Below are positions 1 to 36,334 of a DNA stretch of 36,334 nt, in pieces. Origin of the DNA: a virus. Every line of letters begins with the position of its first letter. The stretch's first letter is position 1. The notes under the pieces were generated by a model that had not been told where the DNA came from, did no database searches, and saw nothing but the letters and a program-made list of their open reading frames with translations. The DNA is taken from IMG/VR virus record IMGVR_UViG_3300001450_009945, positions 2,640-38,973 of that record; one strand, given 5' to 3'. The position numbers and the translations under genes are program-made.

Positions 1-459
1 GATAGTAGCTAGGGAGTCAAAGTTTAATGCATTTGTATCTATACATCCTGGCACATCTGGTGCAGGAGGTGCACATGGTAATATATTAACTAATGTATCT
101 AAGGTAAAAAACTGCATTGTTAATGGATCATAGTTTATGATAGGTCCTTGACAATCGTTTTGCATTTTAAACCATGCTGGGTTCTGTGACAACCAACCAT
201 CACCATAACTATCATTTAAGGTTACTATATAATTGCCTGAATTTACACCAATTATTGTATCTAAATATTGATATGGTGTTGTAGGTTGGTGAAATATTAC
301 AGTATCACCTAGTACAGTATCTTCCACCATAAAGAAATTAGCTTCTGATGGTGCATAAAAATCATACTGTACTTTAAAATTTACCCAACTATCTGTGTTT
401 CCATATTGTGCTAATAACATTGTTGGCAATAAAGCCAATACTAATAGTAACTTTCTCAT
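1..459 (-). CDS. Secreted protein with Bacteroidetes-type motifs (3' end cut by window edge)
   Basis: The frame is open from the ATG at 459 to base 1, giving 153 residues with no stop, so the C-terminus lies outside the window. Residues 1-17 form a typical signal peptide (basic MRK, then a leucine-rich core) with probable cleavage before Q18. Residues 83-89 read DSYGDGW and residues 138-151 read GCIDTNALNFDSLA. Both resemble motifs found, often repeated, in secreted surface proteins of Flavobacteriia. A clear AGGAG ribosome site lies just upstream and overlaps the stop codon of the preceding gene. Inference: an exported or virion-associated adhesin-like protein. The role is unknown; the family style is the best clue to the host phylum. 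Confidence 0.8.
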   Translation of the reverse strand, partial: MRKLLLVLALLPTMLLAQYGNTDSWVNFKVQYDFYAPSEANFFMVEDTVLGDTVIFHQPTTPYQYLDTIIGVNSGNYIVTLNDSYGDGWLSQNPAWFKMQNDCQGPIINYDPLTMQFFTLDTLVNILPCAPPAPDVPGCIDTNALNFDSLATI

Positions 460-472
460 AAAACTTTCTCCT

Positions 473-739
473 TTATTTGCAACAAGTATTGCTAGGTTTG
501 CAGCTTCGTACTTGATAAGCCCATGCTGCAGCTGATAATAGTAAGCCTAAACCTAACCATCCATCGCCAAATGTACATCCAGCTCCTACTGCTAAAACAT
601 ATCCACCATAGCATTTAATATAGCATAATATTGCATCATATATTGTTTTGTTTTCTTTGTATTCTGCTACTAATTTTTCGTCTAATTCTGTGCTGTCTAA
701 TACCTTCTTTACAACCTTTTTTACCGTCTTCTTAGCCAT
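473..739 (-). CDS. Small hydrophobic protein, holin candidate
   Basis: This 88-residue protein has a lysine-rich N-terminus (KKTVKKVVKKVL), a short charged segment, then a hydrophobic stretch at about residues 37-76 rich in G, A and L that could form one or two membrane helices. The tail is cysteine-rich (SCKPSNTCCK). An AGGAG site sits about seven bases before the ATG. No family is recognised. Its size, its membrane-like segment and a possible cell-wall enzyme two genes upstream (1383-1991) make a holin conceivable, but that is inference from context only. Confidence 0.6.
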   Translation of the reverse strand: MAKKTVKKVVKKVLDSTELDEKLVAEYKENKTIYDAILCYIKCYGGYVLAVGAGCTFGDGWLGLGLLLSAAAWAYQVRSCKPSNTCCK

Positions 740-740
740 T

Positions 741-1049
741 TTATTTACTCCTATTGTTTTGTCTCATGGACCATTTAATATGATTATCACCTTCTACTAC
801 TGTATGCAATACAACTTCAGTGGTTTGTGGTGGATTTCTATATAATACTACATCTCGTTCTTTAAGTGTTTCACTCACTCTACTGCATATTGATTCTTCT
901 AATTCTGGATCATATCCCTGTCCTAATATCTTCTTTGGAACTCTTGATAATATACCTTGGACAACACTACCAATACTCCATTCATCTGTATCACCCATCT
1001 TGGTTCCCGACTTGATAGTTTTCCATCCAGTATCAGGTGATTTGCTCAC
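741..1049 (-). CDS. Hypothetical protein, GTG start
   Basis: This is a 102-residue protein of unknown function. The start codon is GTG at 1047-1049, which shares its G with the TAG stop of the preceding gene. A GGAG site lies seven bases upstream, so the start is credible and probably translationally coupled. The sequence is soluble, mixed in charge and free of cysteine clusters or membrane segments, apart from a single Cys near the middle. No domain is recognised. Confidence 0.65.
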   Translation of the reverse strand: MSKSPDTGWKTIKSGTKMGDTDEWSIGSVVQGILSRVPKKILGQGYDPELEESICSRVSETLKERDVVLYRNPPQTTEVVLHTVVEGDNHIKWSMRQNNRSK

Positions 1050-1381
1050 TATTCCGCTCCAAACATTCTACCCATCAATTCAGGATATCCTTTTACAGTT
1101 CGCATAGTTTGTATCATCTTCTTTACTGTAGATTTGTCTGCACCTTTAGCTGATTTTGCCTCGTGTTCAAGATGAGTTAGTAAAACTTTACAATTTCTTT
1201 CCCATTCCTTTTGAAATCCTTTATCCATCGGAGCTTCGTTAAGTTTCTTGTCCCACTGCGCTTTCCAGTCTGCTTCATTTGCAAATGGAGGATGTGATAC
1301 ATCATCATAAACTTTTCCTACTTCAACTTGTTCTTTAATTTGTTTACCACCAATTCTTTTATACTGTTCTTTTAAATTCAT
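1049..1381 (-). CDS. Hypothetical charged protein
   Basis: This 110-residue, lysine- and glutamate-rich protein is probably largely helical. It contains several Trp residues in its central part (DWKAQWDKKL) and no recognisable catalytic motif. It is separated from the upstream L,D-transpeptidase-like gene by a single base and overlaps the downstream gene at the TAG/GTG junction, so it is part of the same transcript. No function can be assigned. Confidence 0.65.
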   Translation of the reverse strand: MNLKEQYKRIGGKQIKEQVEVGKVYDDVSHPPFANEADWKAQWDKKLNEAPMDKGFQKEWERNCKVLLTHLEHEAKSAKGADKSTVKKMIQTMRTVKGYPELMGRMFGAE

Positions 1382-1382
1382 C

Positions 1383-1991
1383 TTAATTCTCTATATCTTT
1401 TGATTCTATTAGAGTATATGTGAAATTATTGTTCCACGTTTCTCTAGCCGTTTGACATATTTCTAAGAATGTATGCCAATCATCATTACTTGCTATTACT
1501 TGACAGCCCGCTGACCATCTATCTACGTATGTTGATTTTTTACCTGCCTTTGAAGTTGCTCTATGTATATTAATTCCAAATATACCAGTTTGAGTTGTCG
1601 ATTCATCAAAATCATATACACCATCTTTATTACGATCTCTGTAAACTGTTACATCTTTCTGTTGTCCTAATGCTAAATATTTACCTTGATGTAATCTAAG
1701 TTTATGTGAACCTCTGTATTGACCTGGCTTAAGGATTGCAACACCTTTTTCACTTAGTAAGTTTTCAACATGATCGTCTCCAGGATCTGTTGTACAGTCA
1801 AAGCAGTGAAATTGCCATTCACCATCTTCTTTATATGTAATTGTGATTTTGTCATCGAATCTGTTTGTAACCTTGTTGTTAGTTTCGGAATTTCTGATTC
1901 CTACAATGTTAACGTTATAGTCACCAGATTCAAACCATCTGTAGCCTTTAGCTTCAACTGCAGTTTGGATTTGATCTCTAGTATAAGACAT
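1383..1991 (-). CDS. L,D-transpeptidase-like (YkuD-type) protein, possible cell-wall enzyme
   Basis: This 202-residue protein has a C-terminal half with the active-site pattern of L,D-transpeptidase-like enzymes: H143 in GINIHRA, followed 16 residues later by SAGC (160-163) with C163 as candidate nucleophile. Residues 119-130 (DRNKDGVYDFDE) fit a canonical EF-hand calcium loop, with acidic or Asn residues at loop positions 1, 3, 5, 9 and 12. An upstream AGAGGAG site supports the start. Family knowledge: such enzymes act on peptidoglycan cross-links, and related folds occur in some phage lysins. A lysin role or a virion-associated cell-wall role are both possible. There is no signal peptide. 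Confidence 0.6.
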   Translation of the reverse strand: MSYTRDQIQTAVEAKGYRWFESGDYNVNIVGIRNSETNNKVTNRFDDKITITYKEDGEWQFHCFDCTTDPGDDHVENLLSEKGVAILKPGQYRGSHKLRLHQGKYLALGQQKDVTVYRDRNKDGVYDFDESTTQTGIFGINIHRATSKAGKKSTYVDRWSAGCQVIASNDDWHTFLEICQTARETWNNNFTYTLIESKDIEN

Positions 1992-2022
1992 AGTTTTCTC
2001 CTCTTGTATTTAGTATGAGTAC

Positions 2023-2036
2023 GTATATAAATATAC
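2023..2036. promoter_or_regulatory. AT-rich palindrome, candidate promoter or operator
   Basis: The 67-base gap 1992-2058 holds a 14-base palindrome: arms GTATAT and ATATAC around a central AA. It lies about 31 bases upstream of the ATG at 1991. On the plus strand it contains TATAAATA (2026-2033), the T4 late-promoter core, but that would point away from the gene. Very similar AT palindromes occur in other gaps of this window. Function is inferred only. Confidence 0.35.
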
Positions 2037-2058
2037 TGAGACCCGAGAAAACAATCAG

Positions 2059-2238
2059 TTAATCCAGCTTAACGTCTTTGCGTTCTACCCAAAATAACCG
2101 CCCAACATCATCAGTTACTCTGATTCTTTTTTTATCTGAATCTGACTCATTGTATTTGACCCGAGTGCCCTTCACTAAAGCTCCATTAGCTGTGTGATAT
2201 GTCTTTGTAACATTAGCTTTTTTCACGCTTCCTGACAT
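2059..2238 (-). CDS. Small basic hypothetical protein, possibly SH3-like
   Basis: This protein has 59 residues from the ATG at 2238, which is preceded by GAGG. A longer in-frame start at 2277 would add 13 basic residues but has no better ribosome site. The sequence is rich in Lys, Val and Asp with alternating hydrophobic residues (TRVKYNE..., RLFWVERKDVKLD), which suggests a small beta barrel. The start overlaps the preceding gene by about 26 bases. Function unknown. Confidence 0.55.
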   Translation of the reverse strand: MSGSVKKANVTKTYHTANGALVKGTRVKYNESDSDKKRIRVTDDVGRLFWVERKDVKLD

Positions 2239-2392
2239 TTTCTTTCCTCTTTTTCGATGGAACTTCTTCGTCATCATACTTTCGTTTTCTACGACGAATC
2301 TTTTCTTTATGAGGCTTATTCTGTCCCCAATCTAATTCTTCTAAATCTTTACGATTTAGCTTGACTTTCTTCACTGAGTCTTTCATGTACAT
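2213..2392 (-). CDS. Small very basic hypothetical protein
   Basis: This protein has about 59 residues if read from ATG 2392 (ATG 2386 is an alternative). It is extremely basic, with a KIRRRKRK patch and a PSKKRKENVRKREK tail, so nucleic-acid binding is plausible. A longer form starting with TTG at 2428 is less likely because the AGGAG there is only one base from that codon. The gene overlaps both neighbours. No family is recognised. Confidence 0.5.
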   Translation of the reverse strand: MYMKDSVKKVKLNRKDLEELDWGQNKPHKEKIRRRKRKYDDEEVPSKKRKENVRKREKS

Positions 2393-2540
2393 TTTCGCAT
2401 AATTGCAGTCTGTCTGGATTCGTTCCAATCTCCTGCAATCTTTTAATTTCTAATTCTAATTCTTTAATATCTGTTGGAATCCAGTCTTTCACATCTCTGT
2501 TACGATTAATGTCCCAATATCTGTCGTTATGATTTGTCAT
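2349..2540 (-). CDS. Small hypothetical protein
   Basis: This 63-residue protein is hydrophilic with a likely helical centre (DIKELELEIKRLQEI). It overlaps the upstream gene by 14 bases, which suggests translational coupling, because its own ribosome site is weak. No conserved family is recognised. Confidence 0.55.
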   Translation of the reverse strand: MTNHNDRYWDINRNRDVKDWIPTDIKELELEIKRLQEIGTNPDRLQLCENVHERLSEESQAKS

Positions 2541-2832
2541 ATCTTATCTTTAATTTTTTTATTCTATCTAGGAATTCTGTAATGGTTAGCGTTTCATTCT
2601 TATCTGTTTTTATTTTTACCGCTTCTAATAATTCCGGTTTTGTATCTATCATTCCCATAAGAGATCTCAATCCTTGTCCACTCCAAAATACTCCAAAGCC
2701 GTTATCTTCTCCAAGTAAGTTTGTTTCGAGCCATGCATCACGCTCTGTATCTCCTGGCATCATTAGATAGTATTGCTTCATATTATTCTGATTTCCAAAA
2801 CGAGTATATACCTTTATCCAATTCATACTCAT
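2527..2832 (-). CDS. Hypothetical protein
   Basis: This protein has 101 residues from ATG 2832; a second ATG six bases later (2826) is equally possible. An AAAGGA lies upstream, inside the end of the SDR gene, which it overlaps by 50 bases. The sequence has several aromatic and methionine-rich segments and a lysine-rich C-terminus, with no recognisable motif. It is the first gene downstream of the sugar island. Confidence 0.55.
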   Translation of the reverse strand: MSMNWIKVYTRFGNQNNMKQYYLMMPGDTERDAWLETNLLGEDNGFGVFWSGQGLRSLMGMIDTKPELLEAVKIKTDKNETLTITEFLDRIKKLKIRYDKS

Positions 2833-3775
2833 TCCAAAACATCCTTTCCCGCTTCGGTTGTTTTTTTGCCCACTCCCACATGTCAGTAAGACCTTGCTTC
2901 AAATCAATCTTTTCTGTGTAGTCTAGCAGGAATTGGGACTTCTCATATGTTGGATATGCATATTTAACCTCATGTCGACCTTCTAAGTGAACTTTATTCC
3001 CTCCACCCATTACTTCAATCAATATATCTGCCGCTTGATTAATACTACATTCTTTTATACCACCTAAATTAATGACTTGCTTTGATGCTCTTTCATCAGT
3101 TGCAGCTTTCCACAATGGTTCTAAACAATTATCAATATAGCTAAATGCTCGCTGTTGTTCACCATCTCCAAATATAGTAATATCTTGGTCATTCAAATAT
3201 TGATACATCCATATACCTAATACATTTCTATATTTATCCCAGATATTTTGCTTGAGACCATATACGTTATGTGGTCTGATAATACACCAATCCAGATTAT
3301 GTTGTTGTCCTGCTATATGAATATCTAGCTCACATCCTAATTTTGCTACTCCATATGGATCAATTGGTTGTAGTGGTGAATCTTCAGAAAATGGTGGTGT
3401 TCCGTGACCATATACAGCTAAAGATGATGTGAATACTAATCTAGTAACATCATATTTAATACAATTGTTAATAATTTCAGCTGTTGATATTAAATTATTC
3501 TGATAGTTGTATTTTCTAATGAATGGGCTCAATCCTTCTGCTGCATATGCTGCAAAATGATATACAAATTCTGGTTTATGTTTTTTAAATACCTTATCCA
3601 GCCCGTCATTAATATCTTGCTTATAGAATTTTACCTTTTTATTAACGTTTTCTTTAAATCCGCCAGATAAATCATCTACCCCAATTACTTTATAGTCTGT
3701 ACTTTCTATGATCCAATCTGCCAATCTGGATCCGAGTAATCCTGCTACTCCGGTTATTAAAACTGTTTTACTCAT
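2783..3775 (-). CDS. NAD-dependent epimerase/dehydratase (extended SDR, GalE-like)
   Basis: This 330-residue extended short-chain dehydrogenase has the nucleotide-binding glycine motif GVAGLLG (9-15), an acidic residue after strand 2 (IGVDD), TSS at 116-118 and the catalytic pair Y141/K145 (YGVAK). Length and motifs fit nucleotide-sugar 4-epimerases or dehydratases such as UDP-glucose 4-epimerase. The exact substrate cannot be read from sequence. An AAGGGA site precedes the start, which overlaps the upstream glycosyltransferase by eight bases. It is the last enzyme of the sugar island in transcription order. Confidence 0.85.
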   Translation of the reverse strand: MSKTVLITGVAGLLGSRLADWIIESTDYKVIGVDDLSGGFKENVNKKVKFYKQDINDGLDKVFKKHKPEFVYHFAAYAAEGLSPFIRKYNYQNNLISTAEIINNCIKYDVTRLVFTSSLAVYGHGTPPFSEDSPLQPIDPYGVAKLGCELDIHIAGQQHNLDWCIIRPHNVYGLKQNIWDKYRNVLGIWMYQYLNDQDITIFGDGEQQRAFSYIDNCLEPLWKAATDERASKQVINLGGIKECSINQAADILIEVMGGGNKVHLEGRHEVKYAYPTYEKSQFLLDYTEKIDLKQGLTDMWEWAKKQPKRERMFWNEYELDKGIYSFWKSE

Positions 3776-4553
3776 AATTAATTCCCTTAAATTTATTTAT
3801 TTGTGGTTTATGTGAATTGTTAGGATGTCGAATTGGATCGATACCCCATTTATACTTAAATATATTTGCTGCTGACTGTTCGCTAGCTTTGAATCGCTCA
3901 CCTTCTTTTCCATTCTTAGTTGCTACTGAGCCGAAGTGATAAAAATTTAATTTTCTAGATCTTTTGAATGTTTTTCCAGCTAGCTCTAATTTCAAAAAGA
4001 AGTCCCAATCACATATAAATGGTGACCCATAGATAGTATCAAATCCCCCTACCATCATATAGTCAGTCTTTGACATGTAAAATGGAAATATTTCTCCATC
4101 ATCTGTCAATTTATTTGTTCTATAGGTTTGTTCGTCTGTAGTGAACTTATCTAGATCAAAATCTTCTACTCCTCCAAAATCAGCTGTTTCAAAATTAAAT
4201 ATGCTAGGAGCTCGTTCAATCTGGTTTGGTGTTATAATTGTTTTACCATCTTCCGATTCTAAAATTACATCCCAATCCTTTGGAAATACATTATCATCAT
4301 TTACGATAAGTATGTATTCATTAGTTGCATTCCACACACCTACATTAAGTGAATGCTGCATACCTTGATTTGTTTCATTTGGTACAAATCCTACACGATC
4401 TTTATACTTTTCAATTATGTGTTTACTTTCTTCAACAAATCCATCAATAACACATATCATCTCATTATTATTCTGTTGATTATCTAATGCTGATTGCAGA
4501 CATATATCTAAACATTCAGGACTTCTATAGCTTGGTATTATTACACTAATCAT
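3768..4553 (-). CDS. Family 2 glycosyltransferase
   Basis: This protein has 261 residues from the ATG at 4553, chosen because GGGAGA lies seven bases upstream and the ATG forms an ATGA overlap with the preceding stop. The N-terminus MISVIIPSYRSP is the typical GT-A start, and the metal/nucleotide site appears as IVNDDN. The C-terminal GGFDTIYG...CDWDFFLKLE pattern is the usual acceptor-side region of GT2 enzymes, with an acidic catalytic-base candidate. It probably adds a sugar to a glycan in the cytoplasm; donor and acceptor are unknown. Confidence 0.8.
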   Translation of the reverse strand: MISVIIPSYRSPECLDICLQSALDNQQNNNEMICVIDGFVEESKHIIEKYKDRVGFVPNETNQGMQHSLNVGVWNATNEYILIVNDDNVFPKDWDVILESEDGKTIITPNQIERAPSIFNFETADFGGVEDFDLDKFTTDEQTYRTNKLTDDGEIFPFYMSKTDYMMVGGFDTIYGSPFICDWDFFLKLELAGKTFKRSRKLNFYHFGSVATKNGKEGERFKASEQSAANIFKYKWGIDPIRHPNNSHKPQINKFKGINYE

Positions 4554-5242
4554 ATTACATTCTCCCAATCTGTTAGTGGTGCTAACCAAGCAGTTTCTCC
4601 ATGTGTTGCATGTCCTGGTATTGAGCTCACTAACGATCTATTGTTATTTCTTAATTCTATGAATGTGTCAAAGTCTCTTGGATAAGTTCCTTGTGTGTGT
4701 TTTCTCCAAACATCCTCATCTTCTCGTAATGTTTTAACTCGAGCACAGAACGTCATTGTTGTTGAATTTGTTATCTTCCAATGACTGCTATCTGTCAAAA
4801 ACACTTTAGTAATCTCTCCTCCACCTTTAACGTGAGGATTTCCTCCTCTATTAGCATCAATATATTTATCTGGATGGTCATATAATGTTGCATAATGAGC
4901 TCCCATATCAATAGCTTCTTGCAAATACTTTTGTGCATTCATATTATGAATATAGTCATTTTCTATGAAATATACAACTTTATCATCGTCTAATTTTAAT
5001 GCTTCATCCAAAGCTAAATTGAAAGTACCAGCACCATGACCAATTGATACATAGTTTATATGATCTCTCGATTTATATTTCTGGATCATATTATTTGTTT
5101 CCTCTGATATATTATCTGCTATAATAGACCAATTTGCATTACAAAATACTTTGACCGCATTTTGCAAACATGTTTCATTGTTAATATAGTCTGGTTTTAC
5201 TTTACTATATCCTGCATCTGATATTCTATAGATTACGTGCAT
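4550..5242 (-). CDS. Putative GT-A-fold glycosyltransferase
   Basis: This 230-residue protein starts with a beta-strand-like MHVIYRISD. It contains YFIENDYIH, which resembles the DxD metal-binding site of GT-A enzymes in position and context, and later a conserved-looking GHATHGETAWLAPL near the C-terminus. It overlaps the upstream GT9-like gene and couples to the GT2 gene by ATGA. The glycosyltransferase call rests on this motif and on location among transferases; no named family is assigned. Confidence 0.6.
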   Translation of the reverse strand: MHVIYRISDAGYSKVKPDYINNETCLQNAVKVFCNANWSIIADNISEETNNMIQKYKSRDHINYVSIGHGAGTFNLALDEALKLDDDKVVYFIENDYIHNMNAQKYLQEAIDMGAHYATLYDHPDKYIDANRGGNPHVKGGGEITKVFLTDSSHWKITNSTTMTFCARVKTLREDEDVWRKHTQGTYPRDFDTFIELRNNNRSLVSSIPGHATHGETAWLAPLTDWENVI

Positions 5243-6096
5243 ATTATTTCTCGCATTTGTGATGCTACTTCAGTATCTGTTAAATATGGATCTAAGCTGA
5301 CGTGTCCCTCATTTGGAAAGTAGAATTCTGGACCTAGTTTTGGTTTCTGAATTTTCTTGATAACTCCATTCCATCCATATAATTGGTGTACAAAATCTCC
5401 AGTGATAATTGTTTTAGTTCCAACACCTGCTGCAAGATTTATCAATCCACTTTCTCCTCCAATCATCCAATCACAAGATTTTATAACAGAAGCCGTTGCG
5501 CTATAGTATCCTGCTGCCATAGCTCCACCCATTGGTTGGTGTTTATGGTTTGGAGTTCCAGTTGGAAAACCAACCATTATGATATTACATTCTTTAGCTA
5601 ATACTGATAGAATATTCTCGATATTCCTCCTTTCACCTCCATATCCAGTTTCATTTGGATGATTGATTCCCGCTTTATATTGTTCTGGAGTGAATTTAAA
5701 ACTCTTTTCGATCCAATTAGATTGTACTGCAATGTTAGGTCTACCATCTTTAGGGAGAAGTAATTTTGATGAATCGTCCGCTCCTTCATTTGTATAAATT
5801 TTATATCCAAGATCATCTGTAAATATTTCACAATGATGTCTAAAATAGATTGGAGGTGGAATTGATTGGTCTACTGGTGGTAAGTTGTATACTTTATCAT
5901 ATTGTTTTTCCATTTCTGGAGTAAGTTCAGAATTATGAATTACCTTACCGATACGTGGATCGTTGTTAAATAATCCCATTACTTGATGTACTGAAACACA
6001 GTAATCTATTGGATCAGTATATGGATTAGATTGAGCAATTCCTGCTGCGAATAAATGATCACCTATGAATCCATTACATTTAACTAACTGCTTCAT
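5233..6096 (-). CDS. GT9-like (heptosyltransferase-type) glycosyltransferase
   Basis: This 287-residue protein has a C-terminal nucleotide-sugar site, CDWMIGGESGLINLAAGVGTKT (split here by reading: IGGESGL then INLAAG), that matches the D-x-x-I-x-x-(D/E)-(T/S)-G-x-x-x-L-A-A pattern of GT-B ADP-heptose:LPS heptosyltransferases. The N-terminal half (KCNGFIGDHLFAAGIAQ) resembles the glycine-rich start of that family. It lies three genes downstream of HldA/HldC homologues, so ADP-heptose is an attractive donor. That link is inference. The protein is somewhat short for the family (typically about 320-350). Confidence 0.65.
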   Translation of the reverse strand: MKQLVKCNGFIGDHLFAAGIAQSNPYTDPIDYCVSVHQVMGLFNNDPRIGKVIHNSELTPEMEKQYDKVYNLPPVDQSIPPPIYFRHHCEIFTDDLGYKIYTNEGADDSSKLLLPKDGRPNIAVQSNWIEKSFKFTPEQYKAGINHPNETGYGGERRNIENILSVLAKECNIIMVGFPTGTPNHKHQPMGGAMAAGYYSATASVIKSCDWMIGGESGLINLAAGVGTKTIITGDFVHQLYGWNGVIKKIQKPKLGPEFYFPNEGHVSLDPYLTDTEVASQMREIICT

Positions 6097-6877
6097 CTAC
6101 TATCTCTTTTACATTTGGATTAAATTCTGGATTGTCTTTTACAAATTGACCGACCCTTGGTACATAATGTTTTATGAAATGTTCCATTTTTGTACCTTCT
6201 TGATTTGGAAAATAATCATCTTTGTTTAGTCTATAATCTTCTGCAGTAATATTATCACAGTTTAATCCTAATCCCCCAGCAGCTGCATATCCAAATTCTG
6301 CTGTTGGTCGGTGGTTAATTTTAAATCCTGCTTTTTTCACTAGTTCTGGAAGATATGTTTCGTATATTTCAAAGAAATAATTACAATAATTTGTAATTGA
6401 AATCGTTTCAACCAACTCAAAGATTTTTCGATGGATAACCCAAAAGTCCCAGTAATGTGTACCTGCTTCAGCTATATCCGTAAGGAATACACACTTACCT
6501 TTCCAATTTCGAACATTATCATCCCACCCTTTATTTATATCTGTTATATCATCACAAGCACCTAAAAGGAATTCACCTTTTGCTGTCGCTGCGATCTCAT
6601 CAAAAAATTGCGGTATACTGCAGTAGCCGTATTTTTGCGGTCCTGACATTACTTTAATTTGTAAATGTCTTGCATGTCCTGCACATAATCTTATATCATT
6701 TATCCATTCTTGAGATCTACCAGCTTCATTATCTATACGAAGTATTACTTCAATATCATCGGGATTTGTAGCTGTGTTGAAAAATAGTAATATTGATTTT
6801 GTGACCATATCTCTATCATTTGCTGATGGCATCATAATTGATACTAATGGATTTTGGTTGTCGATTGCATTACTCAT
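6080..6877 (-). CDS. GT2-like glycosyltransferase, paralogue of 20292-21077
   Basis: This 265-residue protein has GT-A features: LVSIMMPSAN at the N-terminus, EVILRIDNE and GEFLLGACDDIT around the metal site. The protein at 20292-21077 has the same three blocks in the same order (LVSIIMPTRN, EIILRVDND, GEFILPFSDDVT), so the two are paralogues. A strong AAGGAG precedes the start. The acceptor is unknown. The C-terminal third differs between the two copies, which suggests different acceptors. Confidence 0.7.
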   Translation of the reverse strand: MSNAIDNQNPLVSIMMPSANDRDMVTKSILLFFNTATNPDDIEVILRIDNEAGRSQEWINDIRLCAGHARHLQIKVMSGPQKYGYCSIPQFFDEIAATAKGEFLLGACDDITDINKGWDDNVRNWKGKCVFLTDIAEAGTHYWDFWVIHRKIFELVETISITNYCNYFFEIYETYLPELVKKAGFKINHRPTAEFGYAAAGGLGLNCDNITAEDYRLNKDDYFPNQEGTKMEHFIKHYVPRVGQFVKDNPEFNPNVKEIVDEAVS

Positions 6878-7259
6878 TTTGACTATCTCCTTTTTCGACT
6901 CTATAAGAGTCTTCTATTTTATCTTGCGTTGAGGTTTCAAAAATACAGCTATCTTCAAGAGCTTCTAATTGATGAGCTATACCTTGGTATATTGTTACAA
7001 CATCACCTGCGTTTAATTCTTGTACAACTTTATCTGCATTAGTAGGATCAATCCATGTGAATTTTAATTTGCCGTATCGTACAAACCACGTTTCATATTT
7101 ATCAACATGATAGTGCATTGAAAACTTTTTACCTTTTTCAAATACTAAAAGCTTAGCACAATAGTCTTGATTGTTTTCGATGTGTAATTCATATCCCCAA
7201 CCTTTTTTAATAAAAGATTCTTTACATTTTGTTGCATTCCATACTATCGGTTTTTCCAT
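6870..7259 (-). CDS. Cupin protein, mannose-6-phosphate isomerase type II-like
   Basis: This 129-residue single-domain cupin has motif 1 as FSMHYHVDKYETWFV (HxH...E metal ligands) and motif 2 as the AGDVVTIYQGIAHQLEAL region. It resembles the C-terminal cupin domain of GDP-mannose pyrophosphorylase/mannose-6-phosphate isomerase proteins (GWGYELHIEN...CAKLLVFEKGKKFSMHYH). The likely role is aldose/ketose isomerisation or sugar-nucleotide epimerisation in the island. GGAGATA precedes the start, and the gene overlaps the HldC-like gene by 16 bases. Confidence 0.75.
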   Translation of the reverse strand: MEKPIVWNATKCKESFIKKGWGYELHIENNQDYCAKLLVFEKGKKFSMHYHVDKYETWFVRYGKLKFTWIDPTNADKVVQELNAGDVVTIYQGIAHQLEALEDSCIFETSTQDKIEDSYRVEKGDSQNE

Positions 7260-7636
7260 TCTAATATCTCCGTTGTTGAGTATCCTTCTATTCTATCAAA
7301 GAATACTACTTCTTCTACATGTTGTTCACCTACCACAGTTTGGCCTTTCCAATCTGATCCTATGACTAATTTACTAGCTCCTACTATATTTACGAGATCT
7401 TCCAATCCTTGGGTAGAGTCAAATACAAATACTCCATCTATATATTTTATAGATTCTAAAACTTCTTTTCTATCTTGCATATTATTAAAAGGTCTATCAT
7501 CTCCCTTATCTTTTTTAACTTTTTCATCTGAATCAATACCTACGTATAATTTAGATCCTAAGCTTTTGGCATATTTGAATAATTCAATGTGTCCTTTATG
7601 TAAGATGTCAAAACATCCATTAGTCCAAATTATCAT
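7244..7636 (-). CDS. hldC: Heptose-1-phosphate adenylyltransferase-like cytidylyltransferase (HldC / HldE C-terminal domain)
   Basis: This protein has 130 residues from ATG 7636, which forms an ATGA overlap with the kinase gene before it. The nucleotidyltransferase signature appears as TNGCFDILHKGH (HxGH at 13-16), followed by YVGIDSDEKV, the DRPFNNMQDR segment typical of RfaE2/HldE C-domains, and a late YSTTEI in place of the STS motif. Family role: transfer of AMP from ATP to heptose-1-phosphate, giving ADP-heptose. The adjacent kinase and epimerase support the same pathway. A different sugar-1-phosphate or glycerol-phosphate substrate cannot be excluded. Confidence 0.8.
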   Translation of the reverse strand: MIIWTNGCFDILHKGHIELFKYAKSLGSKLYVGIDSDEKVKKDKGDDRPFNNMQDRKEVLESIKYIDGVFVFDSTQGLEDLVNIVGASKLVIGSDWKGQTVVGEQHVEEVVFFDRIEGYSTTEILEWKNR

Positions 7637-8388
7637 ACAGTTGCTACTCCTTGTTTTTGTACCACTATTGTAGTGCATTCCTGTGCAAATTGGATAGCTT
7701 TGTCTATATTATTTGTGTTAATATATTCATATACCAATCCAGCTAAGAATGTATCTCCTGCTCCTGAGACGTCCTTTACAGGAACATCTGTTGTTGCATA
7801 CATTCGGCCTTGATATTCACATCCATGCTTACCTTTCGTTACTATTAATTGTTTGTGTAGATTGGGATATTCTGACAGTTGCTTGGAATTCTTTTGATAT
7901 TCTAAATGATTAATTTTAATATAATCCATACCTTTACACCAACTACCTAATTCTTTTTTTGTATCTAAGAATGTGGGACACTTTGCTTTTTTACCTATAT
8001 GAGCTATATCATAAAGTGTAAGAAATCCTTTATCATAATCCGATACTACTATAGCGTCATACTCTAAATCAAAATCTGTATTTATACAATTTTGCCAGTC
8101 TTCATTAAAGTCAATTGGCATGCATTCATCATTTTCATCTACTCTAAGAACCATTTGGTTATATCGCTCGTCTACATATCTTATCTTTCTAATAGATTCT
8201 TTATTAGTAATTAAATCAACTGTGGCTCCTAGAGCTTTTAAATTAGCAACTACATTTCCTGCCATTCCTGGATTTGATTTTTTCTCTACTGGTACTAATA
8301 CTGGTACTGGAGCTTCTGGAGCTATCCTTTCTATATCTCCATAGATAAATACATCTTCACAACTATCCCCTATAACTAATATTTTCAT
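7633..8388 (-). CDS. hldA: PfkB-family heptose-7-phosphate kinase-like (HldA / HldE N-terminal domain)
   Basis: This 251-residue protein carries HldE kinase hallmarks: IAPEAPVPVLVP (22-33), GMAGNVVANLKALGA (41-55), VSDYDKG and the PfkB catalytic motif SGAGDTF with D212. It ends at QKQGVATV, equivalent to the end of the HldE kinase domain. It is 60 or so residues shorter than that domain in enterobacterial HldE, mainly through loss between about residues 60 and 75 and compact loops. Expected role: phosphorylation of heptose-7-phosphate at C1. It is coupled by ATGA to both neighbours, hldD upstream and hldC downstream. Confidence 0.8.
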   Translation of the reverse strand: MKILVIGDSCEDVFIYGDIERIAPEAPVPVLVPVEKKSNPGMAGNVVANLKALGATVDLITNKESIRKIRYVDERYNQMVLRVDENDECMPIDFNEDWQNCINTDFDLEYDAIVVSDYDKGFLTLYDIAHIGKKAKCPTFLDTKKELGSWCKGMDYIKINHLEYQKNSKQLSEYPNLHKQLIVTKGKHGCEYQGRMYATTDVPVKDVSGAGDTFLAGLVYEYINTNNIDKAIQFAQECTTIVVQKQGVATV

Positions 8389-9170
8389 ATGCTCAAATTC
8401 TTTCTATATTCTTTTGTTCCTTCTTCCACTGTCCAATTTGGCTCCCATCCTGGCATAAATTTTAATCTGTCTGCTTTAGTGTAGAATTGGTACCAACCAG
8501 GTATTTTATCTGGAGTGTGATAAGTATATGATATTTCCATTCCTTCTACTAAAGATTCAAAAGTTTCTGCTTTACCCGTACCTACGTCAAATACTCCGCG
8601 TTCTAAACTCATTGCATGTAAGTTTGCATGAACAATGTCTGCTATATATACAAAATCCCTCTTTGGATTTTTTGGAAACAATTTAAACTTTCCTGCTTTA
8701 TGTGCTTGATATGCTACTGATGCCATTTTACCCTTTTCATGTTCACCTGGACCGTATACATTAAAATATCTTAACGCTACAAACTTCTTACATGCTTGCA
8801 ATCCATACTCCTCTGCTAATAATTTCGACCAACCGTATATGTTATTTGGAAGGCCATCATTTCCGTAACAAGCAGCGGAGCTAGAATATACAACTTTTTT
8901 CTTATATTTCCTAGCTAAATCAAATAATTTTTTGCTTGTTGTATAATTCCAATACAACATATAGTTTGGATCTTGTTCAGTTGTATCTGATATTGCTCCT
9001 ATATGGAATATACCATCACACTGTTTAACCATGCTTTCCAAAGCTAGCTCATCTTCCCATGTCTGTTTGTCTTGATGTATTTGCCATGCATAATCACCTC
9101 TCGATTCGAGTGTTTCTAATACAGCTTTTCCTACAAATCCTTCTGCTCCAGTTACTATGAATTTTGCCAT
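8385..9170 (-). CDS. hldD: ADP-L-glycero-D-manno-heptose 6-epimerase-like SDR (HldD)
   Basis: This protein has 261 residues from ATG 9170; an upstream in-frame TTG at 9182 is less likely, since GGGAAAT fits the ATG. The Rossmann motif is TGAEGFVG (7-14). HldD-specific blocks follow in order: GAISDTTEQD (58-67), SSSAACYG, YGWSK (Y112/K116), LRYFNVYGPGEHEKGKMASV and RDFVYIADIV, then VGTGKAETF and GWYQFYTKAD. This string is diagnostic for the heptose 6-epimerase family. The role would be the last step of ADP-L,D-heptose formation. It is slightly shorter than cellular HldD (about 310). Confidence 0.88.
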   Translation of the reverse strand: MAKFIVTGAEGFVGKAVLETLESRGDYAWQIHQDKQTWEDELALESMVKQCDGIFHIGAISDTTEQDPNYMLYWNYTTSKKLFDLARKYKKKVVYSSSAACYGNDGLPNNIYGWSKLLAEEYGLQACKKFVALRYFNVYGPGEHEKGKMASVAYQAHKAGKFKLFPKNPKRDFVYIADIVHANLHAMSLERGVFDVGTGKAETFESLVEGMEISYTYHTPDKIPGWYQFYTKADRLKFMPGWEPNWTVEEGTKEYRKNLSI

Positions 9171-9547
9171 GATATTTCCCAATCTTTAAAATCTGCTGCT
9201 AAGCAATCTATTTTATAATCTTTTCTTCCACCAACTTTTTCTTGGATCATATTTTTTGCAGTATTTCTAATACCATTTAATCCGTGTGTTAGCTCGAGAT
9301 TATTTCCATCTTTGAGACCTTTTCTATAGTTTGATTCATTGTGCCATATATGTAAATTCATTTGTGAAAGCACTACGACAGCTCTAATCAATTCTGCATC
9401 TATTCCTTCTAACTTAATATCGTGCATAATATCTTGAATTTCCTGAGCATATTCTTCTTTATGATCTGGAATAAATACTTCTTTTAATTGTGCTATTGAT
9501 AGCCTATCTATTAATTCTGATAGTGTTGGTAAATATTTTCTACTCAT
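9155..9547 (-). CDS. Conserved-looking hypothetical protein in sugar island
   Basis: This protein has 130 residues from ATG 9547, which has GGAGAAA upstream and an ATGA overlap with the GMD-like gene. It is probably all-helical: LPTLSELIDRLSIAQLKEV, then a charged helix, then LRAVVVLSQMNLHIWHNES. I do not recognise a named domain. Its position between hldD and gmd, with overlaps on both sides, suggests a role tied to sugar synthesis or to an acceptor protein, but nothing catalytic is visible. Confidence 0.6.
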   Translation of the reverse strand: MSRKYLPTLSELIDRLSIAQLKEVFIPDHKEEYAQEIQDIMHDIKLEGIDAELIRAVVVLSQMNLHIWHNESNYRKGLKDGNNLELTHGLNGIRNTAKNMIQEKVGGRKDYKIDCLAADFKDWEISWQNS

Positions 9548-10503
9548 ACTCGCTTTCTCCAATATTCTAGTAAATCGTTCCATATATCATCCATCGTTTT
9601 TTCTGGCTTCCAATCATAATGACTTTTAAATTTAGATGTATCAGGTATCTGTAGTGTTATATCAGTTGGTCTCATTCTTTCAGGATCTTGAATTTTCTTG
9701 AATGGTTTATCTGATTTTGATATTAAAGCATCTAATGCTTCTCCTACTAAACACGATTCATCACCGCCTATATTATATACCTCACCTGGTCTTGGAAATT
9801 CTGAACATAGCCAATACGCCTTGATCGCGTCATCTATATGATTATAGGTTCTAACAGAATTTAAGTTTCCATGTCGTACTTCATATATTCCATTTTTCTC
9901 TCCTTTTGCGATTTGACGTGCAAACGATGATACTGCAAATTCTTTTCCTCTTCTAGCTCCTTCATGACTAAACATTCGAGTAGTTATAATTTTCATTCCA
10001 AACGCTTTGTGATAATATTGAGACATTAAATCATGTCCTACTTTCGATATTGAATATGGATTAGCTGGTCGAATTGGATTATTTTCAGTTATTGGAATTT
10101 CATGTGGTTCTGGATTACCATATACCTCACTTGTAGACACACTTATTATAACCGGATCCATTTCATTTGATTTTATTGATTCTAATAAATGAGTTGTTCC
10201 CAATACATTTGTATGCAATGTTACAATTGGATTTTTGAAGCTAGATTCTGGAAAACTTTGAGCTGCAAAGTGAAATACTTTATCCGGTTTGGATAGCTTA
10301 ATCGCTCTATCAATACTAGCATAATCCATTAAATCGCCTCCATAAAGTACAACTCTCGGATTGTCGATTAGATGCTCTATATTTGTAGTATCTTCCATCC
10401 ATCTTTTAAACCCATAAATTTGATCATCTGTGTGTTCCAGAATATAGTCTGCCATATGGCTACCTACAAATCCTGTAATGCCTGTGATAAATATTTTACT
10501 CAT
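9544..10503 (-). CDS. gmd: GDP-mannose 4,6-dehydratase-like SDR
   Basis: This protein has 319 residues from ATG 10503, preceded by GGAAGAG; the longer open frame upstream lies within the next gene. It has GITGFVG (8-14), STSEVYG (123-129) and Y150/K154 in PYSISK. TTRMFSHEGARRGKEF and the late ERMRPTDI...DTSKF segment are typical of GDP-mannose 4,6-dehydratases, where T/S and E of the S(T)SE motif take part in dehydration. Expected product: GDP-4-keto-6-deoxymannose, feeding the Fcl-like and cupin neighbours. A CDP- or UDP-sugar substrate is possible. Confidence 0.82.
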   Translation of the reverse strand: MSKIFITGITGFVGSHMADYILEHTDDQIYGFKRWMEDTTNIEHLIDNPRVVLYGGDLMDYASIDRAIKLSKPDKVFHFAAQSFPESSFKNPIVTLHTNVLGTTHLLESIKSNEMDPVIISVSTSEVYGNPEPHEIPITENNPIRPANPYSISKVGHDLMSQYYHKAFGMKIITTRMFSHEGARRGKEFAVSSFARQIAKGEKNGIYEVRHGNLNSVRTYNHIDDAIKAYWLCSEFPRPGEVYNIGGDESCLVGEALDALISKSDKPFKKIQDPERMRPTDITLQIPDTSKFKSHYDWKPEKTMDDIWNDLLEYWRKRV

Positions 10504-10978
10504 TTTTATCTCTTCCCCATAGAATTGGATTATTATGTGGCCATTTGAAATTCCACGATGGATCATTCCAATGTACAACAAATTGATTTTCTATATCATT
10601 ATAAGAACCCTCAAACGCTTGCTTGTAATGGAACGTGCATGTATCACTTAATACAAAATGACCATTTGCACAACCTGGAGGAACCAATACTTGTTTTCTA
10701 TTAGCATCTGATAATACAAACCATTCTGATTCACCGTAGGTTTCTGACTCCTTACGACAATCAGCTACAACTAGATAGAATTCACCCTGCACACAATTGA
10801 TCAGCTTCCATGTTTTATCATCACCGTGTAATCCTCGCAGTACATCTTTTTTAGAATGTGAAAACTTATCCAATCTCCAATTCAAATCTGGATAATCATC
10901 ACTGGTCCACGTTGTGTATATGTCTCCACGAAAGTCTTCATGATGAGTTGGATTAAAAGTTTTTAGATCTTGAATCAT
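10496..10978 (-). CDS. RmlC-like cupin (dTDP-4-dehydrorhamnose 3,5-epimerase family)
   Basis: This protein has 160 residues from ATG 10978 (ATGA overlap with the upstream SDR, AGAGG ribosome site). RmlC family blocks are present: EDFRGDIY, SKKDVLRGLH with H51, KLINCVQGEFYLVVADCRKES, VPPGCANGHFVLSD, FHYKQ and WNDP...WP...PILWGRD. The usual AHG of the active-site strand reads ANG here (104-106), seen in some subfamilies that epimerise or isomerise other keto-sugars. It likely acts on the 4-keto sugar made by the adjacent GMD-like enzyme. Confidence 0.8.
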   Translation of the reverse strand: MIQDLKTFNPTHHEDFRGDIYTTWTSDDYPDLNWRLDKFSHSKKDVLRGLHGDDKTWKLINCVQGEFYLVVADCRKESETYGESEWFVLSDANRKQVLVPPGCANGHFVLSDTCTFHYKQAFEGSYNDIENQFVVHWNDPSWNFKWPHNNPILWGRDKNE

Positions 10979-11883
10979 GCAACTACCTCTTCTGATACAT
11001 TCTCCAGATACCACTCAATGGTTTTACGGACACCTTCTTCAAAACTAGTTTGTGGTGTGAATCCATATTTTTTTGCTCGACTTGTATCTAATACTCTTCT
11101 CATATCACCTTCTGGTTTTTCTGGCGAATATTCAATAGTTCTATCAAAATAATTAGCTACTATTTCAGCCACAGCTTTGATTGATATACCATGTCCGCTA
11201 GCTAAGTTTACTGGTTCAGTAACTTTATTTTCTACCATATGAATCATTCCCTGAGCTACATCTTCTGAATAGATTAAATCTCTAACGGGTGCGCCAGTTC
11301 CCCAAACGTTTAGTATTTCATTCAAATGTCCTTTCTTAATTAAAGATGGAACAACCATTGAATGCTCACCAAAATTATCATGCGGTCCATATACATTTGC
11401 AGGTCTTACTATTGATACTTTATTCCAATCGTTTTCAATTGCATATGCTTGTGCTTGCAATTCACCCATTCTCTTTGCCCAAGCTGGGAATGTATCATTT
11501 TTTGTAGGAAATGTTTTCCACACATCATCTTCGGTTAATACTTCAGCTTGCTCATATACTCCAACAGAACTTGTATACAAATACCATTCTACTCCTGCAT
11601 CTTTAGCAGCTTCCATCATATTAGTGTTAAACTGTAACATTGGTACAAAGTATCTTGCTGGTTTTTCTACAGCTGTTTGTGGACTACCTTTGATACCTGC
11701 TAGATGCATTACGATATCCATTCCTTTACATATTTCTTGACATACACATCTTTCTCTTAGATCTGTTGGTAGGTCTGTTGGATATACACGTGCACCTTTT
11801 TCTTGTAACATTTTTACTAATGATTTTCCAATCATTCCGTTAGCACCCGTTACTAATATTTTTTTATCTTTTAAATTTATCAT
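10975..11883 (-). CDS. GDP-L-fucose synthase-like SDR lacking the YxxxK tyrosine
   Basis: This 302-residue SDR has the NADP-binding motif GANGMIGKS (13-21). Downstream blocks resemble GDP-fucose synthase: MHLAGIKGSP, TNMMEAA, VRPANVYGPHDNF, SLIKKGH and WGTGAPVRDLIYSEDVA. The catalytic lysine K137 lies in PAWAKRMGE, and the tyrosine expected four residues before it is P133. Either the catalytic residue is elsewhere or the chemistry differs. It overlaps the RmlC-like gene by ATGA, and the GMD-like gene follows, so a GDP-6-deoxyhexose pathway is the best guess. Confidence 0.75.
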   Translation of the reverse strand: MINLKDKKILVTGANGMIGKSLVKMLQEKGARVYPTDLPTDLRERCVCQEICKGMDIVMHLAGIKGSPQTAVEKPARYFVPMLQFNTNMMEAAKDAGVEWYLYTSSVGVYEQAEVLTEDDVWKTFPTKNDTFPAWAKRMGELQAQAYAIENDWNKVSIVRPANVYGPHDNFGEHSMVVPSLIKKGHLNEILNVWGTGAPVRDLIYSEDVAQGMIHMVENKVTEPVNLASGHGISIKAVAEIVANYFDRTIEYSPEKPEGDMRRVLDTSRAKKYGFTPQTSFEEGVRKTIEWYLENVSEEVVA

Positions 11884-11887
11884 ATCT

Positions 11888-12670
11888 TTACTCTACTACA
11901 AAATAAGAAACTCTTGATGCAAATTTATATCGTTTCAATGTTATATTATTCAATCCAAAAACTTCCATTAATGCTAATGTTTCACCTGGTGAATCTGGAT
12001 CATTTAATTCATCAAAAGCCACTACACTACCTTTTGTAAGTCGTGGTCTGATTGCTTCCAAACACTCCTTGGTAGGTTTATATAAATCAAAATCAAAATA
12101 TGCTAATGATATGATAGTCTCTGTATTGTCTTCTAGGTATTTATGTATTGTTTTAGTTGCATCACCTTTTACTAATTCAAATTTCTTAATATGTGATAAA
12201 GGATTATCATCCTCAATATTCTGGACTACTTTGGATAAGTATTTATCATAGTCATCTGTAAGTGCTAATCCTCCTTCAACCATCAGAGATGATTCGCCAT
12301 CTTCTGGTGTAATTTCTGGAAACCCTTCGAAGGTGTCAAATGCTACTATCTTTTTATGTCTATTGAAAGGTTCGTATATACCACGGAGGGCTGCAAATAA
12401 TGCTGCATTGTGTCCCCATCTAGTCCCAAGATCCATCACAATACCATGTACATCAATTTGTTTTTGATATATGTGATTCATAAATAAAATCCTAGATAGA
12501 TTTTTTGAATTTAAAAATAATCCTAGATTTGGTAGTACTTGTTCTTTCGGTATCGGACATTCTCTCAATAATTCGTATAATTCGAGTCGTTTCTTTGTTT
12601 CTAATTTATTCTCATACTCACCATAAAAAGGGTCTTGGCCGTTTGCATGCTTTGTGTTGTTGTCAGTCAT
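11888..12670 (-). CDS. TylF/macrocin O-methyltransferase-like SAM methyltransferase
   Basis: This is a 260-residue class I methyltransferase. The SAM-binding strand and loop appear as GIVMDLGTRWGHNAALFA, followed by IVAFDTFEGFPEIT, a hallmark of the TylF/MycF sugar O-methyltransferase family. A later acidic strand is AYFDFDLYKPT, and GSVVAFDELND resembles the metal-binding DD region of the family. It likely methylates a sugar hydroxyl made by this island. AAGGAG lies upstream. Tight packing with the SDR gene indicates a shared transcript. Confidence 0.8.
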   Translation of the reverse strand: MTDNNTKHANGQDPFYGEYENKLETKKRLELYELLRECPIPKEQVLPNLGLFLNSKNLSRILFMNHIYQKQIDVHGIVMDLGTRWGHNAALFAALRGIYEPFNRHKKIVAFDTFEGFPEITPEDGESSLMVEGGLALTDDYDKYLSKVVQNIEDDNPLSHIKKFELVKGDATKTIHKYLEDNTETIISLAYFDFDLYKPTKECLEAIRPRLTKGSVVAFDELNDPDSPGETLALMEVFGLNNITLKRYKFASRVSYFVVE

Positions 12671-12689
12671 TTTTATTCTCCTTTATTGT

Positions 12690-13793
12690 TTATTTTTCCC
12701 AAACTAGTGCTGGGATTTCTTTGTTCCATCCAAAAGCTATTACCCAAGCCCAAAATCTTAACCTACCTTCGATCAAATCAAATTGAGTATCGTTTACACG
12801 CTTGAGCCTGATAGGCTTTAGGAATATTCCTTGTTCTATTTCTTCTGATAATTCTATTGGGGATGGCGTCATTCCCATTGCATTTTCTTTTGCTTCTTCT
12901 ATTGTTTGATATACTTTACGATTGTAGTCATTAGAAACTCTAATCTGCTTTGTATCTATATTTCTTGTCGGTGTTACCAACTGTACTGACATTGATTCAT
13001 AATCATGGTCTGTTAATTCTATATCAGCTGATTTTGCATTTTCCAATGCACGTGATGGTTTTGACGTATTTGGGATTACTATTACGTTTGGATCTTGTAT
13101 CAACCACCTTAAAACTATTTGTCCTGGAGTACATTTATATTTCTCTGAAAGAGCATTTAGATATTCTGATTGGTATGATCCATTTGCCAACTTTCCTTGT
13201 GCTAATGGACTATATGCGATGAGCTTGATATCATTATTTTCACAGAAGGGTAATATGTCCTTCTCTACTGACCGTTCAAAAAAATTATATTCTGCTTGTA
13301 TGCAAGCTAAGTGATGACCTTCAGAAGTTAATGCAGTAACCGCATCTTGTGCTTCTGATAGTAGAAAATTACTGACACCTACATGTCTAACCTTCCCTTC
13401 CTTTACTAAAGTATTCATTGCTCTCATCGTTTCACTAATTGGGAAATTTGGATTTGGCCAATGTACTTGGAATAGATCGATTCGGTCTGTTTGCAATCTT
13501 ATAAGACTATCTTCAGCTGATTTTATAACACCTTCGTATGTAGTATCGTTTGGAGATACTTTACTTGCTAAAAATACTTTTTCTCTACCTATTTTTTTCA
13601 ATGCAGATCCCAATAAAGTTTCAGATAATCCATTTCCATATACTGGTGCAGTATCTATAAAATTTACACCATTATCTACAAAGCATGATAGTGTTAGGTC
13701 TAGATTCTTTCCATCTTCCTTATCTGGTAGGTGGAATCCAGTACCAAAACCTATTGCAGAGACGCTATCCGATCCTAAGTTACGATAAATCAT
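12690..13793 (-). CDS. Aldo/keto reductase fused to a C-terminal ParB/sulfiredoxin-like domain
   Basis: This protein has 367 residues. Residues 1-275 are an aldo/keto reductase with the full catalytic tetrad D47, Y52, K78 and H111, the GVSNF motif and the IPNTSKP NADPH-binding segment. Residues 281-367 look like a ParB N-terminal/sulfiredoxin-fold domain: IRVS...ELSEEIEQGIFLKPIRL...FDLIEGRLRFWAWVIAFG...IPALVW, with EGRLRFWA matching the family's GxRR-like phosphate loop. The fusion is unusual. The reductase probably reduces an aldehyde or ketone made by the adjacent thiamine enzymes. The TAATG junction couples it to the transketolase gene. Confidence 0.82.
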   Translation of the reverse strand: MIYRNLGSDSVSAIGFGTGFHLPDKEDGKNLDLTLSCFVDNGVNFIDTAPVYGNGLSETLLGSALKKIGREKVFLASKVSPNDTTYEGVIKSAEDSLIRLQTDRIDLFQVHWPNPNFPISETMRAMNTLVKEGKVRHVGVSNFLLSEAQDAVTALTSEGHHLACIQAEYNFFERSVEKDILPFCENNDIKLIAYSPLAQGKLANGSYQSEYLNALSEKYKCTPGQIVLRWLIQDPNVIVIPNTSKPSRALENAKSADIELTDHDYESMSVQLVTPTRNIDTKQIRVSNDYNRKVYQTIEEAKENAMGMTPSPIELSEEIEQGIFLKPIRLKRVNDTQFDLIEGRLRFWAWVIAFGWNKEIPALVWEK

Positions 13794-14686
13794 TATATAT
13801 CTCTAATCTTAGTAATTATTGAATCAACATCTATTCCATATTTTTGATGTAGCCATTTTCTATCTCCATACTCAAAATATTGTTTATCTTCCAATGCTAT
13901 CCTTTTCAGTTTAATAGAGAGGTTATTGTCTGTGATGAACTCGCTGATTGCACTACCAATTCCACCAGTTATTGAATTTTCTTCAATGGTGATAATTTGT
14001 CGAGCGTGATATATTAATTGTTCTAAATTATTTGGTAATGGACTTATTCTAATTAAATCTATCAATCCATACTTTAATTCCTTTGCAACTTCTAATGCTA
14101 CATGAGTCATGTATCCAGTACTTATAATAACTGTATCATCAAATTCGCGTATTTCATTTGCAGCTTCACATCCATCCGTATACAATTCTGGGAATGTTCC
14201 TTTATCAATTCTTACATAAGCTGGTGATGAATTGTTATAAACTTTTTGTGCACAATCTTTAGCTGACTCAGCATCGGATGGGTTAAAAATTTTCATCTCA
14301 GGCATTACTCTCATAACACCTATATCATGTATTGCATGATGAGTTGGTCCATCTTTGGAAAATGACAATCCTGCTCCACATCCTATTATAGTAACATCTA
14401 AATTCATACTACATATATTTGCTTTTATATGCTCATAACACCTCATTGTAATGAACGGAATTATAGAATACACGAATACTTTTTTTCCAGCTAACGCTAA
14501 CCCAGTTGCTATTAATACCATGTTTTGTTCTTGTACACCCACATTTATGAATTGGTCTGGAAAATCTTTTTTATATTTTCTAATACTGAACGCATCTGCA
14601 TCCGCCGTTATGAATACTACGTTTTTATCTTTTGCTGCAATATCATATATTTCGTCGAAGAAAGCATCTCTAATATCTATACCCAT
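13793..14686 (-). CDS. Transketolase-like C-terminal half (Pyr and C domains)
   Basis: This 297-residue protein equals the pyrimidine-binding and C-terminal part of transketolase/DXS-type enzymes: FINVGVQEQNMVLIATGLAL holds the conserved Glu that activates thiamine diphosphate, followed by the aromatic YSIIPFITMRCYEHI and a late TIEENSITGGIGSAI block of the transketolase C domain. Split two-gene transketolases of this type occur in bacterial and archaeal sugar loci. It overlaps the N-terminal-half gene by ten bases with AGGAG, so equimolar assembly is likely. Confidence 0.85.
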   Translation of the reverse strand: MGIDIRDAFFDEIYDIAAKDKNVVFITADADAFSIRKYKKDFPDQFINVGVQEQNMVLIATGLALAGKKVFVYSIIPFITMRCYEHIKANICSMNLDVTIIGCGAGLSFSKDGPTHHAIHDIGVMRVMPEMKIFNPSDAESAKDCAQKVYNNSSPAYVRIDKGTFPELYTDGCEAANEIREFDDTVIISTGYMTHVALEVAKELKYGLIDLIRISPLPNNLEQLIYHARQIITIEENSITGGIGSAISEFITDNNLSIKLKRIALEDKQYFEYGDRKWLHQKYGIDVDSIITKIRDI

Positions 14687-15498
14687 TTTAGAATCTCCTC
14701 TTTTAATTCTACTTCAGCTAAATCAAATTCTTCATCTGTTGGAACAGAGTGGTGCCATTTTATTCCAGATTCCATAAATGAAACTCCTTTTCCTTTTACG
14801 GTGTCTGCTATAATAACTGTTGGTTTATTTATTTTTAGATATCGGTGTTCTAAGCCATGACATATTGAATCGTGATTATGGCCGTCTATTGTTTCAACAT
14901 TCCAACCACAAGCTGTAAATTTTTCTTCAAGATTATCATTTTCGATAAAATCTGTAACGGATAGTCTATTTCTATCAACAATCACAGTCAAGTTAGTTAC
15001 ATTTTTCTGAGCTGCAAACATGACGGACTCCCAAATGGATCCTTCTTCACATTCTCCATCTCCCACTAAAGAATACATGTGTTGATCTGGTTTTGCCATA
15101 GCTAATCCAGTTGCAATTCCAATCGCATGTCCGAGTGATCCAGTGTTTGTTTCTACTCCTGGTATATTAAAGTCTAATTGTCCACCATAAATACTACCAT
15201 CAATTCCATACATTGCTATTTCAGATTTAGATATGATTCCAAGATCAGCTAAGATTGCATATATTCCCAAACACGCGTGTCCTTTACCTACTATTAATCT
15301 ATCCCTATCTTCCCAATCTGGATCGTTAACTCTGTAGCAAAATGCACTTGGTCCGTAGTACAAAGCTACTAATATATCCATACAAGAATATATTCCTCCA
15401 AAATGTCCGAGTCGAGCTTGTTTTATCATTTCCAAAACTTTTAATCTCATCTCAGCTGATTTTTTCTGCAAACTTCCTGTTGGATATAAATTATCCAT
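14677..15498 (-). CDS. Transketolase-like N-terminal half (TPP-binding)
   Basis: This 273-residue protein has GHFGG (31-35), GKGHACLG, the TGSLGHAIGIATGLA block and the thiamine-diphosphate motif GDGECEEG...VIVDRN (146-177), the GDG-N pattern. Together with the next gene it makes a complete two-subunit transketolase, which moves two-carbon units between sugar phosphates and can supply sedoheptulose-7-phosphate, the precursor of ADP-heptose, or act on a dedicated keto-sugar. GGAGG precedes the start, with a TAATG junction to the upstream gene. Confidence 0.87.
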   Translation of the reverse strand: MDNLYPTGSLQKKSAEMRLKVLEMIKQARLGHFGGIYSCMDILVALYYGPSAFCYRVNDPDWEDRDRLIVGKGHACLGIYAILADLGIISKSEIAMYGIDGSIYGGQLDFNIPGVETNTGSLGHAIGIATGLAMAKPDQHMYSLVGDGECEEGSIWESVMFAAQKNVTNLTVIVDRNRLSVTDFIENDNLEEKFTACGWNVETIDGHNHDSICHGLEHRYLKINKPTVIIADTVKGKGVSFMESGIKWHHSVPTDEEFDLAEVELKEEILKWV

Positions 15499-17153
15499 TA
15501 TACATTTCCTCCAAAAGGTTCTATAATTTTTTGATTACAGTCACAAACAACTTCTACCAACATAGGTGTATTAGTTGAAAATATTTTTTTAAGATCCGAT
15601 TCAATATTATTATAATCTTCAATAATATAAAATGGCAACTCAAACGCTGCAGCTACTTTTTTAAAATTCAATACCGTATCATCATCTGTATATCTAGCAC
15701 CAGTCATATCATCTTGCGATTTTCGGATAGATGCGTATCCACCGTTATTTATTACAAATGTTTTTATGTTTAGATTGTTATACGATATAGTTCGCAACTC
15801 TTGTATATTCAATTCAATTGAACCATCTCCTACAATAGTAATTACCTGAGAGTCTGGTTGAGTTGCGCTAGCTCCTATGGATAAAGGTACTGCTAATCCC
15901 ATACTATAAAAAGCTCCAGAAGTTAAATCTCGCTGTCCTTGTTTTAGTTTAAGTGTTTGAGATACTGCATAATTAGAACTTCCCGCATCACTAACAAATA
16001 CTGCATTTTCAGCTGCATACTTACTTACAGTTTGTAAAAAACGGTATGAGTTTATTGGATTTCCTATCTGCTCTGTAGTTACAATTGGATTGGATGTTTG
16101 ATATTCTTTACATGTATCTAACCATCCACTATATCGATTCCACTCAGTGGTTTTTTCAATCTCTGAATTCAGCTCAGTCATAAATAATTTCAAATCAACT
16201 TGTAATGGAATATCAACTTTAAGACCTGGTTTTTTCATTTCAGTTTTATCAATATTTACCATTATTAGTTTTTTCACAGATTCAAAATAATTATACTCCG
16301 GACCTGCCTGTGCATGGGTTAGACTAGTTCCTAGAGCTAATACTAAATCACATTCCTTCATAATTTTAGATGATGATAAATTTCCTCTTATACCACCCAT
16401 TCCAAAATAACACTCATCTTCATCTGTTAGAATATCATTAGCTAATCTTGCAGATATTGCTGGAATTCTCAATTCGTTCAGTAAGAATCTTAACTCGTCA
16501 ATACTATCAGATGTTCTGACTCCTTGTCCAAATACAACCAAAGGTTTTTTACACTTACGCAGTTCAGTCAATACTTTTCCTATATTAATTTTTTTGCTTT
16601 TATGTTGATGTGGTTTAAATCCTTTTAAATTAGAGATATTGATTTCTTGTGATTGTACATCGAATGGAATATCTAACCAAACTGGTCCTGGTCTTCCTGT
16701 CGTTGCTTCGTGAATAGCTTTTTCTAAATGAAATCGAATATCATTTGGATCATCAACACGAACTGCATATTTTGTTATATTTTTTACATTGTCAATAATA
16801 TTGAATCCTTGAATACCAAATGTTCTAGCTTTATCTGATAACTGTTTAGTTCCTACTTGTCCTGATATTACGAGTACTGGTGCTGAGTCCACCCACGCTT
16901 CCGCTACACCACTAATTGCATTCGTTCCACCAGGTCCGGTTGTTGCTATAACAACTCCTACATCATTCAAAAGTTTAGAATATGCAGAAGCCATTCCAAC
17001 AGCTGCAGCTTCGTGTCTTGCACAAATATATCTCATACCTTTTTGATGAGCAAATGCATCATCTAAGTATATAGAACCAGTACCCGAAAGCATGAATACA
17101 TTCTTTACTCCATGATTATTTAAGAATTCAGCTATAAATTCTGATGCATTCAC
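15498..17153 (-). CDS. Acetolactate-synthase-like TPP enzyme, GTG start
   Basis: This protein has 551 residues, the normal length for the family. The N-terminal Pyr domain has ARHEAAAVGMASAY with the TPP-activating E48 and the TTGPGGTNAISGVAEAW block. A central FAD/NAD-like domain follows, then GDGSIELNIQELRT...INNGG (442-471), the TPP/metal motif. The start is GTG (17151-17153) preceded by GGAGACC, overlapping the panB stop. Cellular relatives include acetohydroxyacid synthase and YerE, which adds a two-carbon acetyl branch to a keto-sugar. Here the partners suggest a biosynthetic carboligase rather than valine synthesis. Confidence 0.87.
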   Translation of the reverse strand: MNASEFIAEFLNNHGVKNVFMLSGTGSIYLDDAFAHQKGMRYICARHEAAAVGMASAYSKLLNDVGVVIATTGPGGTNAISGVAEAWVDSAPVLVISGQVGTKQLSDKARTFGIQGFNIIDNVKNITKYAVRVDDPNDIRFHLEKAIHEATTGRPGPVWLDIPFDVQSQEINISNLKGFKPHQHKSKKINIGKVLTELRKCKKPLVVFGQGVRTSDSIDELRFLLNELRIPAISARLANDILTDEDECYFGMGGIRGNLSSSKIMKECDLVLALGTSLTHAQAGPEYNYFESVKKLIMVNIDKTEMKKPGLKVDIPLQVDLKLFMTELNSEIEKTTEWNRYSGWLDTCKEYQTSNPIVTTEQIGNPINSYRFLQTVSKYAAENAVFVSDAGSSNYAVSQTLKLKQGQRDLTSGAFYSMGLAVPLSIGASATQPDSQVITIVGDGSIELNIQELRTISYNNLNIKTFVINNGGYASIRKSQDDMTGARYTDDDTVLNFKKVAAAFELPFYIIEDYNNIESDLKKIFSTNTPMLVEVVCDCNQKIIEPFGGNV

Positions 17154-18082
17154 TATTGGTCTCCTTTTGAAGTTCTTGGCGTCACACTATGTTTTGGCTC
17201 TGCTTTATTTTCTACTCTATCAGCTTCATATTTCCACTTCGAATCACCTAATAACTTTTCTAATTCATCTTCCTTGATTTCATAGAAATTTTCTGATGCT
17301 GGGAAAACTCCACCTCTTACCTCATCTCTATATTGTTCTAACGATGATTTAATTAACTGTCCTGCTTCACAATATCTCTTTACAAATTTAGATTTAAAGT
17401 CCCAGAATAATCCTATTAAGTCATGCATGATTACCAATTGACCATCTACTTCATCACCTGCTCCAATACCGTAAACTGGTATATCCAATTCTTTAGCTAT
17501 CATTGCAGCTGGTTCTTTTGGCATTGCTTCTAACAATAATGCTGAGCATCCTGCTTCTTGTAAAGCTATAGCTTGATTAAGTACAAGTTCAGCTTGGTCA
17601 GCTGTTTTACCTTGCACTCTATATCCACCCATTTTTGCTCTCGTATGAGGAGTCAATCCTAAATGACTCATAACCATAATCCCAGAATCGCATATAGCTT
17701 TAATTCTTTCTACCATTGCTCCTTCCACTTTAACCATATCCATTCCCGCTTTTATAAATCTACCAGCGTTTTCTACTGCGCTTTCATTTGATATTTGATA
17801 TGACATGTAAGGCATATCACCTATTAAAAATGCATCACTAGCACCTCTTGATACAGACTCTGCTGCTGATATCATTTGATCCATAGTTACTGGGATTGTT
17901 GTTTTATGACCTAATGTAGTCATCCCCAACGAATCACCAACTAGAATTACATCTACTCCTGCTCCATCTGCAATATATGCTTGTGGATAATCGTAAGCTG
18001 TTACAGCTACAGTTTTAATTCCTTCTCTTTTGTGCTTTCTCAACTTAATAATAGTTGTTTTTGTTTTGCTATCTGCTGCCAT
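17153..18082 (-). CDS. panB: Ketopantoate hydroxymethyltransferase homologue (PanB)
   Basis: This protein has 309 residues. PanB catalytic and metal residues are all visible by comparison with the E. coli enzyme: D50 (VGDS), D89 (IGDM), K118/E120 (KVEG), H140 (SHLGLTP) and E185 (LLEA), plus GIGAG and the MHDLIGL helix. Family role: transfer of a hydroxymethyl group from methylenetetrahydrofolate to a 2-oxo acid. A charged tail after about residue 265 (ending KHSVTPRTSKGDQ) is an extension. In this context the acceptor may be an oxo acid made by the adjacent TPP enzymes, rather than 2-oxoisovalerate. GGAGAAA precedes the start. Confidence 0.9.
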   Translation of the reverse strand: MAADSKTKTTIIKLRKHKREGIKTVAVTAYDYPQAYIADGAGVDVILVGDSLGMTTLGHKTTIPVTMDQMISAAESVSRGASDAFLIGDMPYMSYQISNESAVENAGRFIKAGMDMVKVEGAMVERIKAICDSGIMVMSHLGLTPHTRAKMGGYRVQGKTADQAELVLNQAIALQEAGCSALLLEAMPKEPAAMIAKELDIPVYGIGAGDEVDGQLVIMHDLIGLFWDFKSKFVKRYCEAGQLIKSSLEQYRDEVRGGVFPASENFYEIKEDELEKLLGDSKWKYEADRVENKAEPKHSVTPRTSKGDQ

Positions 18083-18094
18083 GTTATTTCTCCT

Positions 18095-18625
18095 TTATTT
18101 ATCGTTATAATGATCACCATACTCTATTAGTAATGTCGATCCTTTCCTTTCATATGCCTTTTCAAATTCAGACACAATTTCTTTTGGTTCGTTTAATAGT
18201 ACTATTTTTATTTCACCCAATATAGATTGCAATGCTTCTGTATAATCTATAGTGTGTTGGACGCCTCCGTTCAATGGAGTCGTAGACCCAATTGAAGTTC
18301 TTATGATTACTTTTGGTTTCCAATTATTCTCAGTCATTATTTGAAATTTATCTAAATGATTTACTAATTGATCCATTGCTCTCATTAGGAAATCAAACCG
18401 TGGATAGCAACTAATTGGCGTTAAACCTTCCAATGCCATACCAGTTGCTATACCCATTTGTACTTCTTCAAATACTGGCATTTCCAGTCTTTTATCTTCT
18501 GATACTGTACTTAATGTATTAAATATAGCATTGCCACTATACGATACTGATTGACCTAAAAAAATCGTATCATCTTTTTCAGCTAGCCATTCCATTGCTT
18601 TAATTATTTCGTCTTTATATTTCAT
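18095..18625 (-). CDS. E1 dehydrogenase beta-like protein, Pyr domain only
   Basis: This protein has 176 residues from ATG 18625, with AGGAGAG upstream; an upstream start lies within the alpha gene. It matches the N-terminal half of E1-beta/transketolase Pyr domains: FLGQSVSYSGN, then MPVFEEVQMGIATGMALEG with the Glu pair at 53-54 that would contact thiamine, and PRFDFLMRAMDQLVNHLDK. The usual C-terminal domain of about 140 residues is absent. The protein ends normally, so this is a genuine short form. It probably pairs with the alpha-like protein encoded just upstream. Confidence 0.78.
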   Translation of the reverse strand: MKYKDEIIKAMEWLAEKDDTIFLGQSVSYSGNAIFNTLSTVSEDKRLEMPVFEEVQMGIATGMALEGLTPISCYPRFDFLMRAMDQLVNHLDKFQIMTENNWKPKVIIRTSIGSTTPLNGGVQHTIDYTEALQSILGEIKIVLLNEPKEIVSEFEKAYERKGSTLLIEYGDHYNDK

Positions 18626-18635
18626 AACATCTCTC

Positions 18636-19259
18636 CTAGAATAAAACCCAATTGCCAGTTCCGTGGTGTGGAAATACTCTATCATATTTATAATAAATCA
18701 CATCCTCTGGAACATCTCTTTTTACACCACCCCAAGTTTCGTCAGTTGGTGTGTTAGTACTCATATTATTATCTTCTACTACAAACTGTAATGGTAAATC
18801 AAAATTCTTTGCATATTTATATGCTTCATAAAACAATCCACTTTCAAATGTCATATCACCAATGAAACACCAAGTCTTTCTATCACTTCCCATTTCTTTC
18901 TGAGCTTTAGCTGTACCTAATGCTATTGGAATAGTTCCTCCTACAATAGATGAAGTATACAGTTTTGGTTCTTTAGAATAAACACTCATACTTTTTCCAC
19001 GAACAATTAGGTCCTTCAAGATTTCTTGATCGACACCGTGTAATAATGCGTGATAATGATTTCTCCAACTAGAGAATACCCAATCATCTGGGTGAACATA
19101 TTGAAATATATCTATCAGATTATCTTCATTCCCTCCTGATAAATGAACAGGGCCTGGTATTTTTCCAGCTTCATATATTAATTTAATATCTTCCTCAAAA
19201 TCTATGAGATCTTTTGCTGTTAAGTTAACATCTTTATGTTTTATCAATCCTGGCTTCAT
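18636..19259 (-). CDS. E1 dehydrogenase alpha-like TPP-binding protein, compact
   Basis: This protein has 207 residues, short for E1 alpha (about 320-360). It retains SSWRNHYHALLHG (the YRxH...G-like block), SSIVGGTIPIALGTA and the TPP motif GDMTFESG (134-141) to VEDNN (161-165). The N-terminal 30 residues and the C-terminal region are reduced. It likely forms the thiamine-binding subunit with the adjacent beta-like protein. The natural 2-oxo acid is unknown, and no E2/E3 partner is visible in this window, so a carboligase or decarboxylase role is as likely as a dehydrogenase. ATGA couples it to the SDR gene. Confidence 0.78.
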   Translation of the reverse strand: MKPGLIKHKDVNLTAKDLIDFEEDIKLIYEAGKIPGPVHLSGGNEDNLIDIFQYVHPDDWVFSSWRNHYHALLHGVDQEILKDLIVRGKSMSVYSKEPKLYTSSIVGGTIPIALGTAKAQKEMGSDRKTWCFIGDMTFESGLFYEAYKYAKNFDLPLQFVVEDNNMSTNTPTDETWGGVKRDVPEDVIYYKYDRVFPHHGTGNWVLF

Positions 19260-20254
19260 GTTAAGTATCCCTCTTTATTTTTATTATACCATTCTATAGT
19301 TTTTTTGATTCCTTCATCAATATTAACTTCAGGCTTCCACCCTAACTCATCAAAAGCTTTTTGTGAATTAAGTGCTAATTTTGTATTAATGCTTGGCTTT
19401 GTCAAATCGTGAGTTATCGTCAGATTTTTTCCTGAGTGTTTTACTATTTTATTTACAATATCTTTTACCGAAATACTTGTACCATTTCCAACGTTATATA
19501 ACTTGTATATAGATTTTTGCAAATTTATAGCCTTATCAATAAAATTTACAACATCTGAAACATATAGTAGGTCTCGCTCAGTTGATCCATCTCCCCAAAC
19601 TACCATTTCATCTCCTTCAGTTGCTTCCATTGCTTTTGTAATAGTTGCACCAAACATATGAGATTTTTCTAAATCGTATTTATCGTAAGGGCCGTAAGTG
19701 TTTGAATGACGTATGACAGTATGTTTAGTTCTTCCTAATTTAGAGTAAAATTCACACATTTTTTCTACATAAACTTTTGTCCACCCAACTCCAAAATATG
19801 CATCAAATATACCCTCATCTAATGAAAAATCCATCTCAGTTACTGGCGATCTTTCTGGATTGTACATTACTCCACAACTTAGAAATAAAAAGTGGCCAAC
19901 ATTATAATCATAACATGCTCGTAACAATAATGAATTCATTACTGCATTGTCAGTAACATGTAGGTATGGCTTTTCTAATATATCCTTTGCTCCAGATGTA
20001 TTTGCAGCTGCCATAATTACAACATCGTATTGTGGTGTACGCTTAAATACATGATCTATTCCTGATTGTGTTGTTATATCACATGAGAGATGTTGTTGAC
20101 CAGTTACACCTTTATATCTCCACGGTCTAGTATTACATACAGTCCATACATCATATTGCTCTGGCTTAGATTTATAATAATTGTAGATGTTCATTCCCAT
20201 GAATCCAGTTGCACCTACTATCAATACGCTAGTTTTATCTTGTTTTTTACTCAT
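19256..20254 (-). CDS. Nucleotide-sugar epimerase/reductase-like SDR with atypical active site
   Basis: This 332-residue SDR has GATGFMG (14-20) and the Fcl/WcaG-like segments MAAANTSGA, LFLSCGVMY, VIRHSNTYGPYDKYD, VVWGDGSTERDLLYVSDVV and GWKPEVNIDEGIKKT. The catalytic lysine is K160 in FGVGWTK, and the tyrosine expected at K-4 is V156. Y153 lies seven residues before the lysine. This matches the atypical GW-x-K arrangement of the SDR at 10975-11883 and suggests a common subfamily. It is the first gene after the 18-base element at 20280-20297. Confidence 0.78.
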   Translation of the reverse strand: MSKKQDKTSVLIVGATGFMGMNIYNYYKSKPEQYDVWTVCNTRPWRYKGVTGQQHLSCDITTQSGIDHVFKRTPQYDVVIMAAANTSGAKDILEKPYLHVTDNAVMNSLLLRACYDYNVGHFLFLSCGVMYNPERSPVTEMDFSLDEGIFDAYFGVGWTKVYVEKMCEFYSKLGRTKHTVIRHSNTYGPYDKYDLEKSHMFGATITKAMEATEGDEMVVWGDGSTERDLLYVSDVVNFIDKAINLQKSIYKLYNVGNGTSISVKDIVNKIVKHSGKNLTITHDLTKPSINTKLALNSQKAFDELGWKPEVNIDEGIKKTIEWYNKNKEGYLT

Positions 20255-20279
20255 AACCTTTTCTTTTAATATTAATTGT

Positions 20280-20297
20280 AATATACGAAATTTATTT
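20280..20297 (-). promoter_or_regulatory. 18-base element shared with 30823-30840
   Basis: The minus strand reads AAATAAATTTCGTATATT, identical over 18 bases to the element at 30823-30840. Both copies begin with the last codons (Lys-stop) of the preceding gene and lie just upstream of the next one, here 26 bases before the ATG at 20254. A phage promoter is the simplest explanation. The first part also resembles the Bacteroidetes -7 element (TAnnTTTG), but not exactly. Confidence 0.45.
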
Positions 20298-21077
20298 CAA
20301 TTGTGCAACTTCCAAGCCATTTATTACACGTTGTACATCATCTTCTATTATGTTGTAATGTGCTGTGATTCCATCCGGTCTGGTTGGTGGTAATTCATCT
20401 CGCACGTGTTCTCCACCCATACATTTATGTGACAGTTGAATGTTAGGTTCAATAATTTCGAAATTATAACCTTTCGTTTTTGCTATATTATTCCAAACAG
20501 TCCATTTGGTATCCGTAGATGCGTGAAACTCCATATAACCTTGGAGCTCTATAATTTTACTGTGGATAAATGGAATTGCAAGAAAGTCTTCAGTTGTAAA
20601 CCCTTCCCCCGAAAATCCATTTACTCCATCTAAAAAAGTAGATTTTACGATACTCACTTTACCGCTATTGCTCTCCATTATACCTTCCCATCCAACCGTT
20701 TTCATAGTTACATCATCGCTAAAAGGAAGTATGAATTCTCCTTCAGCTGCTGTAGCAAGTTCGTTCCACATCCTCCACAGATCTACATAACCTCCATACC
20801 TATCTCCTTTCAATAACTTCATATCAAATACTTTATCGTATTTGTCTAATAAATGAAGATTGTCTAAAGTATTATGGTCATCATTATCAACACGTAAAAT
20901 TATTTCTATCTTATCTTTATGTTCTGTAGTATTGTAGATCGATTCTAATGATGGGATCAACCCTCCTTCTTGAGCAAATCCATCATTATGAAAAGTTGGT
21001 ATCATTCTATTTCTTGTAGGCATGATTATAGATACCAACTTTTTATATTGGTTTGGTTTGATTGTAAATTCTTTCAT
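20292..21077 (-). CDS. GT2-like glycosyltransferase, paralogue of 6080-6877
   Basis: This 261-residue protein has LVSIIMPTRNR near the N-terminus, EIILRVDNDD, and GEFILPFSDDVTM as the GT-A metal-site region, in the same order as the protein at 6080-6877. The C-terminal half has HASTDTKWTVWN and LSHKCMGGEH, possible acceptor-side features. The ribosome site is weak. The stop codon lies in the 18-base shared element. It probably transfers a sugar to a growing glycan; donor unknown. Confidence 0.72.
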   Translation of the reverse strand: MKEFTIKPNQYKKLVSIIMPTRNRMIPTFHNDGFAQEGGLIPSLESIYNTTEHKDKIEIILRVDNDDHNTLDNLHLLDKYDKVFDMKLLKGDRYGGYVDLWRMWNELATAAEGEFILPFSDDVTMKTVGWEGIMESNSGKVSIVKSTFLDGVNGFSGEGFTTEDFLAIPFIHSKIIELQGYMEFHASTDTKWTVWNNIAKTKGYNFEIIEPNIQLSHKCMGGEHVRDELPPTRPDGITAHYNIIEDDVQRVINGLEVAQLK

Positions 21078-21078
21078 A

Positions 21079-21777
21079 TTATATATCTACTTTTATCCAT
21101 TTTAACCATCCTCGTATTTCTACTGTAAATTTTTCTTCAACATCAGCTGGTCTGAAATCCTTATCAGCATATTGTTGTCCTTCATGTAATATTTTTTCAT
21201 TATTTTGGAAGTCTGTATCTGAATCTAGAGGTTTATTATCTTTATGGTGAAATGCATAAAACATTCCTTCATCATTTCTATGCCATTCTATATTTAATAA
21301 CTCTTTTGCTCGAGTTCTCGTATCATCATCTTCCTTGCCCCATCCTATATACATAGAATTCAATCCTTTCATTTGATTCCAATGACTACGTGTTAAAATA
21401 AATACTCCTCCAGAATGATCACCAACATCTATGTGGAATTTTTGATATCCTAATGGAATATCCATCTTGCCTAAAGATTTATCATTTTCATCTAAGAATA
21501 TAACATTTCTAACTGGGTATGTTGGTTTATTGTCTATAACATCATATGATACATTGTCTGATGGCCAATGATCCACATCGTGAAATATAAGTACCTCACC
21601 CTGTGCTTGTTCTGCAGCTATATTATAGAGTGTATTCTTTCTAAACTTGTTAGCTCCTAACTGTTCTGATACAATAATCTCATACTCTGTATCTTTAAAC
21701 TTTTCATGTAATCGTGGTAATAACTTTTTAAGATGTTCTTCACGATCTCTGTATGTAATTATAATTGAATACTTCAT
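21079..21777 (-). CDS. Beta-1,4-galactosyltransferase-like (GT7-type) glycosyltransferase
   Basis: This 232-residue protein shows the series of motifs known from animal-type GT7 enzymes: ITYRDREEHLKKLLPRLHE (7-25), EQLGANKFRKNTLYNIA, IFHDVDHWPSD with DxD at 67-69, GGVF (123-126) and GWGKEDDD (145-152), the acceptor/catalytic loop. Animal enzymes read GWGGEDDD. No membrane anchor is present, so it is a soluble cytoplasmic version. Expected activity: transfer of Gal, GalNAc or a related sugar from a UDP-sugar to a terminal GlcNAc or similar residue. ATGA couples it to the gene upstream. Confidence 0.82.
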   Translation of the reverse strand: MKYSIIITYRDREEHLKKLLPRLHEKFKDTEYEIIVSEQLGANKFRKNTLYNIAAEQAQGEVLIFHDVDHWPSDNVSYDVIDNKPTYPVRNVIFLDENDKSLGKMDIPLGYQKFHIDVGDHSGGVFILTRSHWNQMKGLNSMYIGWGKEDDDTRTRAKELLNIEWHRNDEGMFYAFHHKDNKPLDSDTDFQNNEKILHEGQQYADKDFRPADVEEKFTVEIRGWLKWIKVDI

Positions 21778-22649
21778 GATGAATACTTCTTTGTAAGTTT
21801 ATCATACCATCCAGGCACTCGTTCATATTGATGTAGTATTGGAAATATATTTCCATCTTCATTCATTACATATCCATCATCATTCATAATAGGAGCTGGT
21901 TCAAGAATGGTGTCTCCTAATTTAGGTCTCGCCTCTATAAGTGCACCAATCTGTGCAGCCCAATATTCTTTCGTCCCTGCCCATTGAGTTCTATCCTTAT
22001 ATACTGTATTCACTATCAGATTAAATGCTGGTTGATCTGAGTGCCATTGACCTACCGTCAGCAGGTATATATGGAGGCATAAATCGATTGCTGTATCTGC
22101 ATTAGCTGCAAAGGAGCCCACATTAGATACCATCATATCGTTTGCAAGATTCATAAATGTAATATCTCCAAACGATTTTCTGAAATTGTCTCTGTTCCAA
22201 GGTTCATTCCAATACTTCACACTTTCCGATGGTGAAATAATCTCTTTGGTCATATTATGATCTAACCATACAGTTGGATCATTCTGGAATATAATATCTC
22301 TCACGTCTGTATGTATTATGCGATTGAATGTTCTTCCTTCTGATCTAAATTGGCATAGGAGCTGCCACATGTGAAAAAATCGTACATTATGTACTAGTAG
22401 ATGTGCATTGGATGCATTTACTTGACTGCTGTTTGTTATGAAGTTATCTACGACTTGCCCTTTTGCATCTGTCGTTATTTCATATACTTCTATATCATTC
22501 TCACGGAGCTCATCTATAAGTGCTTTATTAGAGTTATAAGATACCAATATCTTGTCTCCTTTAAATCCACACTGATTAACTGAATTTACCCAATTTTGTA
22601 TTTGATCGAATTGATAATCTCCAATCGCTCCTATTATTAAATCCTTCAT
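21774..22649 (-). CDS. Putative glycosyltransferase with DVRD motif
   Basis: This 291-residue protein begins KDLIIGAIGDY and reads LLVHNVRFFHMWQLL, then IIHTDVRDIIFQNDP at about residues 111-125, a DxRD variant of the GT-A DxD metal site followed by FQNDP, as in several capsule and sialyl-type transferase families. Later blocks SDQPAFNLIVN and HQYERVPGWYDKL also look like donor/acceptor loops. It lies between a GT7-like and a GT2 gene. The family name is uncertain. Junctions: ATGA with the downstream gene and TAATG with the upstream one. Confidence 0.65.
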   Translation of the reverse strand: MKDLIIGAIGDYQFDQIQNWVNSVNQCGFKGDKILVSYNSNKALIDELRENDIEVYEITTDAKGQVVDNFITNSSQVNASNAHLLVHNVRFFHMWQLLCQFRSEGRTFNRIIHTDVRDIIFQNDPTVWLDHNMTKEIISPSESVKYWNEPWNRDNFRKSFGDITFMNLANDMMVSNVGSFAANADTAIDLCLHIYLLTVGQWHSDQPAFNLIVNTVYKDRTQWAGTKEYWAAQIGALIEARPKLGDTILEPAPIMNDDGYVMNEDGNIFPILHQYERVPGWYDKLTKKYSS

Positions 22650-23272
22650 TATATTCCTCTATAGAATTCGTTTTGTGCTTCTTGTTTTGTTATTGATTTA
22701 TGGTGTTGTATGGCGTATTTTGCATCGAATGGTAATCTACCGAATGCCTCATATCCATCTAACCGTTCGTGTACTGGTTGTATCCATTTTATGATTCCAT
22801 TATTTTTATATATCCGCATTTGAGCATCTGGCCAGTTAATCCAATTTTTATCATTTACCTGCCAGTTCCACTTCTCTACATGCTCATCAGTGATTCCTTC
22901 TACTGTATTCACTCTTGGCATCCAGATTGCATCAACTTCATCATTCATCTTTATTATATCAGGTAATATACGAATTAAATCTAAGGGAAGCAACTCATCC
23001 GCATCTAAATTCACAATCCAATCTCCTGAGCATTTGCTTGTTAAAAAATTCTTCTGTGCTGCAAAGTCTTTATTGAGTGGATGAGTATACCATTTGAAAT
23101 GGTTGTTACTTCGCGCATATGAATCACATATGAATTGAACTTTTTTTGTATGAGTCGTTTCATCTAAGACTACGACTACTTCGTCTGAAGTTCTAATATT
23201 TTCTAGCGATGTTAATAGTTCGTTGAGTTCTCTAGCTTCATTACATGCTAGTATTGCATAACTAATTTTCAT
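22649..23272 (-). CDS. Family 2 glycosyltransferase, WaaE/KdtX-like
   Basis: This 207-residue protein starts MKISYAILACNEARELNELL, reaches VVVVLDETTHT, and has the metal site NLDADEL with DAD at 90-92, preceded by GDWIV. Later WPDAQMRIYKN and VHERLDGYE match the conserved block of WaaE/KdtX-type LPS core glucosyltransferases, where RIYK(N/R)...VHE is typical. The C-terminus is short for the family (about 250), ending EAQNEFYRGI. It likely adds a hexose to an oligosaccharide. Confidence 0.8.
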   Translation of the reverse strand: MKISYAILACNEARELNELLTSLENIRTSDEVVVVLDETTHTKKVQFICDSYARSNNHFKWYTHPLNKDFAAQKNFLTSKCSGDWIVNLDADELLPLDLIRILPDIIKMNDEVDAIWMPRVNTVEGITDEHVEKWNWQVNDKNWINWPDAQMRIYKNNGIIKWIQPVHERLDGYEAFGRLPFDAKYAIQHHKSITKQEAQNEFYRGI

Positions 23273-23278
23273 AACGTA

Positions 23279-23842
23279 TTATTCCTTAGGCGGTTTTGGT
23301 GGTGCGGTAAAATCCATTTTATATTGTATATCTGTAAAATTATACTGTACTACGTGACATCCTTTAATTCTATCTATATCGTAACTTCGATAATTTTCAA
23401 CAAGTGCTTTTATACCTTTAATCCTGTCCCATTTAGCAAGTCCGTTCATCCCTGGAATATCTATGATTGGTATGAGGTTCCTGGCTACTCGAGTGACTGT
23501 TGGTTCTGGATGTTTGGGTTGTACTCGGGCTCCTATTTTAGGACCTGCCCACTGAACATCATAAGGCCTTGCTGCGAATATTAGGAATTGAGTTGGGGTA
23601 ATTTTTTCCAAGTCTATTCCCCACATATAGAATCCACGTGAATCAACATCATCTCCTCCTCCAGCTTGTCTTCCAAAATAAGGATCCGATACCCATAATA
23701 ATCTTTTAACGTTTCTCGGTCCTTTTGGAGACTTTCCACTCCTATGATACGAACTTTGATACATGAATTCAACAATCATTCCTGCTTCTACCTTCATCTT
23801 ACTTATCGGAAACTTTACCTTTGTATGTACGGCTGGATGCAT
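23279..23842 (-). CDS. Hypothetical phage protein
   Basis: This 187-residue protein has a VEAGMIVEFMYQ strand near the N-terminus, followed by a glycine-rich loop (FGRQAGGGDDVDSRGFYMWGIDL) and then IFAARPYDVQWAG. The C-terminus is proline- and lysine-rich. The N-terminal part resembles small T4-like phage proteins of unknown role in which a short beta domain carries a Gly-rich, loop-then-G-(I/L)-D/N-L pattern; I cannot name the family. It could be a structural protein glycosylated by the surrounding enzymes, but nothing shows this. Confidence 0.6.
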   Translation of the reverse strand: MHPAVHTKVKFPISKMKVEAGMIVEFMYQSSYHRSGKSPKGPRNVKRLLWVSDPYFGRQAGGGDDVDSRGFYMWGIDLEKITPTQFLIFAARPYDVQWAGPKIGARVQPKHPEPTVTRVARNLIPIIDIPGMNGLAKWDRIKGIKALVENYRSYDIDRIKGCHVVQYNFTDIQYKMDFTAPPKPPKE

Positions 23843-23843
23843 A

Positions 23844-24311
23844 TTATTTTGTTTCTTCGATTACTAGGCCTAAATTAGCTATTGCATCTGCAAATTGCCA
23901 ACTTTCATATGCTATACTATTTTCCATATCAAGTCTATTAGTATAGAATTTTCCGTCTTGACCTTCAATTGGCCATTTTTGTTGTTCTTCTTCTGGAATT
24001 TCTATCTCAGGAGCAAATCTATACCCCCACTGATCCTTACTTGTTCCATCAGGAAAAACTATACCTTTTTCTGGAATTTGTATTACTGATGGGATCCAAA
24101 CTATTCCTCGTGCCTCATCTTCAACTGCCAAATCTGTAATTAATTGTGGAGCATCTCTTAGCACATTTTCAATTGCTTCTGATCCTATTTTGTAATGTTC
24201 ATTTGACGCATACCCACAATCAAATGACATATATGCGTCGCCTTCTTCAAGTCTTTCGTGGAAGCAATTACCTAATCCATCCACCGGACATGTTATTTTT
24301 GTTCTAGACAT
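23844..24311 (-). CDS. Hypothetical phage protein with N-terminal Cys pair
   Basis: This 155-residue acidic protein begins MSRTKITCPVDGLGNCFHERL, with Cys at 8 and 16 and a third in FDCGYASNE (32). The middle has FPDGTSKDQWGYRFAPEIEIPEEEQQKWP, and the C-terminus has AYESWQFADAIANLGLV. No known domain is recognised. GGGAGA precedes the start, and it is packed with both neighbours, so it belongs to the operon. It could be a virion protein; no evidence for enzymatic activity. Confidence 0.6.
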   Translation of the reverse strand: MSRTKITCPVDGLGNCFHERLEEGDAYMSFDCGYASNEHYKIGSEAIENVLRDAPQLITDLAVEDEARGIVWIPSVIQIPEKGIVFPDGTSKDQWGYRFAPEIEIPEEEQQKWPIEGQDGKFYTNRLDMENSIAYESWQFADAIANLGLVIEETK

Positions 24312-24313
24312 TA

Positions 24314-25618
24314 TTATTCTCCCGCTTTTTGTAAGGTTGGTAACTCAATTGAATCAAATGATGGTAACGTCATTGGTATTTCCGATGCTGGTTTTGGAAC
24401 ATACTTTTCAACTAGTTGTGTGAACTTATCATTCATCACATCCATACTGCCATTTTTTGTTATATAATGACGTTGACGTCTTCCCAAATCTTTAATATTT
24501 TTATATTTATTAAATGCATCTTGCATTGCTTTTTTAGCAAATTTATAGTTTGCATAAAACCAAGATGATTCTTTCAATATAACCTTATCCCAGACTGCAC
24601 TTTCATGAACTGGAGTTACACTACCGACGAGTCTAACTGAATGTTTTAGAAAGTCCTTGTGTCCGGACCACCACGTTGATATGATTGGCTTTCCACTTGT
24701 ACTGAATTCTGCTAATGGTCGCCCATACCCCTCTCCGTGAGTAAATGATACCATAGTTTTTACCTTTGGATGATTGTATAGTGAGTTTACTTCTGAATCT
24801 GTTAGTTCACCATGAATAAGATAAATCTTTGGTGGATTATCAAATCTATCAGTGATATCTTTAATCTTAGCTTTCATTTGCTCTCTATCAATTATACTGA
24901 AGGTTGCATGTGATGTTTTTAGAATCATTGCAGGTTGTTTTGATTTACCATCAAACGCACTACAAAATGTTTCAATACATCCTCCGATATCTTTCCTGTC
25001 GTGGGTATGACCTCCTGATAGCCAATGACCCATTTGTAAGAAGCAGAAATCTTCTGGTATTACATCAAGCATTTCTTGAATAGATGTATCTATAGTATTT
25101 TTAGAATCGTGCTTAGTTATGGCAAAATAAGTATCTAGATCCACTCCTTCTAACAAAACTTCTATTGGTTTTTGTAACTGTAGTTTTGCGACCTCATTCC
25201 CATTATCCATTTTGGAATATACAGTCTCTATCAAAGTTTGCTTAGAATGGTGGGAAGGTACAATTATTAGATCCATTCTATTACATCCATCTAACCATTC
25301 ATTATGTACTAATGTAGTTTCCATACCAGCTGTTATTCCTATATTGTAATTCCCTAACGGTTGAAATTCGTTTGGTACTGATAGTTGTACAAATACGTCT
25401 GGTTTTGGAAGATTACCTGCTTGTGGGTTATGTATTAAATTAGTGATATCACTATCACCTTCTCCTAATGCATTCATTGGAGTGTTTCCCCACCTTAAGC
25501 TAATTACCTTTATATCAAATTTATCCATTGCAATTAAACTTCTTACAAGATCTCTTGCATGATCACCATATCCTGATCTAGTTGCTATTGGTCCTTGAAA
25601 TACTAAAAATGGTCTCAT
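24314..25618 (-). CDS. GT4-type (GT-B fold) glycosyltransferase
   Basis: This 434-residue protein starts MRPFLVFQGPIATRSGYGDHARDL, the N-terminal Rossmann start of GT-B enzymes. The donor site has HGEGYGRPLAEF, an E-x7-E motif with E296/E304, plus a preceding SFTHGEG. A KDxxGGCIETF segment and VKTMVSFTH belong to the C-terminal domain. Length is typical. It is coupled by ATGA to a second GT4 gene; the two are homologous in layout but clearly divergent. Donor and acceptor are unknown. Confidence 0.83.
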   Translation of the reverse strand: MRPFLVFQGPIATRSGYGDHARDLVRSLIAMDKFDIKVISLRWGNTPMNALGEGDSDITNLIHNPQAGNLPKPDVFVQLSVPNEFQPLGNYNIGITAGMETTLVHNEWLDGCNRMDLIIVPSHHSKQTLIETVYSKMDNGNEVAKLQLQKPIEVLLEGVDLDTYFAITKHDSKNTIDTSIQEMLDVIPEDFCFLQMGHWLSGGHTHDRKDIGGCIETFCSAFDGKSKQPAMILKTSHATFSIIDREQMKAKIKDITDRFDNPPKIYLIHGELTDSEVNSLYNHPKVKTMVSFTHGEGYGRPLAEFSTSGKPIISTWWSGHKDFLKHSVRLVGSVTPVHESAVWDKVILKESSWFYANYKFAKKAMQDAFNKYKNIKDLGRRQRHYITKNGSMDVMNDKFTQLVEKYVPKPASEIPMTLPSFDSIELPTLQKAGE

Positions 25619-27105
25619 TGTTTATCTCCTAATATACTGTCAAAAATTATCCCAGATGGGTACTTTGGTGTTGGTGTTGACATATCTAACATTGCAAATT
25701 TTGGTCTAGGTTTCCACACATCTAACGTTGTTTCAACTGCATTTATAAAGTCATTGCACATATCTTCTGATTTGAATCCAGTTGCCATAGCCCACGTTCG
25801 ACCTGCCATACCTCTACGATTCCGTTCGTCTGGTCCTAACTTATATACTTCCACCATTTTCTTTGCAATATCTTTTACACTTGCTCTACTATCATAAATG
25901 TATGGTGTTTGTGGCGATCCTTGTAGATTTATTTGTGGGAATACTGGAAATGCCCATTCACCATGCTTTTTATGCTTTCCATTACTATTCGACGGCCAGG
26001 TGTCTGTATAATCAGTTTCCTTGATCAACGAGCCATCCTCTTTTACAAAACCGCATTGGTCTTGTAATCCACCAGTTACGTTTACAAGTACTGGAGTTCC
26101 TGACATTATAGTCTCCATGCAACTTAATCCAAATCCTTCTGCTGAACTTGTATTAATTCCACAATCTGATATATTATAAAAATAGTTTAATGTTCTTGAA
26201 TCTATCTTTGCTGTAGAGAATCCGACTTTATAATCAGCACAGAGTGCTTTAGCTACTGCTGGAAGATCAGTACCATTTGGATCTACTGTATCCGTGTGTA
26301 AAAGGAATAAGCACTTATCTGCTTGTTCTTTTGGAAGTGTATCACAGAAAAGTCTATATGCTAACATAGCGTCTGATACCATTTTCCTTCTGATATTTCT
26401 ACTGTTAAATGTAAATATCATTTCTGCATCTATATTATCTCCAAGCAATTCTACTTTAAAGTTTTGCATATCATTCCACTCTGGGTGGTCATCAGCTATC
26501 GGATAATATTCACTTGGATTGATACCATGAGGTACGTAGAATAAATCTTTTCCTTCTACTCTAGGTTTTCGTTGACAGACGTGTTTGTTAATATTATACG
26601 TTTGCTTTGAGATAGCCATAATAAAATCACACGACTCATATGCATTTTCATTCCAATGAGGAAATGGAAGATCATCCCATATATTTAGATATCCTAAAGG
26701 TATAGTTTGTCTGATTTCATGTTCCATTTGATATAACCATTCCCAAAATCTAGGATCCGTAAAGTGAATAATTACATCTGGTTTTTCTTGGTTTATGACA
26801 TGTCTTAATAGATCTGGATTGCCATATCCATCAGTTGGATATATTTTGCAATATGCATTTTGAACCCCAGTTTCTTTTACAAGATCTTGAGATATATCCA
26901 CTAGCTTTCCTCCATCTGGATGTTTGATTGCTCCTCCTATTTGAACCCAATCATATTTATGACACGTACCTTTTACTGTATTACGAGATACTGTTCCCAC
27001 ACCTGAGTGCATTCTCATATCATCTGATAATAGTAAAATTTTCTTTTTTGCTTGAATAGGCTGATTATGTACCATTGAATTAGTTGGTAAATTTTGAATT
27101 TCCAT
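25615..27105 (-). CDS. GT4-type glycosyltransferase (first gene of the sugar island)
   Basis: This 496-residue GT-B transferase has KILLLSDDMRMHSGVGTVSR in the N-terminal domain, a HFTDPRFWEWLYQ segment, and the C-terminal E-x7-E motif SSAEGFGLSCMETIMSG with E323/E331. It is longer than most GT4 enzymes, with an N-terminal extension of about 20 residues and a Pro-rich tail. AAAGGG and a TATAAATA box lie directly upstream, so a new late transcript may begin here. It is followed by a homologue (24314-25618). Confidence 0.83.
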   Translation of the reverse strand: MEIQNLPTNSMVHNQPIQAKKKILLLSDDMRMHSGVGTVSRNTVKGTCHKYDWVQIGGAIKHPDGGKLVDISQDLVKETGVQNAYCKIYPTDGYGNPDLLRHVINQEKPDVIIHFTDPRFWEWLYQMEHEIRQTIPLGYLNIWDDLPFPHWNENAYESCDFIMAISKQTYNINKHVCQRKPRVEGKDLFYVPHGINPSEYYPIADDHPEWNDMQNFKVELLGDNIDAEMIFTFNSRNIRRKMVSDAMLAYRLFCDTLPKEQADKCLFLLHTDTVDPNGTDLPAVAKALCADYKVGFSTAKIDSRTLNYFYNISDCGINTSSAEGFGLSCMETIMSGTPVLVNVTGGLQDQCGFVKEDGSLIKETDYTDTWPSNSNGKHKKHGEWAFPVFPQINLQGSPQTPYIYDSRASVKDIAKKMVEVYKLGPDERNRRGMAGRTWAMATGFKSEDMCNDFINAVETTLDVWKPRPKFAMLDMSTPTPKYPSGIIFDSILGDKQ

Positions 27106-27124
27106 ATATTATAACCCTTTTTTT

Positions 27125-27132
27125 TATTTATA
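27125..27132 (-). promoter_or_regulatory. TATAAATA box, T4-type late promoter candidate
   Basis: The minus strand reads TATAAATA immediately upstream of the first glycosyltransferase gene, ending 20 bases before its ATG. This is the core of T4 late promoters, which lack a -35 element. It overlaps the stop codon of the preceding small gene. It is the only correctly oriented copy I found in a gap between genes. Confidence 0.5.
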
Positions 27133-27316
27133 AGTTTCGTCCTAAGGTCTCCACCCTATTTATTTTCTTTCTAAACGATTCCTCATTAACATATAAGTAT
27201 ATCGATCGATTAACTAATTTTTGTAAATTTATATCTGTTTCTAGACAAGTTTTTTTGAAATCTTTACGCAGTCCTTCTTTAATTTTGACTGACGTGAGTC
27301 GTATTTCTTCCGGCAT
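27128..27316 (-). CDS. Ribbon-helix-helix-like DNA-binding protein
   Basis: This protein has 62 residues from ATG 27316, chosen because GGGAG precedes it; a longer frame from 27358 would run through the regulatory sequence. It fits the Arc/MetJ/CopG-type layout: a short strand RLTSVKIKEGL, then helix LRKDFKKTCLETD, then NLQKLVNRSIYLYVNEESFRKKI as helix 2 and tail. It probably binds DNA as a dimer. An 11-base inverted repeat lies 29 bases upstream (27345-27355) and could be its own operator. It sits just before the sugar island, so it could control it. Confidence 0.65.
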   Translation of the reverse strand: MPEEIRLTSVKIKEGLRKDFKKTCLETDINLQKLVNRSIYLYVNEESFRKKINRVETLGRNL

Positions 27317-27344
27317 AACTGTTCTCCCTTTATATATACATATA

Positions 27345-27355
27345 TACGAGTCGTA
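27345..27355. promoter_or_regulatory. Inverted repeat TACGA-G-TCGTA, operator candidate
   Basis: Perfect five-base arms around one base lie in the 44-base gap upstream of the ribbon-helix-helix gene, beside an AT-rich stretch (27331-27346) that could be the promoter. Repressors of this family bind such short inverted repeats near their own promoters, so autoregulation is inferred. Confidence 0.4.
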
Positions 27356-27360
27356 CAAAA

Positions 27361-27759
27361 CTAACTAATTATTACAACTTTTTTCTTATATTTTTTAGCT
27401 TCACTTATCGTATGATTAGTTTCTTTACCATCCTCTCCATTTGGAGTAAATATTATCATTACATCACAGTATTTTGCTAGCATAGTGTTTCTCGTAAAGA
27501 AGTTTCCTGGGTTGTATGTCTTATTATAATAATTTTCATGTAATGCTGAATATAAATTTTTTGGAGTGTGAGATGGATTGAACTCTAAGTATTCACATCC
27601 TAACTCTAACGCATATTTCTTTGCATATTTATCCGCTCCTTGTTTGCATCCACTAGATGCTATTAATAAAGATTCACACTCATTCTTCAATTTATATATA
27701 CATTCTTTTATCTTACGTTTATTTTCGTAATTGCGACTACCTACAATACCAACCTTCAT
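27361..27759 (-). CDS. SLOG-superfamily (YspA/DUF2493-like) protein
   Basis: This 132-residue protein has MKVGIVGSRNYENK as first strand and loop, ASSGCKQGADKYAKKYA as the G-x-D-loop of SLOG folds, FFTRNTMLAKYCDVMIIF and TISEAKKYKKKVVII. This ordered set matches the YspA-type SLOG family, Rossmann-like domains that bind nucleotides or nucleotide-derived signals. The true ligand is unknown. It overlaps the Smr-like gene by ATGA, in a group with a nuclease and an RHH protein. Confidence 0.75.
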   Translation of the reverse strand: MKVGIVGSRNYENKRKIKECIYKLKNECESLLIASSGCKQGADKYAKKYALELGCEYLEFNPSHTPKNLYSALHENYYNKTYNPGNFFTRNTMLAKYCDVMIIFTPNGEDGKETNHTISEAKKYKKKVVIIS

Positions 27760-27983
27760 AATTTTATCACCAATTTACCTTCATTCGGTGAATAACGTTC
27801 CAGTACTTCTAAGTTATATTCATCTAGTACTTCACATACTAGCTCTTTCATTCTATCACTATATCCAGTTACTATTTCAAATCTTTGCACTGGTTTGTCT
27901 GCTAGAATAATATCATTGATAAATTTATCTACGATATCATATACATCTCTATGTCGTATTCCATGTAGATCTAATTTATTCAA
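27756..27983 (-). CDS. Small MutS-related (Smr) domain protein, TTG start
   Basis: This 75-residue protein begins with TTG at 27983, preceded by GGAGAG inside the end of the nuclease gene. LDLHG (4-8) is the Smr signature, then a helix (VYDIVDKFINDII), the strand FEIVTGYSDRMKELV and a C-terminal strand KLVIKL. The usual TGxG appears as TGYS. Smr domains act as endonucleases or nucleic-acid binders. A stand-alone version next to a Fe-S nuclease suggests a DNA- or RNA-processing role. Confidence 0.75.
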   Translation of the reverse strand: MNKLDLHGIRHRDVYDIVDKFINDIILADKPVQRFEIVTGYSDRMKELVCEVLDEYNLEVLERYSPNEGKLVIKL

Positions 27984-28875
27984 CTACTCTCTCCTTTGAT
28001 GGACATAAGTCTGGTCGAGTCTTGAAGTCACAGTATTTACAATTTTTATTATTCTTTCCTTTGACTGCAATGTAATCACGATCCGTATTATGCGATCCAT
28101 CTACATTGAAAGCAGATCTAACAAACTCATCTACCGAGCTATTAATCTTATTCATGGTAGGCTTACCTGCAGCTGGATTAAATATTTGTACTCTCTTTTG
28201 TGGAAAGTCCATGTTTTCATATAGCTTGCGTTTTACAATAAAATATTCCACTCTGATATTATCTAATGGTACGTTGAACTGCTTTGCATAATACGATTTA
28301 TATAATACCAACTGAGCAGTTTTAGTCGAATCAGCTTTCTGATACTTATTCCATCCCATTGTACTAGTTTTGATATCAATGATCTTATAAGTATTATCTC
28401 TAGTATCTTTAATAATCAAATCAATATAACCTCTGAACTTCACATTCTGATTTACACTCATAGGAACAAGTAATGGTACCTCTACACCAATGAGTTCATG
28501 ATTCTTTTTCTGGAAGTATTCTCCTCGTTTACTCAATACATAATCTAATATCAGAATACCATGTTCGTAGAATTCACCCATTTCAGCTGCATTAGTAAAT
28601 TTAGGATCTTGTCCCATAGCACATGCTTTGCGATATTCTTTAGCCATCATCTTTTTCAAGATTTCATGCCAGTCTTCCTTATTAGCAGCTACTGCTGATT
28701 CTTCATACATAATAGTAAGATACGATTGTAGAGTTTCGTGGAACGCACTACCGAATAATGTATGTATTGATTGTGTATATACAGATAACTTATCTACATA
28801 GTTAAGCTTCCACTGACGTGGACAGTTAGCATACTGAGTATACTGTGAGTATGATATTTTATTTCCAGTCGCCAT
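27976..28875 (-). CDS. PD-(D/E)XK nuclease with Fe-S cysteines (RecB/Cas4-like)
   Basis: This protein has 299 residues. An N-terminal C18 in NCPRQW and a C-terminal C279/C282/C291 (CKYCDFKTRPDLC) form the four-cysteine Fe-S arrangement of AddB/Cas4-type nucleases. The nuclease core has FGSAFHETL with H46, VEVPL with E132, YIDLIIKD with D152 and IIDIKTS with D167/K169, then a Q-containing helix (TKTAQLVLYKSYY). It likely acts as a 5'-3' exonuclease or recombination nuclease in phage DNA processing. It overlaps both the Smr gene and the DUF1599-like gene. Confidence 0.87.
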   Translation of the reverse strand: MATGNKISYSQYTQYANCPRQWKLNYVDKLSVYTQSIHTLFGSAFHETLQSYLTIMYEESAVAANKEDWHEILKKMMAKEYRKACAMGQDPKFTNAAEMGEFYEHGILILDYVLSKRGEYFQKKNHELIGVEVPLLVPMSVNQNVKFRGYIDLIIKDTRDNTYKIIDIKTSTMGWNKYQKADSTKTAQLVLYKSYYAKQFNVPLDNIRVEYFIVKRKLYENMDFPQKRVQIFNPAAGKPTMNKINSSVDEFVRSAFNVDGSHNTDRDYIAVKGKNNKNCKYCDFKTRPDLCPSKERVVE

Positions 28876-29197
28876 TGATTACTATTTGTGATATTATTCC
28901 ATATATTGATAGATCCTGAAACGTATCTTTTACAGATTCAGTTGTTACTTTTGCATCTTGCTTCAACAGTACTAATTGCTTTAATCTTTGAATCTTATCA
29001 TTCATTCTAAACCATAATCCTGTTAATGCAACATGTACTTCTTGCTCAGTCTCTAAATTAGATCCTACTGATATATTACCTTTACCATAATCCATCATCT
29101 TACTGGCAAACAATTCATATTGTTCTGCATGTATCTGTTCATATGCTTTTGCAATGTCTGGATACTTAGCTTTCAACTCGTCTCTACTATTCGTCAT
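28859..29197 (-). CDS. DUF1599-like phage protein
   Basis: This 112-residue protein is helical, with FASKMMDYGKGNISVG, LTGLWFRMNDKIQRLKQL and VKDTFQDLSIYGIISQIV. This D-Y-G, R-x-x-DKIxRL, D-x-x-DLSxYGI layout matches the DUF1599 (nucleotide-modification-associated domain 1) family, which has an all-alpha pyrophosphatase-like character. The exact role is unknown. It is packed between gp62 and the nuclease in a replication operon, consistent with nucleotide metabolism. Confidence 0.6.
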   Translation of the reverse strand: MTNSRDELKAKYPDIAKAYEQIHAEQYELFASKMMDYGKGNISVGSNLETEQEVHVALTGLWFRMNDKIQRLKQLVLLKQDAKVTTESVKDTFQDLSIYGIISQIVINGDWK

Positions 29198-29637
29198 TTC
29201 TTTATCTTTATTAGTTTTTTAATCAGCTTACGGTCCATGCCGTAAGTCTCAAGTATATTAGATATATACAATATCCCCCTTTTTTCTCGAAAAAGCAACA
29301 ATAAATACGATTTTATTTCAGTTTTTCCTACTTCAAAATGTCGTGATAAATACTCAAGTAATTCGGGATTATATTTGTCAGCTTTTGCAGCCTTTACATA
29401 CTTGCTAAACATTTTCTTCTTTGGAAGAATGCTAGAATACAATTTATACAATTGCTTCTTATCTGTAATATTTAGTGATTGGACTTCGTTTACTATCTCA
29501 AGTAAATCAGAGTTCATAGAGAGCCATCTACTTACCATAAACGAACTCCATGACTTCCAATCACTTTCTGAGTAACTAGTAGCTGGAAGTTTGTTTACAG
29601 TTATATTATTGATGTGCTCAATTATGCTTTTACTCAT
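29194..29637 (-). CDS. 62: Clamp loader small subunit (gp62-like)
   Basis: This protein has 147 residues from ATG 29637, which overlaps the preceding stop by eight bases. It matches T4-like gp62 in layout: SSFMVSRWLSMNSDLLEIVNEVQSL, then KKQLYKLYSSILPKKKMFSKYVK and a C-terminal helical region with EVGKTEIKSYLLLL. gp62 forms the clamp loader with gp44 (four gp44 to one gp62 in T4), and it lies in the same operon as gp44, gp45 and gp43. The length is below T4 gp62 (187). Confidence 0.82.
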   Translation of the reverse strand: MSKSIIEHINNITVNKLPATSYSESDWKSWSSFMVSRWLSMNSDLLEIVNEVQSLNITDKKQLYKLYSSILPKKKMFSKYVKAAKADKYNPELLEYLSRHFEVGKTEIKSYLLLLFREKRGILYISNILETYGMDRKLIKKLIKIKK

Positions 29638-29902
29638 CTGATGATGTTGGCATCTTCGGAATAAATTCTTCATTCACCCACTTACATGATGAGCATTCAA
29701 ATACTTGCATTGGTGCTAGTGTTGGTTTCCCCGATGGTGATAACGACGCTGGAAGTTTCTTGAACATTGATGCTGGTGTGAATGTTGGATTCTCACACTT
29801 TTCACATATGACATCTTCTAGTGTATTTGGATCAATACTGATTGGTGTTGGTTCAGAGTTCTTCGGTCCTGAATTCCTTCCTCTATTGTTTACTACTTTC
29901 AT
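29630..29902 (-). CDS. Small zinc-ribbon protein
   Basis: This 90-residue protein has CEKC (C33/C36) and CSSC (C70/C73), two CxxC knuckles 33 residues apart, framing a Pro-rich middle. This is the usual zinc-ribbon arrangement. A disordered N-terminus and the location between gp44 and gp62 suggest a factor tied to replication or late transcription. No family name is assigned. Overlap with gp62 at the C-terminus supports coupling. Confidence 0.65.
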   Translation of the reverse strand: MKVVNNRGRNSGPKNSEPTPISIDPNTLEDVICEKCENPTFTPASMFKKLPASLSPSGKPTLAPMQVFECSSCKWVNEEFIPKMPTSSDE

Positions 29903-30816
29903 TTTACAGTCTCTTTTAGCTTTACTAATAAGGCCATGATATTAATTTCTTTATCAACTACCATAGCATCTTTATATTGTGCTTCTGCTATATACATTAT
30001 AGCTTCTGCTGTTTGTGTTGTGTATTCATCAGTATTATCGTATAAGAATCTATATACATCTGTAAAATCTGTCGATTTACTGTCTACAACAATTTGTCTC
30101 ATTTTTGATATATTTTCATTGGCTTGGATTGATTTTAATAAATCGTTCATCCAATCAGCTTGAAGCATTGACGTCTCATCAATGACTAATCTACCATCTA
30201 CTATCTGTCTTTGCAAACCGTTAATAGCTCTACGTATATCTGGATAAGTGGATTGTACAATTTGAACCAATGCTTGTGCGTATCCAGGTCCATTTCCAAC
30301 TAATTCTTCATCACATATATGCTTTAATCGTATTGCAACTTCTTTTCTTGATGGTGGAGTAATTCCAAATACCTGACATCTACTTTGTATAGGATCAATG
30401 ATCTTTTCAACGTAGTTACAAGTAAGAATGAATCTAGTAGTCTTACTGAACGTCTCCATTAAGTTTCGTAATGCTGCTTGTGCATTTGGAGTCAGATAAT
30501 CTGCTTCATCTAGAATTACAACCTTTAAAGGACTGAATCCCATTGAGCTTGCAAAATCTCTAATCTTAGTTCTGACCGTATCAACATTGTTTTCATCAGA
30601 TGCATTAATGTACATATGATCACATTCAATATTGTTAACTACGATCTTACCAAGAGTGGTTTTACCAGTTCCAGCTTTCCCATATAATAACAAATGGGGA
30701 ATATCCCCACTTGCTATATATGATTGTACCTTTGAAACTATTGCTTCAGATCCAATATACCCTTCCAATGTGTCAGGTCTATACTTTTCTACCCAAAGTG
30801 TATTTTCTATATTCAT
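29899..30816 (-). CDS. 44: Clamp loader large subunit (gp44-like AAA+ ATPase)
   Basis: This 305-residue protein has TLWVEKYRPDTLEGYIG at the N-terminus (RFC-type), Walker A GKAGTGKTT (46-54), Walker B DEAD (103-106), the AALRNLME helix and the SRC motif (145-147) that supplies the arginine finger. It loads the gp45 clamp with gp62. The ATG has no clear Shine-Dalgarno sequence; it follows a TTTATAAT stretch and the 18-base element at 30823-30840, so a leaderless or re-initiating start is possible. Confidence 0.92.
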   Translation of the reverse strand: MNIENTLWVEKYRPDTLEGYIGSEAIVSKVQSYIASGDIPHLLLYGKAGTGKTTLGKIVVNNIECDHMYINASDENNVDTVRTKIRDFASSMGFSPLKVVILDEADYLTPNAQAALRNLMETFSKTTRFILTCNYVEKIIDPIQSRCQVFGITPPSRKEVAIRLKHICDEELVGNGPGYAQALVQIVQSTYPDIRRAINGLQRQIVDGRLVIDETSMLQADWMNDLLKSIQANENISKMRQIVVDSKSTDFTDVYRFLYDNTDEYTTQTAEAIMYIAEAQYKDAMVVDKEINIMALLVKLKETVK

Positions 30817-30822
30817 ATTATA

Positions 30823-30840
30823 AATATACGAAATTTATTT
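30823..30840 (-). promoter_or_regulatory. 18-base element shared with 20280-20297
   Basis: The minus strand reads AAATAAATTTCGTATATT, identical to the element at 20280-20297. It begins in the stop region of the small gene 30835-31059 and ends seven bases before the gp44 ATG. TTTATAAT follows directly. Position and repeat suggest a promoter or other transcription or translation signal. Confidence 0.45.
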
Positions 30841-31059
30841 GGATTCTGCAACTTTTTTATCGGTATTTATTAGTGATTTTAATGCTTCTAATTTACCATC
30901 AGATGTTGCAATTGCATCTAGCAATTTATCCATTTCACCAACGACGTCAGGATGTTCTCCTACACCTACTGGATGTTGTAGATAAGTATTTAGATTAGCT
31001 ACTGCCACAGCTCTGTCTGCTTCACATTTTTTTACTATTGCGTTTACATATATTTCCAT
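30835..31059 (-). CDS. Small hypothetical phage protein
   Basis: This 74-residue helical protein begins MEIYVNAIVKKCEADRAVAVANLNTYLQHPVGVGEHPDVVGEMDKLLDAI in style (a helix, a Gly/Pro loop, then a second helix). It has a single Cys and no other motif. It lies between GroEL and gp44 in the replication operon, with a short gap to groEL. No function can be assigned. Confidence 0.6.
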   Translation of the reverse strand: MEIYVNAIVKKCEADRAVAVANLNTYLQHPVGVGEHPDVVGEMDKLLDAIATSDGKLEALKSLINTDKKVAESK

Positions 31060-31066
31060 AATCTCT

Positions 31067-33005
<1,939 letters not shown>

Positions 33006-33017
33006 AACTACTCTCCT

Positions 33018-33749
33018 TTAATTGTTTTGTGTTTGTACTAAATAATAAACAGACTTATAGTCTGGGCCTTCTATTGTTACTCTAGCTAATCCGTCAGGAC
33101 TAACCTCCATTAATCCTGAAGTCATATCTCTATTGGCTAGTAATATTTCCTTCATATGATCTGCTGAAAAAGAAATATATTCTAAATCAGGTACTTCTGT
33201 ATTTGCGTTTGTTACATCAAATATAATCTTATTAGTCGCCATCGAGTCTGAGTGACCTATAATTACTTGCAATTTGTCTCCGAAATCATTTGCTACTACT
33301 GTGAAATTTGTTTCTTCAGATAAAGCTGCTTTTGCTCTGATAAATCTAGACACAAAGTCTCCATCTACTGTAATAGTTGTAGTGAATTCTGGTATCTGTT
33401 TAAGTTTTGGAGCTTTTGGTATTATCGATTCTTCTGATAGAATGTACTCTAACATTGTAGTACTGTCAGTCATCCCTATTGAATAATTGCGACCTTCTTG
33501 ATGATTTACCAATACGTTAATATCAGTATCTAATACGCTAATAAGTTTTTTGAGTTGTGATGTTGTGTATATACAATAATCACCTTCTGTGAATCCGATG
33601 CCCTTATACTTAACGTTTCCTAATAACGTCTTGTCATCAGATATAAAGTTTGTGCGCATCTCTTCTTTAGATACATTCCACTTTACAGATTCGACACCAC
33701 CTCCTAATGAGTATTTGTCTATAAAACCATTTAATTTTTGTTTGTCCAT
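33018..33749 (-). CDS. 45: Sliding clamp (gp45-like)
   Basis: This 243-residue protein lies next to gp43 as in T4. It has the low-similarity beta-clamp layout of alternating strands, with GIGFTEGDYCIYTTSQLKKLIS, NYSIGMTD and a repeat-like second half (ISFSADHMKEILLANRD...LARVTIEG). No catalytic motif is expected. The call rests on size, fold-like pattern and position. It acts as a ring on DNA that tethers gp43. A weak ribosome site (AAAGG) precedes the start. Confidence 0.8.
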   Translation of the reverse strand: MDKQKLNGFIDKYSLGGGVESVKWNVSKEEMRTNFISDDKTLLGNVKYKGIGFTEGDYCIYTTSQLKKLISVLDTDINVLVNHQEGRNYSIGMTDSTTMLEYILSEESIIPKAPKLKQIPEFTTTITVDGDFVSRFIRAKAALSEETNFTVVANDFGDKLQVIIGHSDSMATNKIIFDVTNANTEVPDLEYISFSADHMKEILLANRDMTSGLMEVSPDGLARVTIEGPDYKSVYYLVQTQNN

Positions 33750-33766
33750 ATAATAACCTTTATTTT

Positions 33767-33787
33767 TTCTATATATAAATATATATT
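33767..33787. promoter_or_regulatory. AT-rich palindrome before gp45, promoter candidate
   Basis: In the 41-base gap between gp43 and gp45 the sequence has TATATAT arms around a central AA (33770-33785), the same layout as the palindrome at 2023-2036. On the plus strand it contains TATAAATA at 33774-33781. It lies about 20 bases before the gp45 start. Function inferred. Confidence 0.3.
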
Positions 33788-33790
33788 AAG

Positions 33791-36304
33791 TTAACTAAAA
33801 TCGAAAAATTTCCGTATCATTTTCGTATTTTTTGCTGGTAATTTACCCCACTTCAATGCAGTGTAAAAAGCCGATAATTTATTTTCTAAATCTGACTGAA
33901 AGTGTCTATTATAGTCGATATATTTTTCTATATATTGAACTATCTCAATCGGATCGTCATATCCCTTCATTGCTAAACTGTCATATCCATAAGGATTCTG
34001 TTTCAAGTATACCCATTTAATTTTATCACTACTCCGAATCTCACCTAAATGCGTCTGCTTGAGTGCTGTGATCATATCATTGTACGAAATGGCTGCTTTG
34101 ACATGTGCTGGGCATCCTTTACGAGTTGCTGTTCGTGTAGACCCATCAAATTCCAACTTATACTTTTGAATATTCTTTACACCCGTCGGCTTAGCTACAT
34201 CTAGTATAGGAAGAGTTTCTATCTCATCTCGAAAGTCTAATACTTTATTATCAACATACTCTTGTGTTTTATTTTGTAGAATATCTTGCAATACTCCTGC
34301 CATAAAAGTTCTAAGTGCAGCTGGAAAGTTTGATCGTACAACATCAATACCCTTGACATCTAATTTATCTACTGGGTGTCCCTCAACGTTAATGATCCAT
34401 TGAGCATATCGTTTCTTAGCTATCCATATTCCCGCCTTTGCAATAGTCTCTTGTTTAATGTCAAATCTGTGATCGTCTATATTAAACAATTTCTTAGCCA
34501 TAACATCATATGTTTTATTCATATGATCTTGAACATCTTTTGCAATGATAAGAATCTTCTCAGACATTATTTTATCGTCTGTTATATCAACGTTGGGATA
34601 CCGCTTCTTAACAAGTGGAAGAGCTGAGAAGAATACTGAGTCGGTATCTGTATAGATGCAATGTTCCTTAACTTCTTCTAACTCTTTGCTATAATACTGA
34701 TCACCTATTTTAGCTGTGGTCTTAATTACAGTTTGTCCTGTAGTGGTTACAGCTTCTGCGTTGTCCAAGTCAAAGAATCTAAACGATGCTAAACCTAATA
34801 CCCCATACATTGAGTTCAATAGGATCTTTTGAGTATATTGCTTTTGATCGTAGAATTCAGCCTTGACCGTATCACCTTCTTTCTCATACTTCTTACGTAG
34901 GTTTTTATACTCAACTCTTTCTTCAAACCACGTATTCAAAATAGATGGAACAAGTCCAGGTCGCGACTTATCAAACATAACACCATTAGCAGCTACTGAG
35001 TAATTCTTTTCTTCAATGAATTCTTTATACTCAGCCATATGCATTTTCTTATTAGTTTTACCTAACTGAACCGTAAAGTTTCTATCTTTATCCTTATTGA
35101 ACGCATCTTGATCCCAATCAATTACCTTTCCCATTTTAGTTTCAGGACTGATATTGAGTGACATAATAATAGAAGGATATAGGGATGTTAAATCTAAATC
35201 GTATATCCACTCATACCTACCAGGGTTTGGTACCTTAACAAATGCTCCAGTAAACTTACCTTCCCGCTTACGCTTTTCCGGTTTATTCTTTGTTACGATT
35301 CCTAGTCTATTACAATATGTAAGAATTGCTCCTTCGAGATAATTAGATGTAATATGGATATACTCATATCGTACATGACCCTTATGACATATTGCTCTAG
35401 TCAGATCTAAGAATTTTAACTTATCATCTAACCGCTTTACGATCTCAACATCATTTAAGTTATACTCAATATACTTATCAATATCCTTTTCGAATAAATC
35501 ATCTAGAGTTCCATCATACTCAATCTTCCCCAATCCAACTTCAGTCTGTCCTATTGCGTCTAGTCTATACGATGATCTTTCACCAATAGTATATTTACGA
35601 TATAATGGTAGGTAATCTAAACAAGACACTCCTTCTATATAATAGCGATCTAAATGCTCTCTATAGTTTACCTTTCCAATGGGACTCAATGAGTTTGCAT
35701 AATCATCACCCAATACAGTTTTTATTCTATTGTAAAGATACGGTACATCAAATCCTTCAATGTTCCATCCAGTGAGAATCGTTGGATCTAATTCTACATA
35801 CTTCTCTAGAAATTTGTATAGAAGTTCTCCTTCAGTTTTACATATTACTACTTCACAATTGTCTTTAGATACACTCTTTACACGATCCTTTTCATCTAAT
35901 ACGAAAACTCCATACTTATCTATCGATCGTTCATACCAAGCTATTGCTGTAATCTTATTTACTGGATCTCTCCAATCAGGGAAGCCTTGAAGTATTTCAG
36001 TCTCAATATCAAAGAACACTTCTCTATGATTTGTAGATGGAAAGTCTGAGTCTCCATACTCATGAATCAATGCTTTAGTTTCCATTGGAACATCATATTC
36101 ATATAGTTTACCCGATCGTTCATCTTCTTCCGACCATCGTTTAACAACTCGTACAGTTTTACCATCAATAGCTTTCCTCTGACCTCTTGGATCTTTGAGG
36201 TAAGCATATCGATACTTACTTATCGGGTTCTTGATATGACCTAACTCGTCATCCCAAATATGAACCGTACGAGTTTTGTAATCTACATAAATATTTTGAT
36301 ACAT
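33791..36304 (-). CDS. 43: Family B DNA polymerase (gp43-like)
   Basis: This 837-residue polymerase has ExoI FFDIETEI (97-104), ExoII GWNIEGFDVPYL (179-190) and ExoIII YNLNDVEI (281-288) for proofreading, then motif A DLTSLYPS (371-378), motif B LLNSMYGVLG and motif C YTDTDS (551-556). A KKRYAQWI motif follows. The last residues (RKFFDFS) resemble the C-terminal clamp-binding peptide of T4 gp43. It is the replicative polymerase, slightly smaller than T4 gp43 (898). The ATG at 36304 has no obvious Shine-Dalgarno sequence. Confidence 0.95.
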   Translation of the reverse strand: MYQNIYVDYKTRTVHIWDDELGHIKNPISKYRYAYLKDPRGQRKAIDGKTVRVVKRWSEEDERSGKLYEYDVPMETKALIHEYGDSDFPSTNHREVFFDIETEILQGFPDWRDPVNKITAIAWYERSIDKYGVFVLDEKDRVKSVSKDNCEVVICKTEGELLYKFLEKYVELDPTILTGWNIEGFDVPYLYNRIKTVLGDDYANSLSPIGKVNYREHLDRYYIEGVSCLDYLPLYRKYTIGERSSYRLDAIGQTEVGLGKIEYDGTLDDLFEKDIDKYIEYNLNDVEIVKRLDDKLKFLDLTRAICHKGHVRYEYIHITSNYLEGAILTYCNRLGIVTKNKPEKRKREGKFTGAFVKVPNPGRYEWIYDLDLTSLYPSIIMSLNISPETKMGKVIDWDQDAFNKDKDRNFTVQLGKTNKKMHMAEYKEFIEEKNYSVAANGVMFDKSRPGLVPSILNTWFEERVEYKNLRKKYEKEGDTVKAEFYDQKQYTQKILLNSMYGVLGLASFRFFDLDNAEAVTTTGQTVIKTTAKIGDQYYSKELEEVKEHCIYTDTDSVFFSALPLVKKRYPNVDITDDKIMSEKILIIAKDVQDHMNKTYDVMAKKLFNIDDHRFDIKQETIAKAGIWIAKKRYAQWIINVEGHPVDKLDVKGIDVVRSNFPAALRTFMAGVLQDILQNKTQEYVDNKVLDFRDEIETLPILDVAKPTGVKNIQKYKLEFDGSTRTATRKGCPAHVKAAISYNDMITALKQTHLGEIRSSDKIKWVYLKQNPYGYDSLAMKGYDDPIEIVQYIEKYIDYNRHFQSDLENKLSAFYTALKWGKLPAKNTKMIRKFFDFS

Positions 36305-36308
36305 ATAT

Positions 36309-36334
36309 CTAAACTAATTCTTCAATTATTCCTA
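36309..36334 (-). CDS. Possible C-terminal end of an upstream gene (cut by window edge)
   Basis: The minus strand at the right edge reads seven sense codons (GIIEELV) followed by TAG at 36309-36311, five bases before the gp43 ATG. With genes packed so tightly elsewhere, this may be the tail of the preceding gene, but the stretch is too short to prove it. Confidence 0.25.

Follow-up and report, generated by a model that had tools for sequence, protein, structure and literature searches.

The window, i.e. the whole 36,334-nucleotide stretch of viral DNA that was analysed, carries between positions 12690 and 19259 seven open reading frames, all on the minus strand, which overlap their neighbours or lie at most 12 bases from them. 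This tight coupling had been pointed out in a preliminary description of the locus, and all seven ORFs, their coordinates and, by Pfam, their families were confirmed (Table 1). The aldo/keto reductase (AKR) was recovered as such, and so was the split transketolase, whose two half genes span the transketolase domains.

Table 1. Genes of the cassette and of its surroundings in the window
Feature	Position	Strand	Family evidence
Cytidylyltransferase-like and PfkB kinase pair (HldE-like, possibly heptose activation)	7244..8388	-	PF01467 2.6e-18; PF00294 4.9e-17; TIGR02198 138 bits (cut-off 345)
Nucleotide-sugar 4,6-dehydratase family SDR (proposed keto-sugar maker)	9544..10581	-	PF16363 2e-70; TIGR01181 166 bits (under cut-off 365.1)
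dTDP-4-keto sugar 3,5-epimerase family (RmlC)	10496..11014	-	PF00908 1e-35
GDP-fucose-synthase-like SDR (Fcl-like)	10975..11883	-	PF01370 3e-39; NF047922 143 bits (cut-off 500)
Aldo/keto reductase (AKR)	12690..13793	-	PF00248 E 3e-66
Transketolase C half (pyrimidine-binding and C domain)	13793..14686	-	Transket_pyr PF02779 8e-30; Transketolase_C PF02780 2.1e-18
Transketolase N half (ThDP-binding)	14677..15498	-	PF00456 6.7e-32
YerE-like ThDP carboligase, 551 aa	15498..17153	-	PF02776 2.7e-33; PF00205 9.9e-26; PF02775 5.1e-33
PanB (ketopantoate hydroxymethyltransferase family), 309 aa	17153..18082	-	PF02548 E 2.5e-97
E1-beta-like ThDP subunit, without Transketolase_C match; separate E1 module	18095..18685	-	PF02779 8.4e-9
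E1-alpha-like ThDP subunit, short, GDM replacing GDG; separate E1 module	18636..19259	-	PF00676 5.9e-17
SDR epimerase/reductase adjoining the E1 pair	19256..20254	-	PF01370 4.2e-37

The carboligase and PanB of the cassette

The carboligase had been called acetolactate-synthase-like. It is a three-domain ThDP enzyme, but it lies nearer to JanthE than to any acetolactate synthase listed from the PDB: its best match was the YerE-like JanthE (8rph; E 4.5e-84, 286 bits), as compared to 5.8e-59 and 203 bits for the best AHAS. Against the curated AHAS model it reached 325 bits (cut-off 538). In an AlphaFold2 model (mean pLDDT 86.4), JanthE ranked first in both Foldseek and VIA-align, with a Z score of 45.3 versus 43.0 for the best AHAS, a difference of 2.3. 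Sequence places the carboligase closer to JanthE than to AHAS, and its predicted fold does so modestly. For the whole set, plain identity gives a less clear picture, with only 59% of 75 carboligases nearer to JanthE than to one AHAS (5ahk). The catalytic Glu, GDG and NN were present in 75/75 aligned rows (70 viral, five cellular; the window's contig three times). A close-relative scan with the window's carboligase returned only its own contig, and relatives were sought with alignments after such scans had returned little.

PanB of the window scored 284 bits against TIGR00222 (NCBIfam panB; cut-off 207.55). Its residues were tabulated for 74 phage-type rows (58 distinct sequences) and 66 ordinary PanBs; D45, S46, D84, K112, E114, H136 and E181 (E. 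coli numbering) occurred in 74/74 phage-type rows, in agreement with the full catalytic set ascribed to PanB beforehand, and no loss of active-site residues was seen on alignment. Pocket residues I202, I212 and V214 alter the substrate in engineered KPHMT, as reported in parts of PMC7611260 and PMC7610986. An altered substrate-determining pocket was considered for the phage proteins and rejected, as positions 202/212/214 read I, L, I in 74/74 phage-type rows, the commonest letters also in the 66 ordinary PanBs. Since these letters are ordinary, the PanB sequence gives no sign of a new substrate, and ketoisovalerate itself may be a substrate of phage PanB. The phage-type proteins have nevertheless lost two residues and differ from ordinary PanB next to the active site; changes were noted at 113–118, 135 and 183. 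Viral PanBs form clades of their own in a tree from whose reading rows L221_2nd and L222_2nd were excluded (wrong reading frame). A second PanB is encoded in 5/6 cellular genomes that hold a phage-type or carboligase-linked PanB.

Conservation of the PanB–carboligase pair

In the first PanB scan, a carboligase was the neighbouring gene in 68/68 viral loci. In a second scan, made with an alignment of diverse PanBs and sharing many contigs with the first, the best 80 of 114 relatives had 76 adjacent carboligases and four within five genes. The pooled 144 PanBs were reduced to 59 by dereplication at 95%; all 59 had a carboligase on the same strand and within three genes (55 adjacent, three at two genes, one at three), with a median gap of 2 bp where adjacent. 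PanB and carboligase are the core of the cassette. The concern that homologues might be scattered independently is dispelled for these two, which were always paired among the viral PanBs obtained, and largely holds for the E1 pair (see below).

The PanBs of the first scan are 71–100% identical to that of the window, whereas their carboligases belong to deep, separate lineages and are only 27–54% identical to the window's (its own contig excepted). The carboligase tree was built by a quick method with two references and flagged long branches, and only label changes were read from it; the PanB label needed six changes, or five by starred branches. Judged from these trees and identities, the pairing persists through exchange between lineages. 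It is present in two distant viral PanB clades and in the cellular loci L075, L076 and L122, the last representing a further, cellular occurrence besides the two clades. In the Marinimicrobia locus L073, a PanB of 79% similarity lies among glycosyltransferase genes, and the 20.9 kb available contain no carboligase. A search of this genome with one viral carboligase gave no match; since not even an ordinary acetolactate synthase was found, the genome may be incomplete.

The pair was not found in any named phage of the phage collection, where 56 and 57 records matched the carboligase and 13 matched PanB, all at <60% identity; the matches listed reached at most 32% identity for the carboligase and 45% for PanB, and many appeared by eye to be bacterial contigs. 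The viral records that were searched include none with a listing as complete, and the pair occurs in uncultured viruses.

Exchangeable neighbours and sugar genes

PanB-free sequences served as seeds in two of the three carboligase scans, and only the best 80 were taken from each; for this reason the shares that follow are not a census. The 104 non-redundant viral carboligase loci obtained do not include the clade to which the carboligase of the window belongs. Within five genes, 78 of these carboligases have PanB or a different putative maker of 2-oxo acids, namely 42 PanB, 20 NeuB-family, nine HpcH/HpaI-family and six HMGL-like genes, and one DAHP synthase with an RraA-like gene. Pfam upheld these labels for NeuB (20/20), HpaI (10 proteins in nine loci) and HMGL (6/6), as well as for the one DAHP synthase and the one RraA-like gene. 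Such a donor maker was absent from all 39 non-redundant phage sugar loci that were centred on E1a and lacked a carboligase (78/104 versus 0/39, Fisher p 5e-18 on related rows; the donor queries were taken from carboligase loci, which favours detection there). In the remaining 26 of the 104 carboligase loci no 2-oxo-acid maker was recognised; 20 carry DJ-1/cupin/HAD-type genes in its stead and six nothing. In the DJ-1 variant, the 227-aa "cupin" (weak GMP_PMI match) and the 129-aa "HAD" (no Pfam match) were named by eye, and no Pfam family was found for two further carboligase neighbours, one of 252 aa in L281 and a poorly selected stretch of 66 aa in L300. The chances seem to us about even that in marine phages one type of YerE-like carboligase is fed by swappable donor makers (PanB, NeuB-like, HpaI-like, HMGL-like or DAHP synthase), that exchange of a single gene would give new branched sugars, and that the viral "pantothenate" genes described as vitamin boosters mostly serve this glycan chemistry.

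An RfbH-like gene accompanies the carboligase in 97/104 loci and a 4,6-dehydratase-like gene in 78/104. RfbH-like genes of two subfamilies also occur in 60 PanB loci; all 59 full-length ORFs (38 PAHH-type and 21 others) have His at a position which we take to be the PLP lysine site of aminotransferases. Replacement of the PLP lysine by His is a mark of sugar 3-dehydrases. No RfbH-like gene was present among the scanned proteins of the window or in its 81.7 kb relative (possibly a fragment), and because of the latter a yersiniose-type acceptor is not supported for the window. The CDP-yersiniose and erwiniose systems (YerE, ErwE) likewise have a ThDP carboligase in a nucleotide-sugar cluster, the comparison for the window's enzyme being with JanthE, and most phage relatives share the 4,6-dehydratase-like and RfbH-like genes with them. 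The phage loci differ in the PanB or other putative 2-oxo-acid maker beside the carboligase, and the window also in its transketolase halves and its lack of RfbH.

A proposed route to a C-branched sugar

We take YfaU to be a member of PF03328. KPHMT and YfaU form 4-hydroxy-2-oxo acids in vitro from varied 2-oxo acids and formaldehyde (sections of PMC7611260), and KPHMT variants and PF03328 aldolases are grouped as makers of such acids in passages of PMC7610986. According to passages of a 2025 review (PMC12247030), pyruvate is not a donor for the YerE-like ErwE, which favours 4-hydroxy-2-oxo acids; YerE-like decarboxylases, alpha-keto-acid dehydrogenases 2 and split transketolases are the three ThDP superfamilies named there as known or proposed to act on ketones in such a manner. 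The window contains a candidate for each. With a probability of roughly 0.7, PanB and the carboligase would act one directly after the other in a pathway to a C-branched sugar. Dehydratases of the cluster would provide a nucleotide-linked keto sugar, and PanB would hydroxymethylate a small 2-oxo acid with methylene-tetrahydrofolate, yielding a 4-hydroxy-2-oxo acid. The YerE-like carboligase would use this acid as donor, release CO2 and couple the acyl anion to the nucleotide-linked keto sugar at its ketone carbon. The product would be a tertiary alcohol whose branch is hydroxylated. The AKR, our proposed reductase of the branch ketone, or an SDR reductase may then act before glycosyltransferases build the branched sugar into a glycan. 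Other families making hydroxylated 2-oxo acids would take the place of PanB in other phages. The gene families, the intact catalytic residues, the close and repeated pairing, the exchange of neighbours and the lack of PanC and IlvC in the searched contigs are observations; which substrates are used, how the steps follow one another, what the transketolase and the AKR do and where the sugar goes are inferred. From the original proposal of a branched-sugar or acyl pathway, probable C-branching by a YerE-type carboligase together with PanB is retained, whereas the involvement of all five enzyme systems is not, and the two-carbon unit envisaged there is to be replaced by a longer, hydroxylated branch.

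The transketolase halves, perhaps with the E1 pair, might instead only feed precursors such as sedoheptulose 7-phosphate to the HldE-like heptose genes and be unrelated to branching, a possibility to which we give somewhat less than an even chance. HldE-like kinase and nucleotidyltransferase genes do lie inside the window, and the Prochlorococcus locus L074, which has PanB, carboligase and transketolase together, also has apparent heptose genes by eye. However, the window, L027 and L074 all have the order PanB–carboligase–transketolase N half, and split transketolases have been proposed, though not proven, to branch keto sugars in miharamycin biosynthesis (passages of PMC12247030). The miharamycin/amipurimycin clusters likewise hold a two-gene transketolase among sugar genes (same passages); as far as descriptions allow them to be set apart, the phage transketolase has other partner genes, the function of the streptomycete enzyme being itself unproven. 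Among the 68 viral PanB loci, those with a transketolase adjoining the pair are L027, L041 and the contig of the window, and in L006 it lies ten genes away; it occurs in 1/104 non-redundant carboligase loci (the window's carboligase clade not among them), and a close-relative scan with the N half returned only the contigs of the window and L027. The AKR was not found in L074, despite the three genes together there.

PanB and the carboligase could also both be sugar enzymes working apart, the carboligase adding a two-carbon branch from pyruvate, as YerE does, and PanB supplying a hydroxylated acyl group for attachment to a glycan by a different transferase. YerE itself prefers pyruvate (passages of PMC12247030), and the glycosyltransferase cluster of L073 has PanB without carboligase. 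Adjacency across deep carboligase lineages and replacement of PanB by other 2-oxo-acid makers at the carboligase nevertheless fit a shared metabolite better, and we consider separate action unlikely.

Slightly less likely still is a boost of vitamin and amino acid supply, with the carboligase as acetolactate synthase, PanB leading to pantothenate and coenzyme A, and the host performing the intermediate steps. A 2021 survey, in the parts consulted (PMC8940887), ranked viral pantoate transferase first in abundance among its vitamin-metabolism AMGs, with pantothenate/CoA boosting as the inferred role; moreover, the window's PanB shares family, catalytic residues and curated score with PanB of the pantothenate pathway, and its pocket is ordinary. 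It differs from that enzyme in its carboligase neighbour, its own clades, the deletion, the changes next to the active site, and the lack of PanC in 20 contigs. Neither PanC nor IlvC was detected in any of 20 PanB contigs of 66–194 kb (some near-identical, possibly incomplete), while control searches detected PanC in 9/14 and IlvC in 14/14 genomes; following these searches, pantothenate or acetolactate supply was no longer kept as the main reading, although a host could supply both enzymes. The relation of the carboligase to JanthE rather than AHAS, by sequence and modestly by fold, the sugar genes around the pair, and the NeuB- or HMGL-like genes in the same slot, which would make no sense for CoA, also argue against it.

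The consecutive action of PanB and carboligase offers another, testable reading of the surveys' "pantoate transferase", and suggests that PanB would make the branch of an unusual surface sugar, not a vitamin, in marine viruses of bacteria. Nothing on PanB as a sugar-branch enzyme was found in the literature searched, which included passages of PMC12247030 and whose scope did not extend to Steitz 2022 (ErwE) and Krug 2024 (YerE-like survey). PanB would be a possible source of hydroxylated donors for ErwE-type carboligases, and the loci would provide donor makers and carboligases that occur together naturally and could serve in the synthesis of tertiary alcohols. Should the neighbouring gene reveal the donor, sequence would allow the branches of uncharacterised phage or host glycans to be predicted.

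That the seven genes are chance neighbours without functional links is very improbable: they sit in one long same-strand array and the E1 module occurs without the pair in most loci, but the pairing in 59/59 non-redundant viral PanBs and in cellular L075, L076 and L122 contradicts it for PanB and carboligase.

The E1 pair is a module separate from PanB and carboligase. No carboligase was present in the available DNA of 39/42 non-redundant E1a loci, and E1a occurs in 6/68 first-scan PanB loci. Because the E1 pair is mostly found without carboligase and transketolase is rare among relatives, the single joint pathway of five enzyme systems put forward in the preliminary description was dropped. 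The split E1-like pair itself was confirmed by Pfam, though its subunits are short (207 and 196 aa). G134-D135-M136 (GDM) and N164 of the E1-alpha-like protein are kept in >93% of 63 rows, and E73 and H144 of the E1-beta-like protein, matched by eye and possibly corresponding to the catalytic Glu and His of the human enzyme, in >93% of 61 rows. The E1-beta-like protein matched Transket_pyr alone, without the Transketolase_C domain of alpha-keto acid dehydrogenase 2. As in the alpha-keto acid dehydrogenase 2 pairs of aldgamycin, kibdelomycin and trioxacarcin (passages of PMC12247030), separate E1-alpha- and E1-beta-like genes lie beside a 3,5-epimerase and an SDR; set against those descriptions, the phage proteins are shorter, lack Transketolase_C and have GDM. 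E1-alpha relatives in cyanophages S-SM2 and P-TIM68, 43–44% identical, are annotated as "transketolase central region-containing protein". An RmlC-family epimerase gene lies directly upstream of E1a (position –1) in 29/42 non-redundant E1a loci, and SDRs like that at 19256..20254 recur in E1 loci.

Gene array and carboligase of the window

The genes claimed in the preliminary description are indeed present; they belong to an ordered array on one strand that also includes an SDR and further sugar genes (see table). Glycosyltransferase-like genes flank the cluster on both sides; beyond them lie genes for a chaperonin, an AAA ATPase resembling clamp loaders, and PolB, for which the nearest named phage is Microcystis phage Mel-JY01 (44%). 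The parent virus record comprises 40.6 kb, and an IMG/VR contig of 81.7 kb carries nearly the same gene set at 98–100% identity.

Features of the window and of related loci (L-numbers), cluster genes in order of transcription
Feature	Record	Position	Strand	Remark
SDR	window	19256-20254	minus	first of cluster
E1-alpha-like, E1-beta-like, PanB, ThDP carboligase	window		minus	follow SDR
Two transketolase halves, aldo/keto reductase	window		minus	follow carboligase
Methyltransferase-, Fcl-, RmlC-, 4,6-dehydratase-like genes, HldE-like pair	window		minus	follow aldo/keto reductase
142-aa protein	window	9155-9583		62-82% conserved across phage sugar clusters
SLOG-type (YspA-like) small protein	window	27361-27759		between replication genes and sugar cluster
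GroEL-like chaperonin (PF00118), then 102-aa ORF	window	31067-33005		ORF GroES-looking by eye
Cupin-carboligase fusion ORF	L292	9449-11806
Cupin-carboligase fusion ORF	L398	9371-11761
B12-binding radical SAM gene	L002 (phage)	13570-15105
B12-binding radical SAM gene	L066 (phage)	7509-9554
B12-binding radical SAM gene	L075 (Chloroflexi MAG)	6014-7528
PanB	L073 (Marinimicrobia SAG)	9983-10927		among glycosyltransferase-like genes

Among the phage matches listed for the chaperonin, Flavobacterium phage immuto ranked top (52%). The 142-aa protein matched nothing in NCBIfam or PDB, and Pfam gave GapR only, below cut-off.

Acetolactate synthase (AHAS) was the top NCBIfam match of the carboligase, with 325 bits under a cut-off of 538, whereas among solved structures JanthE was closest (E 4.5e-84; best AHAS, 5.8e-59). 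JanthE is a YerE-like enzyme that converts 2-oxo acids and ketones into tertiary alcohols (PMC12188165). An AlphaFold2 model of the carboligase (pLDDT 86.4) likewise had JanthE ranked first by Foldseek and VIA-align; the Z scores (45.3, versus 43.0 for the best AHAS) show that the fold is one shared by JanthE and AHAS, with only a modest preference for JanthE.

Pairing of PanB with the carboligase

Each of the 74 phage-type PanB rows, which represent 58 distinct sequences, retains all catalytic residues. Scanning viral contigs with the window PanB yielded 68 loci (71–100% alike), and the carboligase was the next gene, in either order, in every one. In a scan with an alignment of diverse PanBs, limited to the best 80 of 114 relatives, it was adjacent in 76 and within five genes in four. 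After pooling and dereplication, all 59 viral PanBs had a carboligase on the same strand within three genes; the 55 adjacent pairs were separated by a median of 2 bp. In the PanB tree, viral PanBs fall into two distant clades. B12-binding radical SAM genes (HpnJ-like, KedN5-like) occur close to a number of pairs. The record MW495066.1, "Microcystis phage MaAM05", carries panB, panC, guaD and suf genes and looks like bacterial DNA rather than phage.

Among cellular genomes (best 80 of 362 loci), the carboligase adjoins PanB in L075, L076 (Omnitrophota MAG) and L122 (Lachnospiraceae). RfbH-like and dehydratase-like genes lie near the pair in L075 and L076, and a glucose-1-phosphate cytidylyltransferase gene, above cut-off, in L122. 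Except for L122, PanBs from L077 downward (45–53% alike) had no carboligase in the DNA stretch examined. Phage-like pairs in L072 (Pelagibacter MAG) and L074 (Prochlorococcus SAG) may be viral or cellular. The one clear exception to the pairing is L073, in which a PanB 79% alike was found and no carboligase; since the same search missed acetolactate synthase too, this genome may be incomplete, or its PanB may act in a different chemistry. A second PanB is present in five of the six genomes L072 to L076 and L122, L073 being the one without.

Exchangeable neighbours of the carboligase and the E1 pair

Three carboligase scans (best 80 of 526, 515 and 515) gave 213 loci with 104 non-redundant carboligases. 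PanB was located within five genes in 42 of these, adjacent in 40. Within the same distance, the position was taken by NeuB-family (20), HpcH/HpaI-family (9) or HMGL-like (6) genes, by DJ-1/cupin/HAD-type genes (20), and once by DAHP synthase with an RraA-like gene; in six loci nothing was recognised within five genes. These shares are no census, because scan seeds and donor queries came from carboligase loci. The NeuB, HpaI, HMGL and DAHP synthase families make hydroxylated 2-oxo acids. Pfam confirmed the labels (NeuB 20/20, HpaI 10/10 proteins, HMGL 6/6); against NCBIfam, the representatives of DAHP synthase and clade-B PanB scored above cut-off, and that of L436 had no match. On the tree of carboligases, 20 changes of donor label are needed. 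Four loci, from two contigs, have a cupin-like gene and the carboligase joined in a single ORF, which gives a hint about the DJ-1/cupin/HAD variant.

The preliminary description had suggested that transketolase, carboligase, PanB, E1-like pair and aldo/keto reductase could form one pathway. This is supported in part: PanB probably works with the carboligase, but the E1 pair is a module of its own: 39 of 42 non-redundant E1a-centred loci lack the carboligase, with putative donor makers in none of the 39, and the remaining three, with carboligase, all have PanB. RmlC is encoded directly upstream of E1a in 29 of the 42. The setting of the E1 pair resembles that of sugar-branching alpha-keto-acid dehydrogenases (PMC12247030), but the pair is shortened, and GDM replaces GDG. 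In cyanophages S-SM2 and P-TIM68 it is one longer gene, beside ADH and kinase genes. The two modules occur together in one virus contig, L196, which has RmlC-E1a-E1b as well as a set of PanB, carboligase and RfbH.

Proposed donor synthesis and sugar context

According to PMC12247030, pyruvate is not a donor for ErwE, which favours 4-hydroxy-2-oxo acids, the butanoate, pentanoate and hexanoate among them; KPHMT (the PanB enzyme) and YfaU form 3-substituted 4-hydroxy-2-oxo acids with formaldehyde (PMC7611260; review, PMC7610986). The simplest model is therefore that PanB would provide a hydroxylated 2-oxo acid as donor for the carboligase, whose acceptor would be a keto-sugar nucleotide. By sequence, the PanB pocket looks ordinary. 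Judged from gene content, phages probably possess a pathway for C-branched sugars that includes a dedicated donor maker, and the viral "pantoate transferase" of PMC8940887 gains another possible reading, as such a donor maker.

Most carboligase relatives match the setting of yersiniose synthesis, with an RfbH-like gene in 97 and a 4,6-dehydratase-like gene in 78 of the 104 loci. In contrast, RfbH was found neither among the scanned proteins of the window nor in the related contig of 81.7 kb, but both have the transketolase halves. The halves also occur in L074 and, at least in part, in L027, for which the sequence covered stops partway through the N half; in L006 a transketolase gene is located ten genes away from the PanB-carboligase pair.
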